Positions 1 through 64,000 of a DNA stretch of 64,000 nucleotides are shown here, piece after piece. Made by a program: the position numbers and the translations under genes. The notes below the pieces were generated by a model, which had not been told where the DNA came from, did no database searches, and was given only the letters and a program-made list of their open reading frames with translations. The stretch is taken from contig NZ_AP017422.1 in assembly GCF_002355595.1 (NCBI RefSeq), forward strand, positions 4,092,001-4,156,000, read 5' to 3'. Source of the stretch: Filimonas lacunae. Its GTDB lineage: Bacteria; Bacteroidota; Bacteroidia; Chitinophagales; Chitinophagaceae. The first letter of the stretch is position 1. Each line of letters begins with the position of its first letter.

Positions 1-690
1 ATATGTGCCGAAAAACGCAGCACATATGCCCGGTTCCTGTTTCACCTTGCAACATAATAATGCACATCTGCAACAAAACAATTAAACAGTGCAGAAAACC
101 CGTAAGATGTTGCAAGAAACATTTACCGATGTGCCTCATGCCCCTGTACATGTGCAGGAAGGCGATGTACCGTTTGCAAAATTGCCCCAAAACCTTACAT
201 GCAACGCTGCACATGTGGCGCGCGACACTGCACATGTGCAACAATACGCGGAACATATTTTCCAAAAGATTACAGATGTACAATGGAACATTGCAGTTGT
301 GCTTTATCTCACTGCAACTATGCAGCTGCACACGTCAAACATGCATTGGTACACGGTAAGTAGACAGCAACAAGCGGCAAACGTAAGGCATCCTGCAGCA
401 ACTGTACAACGGCAGACTACAAACATATAATGGTATACTGCGGGTATGCAGCCATATGCATCAAACCTGCCATACCCTATAGCAAACAGACAATACAATG
501 TTGCAAACAAGCAGTGTTATACAGCAAAAGCACCACACTTTACAGCAAGCTTATGTTACCGTGCAGCAAACAGGCAATAGCCCGTTGCAGGTATCCCGCA
601 TCTTATTGTAAACAGCTCACATCATCCCCGCACTCTCCCCCGTTTTGGCTACAAGTACCCTCAATAAGGCTACAAACGCTCCGTACCCGT
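1..690. repeat. Degenerate 21-bp phased repeat array, non-coding
   Basis: Written in 21-base rows from position 6, this stretch keeps one register for about 29 rows (6-614). The first 17 rows all start with T and 12 of them start with TGC. In later rows a second anchor in mid-row (TACAGCAAACA-like, about 10-11 bases further on) becomes dominant. The net pattern is a T(G/A)CA element roughly every 10.5 bp, one DNA helical turn. Two more units, near 650 and 671, follow after a 4-base shift. Units are poorly conserved in sequence but their spacing is exact. The several overlapping open frames here, with a Cys or Tyr every seven codons, follow from 21 being a multiple of 3 and are not taken as genes. 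The array starts before the window and stops just upstream of the dehydrogenase gene. Function unknown. Confidence 0.75.
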
Positions 691-725
691 GGCTGAACTT
701 TGTCATACGTTAAACACAAAAACTT

Positions 726-1568
726 ATGGCACAACAACATGCAGGTAAAACCTGGTTTATTACGGGCGCTTCCCGTGGATTTGGACGCATATGGACAGAA
801 GCAGCCTTGAAACGGGGTGATAAGGTTGCTGCTACCGCACGTAAACTGGAAAGCATTGCCGATTTTAAGGAAAAATATGGGGAGAATGTGCTTACACTGG
901 AACTGGATGTTACCAAACCCGGCCAGGCAAAAGCAGCCGTAGAGCAGGCACATGCACATTTTGGCAAACTGGACATTGTACTCAACAATGCCGGCTACTC
1001 GCTGGTAGGTACTGTTGAAGAAGCCAGTGCAGACGATATCAGGCTACTCTATGAAACCAATGTTATTGGCCCTGTTGCGGTGATACAGGCTGCCCTGCCT
1101 TTACTGCGCCAGCAAGGCGGTGGACATATCATTGGCACCTCCAGCAACGTGGGGCATATCACCTACCCGGTAATTGGCTACTACTGCTCTTCTAAATGGG
1201 CTTTTGAAGCCATTCATGAAAGCTTGGCTGCAGAAGTAAAAGCCTTTGGCATTCACGTAAGCCTTATTGAACCAGGCGCTTATGCTACCGAATTTGGCAG
1301 CCAGGACTCCCTGAAGTTTACCCAAAACCTGGACCTGTATAACGACTTCAAAGCCAACTTCTTCACCCAGCTAAGAGGGCTGGAACGCGGCAATCCGAAC
1401 GCCACTACAGATGCTGTTTTTGCCCTGGTAGACGCAGCGGAACCTCCATTACGTTTTCACCTGGGCAAGCACAACCTGCCTACCGTACGCGCCGCTTATG
1501 CCGAGCGTTTAAAAACCTGGGAAGAATGGGATGCTATTTCCAGCGCTGCACAAGGCCAGGTGGAATAG
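726..1568 (+). CDS. SDR family oxidoreductase
   Basis: A 280-residue cytosolic NAD(P)-dependent short-chain dehydrogenase. The Rossmann cofactor motif TGASRGFG lies at residues 13-20, NNAG at 87-90, the catalytic Ser region at 139-140 and the YxxxK pair at Y153/K157. The length is typical of the classical SDR family. The substrate cannot be told from sequence. The ATG at 726 is the first in frame and immediately follows the 21-bp repeat array. The AraC regulator downstream is on the same strand and is a likely regulator, by analogy with many SDR/AraC pairs. Confidence 0.9.
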   Translation: MAQQHAGKTWFITGASRGFGRIWTEAALKRGDKVAATARKLESIADFKEKYGENVLTLELDVTKPGQAKAAVEQAHAHFGKLDIVLNNAGYSLVGTVEEASADDIRLLYETNVIGPVAVIQAALPLLRQQGGGHIIGTSSNVGHITYPVIGYYCSSKWAFEAIHESLAAEVKAFGIHVSLIEPGAYATEFGSQDSLKFTQNLDLYNDFKANFFTQLRGLERGNPNATTDAVFALVDAAEPPLRFHLGKHNLPTVRAAYAERLKTWEEWDAISSAAQGQVE

Positions 1569-1587
1569 AGATACCGTAAACAGGTAG

Positions 1588-1595
1588 TATATTTG
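1588..1595 (+). promoter_or_regulatory. Candidate -7 promoter box for the AraC gene
   Basis: TATATTTG matches the Bacteroidota -7 consensus TAnnTTTG. It lies 65 bases before the AraC start and just before a long hairpin. No convincing -33 TTG is seen at the usual spacing, so the call is tentative. Confidence 0.35.
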
Positions 1596-1602
1596 ATAAC
1601 AC

Positions 1603-1646
1603 ATTCCTGGTAGCCGGCTGCCCTACAGCAGCCAGCTACCAGGAAT
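1603..1646 (+). other. Strong hairpin between SDR and AraC genes
   Basis: Twelve-base perfect arms (ATTCCTGGTAGC at 1603-1614 and GCTACCAGGAAT at 1635-1646) enclose, after one mismatch, a further GGCTGC/GCAGCC stem with a CCTACA loop. The hairpin ends 13 bases before the AraC start codon and lacks a U-tract. It could be a terminator for the SDR, or a structured 5' leader for the AraC mRNA. Confidence 0.6.
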
Positions 1647-1659
1647 TAAAGAGGTTAGT

Positions 1660-2589
1660 ATGAAAAAAGAGGAAGCGAACCATTATAAATTCAGTTCTAT
1701 ATCAGACGCACATAAGTACTTTGGCTTGCCCAAGCCTAAACACCCGCTGATTAGCCTGATAAGGGGCAGCCATCACGATGCCTATTCCATAGACGGCCAC
1801 CACTCTCATGTACTGGCTTTTTATAAGATCGCTTTTAAATCTAAACTGGATGGCAGTTTAAGATACGGCCAGGGACATTATGATTTTGACGAAGGCGGTT
1901 TGTTATTCGCTTCCCCCAACCAGATCATTGGCCACAACAACCAAAAAGGGTTTACCACCGAAGAAATGTGTGGCTGCACCCTATTGATACATCCGGACTT
2001 TTTGCTGAATTATCCCATAGCTAAAAAGATAAAACAATATGGCTTCTTTTCGTATGCCGTGAATGAAACACTGCATCTATCAGAAAGCGAAAAAGAAACC
2101 ATTCTCGGGATATTCCGGATGATAGAAGAAGAGTTGAACAGCCGCATTGACGACTTTAGCCATGATGTAGTGATTGCCCAGATAGAGCTGTTATTCAACT
2201 ACGCCAACCGCTTTTACAAACGCCAGTTTATTACCCGCCAGGCTGTAAGCAACAACCTGCTGCAAAAACTGGAAGATTACCTGAACGATTATTTCAGCCA
2301 GGATACCGGGCTTCACCAGGGCTTGCCCAGCGTTCAACACCTGGCCGAACATGTAAACCTCACGCCCAGTTATTTAAGCGATATGCTGCGCTCGCTTATC
2401 GGCAGCAACGCACAACAATACATTCACAACAAACTCATTGAAAAAGCAAAAGAAACGCTATCCACCACCAGCCTTACCGTAAGTGAAGTAGCGTATCAAT
2501 TGGGCTTTGAACATTCCCAATCGTTCAGCAAACTGTTTAAATCCAAAACCAATTTGTCGCCTTTGGAATTCAGAAGATCGTTCAACTAA
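1660..2589 (+). CDS. AraC family transcriptional regulator
   Basis: A 309-residue DNA-binding regulator. The N-terminal half resembles a cupin-like ligand domain. The C-terminal ~100 residues form the double helix-turn-helix of AraC/XylS proteins, recognisable by the segments SVQHLAEHVNLTPSYLSDML and VSEVAYQLGFEHSQSFSKLF. The start ATG follows a purine-rich AAAGAGG. It is clearly related along its length to the AraC gene at 52577-53479. It probably controls the preceding SDR gene or itself; no ligand can be inferred. Confidence 0.88.
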   Translation: MKKEEANHYKFSSISDAHKYFGLPKPKHPLISLIRGSHHDAYSIDGHHSHVLAFYKIAFKSKLDGSLRYGQGHYDFDEGGLLFASPNQIIGHNNQKGFTTEEMCGCTLLIHPDFLLNYPIAKKIKQYGFFSYAVNETLHLSESEKETILGIFRMIEEELNSRIDDFSHDVVIAQIELLFNYANRFYKRQFITRQAVSNNLLQKLEDYLNDYFSQDTGLHQGLPSVQHLAEHVNLTPSYLSDMLRSLIGSNAQQYIHNKLIEKAKETLSTTSLTVSEVAYQLGFEHSQSFSKLFKSKTNLSPLEFRRSFN

Positions 2590-2650
2590 AACCAACCAGG
2601 TGCTACCAAGTAGTTGCCGCGTTACACCAGGAGACGATTAAATAGGATAC

Positions 2651-2684
2651 AAAGAGCCTGTATCTGCTCAGACACAGGCTCTTT
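2651..2684. terminator. Bidirectional terminator
   Basis: An 11-bp perfect stem (AAAGAGCCTGT/ACAGGCTCTTT) with a 12-base loop lies between the convergent AraC and pectinesterase genes. A-rich and T-rich flanks would allow termination in both directions. Confidence 0.7.
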
Positions 2685-2696
2685 CTGCTCCCATGA

Positions 2697-4199
2697 TCAA
2701 TTCACCTTACTCAACTGCCACAGCTGGTTATCGCCGTTGGCAAACGTATATTGCTGCACTACCGCACCATTGCTGGTAGAAGCATCTTTTACATCCAGGC
2801 ATTTGCCGCTGTTTTTATTAATGATTTTAAAATAGCCATTACCGGTGCTGGTAATAGTAAACTGCTGGTTGGCGCTTCCTGCATAACCCCATTGCTGTAT
2901 AATACCACCATTGCTGGTAGAGCCATCTTTTACATCCAGGCACAAGCCGCTGTTTACATTTACAATGTTATAATAACCGCTACCCACATCATTAATGACA
3001 AACTGCTGGTTAGTGGCCCCCACATAATTCCATTGCTGTATGGCAGCGCCACTGGACGTAGAAACACCGGTAACATCCAGCCCTTTACCACTATGCTTTG
3101 CGAGGATGGCATAGGTAGCACCGGAAACAATGGGAGAAGACGGCGGAGCCGCAGGATCATTGATCACTACATAAGGGTCCCAGTTATCTATAACGGGCGA
3201 ACTGGCATACGTGGTTTTCAACACATTCAGATAAGAGGTATAGCTGGCCGCCTGTGCGCTGGTAAGCACCCTGCTCCACGATACACGCCCCGAAGTAGAG
3301 GCCCCGCTTCCTGTGTTACCATACTCGTTATAACGCGCAGTGGCATCATTAGCCGTATTGCCCCAATCGTTCCAGCCCGCCGCCGAAATGATCGACGACA
3401 AAGAACTGTTTACAAACGCTGTAGCAGCATAAGCGCCCCAGGTACGGCCCAGCAAAGTAGAGACCCCCGATGCGCCGGTAACAGCACAATTATTAAACAC
3501 CAGGCCATAGGTAACATAATTAGCCGTATTGGCGGCCGTAAGCGCCGTGCCGCCATAGCTGTAAATACTACAGCCATCAAAATAAGCGGTGGCGGCGCCG
3601 AATATAAAATCAGTAGTTCCTTCTATGTAACAGTTTTTCAGATACACGCGGCAATTACCACCATACCAGGTATCCTGACGGCCGAGGAAACGGCAGTTAT
3701 TAAAGATGGTTTTATCGCCCGTGATATTAACAGCCAATGCCTGCCCTACCGGACCGGAGGAGTTTTCAAAAGTAATATCCTGTGCATAAAAGCCTTCTCC
3801 TTTAATAAAAGTGCTGGCCGATCCGGAAGTGCCATAGCCGCTGCCGGTAGCAGGGTTTATTTTACTGGAATAGTTATCATAGGTAAGCTTTACGCCGGTT
3901 ACACTTTCCCCTACAATGGTAATATTCTTCTTCGCGGTTTCTACCGTAAGCACTTCTTTATAAGTACCATTTTTAACATAGATCACGGTTCTGGTGCTGC
4001 TGTTACTTGGTACTGCATTAAACGCAGCCTGCACCGTAGTATAGTTACCACTGCCATCCTGCGCTACTGTAATAGACACACCAGCAGGCACTGCTGCCAT
4101 TTGTGTGTTCAGGCTAAGATTCGCCGGAGCCTGCTCTTTCCGGCAGCTAAAAAGCGCCATGGCACCCCATAGCCAACAGAAATATGGTAAAGCCTTCAT
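2697..4199 (-). CDS. Pectin methylesterase (CE8) with C-terminal ricin-type lectin domain
   Basis: A 500-residue lipoprotein (lipobox LFSC, Cys19) predicted to remove methyl esters from homogalacturonan at the cell surface or in the periplasm. The CE8 right-handed beta-helix domain covers about residues 40-345 and keeps the family signatures: GTYKE (78-82), QALA (153-156), QDT with acid/base D176, DFIFG with nucleophile D197, and LGRTW with R252. From about residue 360 there is a ricin-B-type beta-trefoil of three QxW-type repeats (QQWNY, QQWGY, NQLWQL), a probable carbohydrate-binding module. Its start lies 21 bases after the GH28 stop, so the two are co-transcribed. De-esterification would prepare substrate for the GH28 enzyme. 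Confidence 0.93.
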   Translation of the reverse strand: MKALPYFCWLWGAMALFSCRKEQAPANLSLNTQMAAVPAGVSITVAQDGSGNYTTVQAAFNAVPSNSSTRTVIYVKNGTYKEVLTVETAKKNITIVGESVTGVKLTYDNYSSKINPATGSGYGTSGSASTFIKGEGFYAQDITFENSSGPVGQALAVNITGDKTIFNNCRFLGRQDTWYGGNCRVYLKNCYIEGTTDFIFGAATAYFDGCSIYSYGGTALTAANTANYVTYGLVFNNCAVTGASGVSTLLGRTWGAYAATAFVNSSLSSIISAAGWNDWGNTANDATARYNEYGNTGSGASTSGRVSWSRVLTSAQAASYTSYLNVLKTTYASSPVIDNWDPYVVINDPAAPPSSPIVSGATYAILAKHSGKGLDVTGVSTSSGAAIQQWNYVGATNQQFVINDVGSGYYNIVNVNSGLCLDVKDGSTSNGGIIQQWGYAGSANQQFTITSTGNGYFKIINKNSGKCLDVKDASTSNGAVVQQYTFANGDNQLWQLSKVN

Positions 4200-4220
4200 A
4201 CATTGTGTTTTAAAAGTTAT

Positions 4221-5549
4221 TTATTGTGCTGCACCGGTGGTGGTGTTGATACCGGTAATGGTAGAGTTATACGTGCTCACAAAAGCATTACCACTGGACA
4301 CCGTTATTTTGGAGCCATTGGTAAAAGCAGCACCGTTTACATAATTAGCCGTCATTCCCTTGGTAGCAGTGATTTTCACGTTATCAAAAAGCAGGTCTGT
4401 CATCGCCTTTTCAGGCACCGCCCATAATGTGCCTGCCTTATCCGCCCCTGTTACCGTAATGTTGCTGAAAACAATATGCTTCCAAACAGGCGTAGTGCTG
4501 GTAACCGTTTGCGCCGCATCGCCGGAAGCGGAAGCGGGAATGGTATTATCAGGATAGTATTCTACCAGGTTAAAAGGATTAGAGACATTGGTCATAGTAA
4601 GATTGGTGTAGGTCAGGTACTGCACGGTGCCGCTGCGGGTGCGGTTCGATTTGATACGGATACCATTATCTGTTCCGTTGAATGTACAGTTATCTACCGT
4701 AACATGATCAATATTAGCCGCATAGCTGCCTATAGAAAGGCCATGCCCGGCGCCAAAGGTGCAACCTGTTACCGTCACATATTTCCCATTGGTGTTAATA
4801 GCAATGTTATCATCTCCACAGCTGATGTTACAATTGGTGATGTTTACATTGGTGCACCACACATCGATACCATCTGTGTTAGGAGAAGTAGCGGGCGAAC
4901 TGAGGGTAACACCGGAAACAGTAACGCTGTTATTGTTTTTCCCGATGCCGATATGGCTATTAGGCGCATTGATAATAGTGATGCCGGATATTTCCAGCGT
5001 GCTGGCGCTGCCCCCTACACCAATAATGGCAGGCCGCGCAATAGCAGCACCATTGGCCTTGGAAGTATTATAGGCGCTCCACCAGGCAGCCCCCTGCCCG
5101 TCAATAGTACCCGGCCCTGACACCTTTGCATTGGCGATGCCGCCCAGGTCAATAAAAGCGGCTACGTCTGCGGTGCCACCTGCGCCGGGATAAGAAGCAT
5201 AGGCCAGCACTTTAAGCGTAGTGCCACTGGACAACTGCAGCCCTACATTATTTTTCAGCTTTAAAGGGCCACTTACAAATGTTCCTGATGGAACAACCAC
5301 GGTACCCCCTCCGGCGTTAAACGCTGCATTAATAGCAGCCAGGATGGCCGATGCATTGTCAGCTGCACTGGTGGAAGCCCCGTAATTTGTGATGGGAAAG
5401 GTACCGGATGGGATACTGGGAACGTCTACTACCGAAAGAGATCCCAGGTCTTTGGCAGTTAGCCCGGAAGCTACTGCCGGTTGTTCTTTTTTACTACAAC
5501 CGCCTATTACCAGGCTGGCTATAGCAATGGCTGCAATCTTGCTTTTCAT
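4221..5549 (-). CDS. GH28 polygalacturonase lipoprotein
   Basis: A 442-residue lipoprotein (lipobox IGGC, Cys18) of glycoside hydrolase family 28, which hydrolyses alpha-1,4 galacturonide bonds in pectin. All four family signatures are present: NTDG (224-227), the catalytic Asp pair in GDD (245-247), GHG with H269, and RIK (298-300). The lipid anchor suggests surface or periplasmic location. It sits between the HTCS regulator and the pectinesterase, all on the minus strand, as expected for a pectin-utilisation locus. Whether it is endo- or exo-acting cannot be judged here. Confidence 0.94.
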   Translation of the reverse strand: MKSKIAAIAIASLVIGGCSKKEQPAVASGLTAKDLGSLSVVDVPSIPSGTFPITNYGASTSAADNASAILAAINAAFNAGGGTVVVPSGTFVSGPLKLKNNVGLQLSSGTTLKVLAYASYPGAGGTADVAAFIDLGGIANAKVSGPGTIDGQGAAWWSAYNTSKANGAAIARPAIIGVGGSASTLEISGITIINAPNSHIGIGKNNNSVTVSGVTLSSPATSPNTDGIDVWCTNVNITNCNISCGDDNIAINTNGKYVTVTGCTFGAGHGLSIGSYAANIDHVTVDNCTFNGTDNGIRIKSNRTRSGTVQYLTYTNLTMTNVSNPFNLVEYYPDNTIPASASGDAAQTVTSTTPVWKHIVFSNITVTGADKAGTLWAVPEKAMTDLLFDNVKITATKGMTANYVNGAAFTNGSKITVSSGNAFVSTYNSTITGINTTTGAAQ

Positions 5550-5718
5550 ATATTTTGTTTTAATCTCCGGCGGCCATCTGCCACGGGAAGATCGCTAACC
5601 TACACCAGGCAACAGGTAAACAGGTTTGCTTTTTAACCGGATGGGTTTAAAAATCATTACCCTGCTTACACTGCCGCAGCTGCACAAAAACAGTATGAAA
5701 AACGATAAATAATAAACC

Positions 5719-8700
5719 TTACGATTCGCCGGCTGCCAGGTTGCCGGATTGATGTTGTTTCAGATATTCGGTGGGCGCTACCTGGTAACGGGCTTTAAAA
5801 CAGGTACTGAAATATTTGGCGTTGTTAAACCCTACGGCATAAGCCACCTCCGACACATTGCCATAGCCCGCATCAAAATACTGCTGCGCACGTTTCAGGC
5901 GCATTTCGCGCACAAATTCCACAGGCGCCATGCCCGTTAATCCTTTAAATTTTTTATAAAAGGTAGTTCGGCCCATACCTATAGAAACCGCTACGGTGTC
6001 TATATCAAAGCTTTCATCCGCCATCTTCTCCTCCACTACTTCTGTCACCTGCTTTAAAAATTTCGCATCCTGTGAGGTTACCTGTAGCGTACCCGGCTCC
6101 AGCCGGATGTTTTCTTTCCCGTTCACCAGGTGCTTCAACATCAGCTTCCGTTGCCGCACCAGGCTTCTGATAGCAGCCATTAAAAAGTCGTTCTGGAAGG
6201 GTTTACCAATATAATAGTCCGCGCCGTATTCCAGCCCTTCAATCTGGCTTTCCACGGCGCTTTTAGCCGTTAACAAAATCACGGGTATGTGACTCGTTAC
6301 CATATTCTTTTTCAGGTAGTCCAGCATTTGTATGCCATCCATTTCCGGCATCATAATATCACTGATCACCAGGTCAGGCATCAGTTCCAGCGCTATACGG
6401 CAGCCTTCCCGCCCGTTCTCTGCCAGGGCTATACGGTAAAAGGGAGAAAGCAGGCTTTGTATAAATGCCCTGAGATCGGAGTTATCTTCTACTATTAACA
6501 GCAAAGGCTGCTCCGGATGCCTGCCCTGCCCCTGTGCAGCAGGCTCGTGCAACAAAGGATCCGCTACTATATCCGGTATTGCGTTATCGTGCATTTCCGC
6601 CGGCTCCTGCACATAACTGATGCCAGCCTTTTTAGAAGCAGCTACCACTATAGGAAGCATAATGGTAACGGCCAGTCCTCCCCCGCGGTTACAGGCCGTA
6701 ATGCTGCCACCATGCAGCTCTATAATCTCCCGGGTAAGCGCCAGCCCAATGCCTGTGCCTTTGACACCCGTTTTATGGCTACCCTTGCCTGCATAAAACA
6801 GATCGAACAGGTAAGGCAACTCCCCTTCTTCCACACCACCACCCTCATCCATTACTTCTATCAGCATATTCTGCTCCTGTTGTTGCAACCTGATAACAAT
6901 ATGCCCGCACTCCCGCGTGTATTTACAGGCATTGGCCAGTACATTATAAAAGGCGGTTTCCATTTTATCTTTATCACACCAGCAATACAAGCTGCCCACA
7001 TCGGCAATGATTTCCAGGTGTATTTGTTTTTCCCGGATCATTTCCAGGAAAAAGGAAGTAATATTTTTTACAAATTCGGGTAATGCCACCTGCGCCACCT
7101 GCAACTGTGCTTTACCGCTTTCCAGTTTGCGCAGTTCCAGCAACTGGTTAATAAACCGGTTCATGCGGTTGGCATTGCGCTTAATTACTTCCACATATTG
7201 TTTACCCAGCTGACTTAACCCCTCGCGCTGTTCCAGCGCTGCCACCGGGTTCATGATCAATGTAAGAGGCGTTCGCAATTCGTGAGAAACATTGGTAAAA
7301 AAATCCAGCTTCAATGCAGCCACTTTCTTTTCCAGCGCAATACGTTGCTTTAACCGTAACAGCGTAGCGGCTGTTTTCCATAAAGCCCATCCCAGCGACA
7401 TTATCAGAACGCTGTATAACAGGTAAGCCCATCCCGTTTTCCACAGTGGCGGCAAAATAGTAACCGCCAGCTGCCGGTAAGGCACCTGCTGATACAACGC
7501 CGTATGCATGCATTTTACTTCCAGCACATACCTTCCCGGTGGCAGATGCGTATAGGTAGCGCTACCTTCCGAAGTATAGTTCCAGCGATCTTCAAAGCCC
7601 TGCAAACGGTAAGCATAGGCCTGCTTGCTGCCCAGCCGGAAATCGGGGATAGTAAAATCAAAGCCCAGCGTATTCTGATCGTAATGGAGGGTTACCTCTT
7701 TGGTATAGTTCAAGGCCACCGGCATTACCGGGTTACCGGTACCGGGCAGCACGGTTTCGTTGTTCACCGAAAGGCCGGTAAAAGCCAGTTGCATATCTGT
7801 TACATGATCTTTTAAATGCGGAGGATCTACTTCCACCAATCCGCGGATGGTACCAAACACCATATGCCCGTTATCACACAACTGGCAGGAAGCTTCCGAA
7901 AAAGTACACAGGGGCAGTCCATCATTAGAGTTATAGTTCCGGAACTTCATGGTGGTTTTATCCAGCCGCGACAAGCCGGTTTGGGTAGCAATCCACAGGT
8001 ATCCATAACTGTCTTCTGCACAGCTGAGCAGGTAATCGTTAGGCAGCCCCTGTTTCATCGTATACACATCAAACCGAAGCGACCGTAAAGGATCATCGCC
8101 TATGGCTTTGTTCAATCCTCCTCCCAGCGTGGCCAGCCACATCTGATCGTGTGTATCCCGGCATATATACTGTACATTGTTATTACCCAGGCTATGCCCA
8201 TCGCCCGATATTTTCTGATAAGAAGCATAGGTAAAAGAAGCAGGGGTGGTTACATCTGCAATTAGCAAACCATCTGTGGTAGCCATCCATAAGCGGCCGT
8301 TTTTATCCTCGGCCATATGCCGTATTTTCCGGTACCTGCCGGCAGGATAATTAGCCAGGCATTCCCTGTCGTGTATAAAGCGGGTATGGCCATTATCGTT
8401 TTGTACCAGGTTTAAACCATTTTGAAAACTGCCGGCCCATAACAAGCCCCGGCTATCTTCCAGTAAGGTATAAATTTCGTTGCTGCTGATGCTGGTAGCG
8501 TCAGCAGCATCTGGCATAAAATGTTCCAGCCGGTAAACAGTTTCGGGTGCATTCACAGGCGTAGCCTTGTATAACCCATGTGCTTTAGTGCCCAGCCACA
8601 TACAACCCGCTTTATCCTGCAGAATAGTATATACCTGCCCTATCCCATGGCCAGGCATGTTTTCAAAACGCACACCCGCTGGTTTGCCATTTTCAAGAAT

Positions 8701-10119
8701 ATACAGCAGGCCGCTTTTCATACCCAGCCAAAGACGGTGCCGCCGGTCTTCCAGCAATCCCCGCACTTCATTATCAGAGCGGTATACACTACCCTGCACC
8801 AATAGTCGTTGCTGAAAATCTTCCGGCTGAAAGATAATTTTTTCAATACCTCTTTCATCGGTGCGTAACCACAGCAACCCATCTGTATCATAAAACAACG
8901 TACTTACGATATTAGACATGCGCCGTGTGCCCGACAGCGGATTGTTATAAAAATATTCTACCGCATCCTTTTCGGCATTGTAATAACCAAAGCCCCCTCC
9001 TTTCATGTTCACCCACAGGATGCCATTCTTATCTTCATATACTTTAAAATGATCGCCAGCATAATTATACCGTGCATTGTTTTGCTGGAAATAGTTTTTA
9101 AACTGTTGCCGCTGCACATGAAACACAATCACGCCTTCTTTTTCCGGTTTAATCCACAGATCGCCACGCCTGTCTTCATACAACGAATACAAGGCGTTTT
9201 TACTGTCCTGCATAAATTGCTGTATTTCCCAGGTACGCAACGTTATACGCACCAACGCACCAGCGCCCGTTGTAGCGTAGAGATATTTCTGATTTCTGTT
9301 CACCAGCAAACCATACAGGGCAGCATTACCCAAATGAAAAGAGGTGAGCAACTGACCTGAATGTGCTATTACCAATAAACGGCCATCATCCGTACCTGCG
9401 TACACCGCTTCGGCTGTTTCTGCCATACAGGTAACAGCAGCCGTGTCACACGCATACCGGCAACGCATGCTTTCATACACTCCGGCCTTATTTTTTACCA
9501 GGCGGCACAGCCCCTTATCGGTACCCAGCCATACCTGGCCCTGCCGGTCTTCCTTCATAAACAACACTTTGTTGGAAGGTATGCGAAACTGTTCCGCTGC
9601 CTGCTGTGTATACCAATGCCACGAAGAAGAATCAGAAGCAGGCTTTTCCATTAACAGAATGCCCTGCTCTATTGTTTCCATCCACAGTTTATCATCATAC
9701 TGCGACAGCACTCCTTTAAACGATCCTATGGCAGGTGGGTTCCGCAACAAGGCCATAGCAGGCCGGAAACGCTCTGTAGTTTTATCAAAACGGTAAATTT
9801 GCCCGTCGTACGATTTCACCCACAAATGGTGATAATCATCTCCTGTAACCTGGTCAATACGGTTATTCTTGATATAGGAGGAATCGCCGGGGGCAGATTT
9901 AAAAGAAAGGAACTGCCGTCCATCAAAACGGTTTAATCCATTCCAGGTACCCAACCACATAAAGCCTTCTTTATCCTTATACATGCTGGTAACCATATCG
10001 TGCGACAAGCCATCTTCGGTAGAATAATGTTCTATTTTACAACGTGGCTGACCATGTACCCGGCAAAAACACACAGGCGTGGCAAGAAGCAACAAAAAAT
10101 ATCTCAGTGCACTTTTCAT
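5719..10119 (-). CDS. Hybrid two-component system sensor/regulator (HTCS)
   Basis: A 1466-residue one-protein signalling system: signal peptide, about 14 two-component-regulator beta-propeller repeats (WLGT/GLW-type motifs), a Y_Y_Y domain, a membrane segment (WAYLLYSVLIMSLGWALW), HisKA with phosphoacceptor H946 in SHELRTPL, an HATPase (GTGIGLAL), a receiver domain with phospho-accepting D1254 in SDIMMPEMDG, and a C-terminal AraC DNA-binding domain. HTCS proteins bind oligosaccharides in the periplasm and activate their polysaccharide locus. Its place between SusD and GH28 points to a pectin fragment as ligand. The start at 10119 is chosen because it opens directly into the signal peptide; an upstream in-frame ATG at 10173 would bury it. 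Confidence 0.93.
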   Translation of the reverse strand: MKSALRYFLLLLATPVCFCRVHGQPRCKIEHYSTEDGLSHDMVTSMYKDKEGFMWLGTWNGLNRFDGRQFLSFKSAPGDSSYIKNNRIDQVTGDDYHHLWVKSYDGQIYRFDKTTERFRPAMALLRNPPAIGSFKGVLSQYDDKLWMETIEQGILLMEKPASDSSSWHWYTQQAAEQFRIPSNKVLFMKEDRQGQVWLGTDKGLCRLVKNKAGVYESMRCRYACDTAAVTCMAETAEAVYAGTDDGRLLVIAHSGQLLTSFHLGNAALYGLLVNRNQKYLYATTGAGALVRITLRTWEIQQFMQDSKNALYSLYEDRRGDLWIKPEKEGVIVFHVQRQQFKNYFQQNNARYNYAGDHFKVYEDKNGILWVNMKGGGFGYYNAEKDAVEYFYNNPLSGTRRMSNIVSTLFYDTDGLLWLRTDERGIEKIIFQPEDFQQRLLVQGSVYRSDNEVRGLLEDRRHRLWLGMKSGLLYILENGKPAGVRFENMPGHGIGQVYTILQDKAGCMWLGTKAHGLYKATPVNAPETVYRLEHFMPDAADATSISSNEIYTLLEDSRGLLWAGSFQNGLNLVQNDNGHTRFIHDRECLANYPAGRYRKIRHMAEDKNGRLWMATTDGLLIADVTTPASFTYASYQKISGDGHSLGNNNVQYICRDTHDQMWLATLGGGLNKAIGDDPLRSLRFDVYTMKQGLPNDYLLSCAEDSYGYLWIATQTGLSRLDKTTMKFRNYNSNDGLPLCTFSEASCQLCDNGHMVFGTIRGLVEVDPPHLKDHVTDMQLAFTGLSVNNETVLPGTGNPVMPVALNYTKEVTLHYDQNTLGFDFTIPDFRLGSKQAYAYRLQGFEDRWNYTSEGSATYTHLPPGRYVLEVKCMHTALYQQVPYRQLAVTILPPLWKTGWAYLLYSVLIMSLGWALWKTAATLLRLKQRIALEKKVAALKLDFFTNVSHELRTPLTLIMNPVAALEQREGLSQLGKQYVEVIKRNANRMNRFINQLLELRKLESGKAQLQVAQVALPEFVKNITSFFLEMIREKQIHLEIIADVGSLYCWCDKDKMETAFYNVLANACKYTRECGHIVIRLQQQEQNMLIEVMDEGGGVEEGELPYLFDLFYAGKGSHKTGVKGTGIGLALTREIIELHGGSITACNRGGGLAVTIMLPIVVAASKKAGISYVQEPAEMHDNAIPDIVADPLLHEPAAQGQGRHPEQPLLLIVEDNSDLRAFIQSLLSPFYRIALAENGREGCRIALELMPDLVISDIMMPEMDGIQMLDYLKKNMVTSHIPVILLTAKSAVESQIEGLEYGADYYIGKPFQNDFLMAAIRSLVRQRKLMLKHLVNGKENIRLEPGTLQVTSQDAKFLKQVTEVVEEKMADESFDIDTVAVSIGMGRTTFYKKFKGLTGMAPVEFVREMRLKRAQQYFDAGYGNVSEVAYAVGFNNAKYFSTCFKARYQVAPTEYLKQHQSGNLAAGES

Positions 10120-10211
10120 AAGCAAAAAGCAATCGTTCAAAAAAAATACATCCGGCAATATTCTAAGATACAACTAATATAAAAAAACAGCTATTCGTTT
10201 TTCACTCCTAT

Positions 10212-10229
10212 TTTCAGGCATGCCTGAAA
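10212..10229. promoter_or_regulatory. 18-bp perfect palindrome upstream of HTCS
   Basis: TTTCAGGCATGCCTGAAA is fully self-complementary with no loop. It lies about 93 bp upstream of the HTCS start and downstream of the SusD gene. The lack of a loop favours a dimeric protein-binding site over a terminator. The binder is unknown; the HTCS itself or a sugar regulator are possibilities. Confidence 0.4.
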
Positions 10230-10254
10230 GCGACCTGCTGAGTATAAAAAAAGA

Positions 10255-10276
10255 GGAAGCTGTAGAAACAGCTTCC
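10255..10276 (-). terminator. Terminator of the pectin susCD operon
   Basis: An 8-bp perfect stem GGAAGCTG/CAGCTTCC with a 6-base loop. On the minus strand it is followed by a T-rich run (TCTTTTTTTAT). It lies 34 bp beyond the SusD stop, so the HTCS gene probably has its own promoter. Confidence 0.75.
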
Positions 10277-10309
10277 GATCGCTTGTTGTCTAAAAAAAAC
10301 AATTATAGA

Positions 10310-12406
10310 TTATTGAAATCCATAGCCATTGGTAATAAGGCCATTCGATTTCGAAACCGTTTCTGATGTTAAAGGCAGTAAATACCTGGGAGGAACACCT
10401 GAACTGAAATAACTGTCAGGATATCCTTTAAAAATATTAGTGGTGTACTGCGCTTCATTGGCCACAATATTAGCGCCCCATGCCGTTTTCTTGTACCCCT
10501 TCGCTACCAGGTCGGCCGCTTCGGCCCCATTAGGATCGATATACCGGAACAAACCCTGTATAGCCAGATTACGGTTGTTGGTGCTTGCCGTATAACCCAA
10601 TCCCACCCAGGCATCTGAATTACCACGCCAGCCGGGGAATAGAATGGGATAAGTGGCCGCTCCTTCTGCCACAGTAGTTTGGGTGGTAAGCATTTTACTC
10701 AACCCCAGGTCGGCCGCATTCACCCCTTTGGTATAGATATAGTTAGAGATGGTGTTGCCGTTAGGAAAAGTATAATAGCCATTGGCTTTTAAGCCTGCTA
10801 CCATCGCTATCTGGGCATCCCGTAGTGCTTTAATCTTTTGCGGCAGCTTGCCAGTACGTATCAGGTCTTCGCGGCGATAGCCTTCCCCGGCAAACTCCAG
10901 CTTCCGCTCCTGCAAAATGGCCTCTTTCAACGCATCACCACCCAGGGCATTGATATAATTGGTTACTTTCTCTGTTTGATCAGCCGCTGCAAAAGCCCTG
11001 CTTCTTACTTTAGCCAGTTCCACCTTCGCCTGCCCTTCTTCTCCTGTTTCGGCATATGCTTCTGCCAGCAGCAATATCACATCTGCCATACGCAGCTGCG
11101 GCCAGTTAATACCGGATTGCCGCTGCGCAGCTACATAAGGATTAGGCATACGGCTTTCATCCCATTTATTGTTAGCCAGACCACCCTTATCGCGCGAGCC
11201 GGGAGTAAAGTCTATAATCACTTCCGAAGCACTGCCGGAATTGGCAGTAACGGTAACAGAAACATCCCTTCTCAGATCTTTGGGATCATAATCGCCATAA
11301 TAAAAAGAAGGATGCATGCGGCTTTGTCCATATGCCTTGTTAGGATAGGCATTGGAACTGCCCCCGTTAGACGGACGGCCAAAAGCATAAGGGCGTTCTG
11401 AAAACTGCGCCTGCGTTTCTCCAATTTCGTATAACGACTCCGGGCTTACTACCAGGTTCATGTTATACTGAAAATTATACTGGAACGGATTTGTAAAACC
11501 CGTACCACGCGGGTCTGTTGTGATCAGGTAGGCAGATCCGGCATTGTCCAGGCAGGCTTTCAGATTTGTTTTCGCTAATTCATAATATTTTTTATAATCC
11601 GTACGGCGTACATATTTGGCATTCCATTTTTCAATACCCAGCTGTGTAAAGGTTACGCCACCATAGTTCAGATCGGTACGGCGCAAGCCATAACCACCGG
11701 CATACATCGCCATTTTACCCATTAACCCGTAAGCAAAAGTGCGCGAAAACCTTTCTGCATTAATACCACTTTCGCCCAGGCGATACATACCTGTTGCCGC
11801 CTTAGACAGGTTATCTATTTCGCCGTCGTAAATAACATCACGCGAAGTAAGCCTGGCACTGTCTGTTTGTGCAGTGGTAGATATGGTATTCTGGAAATAA
11901 GGCACATCGCCAAAATAACGGATCAAGGTATGGTAAGAGAAGGCACGGAACACCGCAGCTTCTCCATACAGTTGCGTCCAATCGGTAACAGCGCCTGCCG
12001 CAACCGCCTGCTGGTATTCCGGCTTGGCACGTATGGCATCCATAATAATGTTGGCGCGGTTGGCTATTTTGTACAGGTTGGCCCAGGCGTTGAGCGAGTT
12101 GGCATAATCAATGGAAATTTCACTGGCATATAACCCCTCGGGAATATGCCTTAATTGCGCATCGTATGTTTCGGGATGGCACTCTGCATCAGACCCCACT
12201 ACGTCAATATCATAAAACAAACCACTGGCGCCCGAACGCCACAGATCGTAGCAGCCTATCAGCACTTTATAGGTTTCACTGGGAGAAGAGAATACAAAGT
12301 CCTGGTCAACAGAAGATGGCGACTGCACATCTAAAAAGCTTTTTTTACAGGAAGCAACCGGTATCAGTAACACGGCTATATAAAGAATGGGTATTATCTT
12401 TTTCAT
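10310..12406 (-). CDS. SusD/RagB family surface glycan-binding lipoprotein
   Basis: A 698-residue outer-membrane lipoprotein (signal peptide with lipobox VASC, Cys20, followed by KKSFLDV typical of SusD). SusD proteins cap the SusC barrel and deliver oligosaccharides to it. At nearly 700 residues it is longer than the 450-600 usual for the family, with extra sequence in the C-terminal half. It lies 22 bp after the SusC stop and ends at a terminator. The adjacent HTCS, GH28 and pectinesterase suggest pectic oligosaccharides as ligand. Confidence 0.92.
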   Translation of the reverse strand: MKKIIPILYIAVLLIPVASCKKSFLDVQSPSSVDQDFVFSSPSETYKVLIGCYDLWRSGASGLFYDIDVVGSDAECHPETYDAQLRHIPEGLYASEISIDYANSLNAWANLYKIANRANIIMDAIRAKPEYQQAVAAGAVTDWTQLYGEAAVFRAFSYHTLIRYFGDVPYFQNTISTTAQTDSARLTSRDVIYDGEIDNLSKAATGMYRLGESGINAERFSRTFAYGLMGKMAMYAGGYGLRRTDLNYGGVTFTQLGIEKWNAKYVRRTDYKKYYELAKTNLKACLDNAGSAYLITTDPRGTGFTNPFQYNFQYNMNLVVSPESLYEIGETQAQFSERPYAFGRPSNGGSSNAYPNKAYGQSRMHPSFYYGDYDPKDLRRDVSVTVTANSGSASEVIIDFTPGSRDKGGLANNKWDESRMPNPYVAAQRQSGINWPQLRMADVILLLAEAYAETGEEGQAKVELAKVRSRAFAAADQTEKVTNYINALGGDALKEAILQERKLEFAGEGYRREDLIRTGKLPQKIKALRDAQIAMVAGLKANGYYTFPNGNTISNYIYTKGVNAADLGLSKMLTTQTTVAEGAATYPILFPGWRGNSDAWVGLGYTASTNNRNLAIQGLFRYIDPNGAEAADLVAKGYKKTAWGANIVANEAQYTTNIFKGYPDSYFSSGVPPRYLLPLTSETVSKSNGLITNGYGFQ

Positions 12407-12428
12407 ATCTGGAACCGTTTACAATCAT

Positions 12429-15400
12429 TTAAAATTCAACATTTAAACCAAGGGTGAATGACCGGGCGCGCGGATAAGCACCCCAATCCAGTCCGGTAGT
12501 GGGATATTGTGCACCGCCCTGGCTGGTATTAGTGTTCACTTCCGGATCAAGCCCTTTATAACTGGTAAATAACAGCGCGTTGAATATAGAACCATACAAG
12601 CGCAGCCTGCTGATGTGCATTTTCTGCAATATCCCTGCAGGCAGACTATAGCCCAGCGTTACAGTATTTAAGCGCAGAAATGAACCATCCTGTATACCTA
12701 AAGATGACACCACCGGGTTTTCCTGGTAAGGCAGGAAGGTGGTAGCATTCGCATTCAAAGCATTCAGCCCGGCCGGGTCGGTCACTTTTACCAGTTGTCC
12801 GCCCTGTATATCATACAAACGGTAAGAGCTGGACAAGTAGTTCAAACGATTCTTGTACAATCCATCTTCCTTGCTTCCCATAAACGCAGCCAGGTAGGTA
12901 GCATTATACACCTTGTTGCCATAGCTCCAGTTAAAGTTCATAGCAAAGTCCAAGTTGCGGTAAGAAGCATTCAGGTTAAAGCCACCGGTATGTTTGGGAT
13001 TCATATCACCAATAATGCTTACATCCTTTTCATCCACCACGCCATCGCCTGTAAGATCTTTAAACTTAATCACACCAGGGTGTGCTACCTGCCCGGCAGG
13101 CTTGCTGGTAGTAGTACCGAATACAGTACCAATAATACCTGAACCTATATCCGGGTTATCCTTGCTTTTATTCAGCGTATACACGCCATTGGCATAGGTA
13201 AAATCTTCCGGCTTATACCAGCCGTCGTAGGTATACCCACGCACCTGGCCTACCGGCTTGCCCACCTGCAGGATGTAATCGCCGGTGTTAGGTTGTGTAA
13301 CAGTGGAACCCCATTGTGATTTATACAGGCCGGTAATGCCCGGTGACAACTCATCTATTCTGCCCCTGTTAATGCTGATGTTGAAACTGGCGCTCAGGTT
13401 AAAGTCTTTACCACGCACCAGGTCGCTACCTAAAGAAAGCTCTATACCCCTGTTGCTGGTAGCACCTACGTTCTGATAAGTGAACGAAAATCCACTGATA
13501 GGCGATATAGGTGTAAGCATCAGCAAATCTTTGGTAGAGTTCCAGTAGCCTTCAATGGTACCGTACAAACGTTTATCCAGCAAGGTAAAATCCAGCCCCA
13601 GGTTGCGGGTAATGGTGGTTTCCCACTTCAGGTTAGGATTGGCAATAGTGTTGGCCGGAGAATAGGCGCTTTGCCTTACCTCATTGATAGAAAACTGCGT
13701 AAGCCCGTTGGATGTCCATTGATTTTTCCAGAGGTTGGCACTGATGCCGTCATTACCTACCGAACCATAAGACACACGCAGCTTCAACATATTGATAGTA
13801 CTTACGTCTCTCAGGAAGTTTTCATCACTGATGCGCCAGCCAAACGAAGCTGCCGGAAAATAAGCCCAGCGGTTAGAAGGCGCAAAACGGGAACTCCCAT
13901 CGGCCCGTAACGTAGCAGAGAACAGGTATTTATCCAGTAACGTGTAGTTGGCACGACCAAAATACGAAGTAAGCCTGTTGGGGGTGCCCGCAGTGGAACT
14001 ATACCCGTAATTGACCGTGGTGCCCACCGTGGCCAGGTATTGATCCATCATGGCAAATGCCCTGTCTGATGTAAAGGAAACAGGATACTTGAGCCCCCAC
14101 ATGCTGGTGCCTTCTGAATTGGAATTGTTCACTTCCTGGCCAATGATAGCATTGAGGTTATGGGCTTTACCCAGGCCGGACACCTGGTAATTCAACGTAT
14201 TTACCCAGCGCAATTGCCATCCTTCACTGGTGTTGATAGTGGCATTACCCGAGAATGTTTTAGTGCCGCTATCGGTGAGGTAGTTGTTGTATACCGCACC
14301 TGACCATATCTTGCCCTTGTTCCAGTTAAGGTTGTAACCCAGTTCTGACCGGGCAGTTAATCCTTTCAGGATATTCCAGGTTAAAGACGCATTGGAACGC
14401 AATGATCTTTCTTTGCCCAAAGGCTGATAATCTTTCATCAGCGCTACCGGGTTATACCTGTCCTGCAACACCATATCATATAAACCCAGCTGCGAGTTTT
14501 TACGGTCGTCCAGCTCGCCCAGCACATCGGCTGTAGCAATAGGCCTGAACTGGTAGGCAGAAGATAAGACAGAGCCCTTGCCATTGGTAGTACCCTCATC
14601 TCCCATTTTTTCGATATTGGTGTAACGGGTATCAAAACCCAGGGTAAGCTTGTTGGTAAGCTTTTGCTCTACTTTAAAAGCCGCATTCATACGCTTAAAC
14701 CAGGAATTGATTTTCATACCCTGGTTATCGTTATAGCTCATGGATAAAATATACTTCGTTTTATTATTGCCATTACTGATGCTGAGGTTATGGCTGTGCG
14801 AGAAAGAGCTGTTGTAGGCTTCTTTAGAGAAGTTTCTGGCACCTGTATTTTTATAATGATCAATGCCCTCCGTGTTGTTATACTGCGCAGCATAACTGCC
14901 AATGGCCCACAAACGTTCCCAGGCATCGGCATAGCTGTTGCTGATGGCTTTGGCATACTGCCAGTTATAGGCAATGTAGTCGTAGGCATTCATGGTTTCG
15001 AGATATTTGGTAGCCTTGTTCCACTGCACAAAATTGTCGTAGGCGATGGTAAGCTTACCTGCTTTCCCGTTTTTGGTGGTGATGATGATAACACCGTTGG
15101 CCCCCCTGGCCCCATAAATGGCAGTAGAAGACGCATCTTTTAAGATGTCAATGGTTTCTATCTGGTTAGGTGGGATATCGGTGATATTACTTACCGGAAA
15201 ACCGTCTACTATATATAATGGCTCGTTGCTTTGAGAAACAGAACCACCGCCCCGGATACGGATAGACACACTGGCATCGGGCCGGCCATCCTGTACCGTA
15301 ACATTTACACCGGGCACCTTACCCGCCAGCGCCTGTGCCGCATTGGCCACGGGCACCGCCGCAATTTGCTTGCCCGATACAGAAGCCACCGAACCGGTCA

Positions 15401-15743
15401 GATCTTTTCTACGGGCGGTGCCGTATCCAATCACCACCACATCGTTCAGCGACGAAGCGCTGCCTTTCAGCACCACTATCACGTCTCCTCCTGTTATCGC
15501 TGCTTCCTGGGTTTCCATACCCGTGTAACTGATAATCAATGTGGTAGTTTTTTCGGGCACCACCAGGCGGAAATGACCACCGGAATCTGTAGCAGTGACA
15601 ATTGGGGTGCCCCGCCCGGCAACAGAAGCGCCGGCCAGCGCAATACCTGTTTCATCCCTTACGGTTCCTTTCACAGTTTTTGTCTGCGCCGCTGCTGTCA
15701 GGCAGGCACAGCAAAAAAATAGTAGCAGATAGCATGTTCGCAT
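12429..15743 (-). CDS. SusC/RagA family TonB-linked outer membrane receptor (pectin locus)
   Basis: A 1104-residue TonB-dependent transporter. It has a signal peptide ending near AAAQ, a carboxypeptidase-like regulatory domain (VKGTVRDETGIALAGASV), the SusC plug motif with NDVVVIGYGTARRKDLTGSV and the IRIRGGGS...PLYIVDGFP block, and a C-terminal beta-barrel ending in aromatic F. It lacks the STN domain seen in the two sigma-linked SusC proteins here, which fits control by the HTCS rather than by an anti-sigma factor. The start at 15743 opens directly into the signal peptide; the in-frame ATG at 15797 is less likely. The predicted role is import of pectic oligosaccharides together with SusD. 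Confidence 0.93.
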   Translation of the reverse strand: MRTCYLLLFFCCACLTAAAQTKTVKGTVRDETGIALAGASVAGRGTPIVTATDSGGHFRLVVPEKTTTLIISYTGMETQEAAITGGDVIVVLKGSASSLNDVVVIGYGTARRKDLTGSVASVSGKQIAAVPVANAAQALAGKVPGVNVTVQDGRPDASVSIRIRGGGSVSQSNEPLYIVDGFPVSNITDIPPNQIETIDILKDASSTAIYGARGANGVIIITTKNGKAGKLTIAYDNFVQWNKATKYLETMNAYDYIAYNWQYAKAISNSYADAWERLWAIGSYAAQYNNTEGIDHYKNTGARNFSKEAYNSSFSHSHNLSISNGNNKTKYILSMSYNDNQGMKINSWFKRMNAAFKVEQKLTNKLTLGFDTRYTNIEKMGDEGTTNGKGSVLSSAYQFRPIATADVLGELDDRKNSQLGLYDMVLQDRYNPVALMKDYQPLGKERSLRSNASLTWNILKGLTARSELGYNLNWNKGKIWSGAVYNNYLTDSGTKTFSGNATINTSEGWQLRWVNTLNYQVSGLGKAHNLNAIIGQEVNNSNSEGTSMWGLKYPVSFTSDRAFAMMDQYLATVGTTVNYGYSSTAGTPNRLTSYFGRANYTLLDKYLFSATLRADGSSRFAPSNRWAYFPAASFGWRISDENFLRDVSTINMLKLRVSYGSVGNDGISANLWKNQWTSNGLTQFSINEVRQSAYSPANTIANPNLKWETTITRNLGLDFTLLDKRLYGTIEGYWNSTKDLLMLTPISPISGFSFTYQNVGATSNRGIELSLGSDLVRGKDFNLSASFNISINRGRIDELSPGITGLYKSQWGSTVTQPNTGDYILQVGKPVGQVRGYTYDGWYKPEDFTYANGVYTLNKSKDNPDIGSGIIGTVFGTTTSKPAGQVAHPGVIKFKDLTGDGVVDEKDVSIIGDMNPKHTGGFNLNASYRNLDFAMNFNWSYGNKVYNATYLAAFMGSKEDGLYKNRLNYLSSSYRLYDIQGGQLVKVTDPAGLNALNANATTFLPYQENPVVSSLGIQDGSFLRLNTVTLGYSLPAGILQKMHISRLRLYGSIFNALLFTSYKGLDPEVNTNTSQGGAQYPTTGLDWGAYPRARSFTLGLNVEF

Positions 15744-15882
15744 ATAGCAATGGTTAAAAATGGCAAGAAAGAATTCATCGAAAAAGCAGTAATGCAATCG
15801 GGAGCATTAAACCAGTCGAACGTAACAACAAGCAACAACCTCATGGCTCACCTTACAGGGCCTTCGTTGATTTTTACAGCAT

Positions 15883-15890
15883 CAAATGTA
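15883..15890 (-). promoter_or_regulatory. Candidate -7 box of the pectin susCD operon
   Basis: On the minus strand TACATTTG matches the TAnnTTTG consensus. It lies about 140 bp upstream of the SusC start. The nearest TTG upstream (minus strand) is 24 bases away, longer than usual, so the call is weak. The 362-bp stretch between SusC and the kinase start holds nothing else I can identify. Confidence 0.35.
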
Positions 15891-16105
15891 TTGGTACTCA
15901 GCCGATAAGAGGTTCAATAATTATCACTTTAGGTTCAAAAAATGGTATTTCCGGGTTCATTTTCTGGCAAAACGGGGGCTATACAATAATCCCCTGCAAT
16001 CACAGGCATCTTTTGCACAAAGCATACAAAAGCTTACACAAATCAACGCATACCCTATCCGGACTTCTATCGCCTTTAACTTGCGTACAAAACCCCTGTA
16101 TAGCC

Positions 16106-17071
16106 ATGTTCGCTACTTCCCGTTTTGTGTGGTTGGTTCCTGTTCTGTGCCTTTGTGTTACAGTGGTGGCAAAGGCTCAGAAAGCCAATGAACTGATACG
16201 CCTGGAAACCCTGGCAGAAAGGGGAAGCAAAAATAGCGTTATCATAGGCATACTGGTGCTGATTGCCTTTTGTATTATCCTCTACAGCAACTACCGCACA
16301 AAGCACCAGGTGAACCGCCAGCTGCAAGCGCAGCAAAAAGAGATACATATACAGAATAACCAGATAAAAGAACTACTGGCAGAAAAAGAAGGACTGCTGG
16401 ATGAAAAAGAGTGGCTGCTAAAGGAGATACATCACCGGGTAAAAAACAACCTGCAAATAGTAATGAGCCTGTTGAACAGCCAGAGCGCCTACCTCGACAA
16501 TGAAGCAGCTATTGCCGCCATTCAAAACAGTCAGCACCGCATGTATGCCATGTCACTGATTCACCAGAAGCTATATCAGACAGAAAGCCTGGCCACTATT
16601 AATATGCAATGGTATGTGACAGAGCTGGTGAACTATATGGAAGATTGCTTTGGCACAACAGATAAAATTGTATTCAGCAAACAAGTAGAACCCTTGGAGC
16701 TGGACGCAGCCCAGGCTGTGCCCATTGGCCTTATTCTCAATGAAACGGTCAGCAACTCTATTAAATACGCCTTTCCCGCAAACCGGAAAGGCCATATCTA
16801 TATCACACTCAAAGCACAGGATAACTGCTATCATCTTACTATTACAGATGATGGCATAGGCTTACCGGAAAACTTTGACATTACCACTGCCGGCTCATTA
16901 GGCATGAGCCTTATCTATGGCCTGAGCATGCAGTTAGATGGCGAGCTTACCATTGAAGGGGATAAAGGCTTTCATTTGAGTTTACAGTTTCGCTGCGAAG
17001 GCACACTGGAAAAAAAAATGCTGGCACAGACCACAGAAGAAGACATTACAGGCATGCACACTAATTTTTAA
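16106..17071 (+). CDS. Membrane sensor histidine kinase (HisKA_2 type)
   Basis: A 321-residue kinase: signal peptide (VPVLCLCVTVVAKAQ), about 25 residues, a transmembrane helix (VIIGILVLIAFCIILY), a coiled-coil linker rich in E/K/Q, a HisKA_2 domain with EIHHRVKNN (H109/H110) and an HATPase with NETVSNSIKYAF and DDGIGLP. The start at 16106 is preferred because it begins the signal peptide; the frame stays open up to 16013. Relatives usually carry a long TPR sensor between signal peptide and membrane helix; here it is almost absent. No response regulator is adjacent. Confidence 0.87.
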   Translation: MFATSRFVWLVPVLCLCVTVVAKAQKANELIRLETLAERGSKNSVIIGILVLIAFCIILYSNYRTKHQVNRQLQAQQKEIHIQNNQIKELLAEKEGLLDEKEWLLKEIHHRVKNNLQIVMSLLNSQSAYLDNEAAIAAIQNSQHRMYAMSLIHQKLYQTESLATINMQWYVTELVNYMEDCFGTTDKIVFSKQVEPLELDAAQAVPIGLILNETVSNSIKYAFPANRKGHIYITLKAQDNCYHLTITDDGIGLPENFDITTAGSLGMSLIYGLSMQLDGELTIEGDKGFHLSLQFRCEGTLEKKMLAQTTEEDITGMHTNF

Positions 17072-17075
17072 TATC

Positions 17076-17116
17076 ACTAAACAGTTAACAGCATGTTCAG
17101 CTGCCAACTGTTTAGT
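17076..17116. terminator. Bidirectional terminator
   Basis: Eleven-base perfect arms ACTAAACAGTT and AACTGTTTAGT, with a partial inner CAGC/GCTG pairing, lie exactly between the convergent kinase and protease genes. Confidence 0.65.
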
Positions 17117-17125
17117 AATTAATAC

Positions 17126-18031
17126 TTACCGTGTCAGCTTTTGTAAAGACGACACCGGGATAGCATTTTTAATGGTCATCTGGCTTTGTGGATGCCCCGT
17201 ATTCATTTGTTCTATCACATGCGTGCTGGATACAATACCCACCAGGTTGCCATTACCATCCAGTATGGGGCCGCCACTGGCACCAACAGCAAACTCCGCT
17301 GTAATAGACAACAGGTTTCTATCAAAAGAGGCAACACCCGAAGGCCCACCCATAGATTGATTGTACTTGTCTGATACAATACCTGTAGTGATACTGTATA
17401 GCTGCTTATCCGAATTACTTAACACATAAATAGCTTCCCCTATAGTAGCATCTTTCGGCGCCAATGAAATATAAGGAAGTGTTTCCTGCTTCACATCCAG
17501 CTGTAGCACAGCCAGATCATCATGCTCAGAAAACATCAGTATTTTTCTCACGCCATATACCTTGCCATTACCCAGCCGCACCAGTAGCGTACCCCAGTCA
17601 TGCATGGAATGGGAATGCGCATAACTATACAGTACATGATAGTTGGTGATAAAAACGCCATCCGCTGTAATCACAAAACCACTGGCATGGTTTAACTGCA
17701 CACCCCGTAAAGGATTGGATACAGCACACATAGCCACCAGCCCTACCGCAGCCAGGTTTTGTTGATACAGTGCGGATGCCGACAATAGTTGCTTTTTGAT
17801 AGTAACAGGCAATGCCACCGATACACGCGCAGGTGGGTTACTATCCAATATATTCAACACCTCTGCCGGCGTAATGGTTGGTCCCTCCGCTTTTCTCAAT
17901 GAATCGGCACACTGCTTCAGTGGCGAAAAAATATCCTTTTCTGCATTGGGAAACTGGCAACGGGCTGTTACCGGTAAACAAAGAAAACTACTGACTACTA
18001 ATCCAAAAGAAAAAATACGTTTGTATAGCAT
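17126..18031 (-). CDS. Trypsin-like serine protease (S1 family, DegP-like fold)
   Basis: A 301-residue secreted or periplasmic protease with an N-terminal signal peptide. The catalytic triad is visible: His132 in TNYHVL, Asp172 in HDDLAVL and Ser252 in GASGGPI. No PDZ domain follows, so it is shorter than DegP/HtrA. About 100 residues precede the protease domain with no domain I recognise. It lies downstream of the SusCD/thioredoxin operon, separated by 66 bp that contain a hairpin, so it may be transcribed separately or by read-through. Substrate unknown. Confidence 0.85.
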   Translation of the reverse strand: MLYKRIFSFGLVVSSFLCLPVTARCQFPNAEKDIFSPLKQCADSLRKAEGPTITPAEVLNILDSNPPARVSVALPVTIKKQLLSASALYQQNLAAVGLVAMCAVSNPLRGVQLNHASGFVITADGVFITNYHVLYSYAHSHSMHDWGTLLVRLGNGKVYGVRKILMFSEHDDLAVLQLDVKQETLPYISLAPKDATIGEAIYVLSNSDKQLYSITTGIVSDKYNQSMGGPSGVASFDRNLLSITAEFAVGASGGPILDGNGNLVGIVSSTHVIEQMNTGHPQSQMTIKNAIPVSSLQKLTR

Positions 18032-18048
18032 AGTATCCTGTTTTTTAA

Positions 18049-18084
18049 GGTCAGGAGCACACGAACTTTTTTGTGCCCCTGACC
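18049..18084 (-). terminator. Hairpin after the thioredoxin operon
   Basis: Thirteen-base arms GGTCAGGAGCACA and TGTGCCCCTGACC pair with a single mismatch. On the minus strand the hairpin follows the 529-residue thioredoxin gene. No clean U-run follows, so it may be a partial terminator or a processing/stability element. Confidence 0.5.
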
Positions 18085-18097
18085 CTAAATGTACTTT

Positions 18098-19687
18098 TTA
18101 AATACCTTTTAATTGTAATAAAGTTGCTGCTGTAACCGGATCGGAAGCGCGGGTCATATAGGCATTGATAAGCTTACCCTTTGTATCAATCAACAAATAG
18201 CGGGGAATGGTATACACCTGCAATTCATCCAGGAAAGCTTTATCGCTGGCGATATACTGATCATACATACGCCTGGTAAAGCCCATTTCGTTGATCCATC
18301 TACGCTTACTTTCATCGCACGATACCTGTAGAAAAACGATATTCTTTTCTTTGAAAGCGGCTTTCAGCGAATCAAAGGCGGGAAATTCTTTTTTACATGG
18401 GTAACACCACGATGCCCATATATCCATCATGATATACTTGCCCGTATAGTTTTTCAGGTTCATGGCATTGCCCTCTTTATCTTCAAATGTATACCGGGTC
18501 ATATCCAGGCCTGCCGCAACAGCGTCTTTTTTGGAGGCTTTTACTACCGGCTGCTGGCGGCTAAACACCGCTGTTAAAGTATCTTCCAGCTCCTGACCAC
18601 GCAAATTGGTAGCGATGATATTGCCATTGGGATCGATCAGGAAATTGCTGGGTATCCCCTTTACACCATACACATCTGCCACTTTTTTCGTCCCTGCTCC
18701 AGTTTCGCGCAGCTGGCACCAGGGCAACGAATCTTTCACTACCGCTGCCATCCAACGCTCCGGCGAATCATCTACTGAAAAACCCAGCACCGTAAACCCT
18801 TTCGATTGAAAGGCTTTATACATCTTTAACACATTGGGATTTTCTTTACGGCAAGGGCCACACCATGAGGCCCAGAAATCGAGCAACACATATTTGCCAC
18901 GGAAAGACTGTAACGAAACCGCCAGCCCTGTGGTATCCTTTTCAGAAAATACAGGTGCCGGACTTCCTAATTCCACGGAAGCCGCAGCGGCAAGTTCGGC
19001 CTGAAAAGCCTGACCACTGAACGATTGTTTTACATTATCGCCCAGCTGCGCAAACAGGTTTACCACCTTCGACTTTTCCTGCGGAATGTTATAAGCATTC
19101 TTTAACCATTCCAGCGCTACATGTGAATGCGTATGCTGCTGAAAAAAAAGCACCTCACATTGCAACTGATCCCTTTCCAACTGGTAAAATGCTTCGGTAA
19201 CAACCTGTAATGAATCTTTATTCTTATCGCGGTAGGCCTTGCCATACCTTTCTCTTAGCGCGTCTTTTATCAGTGTTAAGGAGTCTTCCAGGTGATTGTA
19301 TGCCTGTAAATCGTTATTCAGTGTAGTGCCACCAACACGGGCATGCTTCAACGTTTCGCCGGCAATAACCACAATATTCCCTTTTTCCAGGTACAGCGGG
19401 AAAGCTTCTTTCAGAGGCGTGTTTTCCACTGTTTTTCCAGGCGCTGGCAGGCATAGGAATGCCTTTTGCGGATGCAATGTTTTACCGGAAAATGTAAACT
19501 TCCCATTCTCATCCCGGGCAGAGTCAAAGGCTTTACTATCTGCATTCCTCCTATATAACAAATATAACTGCCGGCCCGGCTTGCCTGCTGCCATATGCAC
19601 GGTTACTGTAAAGCGGGCTTCCTGTGCGGCAGCTACACACATGTTCAAACCAAAGGCCAGTAATACGCTTATCTTTTTCCCTTTCAT
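18098..19687 (-). CDS. Tandem double TlpA-like thioredoxin protein
   Basis: A 529-residue exported protein (signal peptide to about residue 21) with an N-terminal DUF4369-like region and two complete TlpA/AhpC-TSA thioredoxin domains: the first with SWCGPC (C276/C279), the second with SWCYPC (C428/C431). Each keeps the cis-Pro region (GIPSNFLID, TIPRYLLID). Such proteins reduce disulfides outside the cytoplasm. Having two redox-active domains in one chain is unusual; most family members have one. Its start is 2 bases past the stop of the upstream thioredoxin gene, so they are translationally coupled. Confidence 0.9.
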   Translation of the reverse strand: MKGKKISVLLAFGLNMCVAAAQEARFTVTVHMAAGKPGRQLYLLYRRNADSKAFDSARDENGKFTFSGKTLHPQKAFLCLPAPGKTVENTPLKEAFPLYLEKGNIVVIAGETLKHARVGGTTLNNDLQAYNHLEDSLTLIKDALRERYGKAYRDKNKDSLQVVTEAFYQLERDQLQCEVLFFQQHTHSHVALEWLKNAYNIPQEKSKVVNLFAQLGDNVKQSFSGQAFQAELAAAASVELGSPAPVFSEKDTTGLAVSLQSFRGKYVLLDFWASWCGPCRKENPNVLKMYKAFQSKGFTVLGFSVDDSPERWMAAVVKDSLPWCQLRETGAGTKKVADVYGVKGIPSNFLIDPNGNIIATNLRGQELEDTLTAVFSRQQPVVKASKKDAVAAGLDMTRYTFEDKEGNAMNLKNYTGKYIMMDIWASWCYPCKKEFPAFDSLKAAFKEKNIVFLQVSCDESKRRWINEMGFTRRMYDQYIASDKAFLDELQVYTIPRYLLIDTKGKLINAYMTRASDPVTAATLLQLKGI

Positions 19688-19689
19688 AT

Positions 19690-20832
19690 TTATAAGTATT
19701 TACGCAAGGCATCCATTAAATCCTGTCCACGCAGGTCTTTCGCAATGATTTTACCGGCAGGGTTCAGCAGAAAATTGGAAGGGATGGAATTGATCATATA
19801 CAGCTTTGCCGGGGCGCTGGACCATCCGTTTAAATCGGACCATTGCGGCCATGTCATCCCTGCCTTTTTAAAAGCATTGATCCATTTGGCGCGTCCGTTA
19901 TCTGCCTGCGCATCCAGCGATACGCCTATCACTTCAAAGTTTTTGTTTTTGAAAGCATCATACGCTTTTACCACATGGGGCATTTCTCTCAGGCAAGGCA
20001 CACACCAGCTGGCCCAGAAATCGATCAATACATATTTACCTTTATAATCGCTCAGGTGATGCATGGTGCCAGCCGTATCTGTTAGTTGAAAATCCGGGGC
20101 AATGGAATCGATATCAATCCGGGCCGATTGCTTCAGCAACCCTCCATAGATCATACCTGTTCTGCTGGCTTTCAAATCATCGCTTAGATAGGCATAATAT
20201 TGTTTTGCTTCCGACAGGTCGGTAACAGGGTTAATCCACCTTTTCAGTAAATCCAGGCTGGCCAATGCATTGGGATGTGCTTTTATAAATTCACCCATGG
20301 CCACCGTTTTCGCTTTCACTATCTGGTAGTATTCCTTTACAGCCGCTTCTTTTTGCACACTATCACCTTGTTCCAGCCGCTTTGCCCTGGCAGTTTCCAG
20401 GTTATTGTATTTCCACACAATGGCACGGGCAGCCTGCATCACATCATTGTTAACAGTACCTTTCACCACTACCGATTGCTGATCGGTGGGATGGAGCAAT
20501 AAACTAATGGTACCTGTTTCCAGGTATACGCCAATCTGGTAGGCAGGCATGCCACCATGTTTTGCCACATACACATCCATCAATTCTCCATCAGGCGGTA
20601 CAGCTACATAAGCCATCCCCTTCGTCTGCACACTTCCTTCAAACCGGAATTTACCATTCACCACTTTGGCCGAATCATGTAAGAATGCTTTATCACCACT
20701 GTAAAAAAGGTGCAGGGTAATATCTTTCGGGGCAGGTTGTACCGTGCCTTCTATTACATATTTTTCCTGCGCCTGAGCTGCAGACAGTAATGCCGTTGCC
20801 AATACCGCTGTAAGCCATTTTTTCTGTTTCAT
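19690..20832 (-). CDS. DUF4369-TlpA thioredoxin-like protein
   Basis: A 380-residue exported protein: signal peptide ending AQAQ (about residue 22), a DUF4369 beta-rich domain to about residue 130, a helical middle, and a TlpA-like thioredoxin domain with SWCVPC (C277/C280) and a SIPSNFLLN cis-Pro loop. It is probably a periplasmic thiol-disulfide oxidoreductase. It lies 27 bp after the DUF1735 gene and directly before the tandem thioredoxin gene in the sigma/FecR-controlled SusCD operon. Confidence 0.9.
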   Translation of the reverse strand: MKQKKWLTAVLATALLSAAQAQEKYVIEGTVQPAPKDITLHLFYSGDKAFLHDSAKVVNGKFRFEGSVQTKGMAYVAVPPDGELMDVYVAKHGGMPAYQIGVYLETGTISLLLHPTDQQSVVVKGTVNNDVMQAARAIVWKYNNLETARAKRLEQGDSVQKEAAVKEYYQIVKAKTVAMGEFIKAHPNALASLDLLKRWINPVTDLSEAKQYYAYLSDDLKASRTGMIYGGLLKQSARIDIDSIAPDFQLTDTAGTMHHLSDYKGKYVLIDFWASWCVPCLREMPHVVKAYDAFKNKNFEVIGVSLDAQADNGRAKWINAFKKAGMTWPQWSDLNGWSSAPAKLYMINSIPSNFLLNPAGKIIAKDLRGQDLMDALRKYL

Positions 20833-20859
20833 GTCTTATATGGTTTATACTTTGTTTTA

Positions 20860-21840
20860 TTAAAATGGGAAGATGGAAAAATAAGCAGCCGAGCTATCCT
20901 TGCTTACCGGCACCGAATACACAGAACCAGTTTCACTGGTAAGTTTCACTGCCAGCAGGTAACTGGTATACTTTTTTAAGGAAGCAAAATTGGAAAGGGT
21001 AAGTTCTATACTATCCACTCCCTTTAGCGAGTTAGCCGGAATACGGATACGCTTATTAGCGATGCTGAAAGAGTTATCCGGGTAAGGTGTATAGTATCGG
21101 GAAAACTCGTACAACGTGGTAGTATCGTTGTAAACGCCTGCGTTCACATATACATCGGCAAACGGAAAGGGCGCATTTAAACCTACTGCTATTTTAATAA
21201 CACCCGGCCCTGTAACACTGCCATCAGAGTTAATTCTTACAGAGGGGCTGAAGAACCACACACGGTTAAAAATAAACGGGTTGTTAGAACCTCCAGTCAT
21301 CTTTGCTTTTAAAGTTTGAAAAGTCACCTGCACTTTATAAAAGATAACAGAGGGTTGCAGGCTAATACCACTTTTACCGGACAACCTTACCGGTACCAGG
21401 TAAATAGCACTGTCTTTTAATTGCGTGGCATTATTCAGCTGCACATGCAACGAATCTACAGACTCGGCATGCCCGGCTGCTATGGCAAATTTTCCGTTAT
21501 TAGATGCCACAAAAGCATTGGCGGGTATAATAGGGTTGTTTTCAGAAAACATACTATTATAAGAAGTGATCAGTGCCGTATCTACCACAGCATATACCGT
21601 ATCGTTGACACTAGCCGCAGCAGTAAGCTTCACTGGTATATTGGTGTAGGAATTGGTAACATGAAAGAAACTATCGTTTAATAACACAGCCACTGCATGT
21701 TCGTAGTAACTGGCATGCAGGCCTGCCATAGCTCCGCTTAATGCATCGAAATCGCTGGGTTTGTCTTTACGGCAGGCAGCTACCCAAAACAGCGCACTGA
21801 CAAACAGCAGCAGGAATATTCTTTTATAGAGAGTATACAT
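20860..21840 (-). CDS. DUF1735-type (BT_3987-like) surface lipoprotein
   Basis: A 326-residue lipoprotein (lipobox VAAC, then RKD). The N-terminal ~150 residues have the beta-rich pattern of DUF1735 domains often found beside SusD genes. The remainder has no domain I recognise. The start at 21840 is chosen because it opens into the signal peptide; the frame extends to 22011 but would overlap SusD. It is probably a surface ligand-binding partner of the adjacent SusCD pair. The DUF1735 assignment rests on general pattern and context. Confidence 0.75.
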   Translation of the reverse strand: MYTLYKRIFLLLFVSALFWVAACRKDKPSDFDALSGAMAGLHASYYEHAVAVLLNDSFFHVTNSYTNIPVKLTAAASVNDTVYAVVDTALITSYNSMFSENNPIIPANAFVASNNGKFAIAAGHAESVDSLHVQLNNATQLKDSAIYLVPVRLSGKSGISLQPSVIFYKVQVTFQTLKAKMTGGSNNPFIFNRVWFFSPSVRINSDGSVTGPGVIKIAVGLNAPFPFADVYVNAGVYNDTTTLYEFSRYYTPYPDNSFSIANKRIRIPANSLKGVDSIELTLSNFASLKKYTSYLLAVKLTSETGSVYSVPVSKDSSAAYFSIFPF

Positions 21841-21868
21841 GGTATAGATAATTAATGCTATTAATAAA

Positions 21869-23248
21869 TCACCTTGGATTTTGAACAATATTGAGGTTGT
21901 TGCTGATAACCAGCGGTGCAAACGGAAACAGGTATTTGGGCGATCCCGCCGGAAGCCTCGCCAGTTCAGTAGTACCACTGGTGCGGGTAAGGTCTTTTTG
22001 ATAAGCCGCATCTTTGTTCAACCGTTTCAGATCAAACAGGCGCAAACCGCCATAATACACCAGCTCCCGTCTTCTTTCATCCAATACATAAGACAAAATG
22101 TTATCTGTAGTATAGGTTCGGGAGGTATAACTACTGGCAGTAAAGCGGTTTTTACGCAGCTGATCAACCAGCGCACCAGCATCGGCAACACTCCCTTTAC
22201 GGGCCAGGCATTCTGCTTTTATCAGCATTACCTCCGGCACCCCCACACTATTATCTGTGGTAATAACCGATACGCCATTTAAAAAGCCACTGCGAAATAT
22301 ATCCTGGTAAAACAACCGGGTATAACGTAGGTCTGCTGTGCCTAGCAATGTTTTCAGCGTGGCACCTATCAGATGAGGAGCAGTATAGGTTTTATAGTAT
22401 CCCCTGTCTATGCTAACACGGCCCAGCATAATTTCCGGATGTGCAGATAAATCAGTTAACTGGTTGGGCTGGAAATACTTTTTATTATAATCCAGCAGGG
22501 CACTTTGTAATTGCAGGGCAGAATCGGCAAAACGTTGCGCATCATCGTAATTGCCCATATACAAATAGGTTCTCGCCAGCAGGGCAAAACCGGATGCCTT
22601 GCCCGGATGAATGATATTCCTTCCCCTGGCAGGCAGGTAAGTGCTGTTTACTGCATCGGTAAGATCGGCCAATACCTGGTTGTAGGTTGTGGCTACGCTG
22701 GACCGGGCCGGACGCGCACTGGCATCCGGTGTTAGTATTAACGGTACAGCCAGATCGGTAGCCGCAGTGGTGGCATTATAAGCAGGGCCATATATATTAG
22801 CCAGTTGCAGGTAATACCAGGCACGATGTATTTTAGCTTCTGAAATAATTGTACTCCTGGTTTCTTCGGTATTCAGACTGTCCGCTTCTGCATTCCCTAT
22901 CCTGTCCAGGATAATATTCAATTGCAGTATCCGGGAATAATAACCATTATACATCCAGTCCTGATCGGCCGATCCCCAGATGATACTGTTCCACAGGTAA
23001 GTGCGGCTGAAATTATTATCTGATTGCAAATGATTGTTCGACATGGTAATATCATCGGTGATCAGATCTGCCAGCAGGTTATTATTGGTACCCAGCGAGT
23101 CGTTGTTCAGCATTTCCTGGAAATCGGAAATTTTGGTAGGATTCACCGTTGTGGAAGAAGCCCGGATGTCCAGGAACTTTTTACAACTTACCAGCATCAT
23201 CCCACCGGAAATACAAAGCAACAGGTATAGATATTTATACATTTTCAT
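21869..23248 (-). CDS. SusD/RagB family lipoprotein
   Basis: A 459-residue outer-membrane lipoprotein (lipobox LVSC, then KKFLDI, as in SusD proteins) with the TPR-like helical SusD fold suggested by AWYYLQLANIYG and LAKRGS-like C-terminal segments. The ATG at 23248 is used; the frame extends to a TTG at 23257. It lies 10 bp after the SusC stop. The ligand is unknown, and no carbohydrate-active enzyme lies nearby. Confidence 0.9.
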   Translation of the reverse strand: MKMYKYLYLLLCISGGMMLVSCKKFLDIRASSTTVNPTKISDFQEMLNNDSLGTNNNLLADLITDDITMSNNHLQSDNNFSRTYLWNSIIWGSADQDWMYNGYYSRILQLNIILDRIGNAEADSLNTEETRSTIISEAKIHRAWYYLQLANIYGPAYNATTAATDLAVPLILTPDASARPARSSVATTYNQVLADLTDAVNSTYLPARGRNIIHPGKASGFALLARTYLYMGNYDDAQRFADSALQLQSALLDYNKKYFQPNQLTDLSAHPEIMLGRVSIDRGYYKTYTAPHLIGATLKTLLGTADLRYTRLFYQDIFRSGFLNGVSVITTDNSVGVPEVMLIKAECLARKGSVADAGALVDQLRKNRFTASSYTSRTYTTDNILSYVLDERRRELVYYGGLRLFDLKRLNKDAAYQKDLTRTSGTTELARLPAGSPKYLFPFAPLVISNNLNIVQNPR

Positions 23249-23258
23249 GATTGTCAAT

Positions 23259-26200
23259 TTATAAGCCCAGGTTAAGCGTACAGGAATACTGACGAAGTAT
23301 AGGGTTGCCTATTTTACCATCAGAGCCTACACGGGAGGGATCTATTTTGTATTTATTGCGCGCCCATACAGCCGCATTCTGCACCTGTAGTGTAAACATC
23401 AGTGAACTCAGTTTCATTCTTTTTACCAGGGCATCAGGCGCGTTCCAGCCAATCATTATTTCCTGCAAACGGATATTATCCGCCGTAATCACGTTGTTAC
23501 TGGTGTTCTGTATCACGTAAGAACGGTTGCTGTTCACTCCCGAATTGGCAATGCGCGGTACATCGGTAAAGTTTTCATCACCTGGTTTGCGCCAGCGGTA
23601 TTTAACAATGGCGCTTCTGTCGCCAATGCTGCTGTACGAGGGCATGTAATACTTCATTACATAGCCCCAGCTAAACACCATAGAGGTTCGGGCAAAAAAG
23701 CGTTTGAAGCTGAATTCATGTATCAGCCCGCCCGTCCACGGCGCTTTTAACACACCTGCATATACCAGGGAGGAAGCCAGCGTAGCGCTGTCAAAAGAAG
23801 CCGTTACCCCGCCTTTGGCATCATAGATCTGCGGATCGCCCTGGTTGTTAAGCCCGGCCCATTTATACGTCCACAGATTACTGGTATTATACCCGCTGCG
23901 TAAAGCAGTAGCATAACTGCTGGAGGCGCTATAAGCAGTAACAGGAACACTTTTGGCTACGTTTACATTATAAGCGCCGTTCAGCGTGAGCATATAGGAG
24001 AACGTTTTTGTTTTTACCAGCGTGTTTTTAAGAAAGAATTCAACGCCTTTATTAATAATGGTGCTGTAAGTAACCTGCGAGCTTACGCCGGTGGCAGGGT
24101 CGGTATAGGAAGGCACATAGCTGTTAAGGCCCGATGTGGTTTTGTTATAGTAACGCAAATCCAGCAGGTACCGGTCGTTGGCCATTCCAACAGCACCGTG
24201 GATTTCCCAGTTCACATTCTTCGGTGGCAGCGTGCTGAAATCGTTATTGGTAGCCAGGCTATACCCGTTTCCGGATGCCACATTAGTACCCATCATCAGG
24301 CTTAAGCCCTGGTAGGGACTGATATTCTGCATCAGGCCCCCCACTTTCAACGTAGTGATCTTTTTAGAATGGAAATAGGTTTCGCGAGCTATATCATATT
24401 CCAGCGTACCATTCAGCTGTGTTTCTCCTTCCGGCGATTTATTATAGTTCACTGCCACATTCAGCAGGTTATGCCGGAGCGATCCCTTCATACCCGCGCT
24501 CATATACCGTTGCTGGTAAGAGGTATCCTTGCTTTTATCTGTGCTGGAATACGTGGTAGTAGCACCCGATATTTTATTGGTGTTATAAGCCACATCCACA
24601 GCCAGCTTTTCACCTAATAACTTCCAGGTAAGCTTCTGGTAATAATTGATAGTGCTTTGTCCCTTTTGCTGGTTAGGCGATACGCCGTTTACCCAGATAG
24701 TATAATCGCCCCAGTACACCTGCTGATACCGGCTGTTGGTGTAAGCTACCGGCAGATCGGGCATTTTAATAACTCCCCGGCCCGCAGATAAGTACAGGGA
24801 ATTGAAAAGACTACGGTCACCTTTGCGGTTAAAAAGCCGGTAAGTAATATCCAGTTTGTTATTAGACAATACCGCATAGGTGCCCTGCTGCCCATACAGG
24901 GGGCTGAGAGCATTGTTGATATCCCCACTGATAGTAAGCAGCCCATTGTAGTTGTAAGAAAGAGAGGCGTTATAGTTGATAGACCTGCTTCTGGAGGTAT
25001 CGCCATTAACAGCAGTGACCAGTGTATAAGGATTGATGTTTACGCCACCGTATTGCTCAAATAAAGCATAAAAGTTTTTGATGCTGGCAGTATTGGATGG
25101 TGTGGGTAAAAAAACAGGTACACCGGTTTTAGTAGCCGGGTTATAGCCATATTGTGTGTAGCTGACCGGCTTCCACGAATAGGTGCTGGAGGCGCCCGCA
25201 CCAACGGAAGCACTAAAGCTATGCTTCCCTATCTGTTTGTCGTAGTTTAAACCGGTACGTACATTCCAATCGCTTGTATGCCGGGTACCGGACATCATAA
25301 TGTTACCCCAGGGTACATAAAAGTTGATGCTGCCACCTGGTGACAGTTCCCCGTAATTATCTACCAGCTGCCGCACGTAGCTGGACTGTTTATCGTAAAA
25401 CGACTCTGTGGCATTTTTAGTTTGGGTAATATACACAGATGTTTTCCAGCTAAGATTATCCACCAGGTTCCAGCTCATGTTCAGCCTCGACTGCACTTGT
25501 CTTGTTCGGGCGGTAGCATTGTTTAACCGTGCATCTTCCAGCACGTTTACGCCATAGTTTCTATAACCACGCGACATAATTAAAGCATTGTAGTCGGGCG
25601 ATAAAGCCGTGTTATCATATACATAATTGCCTTTGGCATCCAGCAACATCTGGTAGGGCTCTATAGCACTGCCTGCGGGATCGAAAGTGTATCCCGAAAC
25701 AGCCGTACCCTGCCCATACTTTGCCAGCCAGTCAATTTTTAATTTACTATTGAGCAGGTTCCAGTGCGTATTCATATTAATACTGCCATCTTTGGAATGA
25801 TTACCAATAGTGCTTTCCCGGCTGTTGTTATACATGCCTGTGATAGCAAAATTGTACAACCGGCCGCCGCCCGTGAGGGTTAATGTATGGTTTTGTTTAA
25901 AAGCATTTTGTTGCAGCAGCTGCAGTTGCTGCTCATTACTTAACCCACGCAACGAATCCCAGCTTTGGTTAAAAGCTTCTTCGGTGATCTTGCCCAGGTA
26001 ACGCTGTGCCAGCAGGCGTGCAGCGGCACTGAGATTGGTGGCTGTAGGGTCCCGCCTGGTTTGAATTACAGAGTCGTAGTCTTTTACATAATCCAGGTAA
26101 TCACCCGTATTCGTTTGCCTGTACTTGTCAGTAGTGTATGTAGGGGTAGGTGAAAAATAAAAGTTAGTAGCATAGTTTATCCGGATAGTACCCCGCCTGC

Positions 26201-27401
26201 CCCCCTTGGTTTTGATCATAATAATCCCCCCCGCAGCAGTAGCCCCCCATTTCACCAGCTCCCTGGGGTCTTTGATCACATCAATACTTTCCACGTTATT
26301 CATGGGATAATCGGCCGGAAAACCATCCTGCGGAAAGCCGTCAATAATCACCAGCATGCCCGAAGTATTACCGGAAAAACTGTTGGCCCCTCTTACCTGC
26401 GGCACTACCGTATTGGTTATAACAGTAGTAGTGATCAATACATAAATAGGCACAACATTGGGCGGATAAACAATAGTACCATCCAGCAGGCCATTAATAA
26501 TGCGGTTGCCTTCTGTTTTACCTGCATAATTGAGAAACTCCTCTACACTCATCCGTACATAATCGGCCTTATAGATAACGCCACTGTTACTGGTTTGATA
26601 TTGACGAAACACATCTACCGCCAACACTTTTTTGGTGGTGCTATTCACTATCTGCAGGCTCAACCCGGGCACGGTACCCTGCAGCACCTGGCCAAGGTTC
26701 ATATAGCTGCGCATCGTCATATCCACCGAGGTGGTAGGGTCTTTTTTCTCCTGCTTAAAAGTTTCTACCTGTATGCCTTTTAAAAAGCCCGGTTGTTCTT
26801 TTAAACGTATCGCAAACATCTGCTCACCGCTAAACTCCACAGAGTCGGCAATAAATCCAATAGCACTCATCTTCAACACATCGTGGCTGGTGCCTGCTAT
26901 ATCAAAACTGCCATCTGATTGGGTAAGGGCCTGCAACCCGGGCCGGCTGAGGTTTCGTATAGATACGCCATGCAACGGGTTGCCGGCGCTGTCTTTTACC
27001 ACCCCGTGAATCAATGAATCCTGGGTGGCCGTACTGGTTACCGCAGGCGCCAAAGTAGCCGGGCCACCTTTAGAAGCACGCACCTTTCGGGCAGTGAGCA
27101 CAATAGTTTTACCGGAAATGGAATAATCAAAAGGCTGCGTGTGGAATATAGAATCCAATGCTGCCCGTAAGGGACAACTGGCAAGACGCAGGGACGCAAT
27201 GGGCCGGGCATTTTCTATCAACTCATCTTTATAAAAAACATCAAAACCCGATTGCCGCTTTACTTCATTCATAGCCTGTGTAAAGCTGGCATTGGTAAGT
27301 TTGAGTGTAATGTTCTGGGCAGATGCAAAGTGCATGCTGAGGGCGAAAGAAAGCAACAGCAGCACTTTTAGCCCATGTGGTGATAAATAACGGGAAAGCA
27401 T
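23259..27401 (-). CDS. STN-containing SusC-type TonB-dependent receptor
   Basis: A 1380-residue outer-membrane transporter, longer than most SusC proteins. Order: signal peptide (ends FASAQ), STN domain (about residues 30-105) for signalling to FecR, a carboxypeptidase-like repeat (HGVVKDSAGNPLHGVSI), a plug domain containing VRGANSFSGN and MLVIIDGFP, and a beta-barrel. STN domains transmit substrate occupancy to an anti-sigma factor, matching the FecR and ECF sigma genes immediately upstream. The plug region contains an insertion of about 60 residues relative to usual SusC proteins. Substrate unknown. Confidence 0.9.
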   Translation of the reverse strand: MLSRYLSPHGLKVLLLLSFALSMHFASAQNITLKLTNASFTQAMNEVKRQSGFDVFYKDELIENARPIASLRLASCPLRAALDSIFHTQPFDYSISGKTIVLTARKVRASKGGPATLAPAVTSTATQDSLIHGVVKDSAGNPLHGVSIRNLSRPGLQALTQSDGSFDIAGTSHDVLKMSAIGFIADSVEFSGEQMFAIRLKEQPGFLKGIQVETFKQEKKDPTTSVDMTMRSYMNLGQVLQGTVPGLSLQIVNSTTKKVLAVDVFRQYQTSNSGVIYKADYVRMSVEEFLNYAGKTEGNRIINGLLDGTIVYPPNVVPIYVLITTTVITNTVVPQVRGANSFSGNTSGMLVIIDGFPQDGFPADYPMNNVESIDVIKDPRELVKWGATAAGGIIMIKTKGGRRGTIRINYATNFYFSPTPTYTTDKYRQTNTGDYLDYVKDYDSVIQTRRDPTATNLSAAARLLAQRYLGKITEEAFNQSWDSLRGLSNEQQLQLLQQNAFKQNHTLTLTGGGRLYNFAITGMYNNSRESTIGNHSKDGSINMNTHWNLLNSKLKIDWLAKYGQGTAVSGYTFDPAGSAIEPYQMLLDAKGNYVYDNTALSPDYNALIMSRGYRNYGVNVLEDARLNNATARTRQVQSRLNMSWNLVDNLSWKTSVYITQTKNATESFYDKQSSYVRQLVDNYGELSPGGSINFYVPWGNIMMSGTRHTSDWNVRTGLNYDKQIGKHSFSASVGAGASSTYSWKPVSYTQYGYNPATKTGVPVFLPTPSNTASIKNFYALFEQYGGVNINPYTLVTAVNGDTSRSRSINYNASLSYNYNGLLTISGDINNALSPLYGQQGTYAVLSNNKLDITYRLFNRKGDRSLFNSLYLSAGRGVIKMPDLPVAYTNSRYQQVYWGDYTIWVNGVSPNQQKGQSTINYYQKLTWKLLGEKLAVDVAYNTNKISGATTTYSSTDKSKDTSYQQRYMSAGMKGSLRHNLLNVAVNYNKSPEGETQLNGTLEYDIARETYFHSKKITTLKVGGLMQNISPYQGLSLMMGTNVASGNGYSLATNNDFSTLPPKNVNWEIHGAVGMANDRYLLDLRYYNKTTSGLNSYVPSYTDPATGVSSQVTYSTIINKGVEFFLKNTLVKTKTFSYMLTLNGAYNVNVAKSVPVTAYSASSSYATALRSGYNTSNLWTYKWAGLNNQGDPQIYDAKGGVTASFDSATLASSLVYAGVLKAPWTGGLIHEFSFKRFFARTSMVFSWGYVMKYYMPSYSSIGDRSAIVKYRWRKPGDENFTDVPRIANSGVNSNRSYVIQNTSNNVITADNIRLQEIMIGWNAPDALVKRMKLSSLMFTLQVQNAAVWARNKYKIDPSRVGSDGKIGNPILRQYSCTLNLGL

Positions 27402-27452
27402 AGTTTTGGTATGTTTAAATGAAGAATCCTTTTTTGCCTGCTGGCAGCCGGC

Positions 27453-28610
27453 TTATCTTTTATTGCCAGCCAGCACTGTAACCGTATGGTCGGCAACCTC
27501 GAATTGTACGCCACTCAGCTCCAGCACCTTCAACACCTCCGCCAGGTTTTGACTCATGGAAATGCTGCCGGAGAATTTTGAATGCTGATCAAAACCTTTT
27601 TCAAACAGAACCTCTACGGCATACCAACGCTGTATTTTTCTCATAACGCCGCTGATATCTGCCCTGGTAAAAACAAACTTGTCGTTCATCCACGATACAA
27701 TGCCGGACGTATCTGCTTCCGTTACGCGAATGCCCGGGTTTGCCTGTGCGGTAATGGCCTGCTGTCCGGGTTGCAGCAAACTTTGCTGCGTACCGCTGCG
27801 CACAGCCACCTTGCCTTGTAATAAGGTAGTGGCCGCTTCCACCTCATCGGAATAAGCATTGATATTAAAGCGTGTACCCAGCACCTGCACCTGTTGATGC
27901 GGGGTGGTTACTATAAAAGGCTGGTGCGGATTAGCAGCCACTTCCAGGTACGCTTCCCCGGTTATTTCCACGGTTCGTTGGGTACCGTTAAAAGCCAGCG
28001 GAAAGCGGATAGAAGAAGCCGTGTTCAGCCATACTCTGGAGCCATCGGGCAGTATTACATGGTATTGACCACCGCGTGGTGTGGCCAGGGTATTAAAGCC
28101 GGCAGGCCCCCCCTTTGCCTGCTGTTGGTAGCTTAGTTGCCCGCCGGAGAAGTTGAGGATCTTTACCCCGTTGGCATCTTCAATGGTGTTATTAGCTGTC
28201 TGGTTCAATACAATGGTTTGGCCATTGCTCAGGGTAAGCGTGGCTTTATCAGAAGCGGGTTGTATATGTGTAGCACTTTCCAGCCTGTCGCGCCTGGGTA
28301 TATCACGAAATAGCCACCAGGTGCCGGCAACCGCCAGCAATACCACCGCTGCGGCGGAAAGATAGCGATACAAAGGCCACATATGGCGCAGGATGCCCTT
28401 GCGTTGTTGCTGCTGCCTTATCTTTTCCAGTATACGAATACGCTGCTCTTCGGTACCCATGCCACGCATAGCCCCTTCCTGCAACAGTTCCTCTATCACC
28501 GCATTGATCTCTGCATCATGCTGTACCGACCCCTGTAAAAACGCTTCCAGCTCGTTGGCTTTCAGTTGGGAAGTGAGGTATTCATTGAATTGTTGTGTCC
28601 ACTTTTTCAT
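27453..28610 (-). CDS. FecR family anti-sigma factor
   Basis: A 385-residue inner-membrane protein: cytosolic N-terminal sigma-binding region, one membrane helix (about residues 83-105, YLSAAAVVLLAVAGTWWLF), a periplasmic FecR domain (TPRGGQYHVILPDGSRVWLN) and a C-terminal DUF4974-like secretin/TonB-type subdomain (ISGVMRKIQRWYAVEV). It should hold the adjacent sigma factor inactive until the STN domain of the downstream SusC signals. It is similar throughout to the FecR protein at 30114. Confidence 0.93.
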   Translation of the reverse strand: MKKWTQQFNEYLTSQLKANELEAFLQGSVQHDAEINAVIEELLQEGAMRGMGTEEQRIRILEKIRQQQQRKGILRHMWPLYRYLSAAAVVLLAVAGTWWLFRDIPRRDRLESATHIQPASDKATLTLSNGQTIVLNQTANNTIEDANGVKILNFSGGQLSYQQQAKGGPAGFNTLATPRGGQYHVILPDGSRVWLNTASSIRFPLAFNGTQRTVEITGEAYLEVAANPHQPFIVTTPHQQVQVLGTRFNINAYSDEVEAATTLLQGKVAVRSGTQQSLLQPGQQAITAQANPGIRVTEADTSGIVSWMNDKFVFTRADISGVMRKIQRWYAVEVLFEKGFDQHSKFSGSISMSQNLAEVLKVLELSGVQFEVADHTVTVLAGNKR

Positions 28611-28680
28611 GCCTGTTATCAGCTTCTGTGAACTAAAGACGACTAACCTTCTGTTTTGCTACTACACTTCTGCAAAAAAA

Positions 28681-29277
28681 TTATAAAAAAGCCCGGAGAA
28701 GGGCTGCCAGCCAGATAAGATTGGTATTGTAGGGAAGTAGATATTCACGGATATGTTTGAGCGCCCGAACCATATGATTGCGCACTGTATGGACAGAAAT
28801 GCCCAGTTCTTCGGCAATTTGTTCGTAAGTAAGCCCCTGCTCGCGGTTTAACCGGTACACCTGCTGCTGCTGGGCAGAAAGTCCGGCTACAGCGGCTTCC
28901 AGGATGGCCGATACTTCTTTTTCCATCAGCTGATCTTCGGGAGTGAATTCGTAGCCGCTGAAATAGTGTTGCAGCCGCTCTGCATGCTCCTTGCGTATAC
29001 GCAGCTTTTTAAAATCGGAGAAAATATGGTTCCTCGCTAAAATAAACAGGTAGTTATCAAAACGGGTTACTGCGGTAAGTTCCTGACGCTTATTCCATAT
29101 TTTCAGGAATATTTCCTGCACTACATCTTCTGCCATGGCTTCCGACTTGGTAAGCACAAGGGCTACGCTGTATATATTATCCCAGTATTGATTGAACAGT
29201 TCGGTAAAGGCAGCGTTATCGCCTGCCGCCACACGTTCCAGTAATTCGCTGTTATGATATGTAAGGTTACGGTTCAA
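28681..29277 (-). CDS. ECF RNA polymerase sigma factor
   Basis: A 198-residue sigma-70 family factor with region 2 (AEDVVQEIFLKIWNKR) and region 4 (LTYEQIAEELGISVHTVRNHMVRALKHI). The C-terminus ends in a short hydrophobic run (LIWLAALLRAFL). It lies 70 bp before the FecR gene on the same strand. It should drive the FecR-SusC-SusD-DUF1735-thioredoxin operon. Confidence 0.92.
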   Translation of the reverse strand: MNRNLTYHNSELLERVAAGDNAAFTELFNQYWDNIYSVALVLTKSEAMAEDVVQEIFLKIWNKRQELTAVTRFDNYLFILARNHIFSDFKKLRIRKEHAERLQHYFSGYEFTPEDQLMEKEVSAILEAAVAGLSAQQQQVYRLNREQGLTYEQIAEELGISVHTVRNHMVRALKHIREYLLPYNTNLIWLAALLRAFL

Positions 29278-29459
29278 TGCAGTTGTGTCGCTATCCTATG
29301 GAGTATACGATGGTATGCGTGCAAAGTAAGCTGTTTTTATGAATTTACATACCGGTGTGCAGGTGATGATGGTCATATGCTTCTGGTAAAGCCATACCAT
29401 ACTTTGTGCGTTTTTACACTTACATTAGCGCTTTGTAAACAAACTGCGGTGTATATATA

Positions 29460-30104
29460 TTGAAAGAGGAGCAGGAATATAGCAGCGGGCACGTACATGA
29501 AAACGAACAATTGTTATTGCAGCAGTTAGGAGGGCCTGAAACTGCGGCGTACCAGGCGTTTACCCAGGTGTATCATCGCTATTACCAGTTATTATATCAG
29601 TACATTTTTCCTTTCGCCCACCGTTCGGCTCTTGAAACCCAGGAAGTTATCCAGGTAGTATTTGTAAAGCTCTGGTTAAAGCGCGACATGCTATCAGGTG
29701 TACGTTATTTCAGGCCCTACCTGTTTCGTATGGCCCGTAACGCCGCCATGGACCTTTACCGGCAGCAGCGGCACCGGGATAAATACGAACAGCTTTCGGC
29801 CCATAACCGGGACGAACAAACCTGGCAAACAGAAAACGAACTGGCGTTGAAAGAGTATCATCACACCGCACAGCAGGCTATTATGCAGTTACCCGAAAGG
29901 CGACGTATGATTTTTCTGCTGCGCACCGTATCCGATCTTTCCCTCGATGAAATTGCCCAACAGCTATCGCTGTCGAAAGACGTGGTAAAAAAGCAGCTGT
30001 ATTTATCGGTGGCTTTCATCAAACAACAATTATCAGAAAAAGGCGGAATCATTTTTTTCCTGTTCACCATCCTCTTTTCTTATGTAGCAGCGTCATTATG
30101 GTAA
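29460..30104 (+). CDS. ECF RNA polymerase sigma factor with C-terminal hydrophobic segment
   Basis: A 214-residue sigma-70 factor with region 2 (ETQEVIQVVFVKLWLKR) and region 4 (LSLDEIAQQLSLSKDVVKKQLYLSVAFI). The last ~20 residues (IIFFLFTILFSYVAASLW) form a predicted membrane helix, unusual for a sigma factor and suggesting membrane tethering. No ATG is available near the N-terminus, so a TTG at 29460 is the best start. It is divergent from the other sigma gene across a 182-bp shared region and is followed after 9 bp by its FecR gene. Confidence 0.88.
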   Translation: MKEEQEYSSGHVHENEQLLLQQLGGPETAAYQAFTQVYHRYYQLLYQYIFPFAHRSALETQEVIQVVFVKLWLKRDMLSGVRYFRPYLFRMARNAAMDLYRQQRHRDKYEQLSAHNRDEQTWQTENELALKEYHHTAQQAIMQLPERRRMIFLLRTVSDLSLDEIAQQLSLSKDVVKKQLYLSVAFIKQQLSEKGGIIFFLFTILFSYVAASLW

Positions 30105-30113
30105 CGTAGTTAC

Positions 30114-31304
30114 ATGCTTAACAAATCACTATTAGAAAAAATAGCGGCAGGCACAGCTTCGCCGCAGGAAACAGCTCAGTTTCAGCAATGGCTGCAAACG
30201 CTGAAGGAGACTGATTTGCGCGAAGCAATGCGGGCATGGGAAACTACCCTGCCCCAACCAATGGCTGCACCACAGGGCGACGAAGCAGTATTACAACAGA
30301 TTACGCAAACCCTGCAACAGCAGGGCGCATTATTACATACGCACAAACGTTCGGGGGGACGTTTACGTGCTTTGGGTTGGTCAACAGCAGTTGCGGCGGC
30401 TATACTATTAGTAGTAGCCGCTGGCACCTGGCTTTTGATCACTCCTAAAGATCAGCCGTCATCGCCGGTAATAGCTGCAGCCGATAAAGCGCCTGCTACC
30501 GGCAGGGCTACCCTTACACTGGCCAGCGGTAAGGTGATTGAACTGAACAATAACACGAATGGCACCGTAGCACGCGAAGGCGGTATTACCATTGTAAAAC
30601 TGGATAGCGGCCAGATAGCTTACCAGCCGGACATCACCGCCGGCGATGACGCTGCCGGATGGAACACTCTTAGCACCCCCAAAGGTGGCCTGTTTCAGGT
30701 GGTATTACCCGATGGCACTAAAGTGTGGCTCAATGCAGCTTCCAGCTTACGCTATCCCTCTCGTTTTACCGGCGCTAACCGCACGGTAACGCTTGCAGGA
30801 GAAGCCTATTTTGAAGTAGCAGCCAACAAGGCCATGCCGTTTATAGTAACTACACAGCAACAACAGGTGCAGGTGTTAGGCACTGCTTTTAACATCAATG
30901 CCTACAGCGATGAAGATGCCACCCGCACCACCCTGCTACAGGGTAGCGTTCGGGTGCAAACCACTACCGCTGGCAATGCCAGCTGCCTGTTAACACCGGC
31001 CCAACAAGCGGTTGTAAACACAGGCGGGTTAACCGTAACCAGCCCCGACATGCAACAGGTAATGGCCTGGAAAGAAGGCGAATTCCGTTTCCAGCATATG
31101 AAAATAACCAGCATTATGCGGCAGATTGCCCGCTGGTACGATGTGGAAGTGGAATACAGCGGCCCGGTGCCCGGTAATGAATTTTATGGAGTTATCCCAC
31201 GTAAAGAATACGTGTCGCAGATATTAAAAGCTTTATCACTTACCAAAAACGTGCATTTTATTATGAGAGGGAATACTATCGTAGTTATGGCCGGGCCTGC
31301 TTAA
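30114..31304 (+). CDS. FecR family anti-sigma factor
   Basis: A 396-residue FecR protein with an N-terminal cytosolic region, one membrane helix (about residues 82-105, AAAILLVVAAGTWLLI), a periplasmic FecR domain (TPKGGLFQVVLPDGTKVWLN) and a C-terminal DUF4974-like domain (ITSIMRQIARWYDVEVEY). It is paired with the ECF sigma gene just upstream and an STN-containing SusC downstream. Confidence 0.93.
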   Translation: MLNKSLLEKIAAGTASPQETAQFQQWLQTLKETDLREAMRAWETTLPQPMAAPQGDEAVLQQITQTLQQQGALLHTHKRSGGRLRALGWSTAVAAAILLVVAAGTWLLITPKDQPSSPVIAAADKAPATGRATLTLASGKVIELNNNTNGTVAREGGITIVKLDSGQIAYQPDITAGDDAAGWNTLSTPKGGLFQVVLPDGTKVWLNAASSLRYPSRFTGANRTVTLAGEAYFEVAANKAMPFIVTTQQQQVQVLGTAFNINAYSDEDATRTTLLQGSVRVQTTTAGNASCLLTPAQQAVVNTGGLTVTSPDMQQVMAWKEGEFRFQHMKITSIMRQIARWYDVEVEYSGPVPGNEFYGVIPRKEYVSQILKALSLTKNVHFIMRGNTIVVMAGPA

Positions 31305-31453
31305 AACCGGCGCCACATAACACTTTTAGACTGTAAGGTAAGCACATAAAAAAGCCGGAAGCGTCTGCTCACGCCGCCGGCCAAAAGTGTGGGCTTACTG
31401 TAATGCCATCTTGCGAATAACAAAAACGTGTAAACTCCAAACCACACAAAAGT

Positions 31454-34400
31454 ATGAAACTGCTATTGGTTATGAAACTATCTGCTATTTTCTTATTAGC
31501 AGCCACCTTGCAGGTGAGTGCCCGGTCTTATTCCCAGAAAGTATCTATTTCGGGGAAAGACCTTTCGCTGAGCCGGGTATTTGAGCTGATTAAACAACAA
31601 ACCGGCTACGCCTTTGTAGCCGACCAGTCTGTGCTGGCGCATGCGCCGGCGGTTACGCTGAACGTAAAAGAAGCGCCGCTGGAAGAGGTATTAAAAACCT
31701 GCCTGCGCAACCAGGCTTTAACCTATACCATTACGGATAATATTATAGTCATTGCCCGCAGCACCAGTAACAAGGCGGCCGATGCCCTGAACAGTTATTA
31801 TGTTCCTCCGGCAGCCGAACAGCTTACCGGCACTGTGGAAGATGAAGCAGGACAACCTTTGGCCGGTGTGGCAGTATTGCTGAAAGCGGTAAAGAAAACC
31901 GTGCAAACAGACGCGCAGGGGCGTTTTGTTTTTGCGAATATTGCCCCCGGCCAATACACTTTACTGTTTACCAACATAGGCTATGCGGACCAACAGCTGA
32001 CCATTACCCTACAGGCGGGCATGCCACCCGTGCGTGTAATACTCGCTCCTTCTGTTAACAAGCTGGACGAAACAGTGGTAAAAGGGTATTATCAAACATC
32101 CCGCAAACTAAACACCGGTAACGTGGCTACCGTGAAATCAGACGATATAGCCCGCCAGCCCGTAGGCGATCCCCTGGCTGCCTTACAGGGCCGCGTAGCA
32201 GGCCTGTTTGTAAACGCTTCCAATGGTTTACCCGGCGCCGGCTTTACCGTAAGGTTACGTGGCCAGAACTCGCTGGTAAATGGAAACGACCCATTGTATA
32301 TTATTGATGGCGTGCCTTATACTTCTGACCCGCTGGACCAGTTTACCAGCGCTAACGGCAAGCAAAGTCCATTAAGCCTGATTAACCCGGCCGACATTGA
32401 GCGCATGGATATATTGAAAGATGCCGATGCCACTGCCATTTATGGTTCGCGTGGCGCCAATGGCGTTATCCTCATTACTACCCGCAAAGGCAAAGCAGGC
32501 AAAACCCAGTTTAACTTCAATGTATATACCGGTGGCAGTAAAGTAGTGCACATGCTGCCCATGCTCAATACCACTGAATACCTGCAAATGCGGAAAGAAG
32601 CATTTGCCAATGATGGCATTACACCTAATGCCGATAACGCGCCCGACCTGTTCACCTGGAGCAATCAGCAAAGCACCGACTGGCAGAAGTATATGTTCGG
32701 ACACACCGGTAAAGTAACGCAGGCAACTGCTTCCATATCTGGTGGCAGCGCCCAAACACATTTCATGTTCAGCACCACCTACCGTAAAGAAAACACGGTG
32801 CTGGCGGGCGATGCAGGCTATCAGCGCGGTTCAGCACACCTGAACATTGAACACAACAGCAACGATAACAGGTTTAACATTACTGCTTCTGTCAACTTCA
32901 CCACAGATAAGAACAACTCCCTATCTGCTGACATTACCCAGTTTTACGATCTGTCGCCCAACTATCCTTTATACGATTCTACCGGTAACTATTACTGGTT
33001 TAAAACCACCGCACAAAACCCGGCAGCTTACCTGGAAAGAAAATCCATTTCGCGTACCACCAACCTCCTGGCCAGTTCTACCATACGCTATACGCTGTTA
33101 CCAGGCCTGAACCTGAAAACCAGCCTGGGCTATAACCAGGCCAATTCGGACGTGGTGCAAACCTACCCGGACATTTCGTTAAACCCCGTTACCAGCACCG
33201 GCAGTTTCAGCTATTTTGGCAATACCACTTTGCGTTCGTACACCATAGAGCCGCAGGTAGATTACAACATAGTGGCAGGCCCCGGCAAACTGCAATTACT
33301 GGCAGGCGCTACCTGGCAGCAAAGCGTGCGGGAAGGCAGGAACCTGCTGGGTGAAAACTTCCCCAGCGATAAGTTACTGGAAGATATCGCCTCTGCCGGC
33401 AGCATCACCAACCGCAACCCCGGCGTGTACCAGTTTTACCGCTATACGGCTGGTTATGGAAGAGCCAACTATAACATACAGGACAAATACATTATCAACG
33501 CCACTTTCCGCCGCGATGGCAGTACCCGGTTTGGCAGTGGCAGGCGCTTTGGCAACTTTGGTGCATTAGGCGCTGCCTGGATATTTACCAATGAATCATT
33601 CTTTCCATCCAACAGCATTGTCAGCTTTGGTAAACTACGTGCCAGCTATGGCAGCTCGGGCAACGACCAGATGGGTGGTTATTACGACTACCTCGATAGC
33701 TGGAGCCCCGTGAGTTATCCTTATGACGGCGTTTCTGGTTTAACCCCTTCTCGTATTGCCAATCCTTACTTTAGCTGGGAGCGAAATAAAAAGCTGGAAC
33801 TGGCATTGGAAACCGGCTTCTTTAAAGACCGCATTTTGCTGAACATTAACTACTATCGCAATATTTCTGATAACCAGATACTGGATTATGCCTTATCTCC
33901 ACAGGCGGGCCGTCCATCCGTTACCGTAAACTTCCCGGCTACTGTATTAAATACCGGCCTGGAACTGGAATTGAACACTACCAACATTCAGCGTAAAAAC
34001 TTTACCTGGAAAACATCTGTAAACTTTACCCTTCCCAGCAATAAGCTGCAGCGGTATGACGACATAGCCAACTCTTCTTACAATAATGTATACGTGGTGG
34101 GCAAGTCGTTAACCATTGTAAAAGGCTATCAGTTCACCGGCGTAAATCCATCTACCGGTGTAGCTGAATTCCAGGATGTAACGGGCGATAACCGCGTATC
34201 GGAATACGACGATTATGTAGTAATGGGTAAAACGATGCCGGACTACTATGGTGGTTTACAAAACAGTTTCACGTACAAGAACCTGCAACTCGATTTCCTG
34301 GTACAGTTAGTACACCAGGAAGGCCCTACTGTGCATTACAGCAGGCTGGCCTCTCCTATTGGTATTATGGTGAACCAGGATAAAGATGCGTTACGCCGCT

Positions 34401-34720
34401 GGCAGAAAGCAGGTGATATTACCGACATTCCCCGGGCCAGCTTAACAGCAGGCAATGCCGCTTACGATGCGTATAGCAATTACTACCGCCTGTCTACCGC
34501 TGCATGGGGTGACGCTTCTTATATCCGTTTAAAGAATGTATCGCTGCGTTACGATCTCAGCAGTTATGTGAAAAAATGGAAGCTCAGTGGCCTGAGTGTA
34601 TATGTGCTGGCACAAAACCTGTTCACCATCACCAGCTACGATGGCTTTGATCCGGAAACACAGGGACGCGTGCTGCCACCCTTAAAAACCATTACCGCCG
34701 GTTTACAATTATCGTTTTAA
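31454..34720 (+). CDS. STN-containing SusC/RagA family TonB-linked receptor
   Basis: A 1088-residue outer-membrane transporter: signal peptide (to about ARSYS), STN domain (about residues 30-100), a carboxypeptidase-like repeat (LTGTVEDEAGQPLAGVAV), a plug with VRLRGQNSLVNGNDPLYIID and YGSRGANGVILITT, and a beta-barrel ending LQLSF. The STN domain ties it to the FecR/sigma pair upstream. The 149-bp gap before it holds a GC-rich inverted repeat (GCCGG/CCGGC) of unclear role. Substrate unknown. Confidence 0.93.
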   Translation: MKLLLVMKLSAIFLLAATLQVSARSYSQKVSISGKDLSLSRVFELIKQQTGYAFVADQSVLAHAPAVTLNVKEAPLEEVLKTCLRNQALTYTITDNIIVIARSTSNKAADALNSYYVPPAAEQLTGTVEDEAGQPLAGVAVLLKAVKKTVQTDAQGRFVFANIAPGQYTLLFTNIGYADQQLTITLQAGMPPVRVILAPSVNKLDETVVKGYYQTSRKLNTGNVATVKSDDIARQPVGDPLAALQGRVAGLFVNASNGLPGAGFTVRLRGQNSLVNGNDPLYIIDGVPYTSDPLDQFTSANGKQSPLSLINPADIERMDILKDADATAIYGSRGANGVILITTRKGKAGKTQFNFNVYTGGSKVVHMLPMLNTTEYLQMRKEAFANDGITPNADNAPDLFTWSNQQSTDWQKYMFGHTGKVTQATASISGGSAQTHFMFSTTYRKENTVLAGDAGYQRGSAHLNIEHNSNDNRFNITASVNFTTDKNNSLSADITQFYDLSPNYPLYDSTGNYYWFKTTAQNPAAYLERKSISRTTNLLASSTIRYTLLPGLNLKTSLGYNQANSDVVQTYPDISLNPVTSTGSFSYFGNTTLRSYTIEPQVDYNIVAGPGKLQLLAGATWQQSVREGRNLLGENFPSDKLLEDIASAGSITNRNPGVYQFYRYTAGYGRANYNIQDKYIINATFRRDGSTRFGSGRRFGNFGALGAAWIFTNESFFPSNSIVSFGKLRASYGSSGNDQMGGYYDYLDSWSPVSYPYDGVSGLTPSRIANPYFSWERNKKLELALETGFFKDRILLNINYYRNISDNQILDYALSPQAGRPSVTVNFPATVLNTGLELELNTTNIQRKNFTWKTSVNFTLPSNKLQRYDDIANSSYNNVYVVGKSLTIVKGYQFTGVNPSTGVAEFQDVTGDNRVSEYDDYVVMGKTMPDYYGGLQNSFTYKNLQLDFLVQLVHQEGPTVHYSRLASPIGIMVNQDKDALRRWQKAGDITDIPRASLTAGNAAYDAYSNYYRLSTAAWGDASYIRLKNVSLRYDLSSYVKKWKLSGLSVYVLAQNLFTITSYDGFDPETQGRVLPPLKTITAGLQLSF

Positions 34721-34747
34721 CCAAAACACTGTACAAACCTGATTAGT

Positions 34748-36127
34748 ATGAAACGAATATACCTGATAGCTGTTGCAGCCTTATCCATAGCAGGAAGTGC
34801 CTGCAACAAATACGTAGATACTCCCTTACCCAAAACAGAGCTGGTATCGGAACTGGTTTTCACTACCGATAAAACAGCCACTGCCGCAGTAGTGGGCGTA
34901 TACTCAGAAATGAACGGATTCAATTACCAGTTTCCGAATGTGCTGGTGAACTTTTTGCCGGCCATGGGTGCAGATGAGTTATACTACTATACCACCTTTG
35001 CCACCTTTGATGTGTTTAAAAATAATGCCTTACTACCCAGTAGTCAATATGTGTTAACCATGTGGACACAGCCTTACTATTACATCTATAACGCCAATGC
35101 CTGTATAGAAGGGCTGCAGGCGGCTACCGGTTTAACAGAATCGTTACGGAAGCAGCTGCTGGGCGAATCTTATTTCCTGCGCGCTTTCTATCATTTTTAC
35201 CTGGTGAACCTGTATGGCGATGTGCCTTTGATCACTTCTACGCATTACGAAACCACTTCGCTGCAACCGAGGGCTAAAACCTCCCAGGTATATGAAACCA
35301 TTGTAAGCGATCTGAAACAGGCGAAGGAACTGATGAACGATGCCTATCCTTCCGGCAACCGAGTGCGCCCTAACAAAGCCGTAGCTACCGCCATGCTGGC
35401 GCGCGTGTATCTGTACCTGCACCAGTGGCAGGCTGCCGAAACAGAAGCATCGGAAGTCATCAGCAATAATAATTATGCGTTGCTGAGCAATTTAAACCAG
35501 GTGTTCCTGGGCAACAGCAAAGAAGCCCTATGGCAGCTGCAACCTGTAAACATCAGCGGCGGCCGCAACACCTGGGAAGGTTTTACGGCTACACCTGCTA
35601 CCGCTACTTCCACTCCGCTGTACCGACTGGACAGCACCCTGGCAGCCGCTTTTGAACCCGGTGATGCCCGTAAAGCCAACTGGACCGGCAGCAGAACTTT
35701 AAGCACTGGTGCTACCGTGTATTTCCCTTATAAGTATAAAATACGCACCAACACAGCAGGTGTAACCGAATATTCTATGGTAATGCGTTTGGCAGAACAA
35801 TACCTGGTACGCGCAGAAGCCAGGGCACAACAGGATAAGCTGAGCGATGCCCGTGCCGATCTCGACACACTACGCCACCGGGCATTACTGACTTCCCTGC
35901 CCGAAACATTGGATAAAGACGGCGTATTGCTGGCTGTGGAACAAGAGCGCAGGGTGGAACTGTTTACCGAATGGGGACACCGCTGGCTGGACCTGAAACG
36001 TACCCAAAGAGCCGATGCTGTATTGGGCGCACGTAAAGGCACTAACTGGCAATCGAAAGATACCCTGTATCCGATACCAGCAGATGCGATTAAATCAAAT
36101 CCACATTTAACACAAAATGATTACTAG
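34748..36127 (+). CDS. SusD/RagB family lipoprotein
   Basis: A 459-residue outer-membrane lipoprotein (lipobox GSAC, Cys19, then NKYVDTPLP). SusD-type segments include YFLRAFYHFYLVNLYGDVPL, typical of the family's TPR core, and a C-terminal RRVELFTEWGHRWLDLKR. It follows SusC by 27 bp and overlaps the start of the thioredoxin gene by 11 bp. Ligand unknown. Confidence 0.93.
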   Translation: MKRIYLIAVAALSIAGSACNKYVDTPLPKTELVSELVFTTDKTATAAVVGVYSEMNGFNYQFPNVLVNFLPAMGADELYYYTTFATFDVFKNNALLPSSQYVLTMWTQPYYYIYNANACIEGLQAATGLTESLRKQLLGESYFLRAFYHFYLVNLYGDVPLITSTHYETTSLQPRAKTSQVYETIVSDLKQAKELMNDAYPSGNRVRPNKAVATAMLARVYLYLHQWQAAETEASEVISNNNYALLSNLNQVFLGNSKEALWQLQPVNISGGRNTWEGFTATPATATSTPLYRLDSTLAAAFEPGDARKANWTGSRTLSTGATVYFPYKYKIRTNTAGVTEYSMVMRLAEQYLVRAEARAQQDKLSDARADLDTLRHRALLTSLPETLDKDGVLLAVEQERRVELFTEWGHRWLDLKRTQRADAVLGARKGTNWQSKDTLYPIPADAIKSNPHLTQNDY

Positions 36128-38033
36128 GTTCCCGTTCACCCACCACACCGCCCTATACAGGGTGGTGCTGGCTGGGATTACCTGGTGTGCAGGCTCCTTA
36201 TATGCACAAGGGCAAACGGTAAGCATTTTGCCGCAATACCCGCATGCAGGTGATCCCGTTACCATTACCTATACGCCTGCCACTACTAAAGCCGATACGC
36301 CACAGCTTGTATTTACCACTTCCAACTTTTACGAGTTGCCGGTGACAATGCCTATGCAAAAAGCAGGAGGCGCATGGATAGCAGGCTTTCCTTTACAGCG
36401 CTATGCCACTTATGCCACCTTCTTTATTAAGCAGGGCAACGATACCATACGAACAGCCGAAGGCAGGCATTTTGCTATTGCCGTATATACCGCCAATAAT
36501 GTACCGGTAAAAAACGTGCGTATGTACCAAAGCGGCAGCCTGGCCGTGCAATTACGTAAAGCCCCTGACCTGCTGCAACAACAACAGCAACTGTTACAGG
36601 AAGAGCTACACGATTACCCGGATAATTACGAAGCCCGGGTACGACTGTATCAGAACCAGGTAACACAGGCTGCAGAGCCAGAGAAAACCGCTATTCGCCA
36701 ACAGGCCTATGAGTATATAGCACGGAAGTTGGAAGCAGATCCTGTCGAGAACATGAACCTGGCCACCATGGGCTATCTCATTATGGGTGGCAATCGCACA
36801 GACTCTGTATACCAACTTATTAAAACCCGCTTTGCCCACACCGCAACAGGCACAGAAATGCGCGTGGAAGAAATGGTGAAAGAAAAAGACGTTGCCAAAC
36901 GGGTAGCTATGCTGGAAAAAGAAATAGCCAGTGCCACCCCGCAAAACGCCAAAGGACTTACGGGAGCGCATGAAGCCTTGTTTCAATACTATGCCGCAAA
37001 AGGAAATGCCACCAAAGCATTATATCATGCCAGGCATAGCTATAACGTAAATAGTCCTTACCTGCCCCGCCAGATACAGGAAATAACAGAAACACTGGCA
37101 CTCCAGGGCCTGGCCCCCGACTCAGCTTTGCAATATGCGCGATGGAGCTACCAGCTGTCAGACACCTTCCCTGCCGGCCTTATCCGCTACTTTAAAGAAA
37201 CCGGGCATATTCCTTCTTACGTGCCGGATGCCACACGCCACGCTGTACATCGTGGCGCTGCTGCCACCAGTCTGGCCCTCACCGGTATCATTTATGCCAA
37301 CAGCCACAACAACACACAGGCACAGAAATACCTGGATAGCGCCTTAGCATTACAGGCAGATGAAAAAGTGTTATTATATGCAGCCACCGGCTATGAAAAG
37401 ATACAGCAATACGAAAAAGCATTTCATTTATACAGCAGGCAGGTACAGCATAACACAGTAACAGACACGACACTGGTTACAGCAGCACACCGCAGTTACA
37501 TGCTCTGGAAAAACGGGGACAGCACCGGCTGGCCTGCGGAATGGAAACAGATACAACAGCAACGCAGTATACGGTTACGGGAAGAAGCGCGTACACAACT
37601 GTTATATGCGAAAGCCCCTTCACTGGAAGGCATTGTAACATTAGCTGGCAAGCCGGTATTGCCCGACACCTTACAAGGCAAAATTGTGTTGATTGATTTT
37701 TGGGCCACCTGGTGTGTACCTTGTATGCAGGAAATGCCTTACCTGCAAAAGGTATATGATACGTACCGGAATAACCCGCGTGTGCAAATGATGATCATTA
37801 ACAGCGGAGCACGCAATACACTGGCAGATGCACAAGGCTGGTGGGGCAATAAAAAATACAGTTTCCCGGTATATTTCCACACCAATAGTGCCGTAGGCGA
37901 TGTGTTTGGCTTTACAGTGATACCGGCATTGTATATTATTGACAGCAAAGGGAAATTACAATATAAACATATAGGCTACGAAGGCCCACAGGTAGAAGAA
38001 CATTTGAAAGCCGTGATAGACGAATTGTTGTAA
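36117..38033 (+). CDS. Large TlpA-like thioredoxin-domain protein
   Basis: A 638-residue exported protein: N-terminal signal-like segment, a beta-rich region to about residue 140, a long helical TPR-like middle, and a C-terminal TlpA/ResA-type thioredoxin domain with TWCVPC (C533/C536) and VIPALYIID as cis-Pro loop. Thiol-disulfide exchange outside the cytoplasm is predicted. Its start overlaps the SusD stop (translational coupling), placing it firmly in the SusCD operon. The thioredoxin fold is clear; the role of the long N-terminal part is not. Confidence 0.88.
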   Translation: MITRFPFTHHTALYRVVLAGITWCAGSLYAQGQTVSILPQYPHAGDPVTITYTPATTKADTPQLVFTTSNFYELPVTMPMQKAGGAWIAGFPLQRYATYATFFIKQGNDTIRTAEGRHFAIAVYTANNVPVKNVRMYQSGSLAVQLRKAPDLLQQQQQLLQEELHDYPDNYEARVRLYQNQVTQAAEPEKTAIRQQAYEYIARKLEADPVENMNLATMGYLIMGGNRTDSVYQLIKTRFAHTATGTEMRVEEMVKEKDVAKRVAMLEKEIASATPQNAKGLTGAHEALFQYYAAKGNATKALYHARHSYNVNSPYLPRQIQEITETLALQGLAPDSALQYARWSYQLSDTFPAGLIRYFKETGHIPSYVPDATRHAVHRGAAATSLALTGIIYANSHNNTQAQKYLDSALALQADEKVLLYAATGYEKIQQYEKAFHLYSRQVQHNTVTDTTLVTAAHRSYMLWKNGDSTGWPAEWKQIQQQRSIRLREEARTQLLYAKAPSLEGIVTLAGKPVLPDTLQGKIVLIDFWATWCVPCMQEMPYLQKVYDTYRNNPRVQMMIINSGARNTLADAQGWWGNKKYSFPVYFHTNSAVGDVFGFTVIPALYIIDSKGKLQYKHIGYEGPQVEEHLKAVIDELL

Positions 38034-38062
38034 GCTTTTCCCTTGGGTTTATCGGTGATAAA

Positions 38063-38092
38063 AAAAGCATTAATCCCATGATTAATGCTTTT
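38063..38092. terminator. Bidirectional terminator
   Basis: Twelve-base perfect arms AAAAGCATTAAT and ATTAATGCTTTT with a CCCATG loop lie between the convergent thioredoxin and prpD genes, with A and T runs on each side. Confidence 0.85.
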
Positions 38093-38128
38093 TTGCTTTT
38101 GAAACCAGTATGCTTTTAAAAACAGAAC

Positions 38129-39580
38129 TTAGATCACAAACAGATCTGTAAACACATGCACATCCAGTGCGGCAACTTTAGCAAAGTCCAGCGTATGCTG
38201 CTGTATGAGCAACTGTTGCTTCTCCGGAAATATACGCGCCAGGTTAATCTTATACTTTTGAATTAACTCAGGTATGCCTTCGCTTCTTCTGCGCCTGTGT
38301 CCTATTGGGTATTCCACCACTACTTCACTCAGCACGGTGCCATCGTTCAACTCTACCGTAAGCGCATTGGCAATAGAGCGCTTTTCCGGATCGTGATAAT
38401 CTTTTGTGAATTGCGGATCTTCCACACACTGCATTTTATCACGTAGCAGGTCTATCCGTGTATCAGCGGCGACACTATCCTCATAATCAGCAGCTGTCAG
38501 TCGGCCATATAATAACGGCACAGCTATCATGTACTGAATACAATGATCCCTATCGGCCGGGTTATTCAGCGGGCCTTTTTTATCAATAATGCGAATAGCT
38601 GCTTCATGTGTGCGGATGGTGATGCTACGTATATCGTCGGTTGATTTTCCGGCAGCTTTCAATACCCCGTGTAACGTCATCGCAGCTTCCACAGCGGTTT
38701 GTGAATGAAATTCAGCAGGAAAAGATATTTTAAACAATACATTTTCCATTACATAAGAGCCATAGTTACGTTGAAACTGAAAGGCGTTTCCTTTAAAAGA
38801 CACATCATAAAAGCCCCAGGTTTTAGCAGTAAGCACCGATGGGTACCCCATCTCTCCTGTTTGCGCTATCAGTGCTAATCGTACTGCACGGGACGTAGCG
38901 TCTCCGGCAGCCCACGATTTACGGCTACCCGTGTTAGGCCCATGCCTGTAAGTGCGCAGCGATTGCCCATCTACAAAAGCCAGGGATACGGCATTGATCA
39001 GCTCTTCCCTTGACAAGCCCAGCAATTTACCAACCACTGCGGTGGATGCCACTTTCACCAGTAACACGTGATCTAAACCTACTTTATTAAACGAATTTTC
39101 CAGGGCCAGAACACCTTGAATTTCGTGCGCCATAATCATCGCTTCCAGCACCTGCTTTACTTTTAACGGCGCTTTACCGTTAGCTACAGCGGTACGCGAA
39201 AGCCAGTCGGCAGTAGCTAATATGCCACCCAGGTTATCGGAAGGATGCCCCCATTCCGCAGCAAGCCAGGTATCATTAAAATCCAGCCAGCGTATGATAG
39301 CGCCGATATTAAACGCAGCCAGCACAGGGTCTAATTGAAACTGTGTACCCGGCACTTTAGCGCCATGCGGCACAACAGTGCCTTTTACCACCGGTCCCAG
39401 CAGTTTAGTACAGGCGGGATAAGTAAGGGCTTCAAAGCCGCAGCCTAATGTATCCAGCAAACAGTAATGCGCTGTTTGCCAGGCAAGTTCGTTTTCTATG
39501 CTATAAGAAAGTACGTAATCAGCAATATCCACCAACACCTGGTCTGGTTGCGGACGTTCGTTAGAAATATGGGAAGACAT
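38129..39580 (-). CDS. prpD: 2-methylcitrate dehydratase
   Basis: A 483-residue MmgE/PrpD-family enzyme that dehydrates 2-methylcitrate to 2-methylaconitate in the methylcitrate cycle of propionyl-CoA breakdown. Family segments include RWLDFNDTWLAAEWGHPSDN and the GRLTAADYE region; the length matches PrpD proteins. It is the last gene of prpB-prpC-prpD, 25 bp after prpC. No acnD or prpF is in the window, consistent with the PrpD-type rather than the AcnD/PrpF-type pathway; the next step would use a general aconitase. Confidence 0.93.
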   Translation of the reverse strand: MSSHISNERPQPDQVLVDIADYVLSYSIENELAWQTAHYCLLDTLGCGFEALTYPACTKLLGPVVKGTVVPHGAKVPGTQFQLDPVLAAFNIGAIIRWLDFNDTWLAAEWGHPSDNLGGILATADWLSRTAVANGKAPLKVKQVLEAMIMAHEIQGVLALENSFNKVGLDHVLLVKVASTAVVGKLLGLSREELINAVSLAFVDGQSLRTYRHGPNTGSRKSWAAGDATSRAVRLALIAQTGEMGYPSVLTAKTWGFYDVSFKGNAFQFQRNYGSYVMENVLFKISFPAEFHSQTAVEAAMTLHGVLKAAGKSTDDIRSITIRTHEAAIRIIDKKGPLNNPADRDHCIQYMIAVPLLYGRLTAADYEDSVAADTRIDLLRDKMQCVEDPQFTKDYHDPEKRSIANALTVELNDGTVLSEVVVEYPIGHRRRRSEGIPELIQKYKINLARIFPEKQQLLIQQHTLDFAKVAALDVHVFTDLFVI

Positions 39581-39605
39581 AAAGGATATTATTTTTGAAA
39601 TGAAA

Positions 39606-40760
39606 TTAGCGTTGCTCTAATGGAATATAATCGCGGTTTTCAGGGCCGATATAGTTAGCGCTGGGCCGGATAATTTTACCATCCTGCCTTTGTTCAATAA
39701 TGTGCGCGCTCCAGCCGGTTACCCGCGAAATCACAAACAACGGTGTAAACAACAACGTAGGCACGCCCATCAGATGATAGGAAACCGCCGAAAACCAATC
39801 GAGGTTGGGGAACATTTTTTTCTCGTTCCACATCAGTGTTTCCAGTCGCTCTGCCACCTGGAACAACAGCATATCCCCTGCTTCTTCCGAAAGCTGTTTG
39901 GCCACTTCCTTGATCACTACATTCCGGGGATCTGAGATCGTATAAACCGGGTGCCCGAAGCCTATGATCACTTCTTTACTTTCCAGCCTTTTGCGAATGT
40001 CCGCTTCGGCTTCGTCCGGCGAAGCATACCTGCTTTGTATATCATAAGCCACTTCATTGGCGCCACCATGTTTGGGCCCCCTCAGCGCACCAATAGCGCC
40101 GGTAATGGCGGAGTAAAAATCAGACCCCGTACCGGCAATAACGCGACTGGTAAAAGTAGAAGCATTGAACTCATGCTCTGCATATAAATTCAATGAAATC
40201 TGCATCGCTTTTTCCCACGAAGCAGGCGTCTTTCTCCCGTGCAGTAACGTAAGAAAATGACCACCGATAGAATCGTCATCTGTTTCTACCTGTATCTCCT
40301 TTCCATTATGAGAGTAGTGATACCAGTACAGTAAAGCAGAACTGAAACAGGCTAGTAGTTTATCTGCAATATCCCGGGCGCCCGCCAGGTTATGATCATC
40401 TTTTTCGGGCTGTATACTTCCAAAGGCAGATACAGTAGAACGCATCACATCCATCGGATGGGCGGATGTGGGAATTTGCTGCAGGATATTCTTTACAGAA
40501 TGCGGCAGCCCTCGCAGTGATTTCAGCTTGGCTTTATAAGTAGCCAGCTGTGCCTTGTTGGGCAAAGTGCCATAGATAAGCAAATACGCGACTTCTTCAA
40601 ACTGGGCTTTGCCGGCCAGGTCAAGAATATTGTATCCACGGTAGTGCAGGTCGTTGCCGCTTTTACCTACACTGCAAAGTGCAGTATTGCCTGCGGCCAC
40701 CCCGGAAAGCATCACGCTTTTTTTGGGCTTAAAAGATTCGGAAGCGGTATCGTTAGACAT
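39606..40760 (-). CDS. prpC: 2-methylcitrate synthase
   Basis: A 384-residue citrate-synthase-fold enzyme condensing propionyl-CoA with oxaloacetate. Characteristic segments are [31 protein letters not shown] and [14 protein letters not shown], which carry the active-site His residues and match PrpC better than housekeeping citrate synthase. The ATG at 40760 is chosen; it follows AAAAAGAAC and overlaps the prpB stop by 8 bases. An upstream ATG at 40784 would give a 32-base overlap. Confidence 0.93.
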
Positions 40761-41655
40761 TTTTGTTCTTTTTAAAAAGTTCATCCAATTTTTGTTCGTA
40801 GCTGTAGTATCCGATAGAGCGGTACAGCTCTTCTCTGGTTTGCATGGTGTTTAACACCTGCTGCTGTGTGCCATCTTTCCGTATGTGCTGGTAAACGTTC
40901 TCTGCCGCTTTATTCGCTGCCCGGAACGCTGAAAGCGGGTAAAGCGCCATCGCCACCCCGGCATCGTGCAGTTGCTCTGTTGTGTACATCGGAATCATTC
41001 CAAACTCAGTGATGTTAGCCAACACCGGCAGGCCTGTAGCATCTGCAAACTGCCGGTAGAGCGCGAGTTCCGGCACCGCTTCGGCAAAAATGAAATCTGC
41101 ACCCGCCTCTTTATACGCCACCGCCCGTTCCAGTGTTTTTTCCAGCCCTTCGGCTGCAAAAGCATCTGTACGGGCACCGATCACAAACTGCGCATCTGTT
41201 CTGGCATCTACGGCAGCTTTCAGGCGATCCACCATTTCTTCCTTACTTACCACTTCTTTACCGGGACGATGACCGCAACGCTTGGCCCCCACCTGGTCTT
41301 CTATATGTAATGCCGCTGCCCCTGCCCGTATCAAAGACTTTACCGTGCGCGCTACATTAAAGGCTGAAGGACCAAAGCCCGTATCAACATCTACCAATAA
41401 GGGAAGGGAACACACATCTGTGATTCTGCGGATATCGATAAGCACATCTTCCAGCTGGGTAATGCCCAGGTCAGGAATGCCCAGCGATCCGGCAGCCACC
41501 CCGCCTCCTGAAAGATAAATAGCCTGAAAACCTGCCTGCTGGGCCAGCAACGCATGGTTGGCATTGATGGCCCCCACAATCTGAAGCGGAAACTCTTTTT
41601 TTAATGCATCCCGGAAGGCAAGCCCCGGAGATGGTAATACTGGATTCATACTCAT
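40753..41655 (-). CDS. prpB: 2-methylisocitrate lyase
   Basis: A 300-residue isocitrate-lyase-superfamily enzyme that splits 2-methylisocitrate into pyruvate and succinate. The metal-binding VDVDTGFG block lies near residues 88-95 and the catalytic loop [10 protein letters not shown] contains Cys127. It is the first gene of prpBCD and is preceded by a 196-base leader that follows a cobalamin riboswitch, so its expression is probably repressed by B12. Confidence 0.95.
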
Positions 41656-41850
41656 ATGGCTGTTAACAATTGAAAACGGTGTTATTACAACTATGTCTTA
41701 CAAGCGCTTCGTAAGCTTTGCGATAAGGCAGGCAGGATAAAAGGAATAAAGGCATGAAACTATTCCTCAACGTTAATTGAACAGAATAATACGGCTGGCA
41801 CTTCCATCGTCTATCCGACATATACTTCAAATCGCGAAAGCATTGTCTAC

Positions 41851-42017
41851 CCGGAGTGGCAGGTTTCCTGACTTGTAACAGCTCTTCCTCCTTCCCATAC
41901 GCACCGCATACAGTGAATGTATTGAAAGAGCCTTAGTGGTTACTTACAGTTGCGCGACAGTTCGTGATTGACACACGATTCCCCTCTTACTTTACGGCTG
42001 TGTAAAACCAGTTCCGG
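41851..42017 (-). promoter_or_regulatory. Cobalamin (B12) riboswitch upstream of prpBCD
   Basis: On the minus strand the conserved cobalamin-riboswitch blocks occur in the right order: GGGGAAT (41978-41984), ACTGTCGCGCAACTGTAAG, an ACCACT block, GGGAAGG, and the 3' signature AGTCAGGAAACCTGCC (41858-41873). The ends pair as stem P1 (CCGGA at 42013-42017 with TCCGG at 41851-41855). The element is transcribed toward prpB, whose start is 196 bases downstream. No U-tract terminator hairpin is obvious in the leader, so control may be at translation. Adenosylcobalamin binding is expected to switch expression off. Confidence 0.92.
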
Positions 42018-42018
42018 C

Positions 42019-42046
42019 TAAATGTATATTTCTAAAGAACGTTCAA
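42019..42046 (-). promoter_or_regulatory. Promoter of the prp riboswitch-operon
   Basis: On the minus strand TTG (42044-42046) is followed after 17 bases by TACATTTA (42019-42026), a good match to the Bacteroidota -33/-7 pattern TTG...TAnnTTTG. It lies immediately upstream of riboswitch stem P1. Confidence 0.5.
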
Positions 42047-42074
42047 CGAATATAATGTATCCGCCCCACTTAAC

Positions 42075-42086
42075 TAACAATTGTTA
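42075..42086. promoter_or_regulatory. 12-bp palindrome upstream of the prp promoter
   Basis: TAACAATTGTTA is a perfect palindrome 28 bp upstream of the proposed -33 element. It may be an operator for a protein regulator acting in addition to the riboswitch; no cognate regulator is identified. Confidence 0.3.
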
Positions 42087-42102
42087 ACAACAGGGAATAA
42101 AA

Positions 42103-42145
42103 AAGGTACAGCAGGCTAAACTTCACAGGGCCGGAACTGTACCTT
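42103..42145 (-). terminator. Terminator of the His-rich lipoprotein gene
   Basis: Nine-base arms AAGGTACAG and CTGTACCTT enclose a long loop; on the minus strand the second arm runs into TTTTTTATT. It lies just beyond the stop at 42168. Confidence 0.7.
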
Positions 42146-42167
42146 ATAAAATGTTTTCAACAACCAC

Positions 42168-42587
42168 TTATTGCTGTGTAAATTGCTTTACTACGATATG
42201 GGTTTTGTCGCCCAGTTGCATAGTATCGCCGGTTACCTCTACATGATCACCTGCTTTCAGCTGCTTGTAGCTTTTTTCCAGGTTTCTGATGCTGAATACG
42301 CTGGAATACACCACACCTTTATCATTAGTGATAGTAGCCATAAAGCCATCTTTGCCATTAGCCACATCACCCACTACACCTGCCACGGTAAAAGCAGCCT
42401 TTTTAGTAGTATCCTGTGCAGCAGCTTCTTCCTGATGCTCGTGTTTCGCTTCGGAATGATCATGTCCGTGCGCTTCCGTTTCTTCTTCTTTCGGAAACTC
42501 TTTGTAATCATTTGTTTTGCAAGATGTCATTACCCACATGCCGGCAGCTGCTACGGTCATGAGTACCAATTGTCTTTTACTTTTCAT
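42168..42587 (-). CDS. Small lipoprotein with His/Asp/Glu-rich linker
   Basis: A 139-residue predicted lipoprotein (lipobox MTSC, Cys23). After the anchor comes an acidic, histidine-rich stretch (HGHDHSEAKHEHQ) likely to bind metal ions, then an 80-residue beta-rich domain of OB-fold appearance (FTVAGVVGDVANGKDGFMA... AGDHVEVTGDTM). I do not recognise the family. The start at 42587 opens into the signal peptide; the frame extends to 42644. It lies 57 bp after the 440-residue lipoprotein gene, probably co-transcribed. Confidence 0.75.
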   Translation of the reverse strand: MKSKRQLVLMTVAAAGMWVMTSCKTNDYKEFPKEEETEAHGHDHSEAKHEHQEEAAAQDTTKKAAFTVAGVVGDVANGKDGFMATITNDKGVVYSSVFSIRNLEKSYKQLKAGDHVEVTGDTMQLGDKTHIVVKQFTQQ

Positions 42588-42644
42588 TCGTCTGTTGTTG
42601 AGAATTGATTGTATTACGCCGCCAAAACTATGCTTTTGTGTCAA

Positions 42645-43967
42645 TTATTTGAAATATCCTTCCCGCTCCCACTTACGCAAAGTTTCTGCCGGCAAACCAC
42701 AGGTAAGCAGCAATTTACCCATCTCCCCTTCCTCATTCGGCCCCATGCTCCAATCCACCGCATAGGCAACAAAATCTTTATCTACAGGCACCTTATTCCA
42801 AAGCTTGTTCACCGTAAGCAACCTGGCTGCTTTATATATCATTTCATTAGCCGGCAACCACCATTCATCCCCCTCCTGCACCTTGCCCATAAAAGCAGTA
42901 TATAACCGCTCATAACTGGTGTCGGCCCGAAAATGCTTATCATCACTCACCAGTATAAAAAGTTTTTCAAAACGCAATTCGTCATAAGTATTCAATATAT
43001 CCACCTTTTCCTTCACCGTAAGCATACTTAAATGGGGATGATAATCATCCACCTCGTGAATGCCTAACTGCAAAATAGACAAAGGCGCATTCCATTTTTT
43101 TCTCACCAGCCTCTCCGTTACCGACTGTGCAATTTGTAACGCCAGTTGATCAGACAGTTGTTCTATCGTGGTGTTATCCGGCATTTTCACATACAGCAAC
43201 TGGCTGGTACCATCCGGGTAAACACTTTTTATTTCATCCAACGCTCCTGTGCCCGTATATTGATATCTTTCTTCATAATATGTGGCTTTAACGCCCGCAA
43301 GCGACTCCCAGCAATCAGCCTTTTCTATCCGGTCGTGGCCGTATTGAAAATGCTTTACCATACAAAAGATATCATGTTCCATTTGCTGTAACTTATCAGC
43401 CACCTCGCGCCCTGTAAGATTTTCATAGTCCCTGCCCAATTTTTTGCCATTGATATGCAGCGCCTGGTAGGCGGTTTTCCTGCCATTTTCCTGTAGCAAT
43501 CGTACTATCACTACCGGTTTCCGGTCTCTCATATTGTATTCAACATATTCTACACAGGAATTGCTGCACTTAAAAATGCCTGCATACACTATTTCTCCGC
43601 CATTGGCTTCATATTGCATGTAGCAAGGCCTGCCACCGGAATCCAAACCATACTTATAATTCGCATCCGGCTCCCATTTATCCAGCAAAGGCCCCCCAGC
43701 CGGCAAAACACCATTCGCATACTTCTCCACATCAAAGCGATCTTCTTTTGCGTACATCCACTTCACCACCTGCTGCTTTTTTTCAAGCAGGTGTGTCCAT
43801 TTGTCATACACTGCAACATACCGGTTGAACAGGTCGTCTTTTACCAGCTTCACGGGATGAACGCCGGCCAGCTCACCGTTTTTTTGCATAGTAGTTTCAG
43901 TAGAATTATTGCATGCCGTTAGCACCGGCAGCAAAAGAAATAATAAGGGAATAAGGTTCTGTTTCAC
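42645..43967 (-). CDS. Lipoprotein of unknown function, 440 aa
   Basis: Predicted lipoprotein with lipobox LTAC (Cys19) and no domain I recognise. The sequence is mixed alpha/beta and rich in charged and aromatic residues, with some resemblance to MORN-like or phage-independent surface proteins only at the level of composition (GGRPCYMQYEANGGEIVYAG). No catalytic motif is evident. The gene is a full-length frame with typical local codon use. Confidence 0.7.
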   Translation of the reverse strand: MKQNLIPLLFLLLPVLTACNNSTETTMQKNGELAGVHPVKLVKDDLFNRYVAVYDKWTHLLEKKQQVVKWMYAKEDRFDVEKYANGVLPAGGPLLDKWEPDANYKYGLDSGGRPCYMQYEANGGEIVYAGIFKCSNSCVEYVEYNMRDRKPVVIVRLLQENGRKTAYQALHINGKKLGRDYENLTGREVADKLQQMEHDIFCMVKHFQYGHDRIEKADCWESLAGVKATYYEERYQYTGTGALDEIKSVYPDGTSQLLYVKMPDNTTIEQLSDQLALQIAQSVTERLVRKKWNAPLSILQLGIHEVDDYHPHLSMLTVKEKVDILNTYDELRFEKLFILVSDDKHFRADTSYERLYTAFMGKVQEGDEWWLPANEMIYKAARLLTVNKLWNKVPVDKDFVAYAVDWSMGPNEEGEMGKLLLTCGLPAETLRKWEREGYFK

Positions 43968-44187
43968 GGCGTCAATTTACTATAATTACTAAACTGTTAT
44001 TAATAAATATAAAAGCATATATCATAAACGATGTAAATACATTAATCCCTCACGAAGTAAAAAATAACTTATTTTATATTAATGCACTAACGTTTCATTT
44101 TTAAAACAGCTTGATTTATAAGGTTTTCCTTTTTACTATATAATAATTTATCCTTATCATGCGCAAAATTTAAAATCCTGAATCATT

Positions 44188-44514
44188 ATGTTTTGTACAA
44201 ACTGTGGAGCTCAAATTGACGACAAAGCCGTTGTATGCGTTAAATGCGGCGTACCAACCAACCAATTCGCAGCACATGCCAACCCGGCCAGCCCGGCTGC
44301 TAATGCGGAAGGGTATGATTGGTTAACTACTTTATTACTTTGCTTTTTCGTAGGCGCATTTGGAGTTCATAGCTTCTACACCAAAAAGACCACTATTGGC
44401 ATTATCCAGTTATTAACCCTGGGTGGCTGCGGTATCTGGGCTTTAATTGATCTGATTTTGATTGTAGTAGGAACCTTTAAAGATGGCGAAGGCAGATTCC
44501 TCGTTAGGAAATAA
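44188..44514 (+). CDS. TM2 domain protein with N-terminal zinc ribbon
   Basis: A 108-residue membrane protein. The N-terminus is a zinc ribbon (CTNCG, C3/C6, and CVKCG, C17/C20), followed by a TM2 domain of two membrane helices around a short polar turn (FGVHSFYTKKTTIGIIQLL, GIWALIDLILIVVG). The function of such small proteins is unknown. It overlaps the DUF2752 gene by 32 bases, so the two are translationally coupled. Confidence 0.88.
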   Translation: MFCTNCGAQIDDKAVVCVKCGVPTNQFAAHANPASPAANAEGYDWLTTLLLCFFVGAFGVHSFYTKKTTIGIIQLLTLGGCGIWALIDLILIVVGTFKDGEGRFLVRK

Positions 44515-44797
44515 ATTATTGTTTACCGTATGGTTGCTCGTTCCCCTGTTGATTTTTCAAATCAATTATCACAGCGGGAACGGGCACTTTACTGTGTGCC
44601 TGTTTAAAAATATTACCGGAAAAGATTGCTATGGCTGTGGTGTTCTCAGAGGTATAAGCGCCTGCCTGCATCTCAATTTCCCGGCCGCTTATCAGCTCAA
44701 CCGTTTAAATGTGCTTACCATTCCTTTGCTTACCTTCCTGTATTGTAAAGAGCTGTGGTTAACCCGCCCGCCCTTTCTGCGCTCTGCCACCCGATAA
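44483..44797 (+). CDS. DUF2752 family small membrane protein
   Basis: A 104-residue protein with two membrane segments around the DUF2752 signature (KDCYGCGVLRGISACLHLNFPAAY), where two conserved Cys frame a Gly-rich turn. Function unknown. It overlaps the TM2 gene upstream; pairing of TM2 and DUF2752 genes is common in Bacteroidota. Confidence 0.85.
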   Translation: MAKADSSLGNKLLFTVWLLVPLLIFQINYHSGNGHFTVCLFKNITGKDCYGCGVLRGISACLHLNFPAAYQLNRLNVLTIPLLTFLYCKELWLTRPPFLRSATR

Positions 44798-44909
44798 TAT
44801 AATACTGTTTTTTATCATTTGCAGTGAAGCCTGTGGCAAAAAGACCCGTCACCTCAAGAACACATTTTCCCCCCGACACACCACAGATCAGACAGGACAA
44901 AAAATAAAT

Positions 44910-44957
44910 TAGACCATTTGGTACAATACTATTTATCTTTGTGTACCAAATGGTACA
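44910..44957 (+). promoter_or_regulatory. Promoter and paired TetR-type operators of the SDR gene
   Basis: TATCTTTG at 44934-44941 matches the -7 consensus TAnnTTTG. It is flanked by two 16-bp sites: TAGACCATTTGGTACA (44910-44925) and TGTACCAAATGGTACA (44942-44957), the second an inverted repeat with 6-bp arms. Their starts are 32 bp apart, about three helical turns. Binding of two dimers would block the promoter. The TetR gene downstream is the natural candidate. Confidence 0.6.
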
Positions 44958-44964
44958 ATACAAT

Positions 44965-45714
44965 ATGAAAAGACTGGAAAACAAAGTGGCCGTAGTAACG
45001 GGCGCATCGAAAGGAATTGGAGCCGGCATTGCGGAAAAGCTGGCTGCAGAAGGCGCGGCAGTAGTAGTAAACTATGCTTCTTCCAAGGAAGATGCAGAAA
45101 AGGTAGTAGCTAAAATTATATCTAACGGCGGCAAAGCAATAGCCGTGAAGGGAGATGTATCAAAGGCTGCTGACGTAGATCATCTTTTTGCAGAAGCCTT
45201 AGGGCAATATGGCGCCGTTGATATACTGGTGAACAATGCGGGCGTTTATCAGTGGGGTGCATTGGCAGATTTTACAGAAGAATCATACCACTTTCAGTTC
45301 AACATCAACGTGCTGGGTGTACTGCTGGCTTCCAAAGCAGCAGTGAAAAGCTTTTCAGAAAAAGGCGGCAGCATCATTAATATCGGCTCAGCCGTATCCA
45401 GCGCCACACCGGCGGGTAGTGCTATTTACACCGCTACTAAAAGTGCAGTAGACTCCATCACACGTGTACTTTCAAAAGAATTGGGGCCTAAAAACATTCG
45501 TGTAAATTCAGTGAACCCGGGCATGGTGGTAACAGAAGGCGCTACGTCTGCCGGCTTTATAGGAAGTGAAATAGAAACAGCTATGGTGAGTAATACGCCG
45601 CTTCGCAGGGTGGGTCAGCCGGAAGACATTGCACTGGCAACCGCATTTCTGGCATCAGACGACGCCAGGTGGGTTACAGGCGAGGTGATACTGGCCAGTG
45701 GCGGATTACGGTAA
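44965..45714 (+). CDS. SDR family oxidoreductase (glucose/3-oxoacyl reductase-like)
   Basis: A 249-residue classical SDR: TGASKGIG cofactor motif near residue 12, NNAG in the middle, catalytic Ser in NIGSAVSS and YTATK as the YxxxK pair; the C-terminal LASDDARWVTGEVILASGG is typical. The substrate is not predictable. The start at 44965 is preferred over the in-frame ATG at 44941, which would lie inside the -7 box and operator. It is followed by a hairpin and a TetR gene on the same strand. Confidence 0.9.
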   Translation: MKRLENKVAVVTGASKGIGAGIAEKLAAEGAAVVVNYASSKEDAEKVVAKIISNGGKAIAVKGDVSKAADVDHLFAEALGQYGAVDILVNNAGVYQWGALADFTEESYHFQFNINVLGVLLASKAAVKSFSEKGGSIINIGSAVSSATPAGSAIYTATKSAVDSITRVLSKELGPKNIRVNSVNPGMVVTEGATSAGFIGSEIETAMVSNTPLRRVGQPEDIALATAFLASDDARWVTGEVILASGGLR

Positions 45715-45733
45715 TCAGATATTATTTTAAATG

Positions 45734-45764
45734 AATAGCTTTGCTGGCAACAGACAAAGCTATT
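45734..45764 (+). terminator. Terminator between SDR and TetR genes
   Basis: Ten-base perfect arms AATAGCTTTG and CAAAGCTATT with an 11-base loop, followed by GTTATTAT. The hairpin lies where a longer version of the TetR frame would begin, supporting the later TetR start. Confidence 0.6.
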
Positions 45765-45772
45765 GTTATTAT

Positions 45773-46354
45773 ATGCGATCAAAAGATTTTGACGAGACGG
45801 AAGTATTAAAAAAAGCCATTACCATCTTTTGGAAGAACGGCTATAATGGCACGTCCCTGCACGACCTGATTGATGGGTTAGGCATAGCACGGTCCAGCAT
45901 TTATCACGCTTTTGGCGATAAGCATGGCCTGTATATAAAAGCACTGGAGCTATACCAGCAGGAAGGCACCCGCCGTATACTGGCAGTGCTGGATAATACA
46001 ACCTCTGTAAAAGAAGGAATAAAAGCGTTGCTGGACCTGGTGATTGGCGATGTGGTAGCCAGAGGGCGGCCTAAAGGATGTTTTAAAGTGAATGCAGAGG
46101 TAGAAGTGGCTTCGCAGGATAAACCATCCCATAAATTACTCTGCGAAGACAACCGGGTAATTGAAGATGCTTTATATGCATATATTCAAAAAGGGCAGCA
46201 CAATGGTGACATCAATCCTTCTAAAGATGCAAGAGCCCTTGCACGCTTCCTGTGTAATACCATAACCGGCATGCGGGTATATGCCAAGGTTACCAATGAT
46301 AAACAGTTTTTTGAAGACATTGCAGCCACAGCTTTGTCGTTGTTTGATAACTAA
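45773..46354 (+). CDS. TetR family transcriptional regulator
   Basis: A 193-residue repressor. The N-terminal HTH is clear (GTSLHDLIDGLGIARSSIYHAFGDKHGLY), followed by the variable helical ligand domain. The start at 45773 is chosen because the frame upstream to 45731 overlaps a hairpin. It is probably the repressor of the upstream SDR gene via the paired operators at 44910-44957. The ligand is unknown. Confidence 0.88.
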   Translation: MRSKDFDETEVLKKAITIFWKNGYNGTSLHDLIDGLGIARSSIYHAFGDKHGLYIKALELYQQEGTRRILAVLDNTTSVKEGIKALLDLVIGDVVARGRPKGCFKVNAEVEVASQDKPSHKLLCEDNRVIEDALYAYIQKGQHNGDINPSKDARALARFLCNTITGMRVYAKVTNDKQFFEDIAATALSLFDN

Positions 46355-46356
46355 GG

Positions 46357-46393
46357 CGTATCAGGTATTGACTGAGGACCGATACCTGATACG
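46357..46393. terminator. Bidirectional hairpin between convergent genes
   Basis: Twelve-base perfect arms CGTATCAGGTAT and ATACCTGATACG lie between the TetR gene and the convergent thioredoxin gene. No strong U-run is present. Confidence 0.55.
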
Positions 46394-46430
46394 ACATTAG
46401 TATATCCTAACTTAAACTGATATTCACCTA

Positions 46431-47525
46431 CTACTTTGCCGCACGATATTGCTCCAATGCCTTACGGTACTTTTTAATAGTTTCAGATTTTACTTTGGGC
46501 GTTTGTTCTGCCGCTGCAATAGCTTTCTTTTCTGCATCTATAGCCTTGTCATGCTGGTTAGCCTGTGCATACAAGCCTGCTATCTCATCATAGGTAGCTG
46601 GAATATCCATACTCCAGGGATAATGAACAATCTGGGCATCCAAAGCTTCTGCACCCAGTGCATAAGCGGCTGCATTCAGGCTTATCTTTTTGAAATTAGC
46701 CCACATCACCCCATCAGACACCGTTTTCCAATCCGGGAAATCGCTGTTTTCCCATAACTCCCTGGCAAAAACAACCGCCTGATTCACATCCGTATTCAAC
46801 AAGGAGAAGAAAAGAAAGTGCCCGGTAGAGTGCCGGTATTTCAACCCTGGCTCCTGTTTCAAAATACTGTCCAGCACCACCATCGCTTCTTTATAATTTC
46901 GGCTTACCATCAATGGATTCAATCGGTCAATCACCGACATATCCACCTTATCTAACCGCAGCGACTCTTCTCTATCCATCCGGGCCTTGTTCACATCCCA
47001 ATTACCGGCTGCTATTTTAGCCAATGGAGCATCTATCGAAGCCGGGTGCCCTATCCAGGCAATCTGCCCGGCCTGGTTCACTACCATGGCAAACGGTATA
47101 CCTCGCTGGCCTACGGCTGCCAGCCAATGATTGGCCATATAAGCTGTAGTATCATCTGCCCCTACCGTATAATGCATTTCCTGCCCTTTCTGTCCCTTCA
47201 TAAACCGTTGTAAGGAGTCAGCTCCTACATCACTTCTTTCCCGCACATTCACACCTATCACATTCACCTTTTTACCTGCATAAGTATGGGCCACTTCCGA
47301 TAAATGCGGAATATTAGCCAGGCATGGCCCGCACCAGGTGGCCCAAAACTCCACTACGGTTACTTCCCCTGCCGTAAATGTTTCCTTCAATGGAGTCCCT
47401 TTTAGCCAGGTAGCTATTTGTAAAGGCGGCGCGGGATCTCCTATTTGCAGCAACGGCTTACCAGACTGGGCAAACAAATGACTGACAGCCAATAAGCATA
47501 ACAGGAATAGGTTTTTCTTTATCAT
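46431..47525 (-). CDS. TlpA-like thioredoxin-domain protein
   Basis: A 364-residue exported protein: signal peptide ending LFAQ (about residue 20), a TlpA/ResA thioredoxin domain with TWCGPC (C65/C68) and RGIPFAMVV as cis-Pro loop, and a long C-terminal helical TPR-like region. In contrast to the other thioredoxin proteins here, the redox domain is at the N-terminus. It stands alone, with no SusCD genes next to it. Confidence 0.87.
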   Translation of the reverse strand: MIKKNLFLLCLLAVSHLFAQSGKPLLQIGDPAPPLQIATWLKGTPLKETFTAGEVTVVEFWATWCGPCLANIPHLSEVAHTYAGKKVNVIGVNVRERSDVGADSLQRFMKGQKGQEMHYTVGADDTTAYMANHWLAAVGQRGIPFAMVVNQAGQIAWIGHPASIDAPLAKIAAGNWDVNKARMDREESLRLDKVDMSVIDRLNPLMVSRNYKEAMVVLDSILKQEPGLKYRHSTGHFLFFSLLNTDVNQAVVFARELWENSDFPDWKTVSDGVMWANFKKISLNAAAYALGAEALDAQIVHYPWSMDIPATYDEIAGLYAQANQHDKAIDAEKKAIAAAEQTPKVKSETIKKYRKALEQYRAAK

Positions 47526-47619
47526 ATTTTATTTATTATAGTAATGCCATAATAAATAAAGACGCTAAGTATCTCTTCCGGGACGAGCAGGTGGCTTCTT
47601 TTTTTTAAAAGGAAAATGG

Positions 47620-48042
47620 TTATCCTATTTTACGATCTGCAGCCATTTGCCGGTAGATCTTGCATGCGGATTTTGATGTTTCATTAATCTTAGGATCTTG
47701 TGTAATAACAGTTTCTAAATGGCTGCGGTTAGCATCGCCCCATTGGTTCATGGCATCAATAACAGGCATCAACGACCAGCCCACCTCTGTAAGTGAATAC
47801 TCTACTTTAGGCGGCAGTTGAGGGTAGGTTTTCTTCTCTACTAAGCCATGCCCCTCCAATTCCCTGAGTTGCACGTTCAATACCCTGCGGGTGGCGCCAG
47901 GCAATAAACGAAGCATTTCGCTTGGACGCTTTATATCCATTGAGATAGCATTAAGCAAGGCAGGCTTCCATTTACCGCTCAACACTTCCCTGGTCAGGTG
48001 CAGGCCGCAATCTATAGTGAGGGGAGTCTTTCTTTCGTACAT
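47620..48042 (-). CDS. HxlR family transcriptional regulator
   Basis: A 140-residue winged-helix regulator with the HxlR signature: an N-terminal Cys (TIDCGLHLTREVLSGKWKPALL), recognition region RRVLNVQLRELEGHGLV, and wing KVEYSLTEVGWSL. HxlR proteins often respond to electrophiles or oxidants through that Cys. It is divergent from the Old Yellow Enzyme gene, the expected target. Confidence 0.9.
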   Translation of the reverse strand: MYERKTPLTIDCGLHLTREVLSGKWKPALLNAISMDIKRPSEMLRLLPGATRRVLNVQLRELEGHGLVEKKTYPQLPPKVEYSLTEVGWSLMPVIDAMNQWGDANRSHLETVITQDPKINETSKSACKIYRQMAADRKIG

Positions 48043-48086
48043 ACACTGTCCACTTTACTCAAAAATAGACATTGCATCTCAATTCA

Positions 48087-48111
48087 TATAGGGGATAAAT
48101 TTACCCCTATA
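48087..48111. promoter_or_regulatory. Palindromic operator in HxlR/OYE intergenic region
   Basis: Eight-base perfect arms TATAGGGG and CCCCTATA with a 9-base A/T-rich spacer lie midway in the 130-bp divergent region. This is a likely HxlR binding site controlling both genes. Confidence 0.55.
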
Positions 48112-48172
48112 CCATTAAATTTTCCCGTATTGTGCTACAGTGACATATGCCCGAGGTTTGCAAAAAAAAGCA

Positions 48173-49336
48173 ATGAAAAAGACAACACAGCCTTTATTAG
48201 AGGAATACCAGCTAGGCGATTTGACATTGAAAAACCGGGTGGTGATGGCATCACTTACGCGTGGACGCGCTACCAACGCAGGCATTGTACCTACGGCATT
48301 GATGGCCCAATATTATGCACAACGCGCATCTGCAGGTTTAATTTTGAGTGAAGGCACCTGGTTGAGTCCAAGGGCTATCGGTTTTATTAATGTGCCTGGC
48401 ATCTTTACCAGGGAACAGATAGAAGGATGGAAACTGGTGACCAAAGCGGTACACGATAAAGGCGGATTGATCTTCTCCCAGTTAGGACATATCGGCTCCG
48501 CATCTCACCCGGATTTCTTTGATGGAGAACTGCCTGCCGGACCTTCCGCCATCAATCCGCAAACTCATTCCTATACTCCGGAAGGCTTTAAAGCTACACT
48601 AACGCCCCGTGAGCTGACTGTTGCTGAGATAAAAGAAACTATACAGGATTACAGGCAGGCTGCTAAAAATGCCAGGGAAGCAGGGTTTGATGGCGTTGAG
48701 ATACATGCGCAAGCGGGTATGTTCATTCCTCAATTTCTAAGCCTGGCCACTAATCAGCGCAAAGATGAGTATGGTGGCAGTATTGAAAACCGTGCACGCA
48801 TTGTATTTGAGATTCTGGACGCCATCATAGAAGTGTGGCACAGCACACGCATAGCCATAAAGTTCACGCCGGTTGCACTTAGCCATGTAGGCATCGTAAT
48901 ACCAGATGTTGAAACTATCCCTATGTTCCAGTACATCCTTAAAAAATTGAATGATTATCATCTCGCTTACCTACACATTACTGGCCCGGCAGAAGATTTA
49001 ACCGGTACGCCGGTAGAGGCGTTGCAGAACAACTACTTTAGTCATTTCCGTCATCACTACAACGGCAGGCTGATGGCCAACCTGGGCTTTACGCAGGAAA
49101 GCGGCAATGCCATTTTGCAGGAAGGCACAGCCGACCTGGTATCTTTTGGCACACCATTCATCGCTAACCCTGATCTGGCAGAGCGGTTTAAATATCATTT
49201 ACCATTATCAGAAAGCAACCGGGATACCTATTATAGCGGGGGCGAAAATGGATATACCGATTATCCTGCTGCAGTGTATGATGAGACTATCGCACAATTG
49301 GACAAAGCGGATGCTGAACAGCGACTTGATTGTTAG
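48173..49336 (+). CDS. Old Yellow Enzyme family FMN-dependent ene-reductase
   Basis: A 387-residue TIM-barrel flavoprotein of the NADH:flavin oxidoreductase/OYE family, expected to reduce activated C=C bonds using NAD(P)H and FMN. Family segments are LKNRVVMASLTRGRA, PSAI, and QFLSLATNQRKDEYGGSIENR. The substrate-binding pair, normally HxxN or HxxH, reads HAQA (H178, A181), so the second polar residue is missing. The start at 48173 is chosen as the first ATG with a purine-rich upstream run; the frame is open from 48140. Divergent from an HxlR regulator. Confidence 0.9.
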   Translation: MKKTTQPLLEEYQLGDLTLKNRVVMASLTRGRATNAGIVPTALMAQYYAQRASAGLILSEGTWLSPRAIGFINVPGIFTREQIEGWKLVTKAVHDKGGLIFSQLGHIGSASHPDFFDGELPAGPSAINPQTHSYTPEGFKATLTPRELTVAEIKETIQDYRQAAKNAREAGFDGVEIHAQAGMFIPQFLSLATNQRKDEYGGSIENRARIVFEILDAIIEVWHSTRIAIKFTPVALSHVGIVIPDVETIPMFQYILKKLNDYHLAYLHITGPAEDLTGTPVEALQNNYFSHFRHHYNGRLMANLGFTQESGNAILQEGTADLVSFGTPFIANPDLAERFKYHLPLSESNRDTYYSGGENGYTDYPAAVYDETIAQLDKADAEQRLDC

Positions 49337-49352
49337 CAGCTATAAAAAGATA

Positions 49353-49383
49353 AAAGAAAGGTGGTCGCGAACCACCTTTCTTT
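49353..49383 (+). terminator. Terminator of the OYE gene
   Basis: Thirteen-base perfect arms AAAGAAAGGTGGT and ACCACCTTTCTTT with a CGCGA loop lie 17 bases after the stop codon. Confidence 0.75.
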
Positions 49384-49445
49384 CTATGGGGAAATGGCCT
49401 CCATCTTATTTAAAAGCATTATACGGTACTACAAAACAGTACATG

Positions 49446-49529
49446 CTACTTCTTTTTTGCGTCCAGTACCTTATCCAACGTTAACCTTGCTATATCTCCC
49501 TGACTTTTACTTATGCTATGATCAATGAT
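49446..49529 (-). pseudogene. 3' remnant of IS-interrupted carboxymuconolactone decarboxylase-like gene
   Basis: On the minus strand this piece encodes IIDHSISKSQGDIARLTLD followed by KVLDAKKK and a TAG stop. When the IS and one copy of the 7-bp duplication are removed, it joins the 5' fragment at 52178-52544 in frame. It is therefore the detached C-terminus of that gene. Confidence 0.8.
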
Positions 49530-49534
49530 TGTAG

Positions 49535-49715
49535 ATTCTGAATTATGTTAACCCATCGTTCTGTTTTCATGCTGACCCACCATTCTGGATGTTGACCCAC
49601 CCGTTTAGAAGGTTTTTCTGGGATTCGTTTTTTAGCGATTCTGGAATGTTGACCCACCCCCAACCGTAATTCTGGTTACGAAACACCATTGTCATTCTGG
49701 CATGTTGACCCACCC
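49535..49715. repeat. Multiple IstA-type end repeats, left end of the IS
   Basis: Copies of ATTCTGGnATGTTGACCCACCC lie at 49582-49602, 49638-49659 and 49694-49715, with more divergent copies starting at 49535 and about 49560. At the right end two inverted copies lie at about 52130-52149 and 52152-52177. Such arrays of end repeats are typical binding sites for the IS21 transposase. Confidence 0.8.
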
Positions 49716-49772
49716 GACAGCAGGAAATAATAGTAGGCGCTTTTTATAGTCATTTGCTCCAAAAACAGGAGC

Positions 49773-51317
49773 ATGGCACAAAAGCCCATAGCAATGGAAC
49801 AATTAAAACAGATTATTCAGCTTCAAAAGGATGGTGTCGGTATACGTGAGATAGCCCGGCGTATAGGCATCAGCCGTAATAGTGTGCGTAAATACATTGC
49901 TTTGCTTGCTGCAGATACTCCTGTTGAAGAATCCGATAATAAAACGCTTGCTGACAGAGCCTATGGAAACGATAGCGTGGTTCATGATGCAAACCGCCTG
50001 CAACAACTGATTACTCATTTTCAATATGCCCAGGTTGAATTGAATAAAACCGGTGTGACACGGCAATTGCTCTGGCAGGAATACATGGTTCAACATCCAG
50101 ACGGCTATGTGTACAGCCATTATTGCCACCACCTCAATCAATACCTTAAAAACAGGGACTTATCAATGCACCTGGAATACCAGGTAGCCGATATGATTAT
50201 GATCGACTTTGCAGGTAAAAAGCAGTCTTATATAGACCTATCTACCGGCGAGCTTGTTCCATGCCAGGTCTTTGTGGCTATCCTGCCTTTTAGCGGTCTT
50301 ATTTTTTGCCTGGCGGTACATAGCCAGCAAACCGCAGACTTTACCACCTGTATCAATGCTATGTTGATGTTTTATACCGGTGTGCCCGCCACCATTCTTT
50401 GCGATAACCTGAAAACTGCCGTAACCCATCCCAGCCGGTATGAACCTGTTTTTACAGATATATGCCATCAGCTCAGTGAGCATTATAACACCACCTTTAG
50501 TGCAACCCGCCCGTATAGCCCCAGAGATAAAGCGATGGCAGAACGTGCTGTTAATATAGTATATACTCATGTGTATGCTCCTTTAAGAAACCGGGAGTTC
50601 ACCAGCCTGCAGGCGCTAAATGTAGCCATGCAGGAACAGCTGCTCCTGCTCAATAACAAGCCTTACAAGAATACACCTTATAGCCGCTGGTATTACTTTG
50701 AACAGCAGGAACGCAGCGCCCTTAAACCATTACCCACCGAACCCTTTAGCCCTAAAAAGGTGGTTACTCTTACGGTTCAACGCAACTACCATATACAGCT
50801 CTCAGAAGATCATCATTATTACAGCGTACCCTATGTGCATGTAGGCAAAAAGGTAAAAGTATTGTATGATCACCGGACGGTAGAAGTATACCTGGATCAT
50901 CAGCGTATAGCCCTGCATATACGCAAAAGCCACCAAAAGTCGTATACAACACTGGCTGAGCATATGCCTCCCCATCATCAGCAGATGCAACAGATTAAAG
51001 GCTGGAATCGGGAAGACCTACTGGCCCAGGCAACCCGTATAGGTCCCTCTACATACCAGGCGGCAGCACTTATGCTGGAAAATAGCATTTACATAGAGCA
51101 GAATTACAAAGCCTGTTTTGGCATGCTGATGCTCTCGAAAAAATACGGATCCGGACGGCTGGAAGCTGCCTGCGCCCGCATACTACAAGGCACCCGTGTT
51201 AACTACACCATGATCAGGAATGTTCTGGAACGTGCCCTTGACAAACAGTTGCCATTAGAAGAAGCACCACCGCCACTAACCCATGATAACATAAGAGGTA
51301 AAGAGCATTATCAATAA
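49773..51317 (+). CDS. istA: IS21 family transposase IstA
   Basis: A 514-residue DDE transposase. An N-terminal HTH (GIREIARRIGISRNSVRKYI, residues 21-40) precedes an RNase H-like catalytic core with the three acidic residues visible as IMIDFAG, LCDNLKTAV and DKAMAERAV. A beta-barrel-like C-terminal region follows. It pairs with istB 18 bp downstream. The frame is full-length and uninterrupted. Confidence 0.95.
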   Translation: MAQKPIAMEQLKQIIQLQKDGVGIREIARRIGISRNSVRKYIALLAADTPVEESDNKTLADRAYGNDSVVHDANRLQQLITHFQYAQVELNKTGVTRQLLWQEYMVQHPDGYVYSHYCHHLNQYLKNRDLSMHLEYQVADMIMIDFAGKKQSYIDLSTGELVPCQVFVAILPFSGLIFCLAVHSQQTADFTTCINAMLMFYTGVPATILCDNLKTAVTHPSRYEPVFTDICHQLSEHYNTTFSATRPYSPRDKAMAERAVNIVYTHVYAPLRNREFTSLQALNVAMQEQLLLLNNKPYKNTPYSRWYYFEQQERSALKPLPTEPFSPKKVVTLTVQRNYHIQLSEDHHYYSVPYVHVGKKVKVLYDHRTVEVYLDHQRIALHIRKSHQKSYTTLAEHMPPHHQQMQQIKGWNREDLLAQATRIGPSTYQAAALMLENSIYIEQNYKACFGMLMLSKKYGSGRLEAACARILQGTRVNYTMIRNVLERALDKQLPLEEAPPPLTHDNIRGKEHYQ

Positions 51318-51335
51318 TTACATAAACTAAAAAAA

Positions 51336-52076
51336 ATGAACACAACGCAAACGCTTCAGCAAATGCAACAACTGCGACTGCCAGGTATGTACCAGGCTTA
51401 CCGTTCCCAGCTGGAACTATCTATGGATCAGCAACTGGATGGTCATGAACTAATAGCCCACCTGCTTCAATCTGAAGAACAAAACCGTTCTAATGAAAAA
51501 ACAGCTCTTTGCCTTAAGCTCGCAAAGCTCCGGCTACCAGTGACCATAGAACAAGTGGAATGTAGTCAGGCCAGAAACATCACTAAACAACAACTGGCTA
51601 TGCTGGCAGAAGGCAGATACCTCTTACAGGGAGAAAACATACTGATTACGGGTGCAACCGGCTGCGGAAAAAGTCATCTGGCGTGCGCTCTGGGACACCA
51701 GGCGTGCCTGCATGGTTATAAAACTATTTACCTGAACATGAACCGGCTTGCGGAGAAGATAACCCTGGCCAGACTGGATGGCTCTTATATTAAACTTTTA
51801 AATCAACTGGAACGCCAATCCCTGATTATCCTGGATGACTTTGGCCTGGCACCGATGACGCAGGATATGCGTCTTACCTTACTACAGTTACTGGAAGACC
51901 GGTATGGGAAAAAGAGTGTTATTGTGACCTCACAATTACCAGTTGCAAAATGGCATGAATACTTAAACGATCCCACCTTAGCTGATGCCACGCTTGACAG
52001 GCTGACAGCCAATGCTCACCGGGTGGAACTCAAAGGTGAATCTCTCCGAAGAAAAAAAGAGAAAGCTAATCAATAA
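51336..52076 (+). CDS. istB: IS21 family helper ATPase IstB
   Basis: A 246-residue AAA+ ATPase that selects target DNA and stimulates IstA. Walker A is GATGCGKS (106-113) and Walker B is SLIILDDFGLA; the fold is related to DnaC. It follows istA by 18 bp within the IS. Confidence 0.95.
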   Translation: MNTTQTLQQMQQLRLPGMYQAYRSQLELSMDQQLDGHELIAHLLQSEEQNRSNEKTALCLKLAKLRLPVTIEQVECSQARNITKQQLAMLAEGRYLLQGENILITGATGCGKSHLACALGHQACLHGYKTIYLNMNRLAEKITLARLDGSYIKLLNQLERQSLIILDDFGLAPMTQDMRLTLLQLLEDRYGKKSVIVTSQLPVAKWHEYLNDPTLADATLDRLTANAHRVELKGESLRRKKEKANQ

Positions 52077-52177
52077 CACTTTGTATTTTTAACCTGCATC
52101 AAGCTCTTACTCTTATTGCCTGCTTCGCAGGTGGGTGAACATCCCAGAACACTGGGTCAACATCATCAGAATATACA

Positions 52178-52544
52178 CAATGATAGCAAAAGCCTCTGAT
52201 AACTGAGGTCCGGTTAACCCGGTATTGATTGCCAGGCCAATATGAGCCTGTAGCTGCAGAACAACACCACTCATGCTGGCTAATGCAGAAACCGTCACCA
52301 GCTCCCGCTGCTGATAAGTCAGTACGTCACGGCTAAAAATATCCGCGAACAAATGTTCTTTCAAAAAAGTATCAATGGCAGGAGCAAACGCATTAGCACC
52401 AGCGGGAGCTTTCTCTTCTATATTTGTCAATACCTGCAAAGTCTTCTTGCCAGTTTGGTATTTATTGGAATCGTTTACCGGCGATGCAGCTTTACCTTCT
52501 ATATCCTGTATTCCTTTTGCTTTACGGTCTTCTATAACAGCCAT
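52178..52544 (-). pseudogene. 5' part of IS-interrupted carboxymuconolactone decarboxylase-like gene
   Basis: The first ~122 codons of a carboxymuconolactone decarboxylase/AhpD-like protein. The conserved core is visible: YQTGKKTLQVL, FADIFSRDVLTYQQRELVTV and LQLQAHIGLAINTGLTGPQ. The catalytic Cys normally found in AhpD is not present. At the 7-bp duplication the frame runs into the IS right end and picks up a foreign tail (to 52113). Restoring the target gives an ending SEAFAIIDHSIS... KVLDAKKK from the fragment at 49446-49529. An in-frame ATG also exists at 52565. It is divergent from the AraC gene with only 32 bp between. Confidence 0.8.
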
Positions 52545-52576
52545 AAATGTTATTATACCATTCAAACTGCGGTGGA

Positions 52577-53479
52577 ATGGTTATGGAAAAAATACTAAGG
52601 ATAGATACGGTTAGCGAGCATGATAAATTCTATCACCAGGAGAATCTGCATCCTCTGGTAAGCGTGATAGATTTTACAGGAACAGCGCCGGAGGTATACG
52701 CCTCCAAAATGAACTTTGGATTTTATGCCGTTTATCTGAAAGATGTGCAATGCGGTGATATGAAATATGGCCGCCACACCTACGACTATCAGGACAGAAC
52801 CTTGGTTTTTGTTGCTCCGGGCCAGGTTATTCATGTGGATATAAACGAAGAATACAAGCCATCCGGCTTTGCATTGTTGTTTCATCCAGACCTTATTCGG
52901 GGAACACCACTTGGCAAAAACATCGACAACTATACCTTCTTCTCCTACGAATCACGCGAAGCCTTGCATTTATCAGAAAAGGAAAGGAAGATGGTGCTGG
53001 ATTGCTTTGAAAAGATCAAATACGAATTAGAACAAGGAACAGACAAGCATAGCAAAACACTAATAGCAGCAAACATTGAATTATTTCTTAATTACTGTAT
53101 TCGCTTTTACGACCGACAGTTTATTACCCGCAACGAAGCCAACTTAAACAGCCTTGAAAAATTCGAGAAGCTATTAAAAAACTACTTTCATTCAGACAAA
53201 CCTCAAACTGTTGGATTACCAGCAGTATCTTATTTTGCGGAACAGTTACATCTCTCTCCCAATTACTTTGGCGATATGGTGAAAAAAGAAACGGGTAAAA
53301 CTCCGTTCGAGTACATTCATTTGAAGATTGTAGATATGGCCAAAGAACGGCTTCTTGATACCAGCAGATCCATTAGTGAAATAGCTTATGATCTCGGTTT
53401 TAAATACCCCCATCATTTTACCAGGGCCTTCAAAAAAAGCACAGGTTATACACCGAATGAATACAGAGGTTTGAATTAA
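52577..53479 (+). CDS. AraC family transcriptional regulator
   Basis: A 300-residue regulator with an N-terminal cupin-like ligand domain and a C-terminal AraC double HTH (VSYFAEQLHLSPNYFGDMV and ISEIAYDLGFKYPHHFTRAF). It is a clear paralogue of the AraC protein at 1660. ATGs at 52577 and 52583 are both plausible starts; 52547 is less likely as it would overlap the divergent gene's start region. It probably regulated the divergent carboxymuconolactone decarboxylase-like gene, now broken by the IS. Confidence 0.88.
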   Translation: MVMEKILRIDTVSEHDKFYHQENLHPLVSVIDFTGTAPEVYASKMNFGFYAVYLKDVQCGDMKYGRHTYDYQDRTLVFVAPGQVIHVDINEEYKPSGFALLFHPDLIRGTPLGKNIDNYTFFSYESREALHLSEKERKMVLDCFEKIKYELEQGTDKHSKTLIAANIELFLNYCIRFYDRQFITRNEANLNSLEKFEKLLKNYFHSDKPQTVGLPAVSYFAEQLHLSPNYFGDMVKKETGKTPFEYIHLKIVDMAKERLLDTSRSISEIAYDLGFKYPHHFTRAFKKSTGYTPNEYRGLN

Positions 53480-53499
53480 AGGACACGGATAAAAACAAA

Positions 53500-53530
53500 A
53501 AAGCCTTGTAATCAATGATTACAAGGCTTT
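53500..53530 (+). terminator. Terminator of the AraC gene
   Basis: Fourteen-base perfect arms AAAGCCTTGTAATC and GATTACAAGGCTTT with a 3-base AAT loop, preceded by an A-run and followed by TTTTA-like sequence. Confidence 0.85.
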
Positions 53531-53534
53531 TAAA

Positions 53535-53553
53535 TGGTGCCCAGAACAGGAAT
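53535..53553 (-). other. tRNA 3'-end remnant, probable island attachment site
   Basis: On the minus strand this reads ATTCCTGTTCTGGGCACCA: part of a T-loop, the T-stem 3' strand CCTGT, an acceptor 3' strand TCTGGGC, discriminator A and CCA. Upstream of it (minus strand) the sequence no longer matches a tRNA, though ACAGA could still pair weakly with CCTGT. Integrases commonly recombine at tRNA 3' ends and leave such a copy at the far end of the insert. No full tRNA is found in the window. The rest of 53554-53726 holds A/T-rich sequence with small inverted repeats and no gene. Confidence 0.6.
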
Positions 53554-53726
53554 ACTATCTGTCTGGTTCTTAATATCTTACAGTCGCGGGATGTCAAATT
53601 GGTGACACTGTTTTTTAGACAGTTAAAAAGTGTGCCTATTCGTCACTCTTTTTAACTCTTCTTCACCTGTCATTATAAAGATAGGGATAAAAATGTAGTT
53701 TACTAATATGTAATTGAACTTTATAC

Positions 53727-55724
53727 TTATATTACAGCCCCCGATTTATTAATGATTTCTCTTAATGACCAAATGCCATTAGTTAAGATTGTATTGTCTA
53801 AAAACATATCATCAGTAATTCCTAAGGGTACCATTGCCATATCTGTAAGAGTGCCTTTAATCTGGTCTAATCGATGCTCTATTGGTTTTCCAGGTTTTGC
53901 AGCAATACTTCTTCGAAAATCCCAAAATGCGGTCCCATTGTATTGCCACGATATAATCCGACATCTTGGAAATACGGTTGTTGTATTCCCTAATAAGCCA
54001 TCTGTGCGAAAATCCGTGAGCAATTCAAAATCGATGGAATAATTATGTGCTATATCAGGATGCTTGTACTGCATAGTCATTCCTTTAGACAGCAAAATCA
54101 TAGTTGTTGGGATTGGACAAGTATTTTCTATATCATTTATTAGTTTAATGGCCTTCTCGAGCTCAAGCTTGTATACCGGTGTAGACAAATCATGATGAGC
54201 CTGTGGGTTTAACAACATTAGCTTCGTCTGTTCAAAACTTTTTATAATATTATCTGAAATTTTATGTCCTAAACTCTGATATCGTTCTAAAAGTCTTTCC
54301 CACAAAAACTGCAGGTTGTTGGGCTTACCGTCGATTACTCGCGTTATTTCCTCTTGAATTCGATCATAAACTATCTTTTCCAAAGATTTTCTGATATACA
54401 AAGCACTTGCAGTATAATCATGCGCTTCGAAATATCTTTTGGCTTTGTCATAATACCCAAACTCTCCCGGAATTATCACTGGATACGGTACTCCTGCTGG
54501 ATCAATTCCTCTATACATTTCACTAATTTTCCAATCACTTAAATTGGATTTTTGTTTGATGAACAACTTTACAAATTCAAAAAAAACTTTATCATGTGTT
54601 AATATCAACAGCTGGTGTGTGCTCAGATAATCGTCAAATATAAGCGCCAGTACCTTTTCTCTGTTGCTCATATCAAGGCTGATCAGCAAATCGTCTAGTA
54701 CTAGAATCTTTAACTTGGGATTTCCTGTTTCAAGCGATTTCTTTAAAACCGCTAACCGTAAAGCTAACCCAATGGCTGTAAGTTTGGCCTCGTTCAAAAA
54801 TGAATGTGGCCTATAAACGACATCTCTTTCTCCTTCGTATTCCGGTATACTGAGTTTAATATAAAATTTAGGACGTATGAATTTTTGCTCAGACAAAGTA
54901 AATGATTCTCTACTCAATCTTTTTCCTTTGTATACTGGTTCCTCTTCTAGCTCAAGCTTAAAGGTTAAATCATAGCCCAACTGGTCTTTCAAAATTGGAT
55001 TTCCTTCTGTATTGATAAAAGTTATTAGTGTGTTTAAATCAGTTTTAAATCTATCAACCAAATTTTTGTATTCCGTATATTGGATTTCGCCTCTTTTAGG
55101 ATATCTCGTATGGCCTGTTCGATTAGGTACATTTTTTTGCGGTCCATTTTTTACAAACTCCCAGATTTCGGTTGCACTGTCTGTTGTCAATGAAATAATC
55201 GCATTTGTTACATCATTATGCCAATATGTTGCCGGTGTGAACTTGACATAAGGCAACACTGCGTATTCAAAGAAACCAAACACGTCAATTTCATCGGAAT
55301 GTGCAAAATTGTATAAACTTAATAGATTTCGATAATTTATGAAATCAGACGCATAATTGCTCTCCTTAGCATTTTGATTTGTATTGATTGTAGTGTCAGT
55401 AAATGAAACGTTAAACTCTGTTCCATCCTTAAGCTTTATTTTTACATAAGAATCTACCCAATTGGGTGTGCCATGTTTTAAATGTATATTTATCAATCTT
55501 TCTTTCTCAAGTTCATCATGGCTGAAATACTTCTTAATTTGTTCAATATTTTCTTTGTTTGAGCATTCAAGTAAAGTATAAAGAGCCCAATAGATAGAAC
55601 TTTTACCACTCCCATTTTCACCAAATAATAGCCAATGTTTCCCTTCGAGCTTTATTGGTTCGTTCAGCTTAGGAAAGAATTTGAAATTCTGTATGTATAT
55701 ATCCTCAATAAAAGAAGCAGCCAT
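53727..55724 (-). CDS. RecF/SMC-like ATPase with C-terminal DUF4145-like domain (defence operon)
   Basis: A 665-residue ABC-type ATPase: Walker A GENGSGKS (35-42), a degenerate signature FLNEAKL (309-315), Walker B LVLDD (341-345), D-loop SLD (349-351) and H-loop H377 in LTHD. The region between Walker A and signature is short with no long coiled coil, unlike RecN/SMC. From about residue 425 a helical region (YFEAHDYTASALYIRKSLEKI... NPQAHHDL) resembles DUF4145/HEPN-like domains, followed by about 110 residues I do not recognise. It is the last gene of the operon, 3 bp after the methyltransferase. Probably a sensor or effector subunit. Confidence 0.8.
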   Translation of the reverse strand: MAASFIEDIYIQNFKFFPKLNEPIKLEGKHWLLFGENGSGKSSIYWALYTLLECSNKENIEQIKKYFSHDELEKERLINIHLKHGTPNWVDSYVKIKLKDGTEFNVSFTDTTINTNQNAKESNYASDFINYRNLLSLYNFAHSDEIDVFGFFEYAVLPYVKFTPATYWHNDVTNAIISLTTDSATEIWEFVKNGPQKNVPNRTGHTRYPKRGEIQYTEYKNLVDRFKTDLNTLITFINTEGNPILKDQLGYDLTFKLELEEEPVYKGKRLSRESFTLSEQKFIRPKFYIKLSIPEYEGERDVVYRPHSFLNEAKLTAIGLALRLAVLKKSLETGNPKLKILVLDDLLISLDMSNREKVLALIFDDYLSTHQLLILTHDKVFFEFVKLFIKQKSNLSDWKISEMYRGIDPAGVPYPVIIPGEFGYYDKAKRYFEAHDYTASALYIRKSLEKIVYDRIQEEITRVIDGKPNNLQFLWERLLERYQSLGHKISDNIIKSFEQTKLMLLNPQAHHDLSTPVYKLELEKAIKLINDIENTCPIPTTMILLSKGMTMQYKHPDIAHNYSIDFELLTDFRTDGLLGNTTTVFPRCRIISWQYNGTAFWDFRRSIAAKPGKPIEHRLDQIKGTLTDMAMVPLGITDDMFLDNTILTNGIWSLREIINKSGAVI

Positions 55725-55727
55725 AGC

Positions 55728-58700
55728 TTAATGTGTTGTACTATTAATTCCACGTATGTAATTACTATTAATATTGGCAGAAATGATTCTGTTTCGAATT
55801 GGGTTGTCTCGTTCCTGAAGCCATTTATATATTCTTCCTACTGTCTGGGCATTTTCCAACGGATTTTTTGTAAGCGGTGGAAATGTATCTTCTGTGATAA
55901 ACTGTAAAACATCTACTTCTAGTTCTTTCATATGTTCTTCGAAATAAAGCTCGTAAATCATCATGTTCAATGTATCTTCAAAAACCTGTGCTATGTTTTC
56001 ATTTTCGGTATAGGAATTTACAGCAGGAGTAGTTGTATCATTCAAAAAAAGCATATAGTCAGAAGCTACCTCAATTTTTTTAGAATTACTATTAATGAAT
56101 GCTATCGGTAATTGCTCAATTTTATATTTTTTCCATCTGTTAGTACCCATTCCTGATGTAGTTGTAATTTGATTAAAATACCATGACGCTAGCCTTGAGT
56201 TTAGAATAGATAAAAGATACTTTAAGTTATCTCCTGTCATAAAGAATAATGTTGCTTCAGGGTACATACCTTTATCATCATAAGCAAACTTTGGTTTATC
56301 AGATAGCTCTCCCCATACTAACTTAGGCTTTTCGAACTCTGTATAATATGCAACGTTGTCTTGTATTTCGTACCATTTATATGGTCCTGGTTTCCTCCCT
56401 ACCTTGTCTCCCGGTTGTCGCGGCTTTAATCGGTCATATGATTTGTATAGATGATCTCTAATTTCCGGAAATTCATCGATATTAATGCCCCTTCTTGTGA
56501 AAATAATATACTGTTCTTCAAATTTATAGCTATAGCTTTTAACATTTCTACCCCTGATAATAGGTTTAATTATTTTTGCATTATCAGGATTAAGTTCAAT
56601 CAATTCGTCATAAGTTTTCTTGTCGATTATAAAAGCTTCATTAAGGCCCGTTTTTATTCCAAAATTAATTGTCATATTTAGGTCCTTCAATAAGATGGAT
56701 TTTTTTTCTATTTCATTTTTTGTATCATATTCTTTCCTTGAGAGGATAATCCATCCTTCGTCGCTTAAATCACTTAGTTCAATTGAATTAGAGCTATAGT
56801 AGTTTACAATTGAATCACCTGAAGAATAATCGGATCGAAATACTACGGCTTTCAATTTTTGTTCCCAATGTCCCTTTTTAAATAGCAGAATATTAGTCTC
56901 AACTGTTGCTGAATGGAATATTTTTGTATCCTCAAAATTTAAAAGTTTTAGAGGATTTGTATATTGGGTAAGGTATTTTCGCAATAGGCTACCATATTGA
57001 GTTTTTAACCATGAGTTTGAAGTTATATATGCTAATACCCCATTGTTCTTAAGCAAATTATTACCTTGTTCATAAAAGAGGCAGTACAAGTCACCAGTTC
57101 GAGTGAATGTTAAGTATCCGGCATGCTCTAACTCGTTTGCCTCCTTAATCATTTTTTGAAGTTGTATGTAAGGTGGATTTCCAATTACAATGTCAAATCC
57201 TCCATTATCAAATACATCCTTAAAGAATACATGCCATAAGAAATAAGGTTTTTCTTCTGTATTTTGTATATCGTGAAGTCGAGCCCTTTTAACTGAAAAC
57301 GATACTAGATCTTGCTTAAGGTCTTTTAGTTTAGCTCTAGCCTTATTGTTTAATTTTTCCTCATCACCTGCTTCTTCTATTACTCGGCTGAGTTGTGCTT
57401 CCCTTAGCTCAAGATTATAGTCTATATGTTTGTGAACTTTCTGATTAATTTCGTGTTTCAAATCTGCTTTTTCGGCGGGCTCCTTTTCGTTGAAATACTG
57501 TTTCATTAATTGTTGTATTTCCTTTATCGTTCCAGTTTGTGCAAATGTTATCTTCATTTGGCTTTCCAATATATTGCCAAATAAATCTTTTTCAGCTTCA
57601 TAAACGGTTAAGTTTTTTTTACTACTTCCAATTAAACTTAAGTCGATATCTTCGAATCTTTCCAATAGACTATTTCCTTGCATTATTTTATAGTCTAAAT
57701 TTGGGAGCGGTTGGGGTACTTCTTCATCTACCACCAATGCCAACCAGAAGCGTAACCTGGCTATCTCTACAGCACCATGCTCTAGATCTACTCCATATAT
57801 ACTTCCTTCTATTATTTTTTTCTTGGCTTGGACAGGATCAAAAGGAGTAACAGGGTTAAGGTAAGGGTAGATGTGGATCTTGGCTTTGTATATCTCTTGC
57901 AAAATACCAATAGGAAATGCTCCTGATCCAATAGCAGGATCACAAACTTTTACCTGATCTAATAAATTGTTAATTTTTATTGCATTTGCCCTGTCACGCA
58001 GATATTCAGAGATATATTGCTTTCTGATAAATTGCTCTATCTCAGCTTCTTTCGGCATATAAACTCTTAAATACTCAATCAGACTTTCTTGACACATGTA
58101 GTTGACAATCTCTTTAGGAGTATAAAATGCTCCCTTCTCCCTATTTTCTTCAAGTAAGTTTTCAAAAATATGGCCTAGCATTTCTGGGTCAATGCCAATC
58201 TCTTGCTCGTCCGGACTATTTTCGTCAATAGTAAAATTGTATTGTTCAAAAAACTCCAATAAATCCTTGAAGTAAACCGCTGGAAAATCTATATGATCTG
58301 TATTAGGCTGGTCGTTGTCAAACAGACCACCGTTAAGATAAGGAACCCTGCTATTAGTTATTGGAAAAATATTATTAGGCCTATCCGGTTGATTTAATGT
58401 ATTGAAAAATAGTTTACTTAGACATTTACTATAGAAGTGATCTTGCTCGTTGAATTGTTTAAATAAGTCGTGTAGGAAACTAGGATTACCATCCTTCCAA
58501 ATTTCTTTATTTTTTTTAGATGTTGACAAAACTGGGCAGCCCATCCATCCTTTCTTTTGTAGAAAATGAAGGAAAACGATTCGTCCCAATAACTTTTTCG
58601 AAAAATCTCTAAGCGGCTTTCTTTGCTCATCCTGAGTTTTTTCAGGGGATGTGTCTATAAGTAATTTTTTGTAAGCTGGAGTATCATCAATAAATCGCCA

Positions 58701-59285
58701 AAATCTTTCGTAATGCTCTTTATATTTTTTAAAAAACTCTTTAGTTAATGCCTCAACCGAAAAAGCCTGAATTATTGAGTCAATACTTATTACCGGCTTT
58801 TTTGCAGCAATTTCTAAAAGACGTTTAGCAGCAGTGCTACCACTTTGATTTTCTCCTAGTAGATAAGTGTAACGTCTTTTTTGAGTTTCCCCCTTTTTAA
58901 ATTCTCCTGTTTTTAAATCAATTTCACTCCACTTCGCTATAAATGTTAAACGATAAAGTGCTTGATTGCGAGAATGATAAAAAACTAATGCTCCATGTGT
59001 GATATTCTGATCTATATATTTTACGGCAATTTCTCTCAATCCCTGGCGATTACGTTCAATATTGATATGGTCGTTTACCTCAACTTCGAAAATCGAAATG
59101 AACTTATCCTGATCAAGCCTAATACGTCCAACTTGTTTCCCTGAAATAACGTTTTTATCCTCTCGGAAAGGATTGCTGGGTGTCGAAAAATATTCTACAT
59201 TACCAAAAACGAAATCTAAAATAGGCTTCCAAACGGTAACACTACCCCCATTTTTGAATATATCTTTTATTTGTCGCTCGTTCAT
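55728..59285 (-). CDS. Eco57I-like adenine-specific DNA methyltransferase (defence operon)
   Basis: An 1185-residue gamma-type N6-adenine methyltransferase. SAM-binding motif I is DPAIGSGAFPIG starting at D449, and catalytic motif IV is NPPY at 703-706. A helical region precedes the core (GHIFENLLEENREKGAFYTP) and a TaqI-like target-recognition domain follows (INFGIKTGLNEAFIID, RGRNVKSYSY). The N-terminal ~200 residues contain FEVEVNDHINIERNRQG but no convincing PD-(D/E)xK nuclease, so it may only methylate, with cleavage supplied by partners. It is 3 bp from each neighbour. The size and layout resemble PglX and type IIG enzymes. Confidence 0.9.
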   Translation of the reverse strand: MNERQIKDIFKNGGSVTVWKPILDFVFGNVEYFSTPSNPFREDKNVISGKQVGRIRLDQDKFISIFEVEVNDHINIERNRQGLREIAVKYIDQNITHGALVFYHSRNQALYRLTFIAKWSEIDLKTGEFKKGETQKRRYTYLLGENQSGSTAAKRLLEIAAKKPVISIDSIIQAFSVEALTKEFFKKYKEHYERFWRFIDDTPAYKKLLIDTSPEKTQDEQRKPLRDFSKKLLGRIVFLHFLQKKGWMGCPVLSTSKKNKEIWKDGNPSFLHDLFKQFNEQDHFYSKCLSKLFFNTLNQPDRPNNIFPITNSRVPYLNGGLFDNDQPNTDHIDFPAVYFKDLLEFFEQYNFTIDENSPDEQEIGIDPEMLGHIFENLLEENREKGAFYTPKEIVNYMCQESLIEYLRVYMPKEAEIEQFIRKQYISEYLRDRANAIKINNLLDQVKVCDPAIGSGAFPIGILQEIYKAKIHIYPYLNPVTPFDPVQAKKKIIEGSIYGVDLEHGAVEIARLRFWLALVVDEEVPQPLPNLDYKIMQGNSLLERFEDIDLSLIGSSKKNLTVYEAEKDLFGNILESQMKITFAQTGTIKEIQQLMKQYFNEKEPAEKADLKHEINQKVHKHIDYNLELREAQLSRVIEEAGDEEKLNNKARAKLKDLKQDLVSFSVKRARLHDIQNTEEKPYFLWHVFFKDVFDNGGFDIVIGNPPYIQLQKMIKEANELEHAGYLTFTRTGDLYCLFYEQGNNLLKNNGVLAYITSNSWLKTQYGSLLRKYLTQYTNPLKLLNFEDTKIFHSATVETNILLFKKGHWEQKLKAVVFRSDYSSGDSIVNYYSSNSIELSDLSDEGWIILSRKEYDTKNEIEKKSILLKDLNMTINFGIKTGLNEAFIIDKKTYDELIELNPDNAKIIKPIIRGRNVKSYSYKFEEQYIIFTRRGINIDEFPEIRDHLYKSYDRLKPRQPGDKVGRKPGPYKWYEIQDNVAYYTEFEKPKLVWGELSDKPKFAYDDKGMYPEATLFFMTGDNLKYLLSILNSRLASWYFNQITTTSGMGTNRWKKYKIEQLPIAFINSNSKKIEVASDYMLFLNDTTTPAVNSYTENENIAQVFEDTLNMMIYELYFEEHMKELEVDVLQFITEDTFPPLTKNPLENAQTVGRIYKWLQERDNPIRNRIISANINSNYIRGINSTTH

Positions 59286-59288
59286 TGT

Positions 59289-62200
59289 TTATACAGTAAA
59301 ACTTTCGGTGATAATTATATCTGGATTCAAATTTTTGATTAAAATAGATGGAGCCACTTCTGGAATTATATCTTCTTGGGTTCTTTCCAAAGGATATGAT
59401 CTTAGAATACCCATCACCTGTTCTAGAAGAAGTACAGGATTAAGAGGTGTTTTTTTTACAGCTTTTTGCAATTTGTTTAAATCCCGCTGAAGGTTTTGAA
59501 ACTTCCCTTTTCGTATTGCTTCTTTAGCTTCAAGAATCAACTCTTTTTCGAAAGAATTAGCAAAAGAAAGATTTAAAAATGCATCTAAATAAGCTAAAGC
59601 TTTTTTTTCATTTGGACCCTGTGTAATATCTACTTTTTTATCCCGCGCTTTCTCCTCTTCTATGGTATTAGAAAAATGTTCAACAGCTTTTTGAACTTGC
59701 TTATGGTGAAGACTATGCAGATTGAAAGCCATTTCATCTCGTTTTGCCTCAAATTGCTTTGCTGTTTCAAGAAAAGTCAGTTCCTCAATTTCGTTATTGG
59801 ATTTTACATATAGAAAAGAATCTCTGCGAGAATCGCGAATAAACGAAATCGTACTATCTCGAATTATTTTGCTTTTCCTTCCTACCCTTGCTCTTAAAGG
59901 CATATTCTTTACCTTCTTGAAAATTTCCGGCTCTTTTTCTCTTAGCTCTCTGAGCAACATGAGGTAAATTAGCTTTTCATCACGATCTTCCTCTATTGCA
60001 TGATCAAAAATTCCAAAAGTTTGTGTTTCTTCATCAGGTGAGTATATTTGACTATCTTCTCCTAAGGCAGCATGAAAAGCCTGTAATTTCATGATGGCTT
60101 TCTTCTCCAATTCAATATCACTATTAACCTTAGTAGTAGGAAAGAAATTGAAAATATGAATTTCACTGGCTTTTGATCCAATCCTATTTACCCTCCCGAT
60201 ACGTTGCATTAATCGTGTTGAGTTCCAGGGAGTGTCGTAGTTAATAATGATATTGGCTCTATGCAAATTCACACCTTCTGCTAGCACCTCAGTGGACAAT
60301 ATAATGTCGTAATCGTTTTTCTGTTCCATTAATGGATAGTTAGCGTCGAAATTGGCTCTTATCACAGGCATACGTTCTTTTCTTGACTTACTATCTACTG
60401 TAATAACCCTTTTATCAATTTCAGCTTTAAGCTTTAATTCTAAATAAGCTGTAGTCTCTTTACTTTCTGAGAATACGACAAGCTTTTGCTCTTTATTTAT
60501 TTTTTTATTAAATAGCTTTTCTTTTAGATAAATTACAAACTGAGCTAACTTAGGATCTTCATCAACTCCCCTCCAATCCATATTTAACTCCATTAAGATA
60601 GCATAGTCTCTCTTAAGGCCAACGATAAACTCTGGTTCAAAATCATCGGGTTCGCATATTTCAATAGTAGGATCTTCTAGAGATTTATTAAGCAGCAAGT
60701 CTAATAACTCTTCCTCTTTACCCTCATTAATATAATCCGATACGGGAAGATTAGGCGCTATATAAATCTTACCATTATCGAACATCCTCACCATCGCTTT
60801 TGTCGCATTTAGAAATCGCTCCAATGATTGTTTGAATGCATGAAAACTGCTATCGATTCTTTTTACCAGAAGGGTTTTCATAATTTTAGCCAACTGGGAT
60901 GAGATCATATCTGCCTTCTGGTATTTATTCTTTCTGTGCGGCTTTAAGAAGCCTATGGCTCTATACCTGTTATAGGTCAATCCGTCTGTGGGATGACTTA
61001 AGCAACGAATTGTTTTATCATACAGCAAATCTAGTCGTGGCTCTAGTTCATAAAATATTTTTTCCGGTTTTTGAACATGTGGAAAGCTAATACCTTGATC
61101 GATTAAATCTTGAGCATATTGTTTATGAATAGTTAAGTCAGTCCTTGTTCTCCTTACAGTAAGAGGTTCTATTATTTTTATCCTAATTTTATCATATATA
61201 TGTTTTACACCTTCTTTTACTTTTTCTAAATTCTTTTCATCCCTTAACTTTCTATATGCATCGATTTGCTGTCGAAAAAACTGCTGAAGGTTTCCTACTT
61301 CAAGAGTAGAGTTCTTGCTGTCCTGAAATAGGTATACTTGATTAGCAATGTCTTCGGGTCTGTTATTAAGAGGGGTTGCAGAAACTAAAATAATTCTTTT
61401 TAGTTCACGACTGCCGTCTGGTAAAATCTTTTTAGTTCGTGACTTGCAGATTTTCTGCAAATCATTATACATTCCAGAAGTATCAGACCTAAATTTGTGT
61501 GCTTCATCAACTATAACTAGATCGTATTTATCTGGGTTATTAATTCTATGTAAACTTCCATTAGTGATGATCTCAACATTATCTAAGTGAAACTTATCTA
61601 TTGTCTCTACCCAATTTTCTTTCAGCGCAGGAGGTACTATTATTAATGTTCTTGAGCGGTAGGTTGGGAATCCGTTTGAATAGAAGTATTTCTTCGCAAT
61701 CAATGTAGATACAATAGTTTTTCCTAATCCAACAACATCAGCTAAGAAGAATCCATTATGCTTTATCATTTTCGAATACCCATCATTTACTGCATCAATT
61801 TGATAGGTCAATCTCTTAAAGCCTTTTGGTAAATCTGTTATAGAATTCGGATCAAAATCTATGCTTTTACCAAAATATTCTACAAGGAACTTTAAATATA
61901 CTTCATAAGGTGTAAAAGTAGCATTAAGGAAGGTCTCCTTTGTTAACCTTTCAATGTATTCTTCCGCTACAGGCGTTGATTCCTTCCACAGTTTTTCGAA
62001 GGTCTCCTTTGCAAATTCAATATCGGAATTGTCTCTAAGTTCAACATTGAATTCGAAATTATGGCTGAGTCCAGCTTCAGTTAAGTTACTGGATCCTGTG
62101 ATAACAGCGCCGTACCCATGACTATGTTTTTCTTTTTCTCGGAAAATATAAATTTTAGCATGGATATTTTGTTTAGGGTGTATTCTTATTAGAACTTTTT

Positions 62201-62555
62201 TAGTTACGATATCGTGTATTAATTGTGTCATTCCTCGTTCTACATCTTGATCATATTCAGCAGTTTGAATATTTTTTTTGATTTGATTGAAGAAGTCTTC
62301 TTGTGCACGTTCTATGTCGCCATCAAACAATAATCCTTGTTGATAGGCTTGGTGAATCATCTTATCAATATTAATCCCCACCAATATTCTTATCTCATCA
62401 CTTTTTTCTATAAATTTCCTGATTCGGAAATATCCTGATGCATGAAAATAACCAACCAGCGCATCAAAAAAGTAGATATTTCGATATTTGAATATGCCTT
62501 CAATTTTATTTAGAAGCGTATTTTCATTTTCGTTAGTGAAAAACTTTGTCGACAT
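59289..62555 (-). CDS. PLD-nuclease/SNF2-helicase fusion (defence operon)
   Basis: A 1088-residue fusion. Residues 1-200 form a phospholipase-D-like nuclease domain with one HKD motif (IHAKIYIF, H132/K134, then GSSNLTEAG, 154-162). Residues ~245-850 are an SF2/SNF2 helicase: Walker A DVVGLGKT (273-280), DEAH (350-353), SATPLNNR, and C-lobe FSESKETTAYL, LAEGVNLHRANIIINYD and QRIGRVNRIGS. The C-terminal 230 residues are helical and unassigned. It probably translocates on DNA and cuts it. It follows the XRE gene by 4 bp and precedes the methyltransferase by 3 bp. Confidence 0.9.
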   Translation of the reverse strand: MSTKFFTNENENTLLNKIEGIFKYRNIYFFDALVGYFHASGYFRIRKFIEKSDEIRILVGINIDKMIHQAYQQGLLFDGDIERAQEDFFNQIKKNIQTAEYDQDVERGMTQLIHDIVTKKVLIRIHPKQNIHAKIYIFREKEKHSHGYGAVITGSSNLTEAGLSHNFEFNVELRDNSDIEFAKETFEKLWKESTPVAEEYIERLTKETFLNATFTPYEVYLKFLVEYFGKSIDFDPNSITDLPKGFKRLTYQIDAVNDGYSKMIKHNGFFLADVVGLGKTIVSTLIAKKYFYSNGFPTYRSRTLIIVPPALKENWVETIDKFHLDNVEIITNGSLHRINNPDKYDLVIVDEAHKFRSDTSGMYNDLQKICKSRTKKILPDGSRELKRIILVSATPLNNRPEDIANQVYLFQDSKNSTLEVGNLQQFFRQQIDAYRKLRDEKNLEKVKEGVKHIYDKIRIKIIEPLTVRRTRTDLTIHKQYAQDLIDQGISFPHVQKPEKIFYELEPRLDLLYDKTIRCLSHPTDGLTYNRYRAIGFLKPHRKNKYQKADMISSQLAKIMKTLLVKRIDSSFHAFKQSLERFLNATKAMVRMFDNGKIYIAPNLPVSDYINEGKEEELLDLLLNKSLEDPTIEICEPDDFEPEFIVGLKRDYAILMELNMDWRGVDEDPKLAQFVIYLKEKLFNKKINKEQKLVVFSESKETTAYLELKLKAEIDKRVITVDSKSRKERMPVIRANFDANYPLMEQKNDYDIILSTEVLAEGVNLHRANIIINYDTPWNSTRLMQRIGRVNRIGSKASEIHIFNFFPTTKVNSDIELEKKAIMKLQAFHAALGEDSQIYSPDEETQTFGIFDHAIEEDRDEKLIYLMLLRELREKEPEIFKKVKNMPLRARVGRKSKIIRDSTISFIRDSRRDSFLYVKSNNEIEELTFLETAKQFEAKRDEMAFNLHSLHHKQVQKAVEHFSNTIEEEKARDKKVDITQGPNEKKALAYLDAFLNLSFANSFEKELILEAKEAIRKGKFQNLQRDLNKLQKAVKKTPLNPVLLLEQVMGILRSYPLERTQEDIIPEVAPSILIKNLNPDIIITESFTV

Positions 62556-62559
62556 CTTA

Positions 62560-62862
62560 TTACTTCATTTCCTTTGCAGGTATTTTAATATATTTTTCAG
62601 CCATCTTTAGCCCTTCAGGTAAATATTCCATTTCCCCAAAATCTTTATTTATTTTATCAGCAATAAACCTAGCTTGAATATCCTTAAGGTTTATTTGTAA
62701 AATTTCGGAAAGAGGTTTTAAATACTCAGGTAACGCTGAACGTTCATTCCTTTCTATTTTACTGAGTGTCGAAGTATCTATATCAAGATAAGCTGCAACT
62801 TTTCGAAGCGGTAACCGCTTTGCATCCCGATATAGCCGAATATAACTACCAAAGGATTCCAT
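62560..62862 (-). CDS. XRE family regulator of the defence operon
   Basis: A 100-residue protein with an N-terminal XRE/Cro helix-turn-helix (LPLRKVAAYLDIDTSTLSKIE). The length and position fit the small controller proteins of restriction-modification operons. The start at 62862 is chosen as it directly precedes the HTH; the frame is open to 62892 but that part overlaps the promoter/operator region. It is the first gene of the four-gene operon and probably autoregulates it. Confidence 0.85.
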   Translation of the reverse strand: MESFGSYIRLYRDAKRLPLRKVAAYLDIDTSTLSKIERNERSALPEYLKPLSEILQINLKDIQARFIADKINKDFGEMEYLPEGLKMAEKYIKIPAKEMK

Positions 62863-62866
62863 TTGA

Positions 62867-62878
62867 CAAAATATTTTG
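62867..62878. promoter_or_regulatory. Palindrome before the defence-operon controller gene
   Basis: CAAAATATTTTG is a perfect 12-bp palindrome ending 5 bp upstream of the XRE start. Adjacent TTGACA/TTGTCA-like half-sites around 62863-62895 give further dyad symmetry. It is a likely autoregulatory operator. Confidence 0.45.
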
Positions 62879-62941
62879 GACAATTGTGTCAAAATTAGGA
62901 AATATATTTCTCATTGTCAAGGTGTTTATTATATAAACAAA

Positions 62942-62967
62942 AAGCCACCTATTTCGGTAGGTGACTT
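62942..62967 (-). terminator. Terminator of the second XRE gene
   Basis: Arms AAGCCACCTA and TAGGTGACTT pair with one wobble around a TTTCGG loop; on the minus strand the stem is followed by TTTTTGTTTA. It separates the XRE gene at 62990 from the defence operon. Confidence 0.7.
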
Positions 62968-62989
62968 ATAATATCATATCAATCCCGCG

Positions 62990-63409
62990 TTATTTCTTCT
63001 TTTCTCCCAAAAGCTTTTCTAGTAAGATAATCTTGTCTCGTTCACTTTTCAATAAAGCTTCGTATAATTTTTTATTTTCCTCTATAGCCTCTATGTACTT
63101 ATCCATAGGATTAAACGTACAGTTAAAATAATCGCGGCCAAAGTGAGTAGAGTTTGCAGTAGCCCCTTCATAATTATGCTGAATATTATAAATAGCCGCC
63201 TCCTCATTAAAGTTCTTAATCGCATCTACCGGCACCTTTAGCGTCTTTGCAATCAACTCCAACTGTTCCGGTTCAATGGTTTCTTTGGTTTCTAATAAAG
63301 AAACACTCTGCTGGCTGATATTGAGGGCATCAGCCAATACATCCTGTTTAACATGCAAGATTTCTCTAAGGCGTTTTACCGCGCGTCCTTGGTGTACTTT
63401 TTCAGGCAT
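62990..63409 (-). CDS. XRE family protein with C-terminal coiled coil
   Basis: A 139-residue protein with an XRE HTH at about residues 10-65 (VLADALNISQQSVSLLETKE) and a charged coiled-coil tail (KLYEALLKSERDKIILLEKLL). The start at 63409 is the ATG closest to the HTH; the frame extends to 63430. It has its own terminator and is separate from the defence operon. Role unknown; its linker (NYEGATANSTHFG) is not a domain I know. Confidence 0.82.
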   Translation of the reverse strand: MPEKVHQGRAVKRLREILHVKQDVLADALNISQQSVSLLETKETIEPEQLELIAKTLKVPVDAIKNFNEEAAIYNIQHNYEGATANSTHFGRDYFNCTFNPMDKYIEAIEENKKLYEALLKSERDKIILLEKLLGEKKK

Positions 63410-63683
63410 ACTGGTAATTGTCATAGTCACAAAGATATTGAAAACTAATAATTTGGTATCCTACTTCATCCGGGCTGGTTAGATACCAAGGGTTATTCCC
63501 GGTTAACTATTCGGTAAAATACAACTAATTTTTGTTAACGCACAGGCTTGCTTAGTGGGGTACGGTTCCCGGGGATGGTAATTTACCACACGAATCAGGT
63601 ATCAAACAGCCGCCAGTAGTGCAATACTCTACCGGAGCTATTATGGACAACCATCTCCCTTAACACCATTAAACTAGCCAGTT

Positions 63684-64000
63684 ATGCCAATCTCATTTGA
63701 AAACAACACTATTGCCACATTTTCCACGGCTGCGCCAGCCCCGAAAAGTGCCCCCCAGACTATAGAACTGTTCCTCGGTATATTTGCCCATGAACTACGC
63801 ACACAGGTAGCCGGCACTGTCCAGGTTTGCCGGTATATCCGCGAAGGCAGCAAGTCGGAAGCCTTCTTTCAGGCGCTGGAAACGACAACCCTTGATACCC
63901 TACATATATTGGACAATATGCTTGCTACCGTAAAATTCCATAACGGTAAACTGGATATTACACCTGCCTACTGCCAGATTGATTTCCGGTCATGGATAAC
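63684..64000 (+). CDS. Sensor histidine kinase, N-terminal part (cut by window end)
   Basis: The frame is open from the ATG at 63684 to the window edge (105 codons). It contains a HisKA phosphoacceptor box, FLGIFAHELRTQVAG, about 40 residues from the start, followed by the second dimerisation helix. There is no sensor or membrane segment before it, so this would be a soluble kinase. The ATPase domain should follow beyond the window. The 253 bp between 63430 and 63684 holds nothing I can identify. Confidence 0.75.
   Translation, partial: MPISFENNTIATFSTAAPAPKSAPQTIELFLGIFAHELRTQVAGTVQVCRYIREGSKSEAFFQALETTTLDTLHILDNMLATVKFHNGKLDITPAYCQIDFRSWI

Follow-up and report, generated by a model that had tools for sequence, protein, structure and literature searches.

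Our analysis points, with moderate confidence, to an ATP-dependent restriction-modification (R-M) operon with a built-in suicide guard, a PrrC-like ABC-HEPN protein docked on the methyltransferase, in the Filimonas lacunae window (the whole stretch of 64,000 nucleotides analysed here). In the proposed mechanism, a TaqI/CamA-class methyltransferase would read its DNA site through a target-recognition domain (TRD) and methylate adenine, so that self DNA is marked, and an HKD-SNF2 protein would translocate on unmarked DNA and cut it with its HKD site. The nuclease-like fold at the N terminus of the methyltransferase appears to have lost its catalytic signature. For the last gene product, we infer a docking site, a trigger, and a ribonuclease activity: the ABC ATPase with its PrrC/RloC-type (HEPN) ribonuclease domain would dock on the methyltransferase tail and remain silent as long as the complex is intact. 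A blocked restriction complex, or sensed phage DNA or DNA ends, would lead to an ATP-driven rearrangement that frees the ABC-HEPN protein, which would then cut RNA, most likely tRNA, and stop translation.

In the textbook example of immunity coupled to suicide, PrrC guards a restriction enzyme of type I; by what means such a guard recognizes its R-M partner is, to our knowledge, still unclear. The guard logic published for PrrC and EcoprrI, as set out in a part of PMC3710099, is the logic that we propose for this operon.

Organization of the operon

The minus strand carries four genes in the order XRE, HKD-SNF2, adenine methyltransferase, and ATPase, separated by 4, 3, and 3 bp according to the ORF list (Table 1). 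ORF coordinates and Pfam domains confirm the gene set and spacing described in an earlier sequence-only reading. They also lend support to its view of a defence-type operon that would mark self DNA by adenine-type methylation and cut with the HKD (PLD)-SNF2 protein. The operon is located in a stretch with about 34% GC, compared with 43-50% in the other 2-kb bins of the window, two edge bins set aside. The regulator is 100 aa long when counted from its ATG; the ORF list has a longer version starting with TTG at 62892. Terminator-like matches in the region number 6, the same as the shuffled mean of 5.9, and it is thus their placement alone that speaks for the two hairpins in Table 1.

Table 1. 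Features of the operon and its flanks, in window coordinates
Feature	Position	Strand	Basis
Terminator-like hairpin between the upstream XRE2 gene and the operon	62942..62967	-	hairpin scan
Candidate operator, inverted repeat TTTGACA...TGTCAAA up to the XRE start codon	62862..62893	.	by-eye reading of the sequence
XRE/HTH_3 regulator, first gene of the operon, 100 aa	62560..62862	-	ORF call; HTH_3 E 4.4e-9 (Pfam)
HKD (PLD) nuclease-SNF2-type translocase fusion, 1088 aa	59289..62555	-	ORF, Pfam
TRD-containing adenine methyltransferase of the TaqI/CamA class, 1185 aa	55728..59285	-	ORF, Pfam, model, Foldseek
Methyltransferase N-terminal alpha/beta domain (aa 1-145)	58851..59285	-	model secondary structure; residue counts
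TaqI_C target-recognition domain (methyltransferase aa 907-1061)	56103..56567	-	Pfam E 1.7e-21
Methyltransferase C-terminal tail (aa 1112-1185, ~74 residues), proposed ABC-HEPN docking site	55731..55952	-	profile searches, locus census, co-divergence
ABC ATPase-PrrC/RloC-like (HEPN-type) domain fusion, 665 aa	53727..55724	-	ORF, Pfam, alignment; model pLDDT 90
SMC/RecF/Rad50-type ABC head (aa 5-400): Walker A GENGSGKS, LNEA signature, DD Walker B	54525..55712	-	Pfam, alignment, Foldseek
C-terminal helical domain (aa 408-537), R445-x3-E449...N506-x3-H510	54114..54503	-	conservation; model
Perfect palindrome and T tail 3' of the ATPase gene, probable operon terminator	53499..53531	-	palindrome/hairpin scan

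The HKD-SNF2 and methyltransferase core pair

The HKD-SNF2 protein matches PLDc_2, RE_NgoFVII (E 7e-8), SNF2-rel_dom, and Helicase_C in Pfam. Residues H132, K134, N157, and E168 are invariant in 32 aligned relatives (32 of the 46 sequences at hand, the window's included), as are those of the Walker and DExH motifs and of motif VI. A methyltransferase lies within 2.5 kb downstream in 31/34 helicase-selected loci, a set that omits a 35th match, a 167-residue fragment in G712. Two of the three exceptions are contig ends. The 31/34 count makes the pairing more than chance. The two proteins are the core of the operon, probably of an ATP-dependent restriction-modification kind. The gene set and catalytic motifs are read directly from the sequence, and from them we infer a methylated product and DNA cutting.

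The methyltransferase contains Eco57I, TaqI_C, and N6_Mtase domains, and its D449-P-A, G453-S-G-A, and N703-P-P motifs are invariant in alignments of 30 and of 52 sequences. Its model (pLDDT 86) has CamA as the best Foldseek match (E 4.8e-28), and PADLOC REase_MTase_IIG scores 543 bits. As in type IIG R-M enzymes, methyltransferase and TRD are located on one chain (Eco57I and TaqI_C). The strand order of the N-terminal domain looks PD-(D/E)xK-like in our reading of the model. This domain has EVE in place of ExK, with the aligned positions variable among 52 sequences. The description of the operon's methyltransferase as one without a clear nuclease holds. The EVE motif in the window led us to reject a type IIG reading in which the same chain carries an active PD-(D/E)xK nuclease. 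ExK is retained in L165 and L167, loci where no helicase of the HKD-SNF2 family was seen. The TRD regions of six relatives examined contain inverted duplicate cassettes.

The ABC ATPase and its C-terminal domain

The ATPase matches SMC_N and AAA_23 in Pfam, and among the 50 Foldseek matches listed for its model, all on the ABC head, cohesin SMC, Rad50, and RecF heads lead. The sequence-only reading had described a RecF-like ATPase, which is correct for the N-terminal part; it overlooked the C-terminal domain. There, R445 is found in 102/102, E449 in 100/102 (Asp in the other two), and H510 in 102/102 distinct homologues, drawn from 103 ATPase ORFs above score and length limits. These three, and no other positions of the domain, are invariant in 66 whole proteins, and likewise in an alignment of 71 of 101 excised domains; many of the 30 omitted have a long insert, and both Asp rows are among them. 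A Ser directly precedes the triad His in 80/102 homologues. The family thus has the PrrC/RloC arrangement of an ABC ATPase with a C-terminal Arg-x3-Glu...His triad in 100/102 homologues, at a longer Glu-to-His spacing: 54-83 residues in 79/100 and 114-131 in 21/100, above the published 36-52. The RloC/PrrC motif is given in a section of PMC2610378 as Arg-x3-Glu-x36-52-His, often with Ser before His, and confirmed by mutation in RloC.

The excised domains are 16-49% identical to that of the window. HEPN-type Pfam matches are weak (DUF4145 in 18/71, HEPN in 7/71, and Ymh in 1/71 members, at most about one member in three; best E 1.2e-4), and the window's own domain returned a single, irrelevant Pfam match at E up to 0.05. 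The arginine of the canonical HEPN Rx4-6H motif is not present in the window; an Arg is found 5-7 residues before the His in 28/102 homologues. Compared profile to profile in hhalign with five RloC-type domains, the domain gave no significant match (probability 0.8%, against up to 1.1% for controls), and a PDB search with it returned chance-like matches only (27 at E up to 5, the best, E 0.0093, being a designed protein). AAA_13 matches 7/17 ATPase members (best E 1.5e-8). The AAA_13 genome search did not report the window's ATPase, which scores 20.8 bits in hmmscan against a cut-off of 36. In the model, the C-terminal domain is helical, with H510 adjoining a low-confidence loop (residues 511-514), and the longest helix of the ATPase has 35 residues. 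The triad suggests that the C-terminal domain may act as an RNase.

A close-relative scan of genome contigs with the single ATPase found nothing, and an alignment query gave 125 relatives, of which 80 were kept. ATPase scans gave 86 loci; the neighbourhood census covers 80 from genomes, three of which (L214, L225, and L230) have no ATPase ORF over threshold.

Linkage of the ATPase to the methyltransferase tail

Where the region downstream can be seen, in 27 of the helicase-selected loci, the ATPase is whole in 8, broken in 2, and absent in 17. The ATPase gene is an optional add-on to the core pair. A place for the ATPase in the sensing and translocation core, as the sequence-only reading had proposed, therefore finds no support: its absence from 17/27 loci and its R-x3-E...H domain suggest instead a guard or second effector that docks on the methyltransferase. 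In the same 27 loci, tail and ATPase occur together in 10, the tail without the ATPase in 1, the ATPase without the tail in 0, and neither in 16 (Fisher p 1.3e-6), with a tail model that was built on ATPase-linked methyltransferases and includes 7 of the 11 tailed ones counted here. A tail-bearing ORF is found within 4 kb upstream for 95/103 ATPase ORFs and within 200 bp for 88/103. The tail model found no tail for five ATPases with more than 1 kb of upstream sequence (L066, L027, L168, L170, and L223), and no close upstream ORF was named for some others, including L064, L205, and L236 at contig starts. Two tailed genes, L132 (the same as L283) and L280, have no ATPase. Used alone in 395 genomes, the tail profile identified 18 places, with ABC-HEPN sequence downstream at 15; new places accounted for only 4 of them, three with ABC-HEPN and one without. 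In 20 chosen genomes, it identified 6 further copies, with ABC-HEPN downstream at 6/6.

Across the 65 loci having all three proteins full-length, divergence of the ATPase is correlated with that of the tail (rho 0.553), compared with 0.112 for the helicase, 0.115 for the catalytic domain, 0.056 for the TRD, and 0.195 for the stretch directly before the tail. Bootstrap intervals of the differences between the tail and the other parts exclude zero. The tail is also present on TIR/FRG-TPR-TaqI_C proteins with the ATPase downstream. Single, weaker cases are a GmrSD_N protein (L068; 34.8 bits, E 1.9e-9 in 7406 ORFs) and a Z1 protein (L226; 24.7 bits, E 1.1e-5), again followed by the ATPase, and neither matches the methyltransferase profile apart from the tail. 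In six loci, the tail gene and the ATPase lie apart, with 1.5 to 3.9 kb of inserted sequence between them. Linkage and co-divergence are observed at the sequence level, and they suggest that the ATPase may dock on the C-terminal tail of the methyltransferase.

Alternative readings

Acting as a DNA sensor or loader, the ABC protein might instead regulate methylation or restriction at sites bound by the TRD, with no RNase step and with a non-catalytic, HEPN/DUF4145-like dimerization or nucleic acid-binding module at its C terminus. The Rad50/SMC/RecF-type heads among the listed fold matches, the weak HEPN-type matches, and the non-significant comparison with RloC-type domains are compatible with this, and some HEPN families have no RNase motifs according to an excerpt of PMC3710099. 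We nevertheless regard it as rather unlikely, because the conservation of Arg, Glu, and His in 102, 100, and 102 of 102 homologues, at a domain identity of only 16-49%, makes a non-catalytic domain hard to defend. In addition, ABC-HEPN proteins are found after partners that have no methyltransferase. The tie to the tail, in turn, could be one of DNA neighbours without protein contact, if TRD recombination swapped the 3' end of the methyltransferase and the next gene as one cassette. The co-divergence could stem from DNA adjacency; its sharp fall at the tail boundary (from 0.553 to 0.195) would be in line with cassette exchange, as would the inverted duplicate TRD cassettes of six relatives. 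Yet the ATPase accompanies 0/16 tail-less methyltransferases in the helicase-selected set, the tail recurs on the otherwise unmatched L068 and L226 proteins, and inserts separate tail gene and ATPase in six loci, so that we consider co-inheritance as mere neighbours unlikely.

The sequence-only reading had pointed to the Hma type, taken here together with the DUF499-centred BREX-related (BR) type 2 systems, with which the operon shares an HKD-endoDNase fused to an SNF2 helicase (PLDc_2 and SNF2-rel_dom/Helicase_C in one protein), a methyltransferase, and an ATPase. An HKD-helicase fusion and an N6 methyltransferase are features of type 2 BR systems, and HmaC is a DUF499 ATPase, according to PMC12839542. 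The operon's ATPase, however, is SMC/RecF-HEPN-like: none of the eight Pfam families matched at E up to 0.1 is DUF499, and DUF3780 has no Pfam match in the four operon genes or XRE2. HmaB and HmaC are not among the best 25 of 50 and of 42 PADLOC families matched by the respective proteins, and HmaC is not among the 12 PADLOC matches of the ATPase at E up to 1e-5. Against HmaA the helicase reaches 102 bits, less than its 160 bits with C3a139 and 124 bits with DrmD. Membership in this type is already contradicted by the missing DUF499 ATPase and is highly improbable.

A proposed portable tail

If the guard indeed docks on the methyltransferase, the tail is a small, testable interface that accounts for the ATPase following such different proteins, and proteins with plain type IIG or with TIR-TPR annotations may be half of a two-layer defence. 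A family with a PrrC-like catalytic pattern is accompanied here by a short and well-defined tail on its partners, whose presence, absence, and shuffling go with its own. Tentatively, and with somewhat less than even confidence, we propose that the ~74-residue tail is a portable plug by which otherwise unrelated defence-type proteins recruit one ABC-ATPase ribonuclease family as a common suicide effector. The proposed carriers are adenine methyltransferases, bare TRD proteins, TIR- or FRG-TPR-TaqI_C proteins, a GmrSD-type enzyme, and a Z1 helicase. Were this so, one guard enzyme, reached through a docking code common to all carriers, would serve the bacterial cell, and transfer of the tail would be transfer of the guard.

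Relation to known systems

The absence of BREX and DISARM core genes noted in the sequence-only reading was borne out, none of the four genes being one. BREX membership was rejected: PglZ, BrxC, and a PglX-type methyltransferase are not present in the operon, the methyltransferase scoring 90 bits against BREX_1_MTaseX (cut-off 500). The operon resembles class 1 DISARM in its SNF2-like helicase, related to DrmD (124 bits), and its adenine methyltransferase, related to DrmMI (120 bits). DISARM membership was likewise rejected, as neither DrmA nor DrmB (DUF1998) is among the four operon genes; the NCBIfam DrmD score is 145 bits (cut-off 610). CxC-ABC / PbeABCD systems, described in a part of PMC10853773, also combine an HKD-SF2 helicase and an ABC ATPase, to which some loci add a DNA methylase. 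The operon, by contrast, has no DndE-type gene or small protein, and its ABC protein is short (665 aa) and carries the R-x3-E...H domain.

PrrC with EcoprrI (type Ic R-M) and RloC share with our ATPase the N-terminal ABC ATPase, the C-terminal R-x3-E...(S)H domain, an R-M-like locus, and a likely role as R-M guard. In contrast to these, the partner here is a TaqI/CamA-class methyltransferase with HKD-SNF2 rather than HsdMSR, the Glu-to-His spacing is longer, a C-terminal tail of the partner goes with the ATPase, and the sequence relationship is below significance. We met neither this ABC-HEPN family nor the tail in the literature searched, although an earlier description may still exist. A portion of PMC4267653 already counts more than 95 homologues with fused PLD and ATPase genes for the CglI/NgoAVII class. 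Like the ATP-dependent CglI, NgoAVII, and BceSIV systems, the operon couples a PLD-family nuclease to an SF2 ATPase and a methyltransferase (RE_NgoFVII, SNF2/Helicase_C, Eco57I); it differs in having an SNF2-type rather than DEAD-type motor, an Eco57I/TaqI adenine methyltransferase, and the additional ABC-HEPN gene.

The operon and its core gene pair

Four genes, separated by gaps of 4, 3 and 3 bp on the minus strand, form the operon that the sequence-only reading had outlined, and Pfam bears out the domains assigned to them.

Features of the operon, its surroundings and related loci (window coordinates unless a locus number, L, is given)
Feature	Position	Strand	Remark
XRE regulator	62560-62862	minus	HTH_3 (Pfam)
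PLD-SNF2 (helicase)	59289-62555	minus	PLDc_2, RE_NgoFVII, SNF2-rel_dom, Helicase_C (Pfam)
Methyltransferase	55728-59285	minus	Eco57I, TaqI_C, N6_Mtase (Pfam)
ATPase (third gene)	53727-55724	minus	SMC_N, AAA_23 (Pfam)
ATPase C-terminal extension	53730-54107		aa 540-665
Perfect palindrome with T tail	53499-53531		operon border
Hairpin	62942-62967		operon border
Second XRE-type gene	62990-63430		
IS21-like pair	49773-52076		
Tyrosine recombinase-like ORF	L266:7111-8205		
ORFs after methyltransferase	L132:11421-16388		
Inverted partial TRD copies	L146:17343-20080 and 22710-23363		47 nt at 96%
Inverted partial TRD copy	L090:11025-12862		314 nt at 95%

The operon stretch has a GC content of ~34% vs mostly 43-50% across the remaining window; the host genome comprises 7.8 Mb in one contig. 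What appears to be an IS21-like pair lies near the low-GC operon, and an ORF with the appearance of a tyrosine recombinase is found ~6 kb past its other side. A second XRE-type gene just upstream is followed by a terminator-like hairpin, and we did not assign it to the operon.

We selected loci by the helicase alone (E up to 1e-60) in 395 genomes of the phylum. Matches were present in 34 genomes, own genome included, yielding 34 loci after exclusion of an extra fragment in one genome (G712). In 31 of them, the helicase has a same-strand methyltransferase no more than 2.5 kb downstream; two of the others stop at a contig edge, and one has its methyltransferase upstream. Helicase residues H132, K134, N157 and E168 and the motor motifs are invariant in 32 aligned relatives (of 46 at hand), and the AdoMet and NPP motifs of the methyltransferase are conserved in alignments of 30 and of 52 sequences. 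The methyltransferase model (pLDDT 86) has CamA as its best structural match (E 4.8e-28), followed by PglX/BrxX, BseCI and MmeI. We read the strand order of its modeled N-terminal domain as PD-(D/E)xK-like. The nuclease-motif positions are EVE in the window and variable across 52 sequences, and the HKD domain is thus most likely the nuclease of the operon. PLD-ATPase fusions with methyltransferases are a recognized R-M class, with over 95 fused CglI/NgoAVII homologues (PMC4267653, in excerpt). In loci L165 and L167, the methyltransferase retains an N-terminal ExK motif and no helicase of the HKD-SNF2 family is in view; a tailed methyltransferase and the third gene are both there. The nuclease thus seems to be supplied either by the helicase or by the methyltransferase.

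Inverted partial TRD copies adjoin the methyltransferase gene in L146 and L090, and also in L084, L088, L092 and L097; L146 contains an annotated Mpi-family invertase. Relatives probably switch methyltransferase specificity by inversion. We saw no such copies in the window.

The third gene is an add-on to the core pair: among 27 helicase loci with a visible region after the methyltransferase, 8 have a whole ATPase, 2 have a broken one and 17 lack it. We scanned nine other accessory proteins from eight loci and found, in or beside the operon, a KAP NTPase (L086, L087), a YhcG/DUF1016 nuclease (L079, L081, L094), a Schlafen AlbA_2 protein (L025), an NYN protein (L059) and a DUF4062 protein (L061), one of the nine having no domain match. 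Helicase-methyltransferase operons carry exchangeable extra genes of these kinds.

The third gene is a predicted ribonuclease

The ATPase model (pLDDT 90) shows an ABC head followed by a helical domain (aa 408-537), and SMC, Rad50 and RecF lead the best 50 of 147 Foldseek matches (E up to 0.001). We refer to the protein as ABC-HEPN. Among 102 distinct homologues, R445 and H510 are found in all, E449 in 100 (Asp in two), N506 in 98 and a Ser just before the His in 80. No position of the helical domain other than R445, E449 and H510 is invariant across 66 aligned whole proteins, and the same holds for 71 of 101 excised domains; the other 30, many with a long insert, include both Asp rows. The RloC motif, Arg-x3-Glu-x36-52-His, often with Ser before His, matches R320-E324-H356 of PrrC, and each of the three residues is required for RloC activity (PMC2610378, in excerpt). 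The Glu-to-His spacing in ABC-HEPN homologues is longer than in this motif (54-83 in 79 of 100, 114-131 in 21). AAA_13, the Pfam family that we take to cover PrrC and RloC, matches 7 of 17 ABC-HEPN members (best E 1.5e-8), the window's ATPase only below cut-off, and an AAA_13 search of the genome did not report this gene. Five fetched AAA_13 proteins, taken as RloC-type, by eye all contain N-x2-S-H and in four cases R-x3-E, with Asp in L240. Hhalign found no significant similarity between the helical domain and these five domains, with controls scoring as high, and a PDB profile search with the domain gave no credible match. HEPN-type Pfam matches are weak (DUF4145 in 18, HEPN in 7 and Ymh in 1 of 71 members; best E 1.2e-4); none was obtained for the window's domain, which also lacks the arginine of the HEPN Rx4-6H motif (present in 28 of 102 homologues). 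Overall, the third gene probably encodes a PrrC-like ribonuclease. A strand-rich C-terminal extension is limited to the longer ATPases of the family.

Scanning genome contigs with the ATPase alignment, and keeping the best 80 of 125 relatives, we located at least 80 loci in Bacteroidota, Poribacteria, Pseudomonadota, Planctomycetota and others (by record titles). A usable ATPase ORF is present in 77 of the 80, 73 of which have >1.2 kb of upstream sequence; 65 of these 73 have a methyltransferase-profile match within 2.5 kb upstream. With >8 kb upstream, the match is found in 55 of 59 loci, together with the helicase in 46.

A methyltransferase tail accompanies the ATPase

A median of 121 residues follows the TaqI_C domain if the ATPase comes after the methyltransferase, vs 71 in others. 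A longer tail model was trained on half of 66 ATPase-linked methyltransferases and tested on the other half. The held-out halves reached medians of 102 and 103 bits (33/33 above 10 bits both ways); 37 unlinked methyltransferases had medians of 11.7 and 11.3 bits, and 23 and 21 of them exceeded 10 bits because this model includes a stretch common to linked and unlinked proteins. Twelve unlinked methyltransferases exceed 50 bits with the full model. In ten of them the ATPase is broken, displaced or at a contig edge; the contig of L140 stops there, and L132 lacks an ATPase. Selection by the helicase took no account of the ATPase; in that set, 10 loci have tail and ATPase, 1 the tail only, 0 the ATPase only and 16 neither (Fisher p 1.3e-6, uncorrected for kinship); 7 of the 11 tailed proteins belong to the training set, with L091, L093, L132 and L137 outside it. 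In L132, the sole tailed locus of this set without an ATPase, the methyltransferase is followed by ORFs resembling, by eye, a beta-lactamase-fold protein, a SIR2-like protein and a HerA-like ATPase.

With E below 0.01, a model of the tail proper (window aa 1112-1185) matched 105 of 7406 ORFs, including 39 outside the training set. One of the 39 is a piece of a broken ATPase; the other 38 are matched at their C-terminus or close to it. Downstream of 36 of these lies an ABC-HEPN ORF, whole or broken (within 1 kb in 30). A tail ORF lies upstream of the ATPase ORF within 4 kb in 95 of 103 cases and within 200 bp in 88, although such tail-ATPase counts are not independent, because most loci were fetched through the ATPase. 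Three of the eight remaining ATPases are at contig starts; L027, L066, L168, L170 and L223 are not. Of these five, L027 and L223 match the longer model alone, at 38 and 39 bits. The tail-profile search of the L223 genome gave no match. Less tied to the ATPase are searches with the tail profile alone. In 395 genomes it found 18 places, 15 with ABC-HEPN sequence next (interrupted in L269, L271 and L281, cut by a contig edge in L270); L279 is at a contig end, and L280 and L283 (the L132 locus) have none. Fourteen of the 18 were already in our set; of the four not seen before (L270, L274, L280, L281), three have ABC-HEPN downstream. In 20 chosen genomes, six extra copies appeared beyond the loci leading there, all followed by ABC-HEPN (4 whole, 2 broken).

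We correlated distance matrices with that of the ATPase across 65 loci. The tail gave a rho of 0.553, vs 0.195 for the pre-tail stretch, 0.115 for the catalytic domain, 0.112 for the helicase and 0.056 for the TRD, and bootstrap intervals of each difference exclude zero. In 44 less redundant loci, the tail value is 0.511 vs 0.117-0.293. This co-divergence is consistent with protein contact; it is also compatible with tail and ATPase being exchanged as one DNA cassette.

Proposed mechanism and known systems

Our best reading of the operon is an R-M system with a predicted PrrC-like guard. The methyltransferase would mark self DNA, and the HKD-SNF2 protein would translocate on unmarked DNA and cut it. 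ABC-HEPN may act as a guard, kept silent while bound to the methyltransferase tail, and in response to a blocked complex or sensed DNA damage would cut RNA, probably tRNA. We propose this last step by analogy with PrrC/EcoprrI (PMC3710099, in excerpt).

The sequence-only reading had suggested an Hma-type system. Hma is named after helicase, methylase and ATPase (PMC8565338), and HmaC is a DUF499 ATPase (PMC12839542; both in excerpt). Pfam finds no DUF499 in the operon, which rules Hma out. That reading was sound in its observations (four genes, domains) and partly right in its interpretation. In CxC-ABC/PbeABCD systems, an HKD-SF2 helicase is likewise accompanied by an ABC ATPase, but these systems have DndE and other parts (PMC10853773, in excerpt). 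Literature searches, which did not cover the 2020 ABC ATPase classification, returned no earlier description of the ABC-HEPN family or the tail.

The tail on other proteins

The surprising part is the putative docking tail, which is possibly general. In eleven loci that do not lie at a contig edge (L026, L027, L183, L187, L190, L193, L194, L195, L196, L200 and L218), the match of the ATPase's immediate partner to the methyltransferase profile is confined to the C-terminal TaqI_C part; in L190 and L200, a methyltransferase ORF directly precedes this partner. Pfam TaqI_C was found in nine of ten scanned partners (exception L027), joined to TIR-TPR in L193, L194 and L195, to FRG-TPR in L183 and to TPR in L187, L196 and L218. 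Five of the six extra tail copies are on TIR-, FRG- or TPR-TaqI_C proteins. Two proteins encoded directly before the ATPase carry the tail without a TRD, one of them GmrSD_N (L068; 34.8 bits, E 1.9e-9) and the other Z1 (L226; 24.7 bits, E 1.1e-5); a second GmrSD_N protein (L223) matches the longer model only. GmrSD-type genes adjoining the ATPase in L217 and L175 have no tail, which is found there on an earlier ORF. TIR-TPR-TaqI_C and FRG-TPR-TaqI_C proteins with the ABC-HEPN gene directly after (L193, L194, L195, L183, L314-L318) seem to form a family of defence proteins guided by their TRD, and four Poribacteria genomes contain two or three tail copies each.
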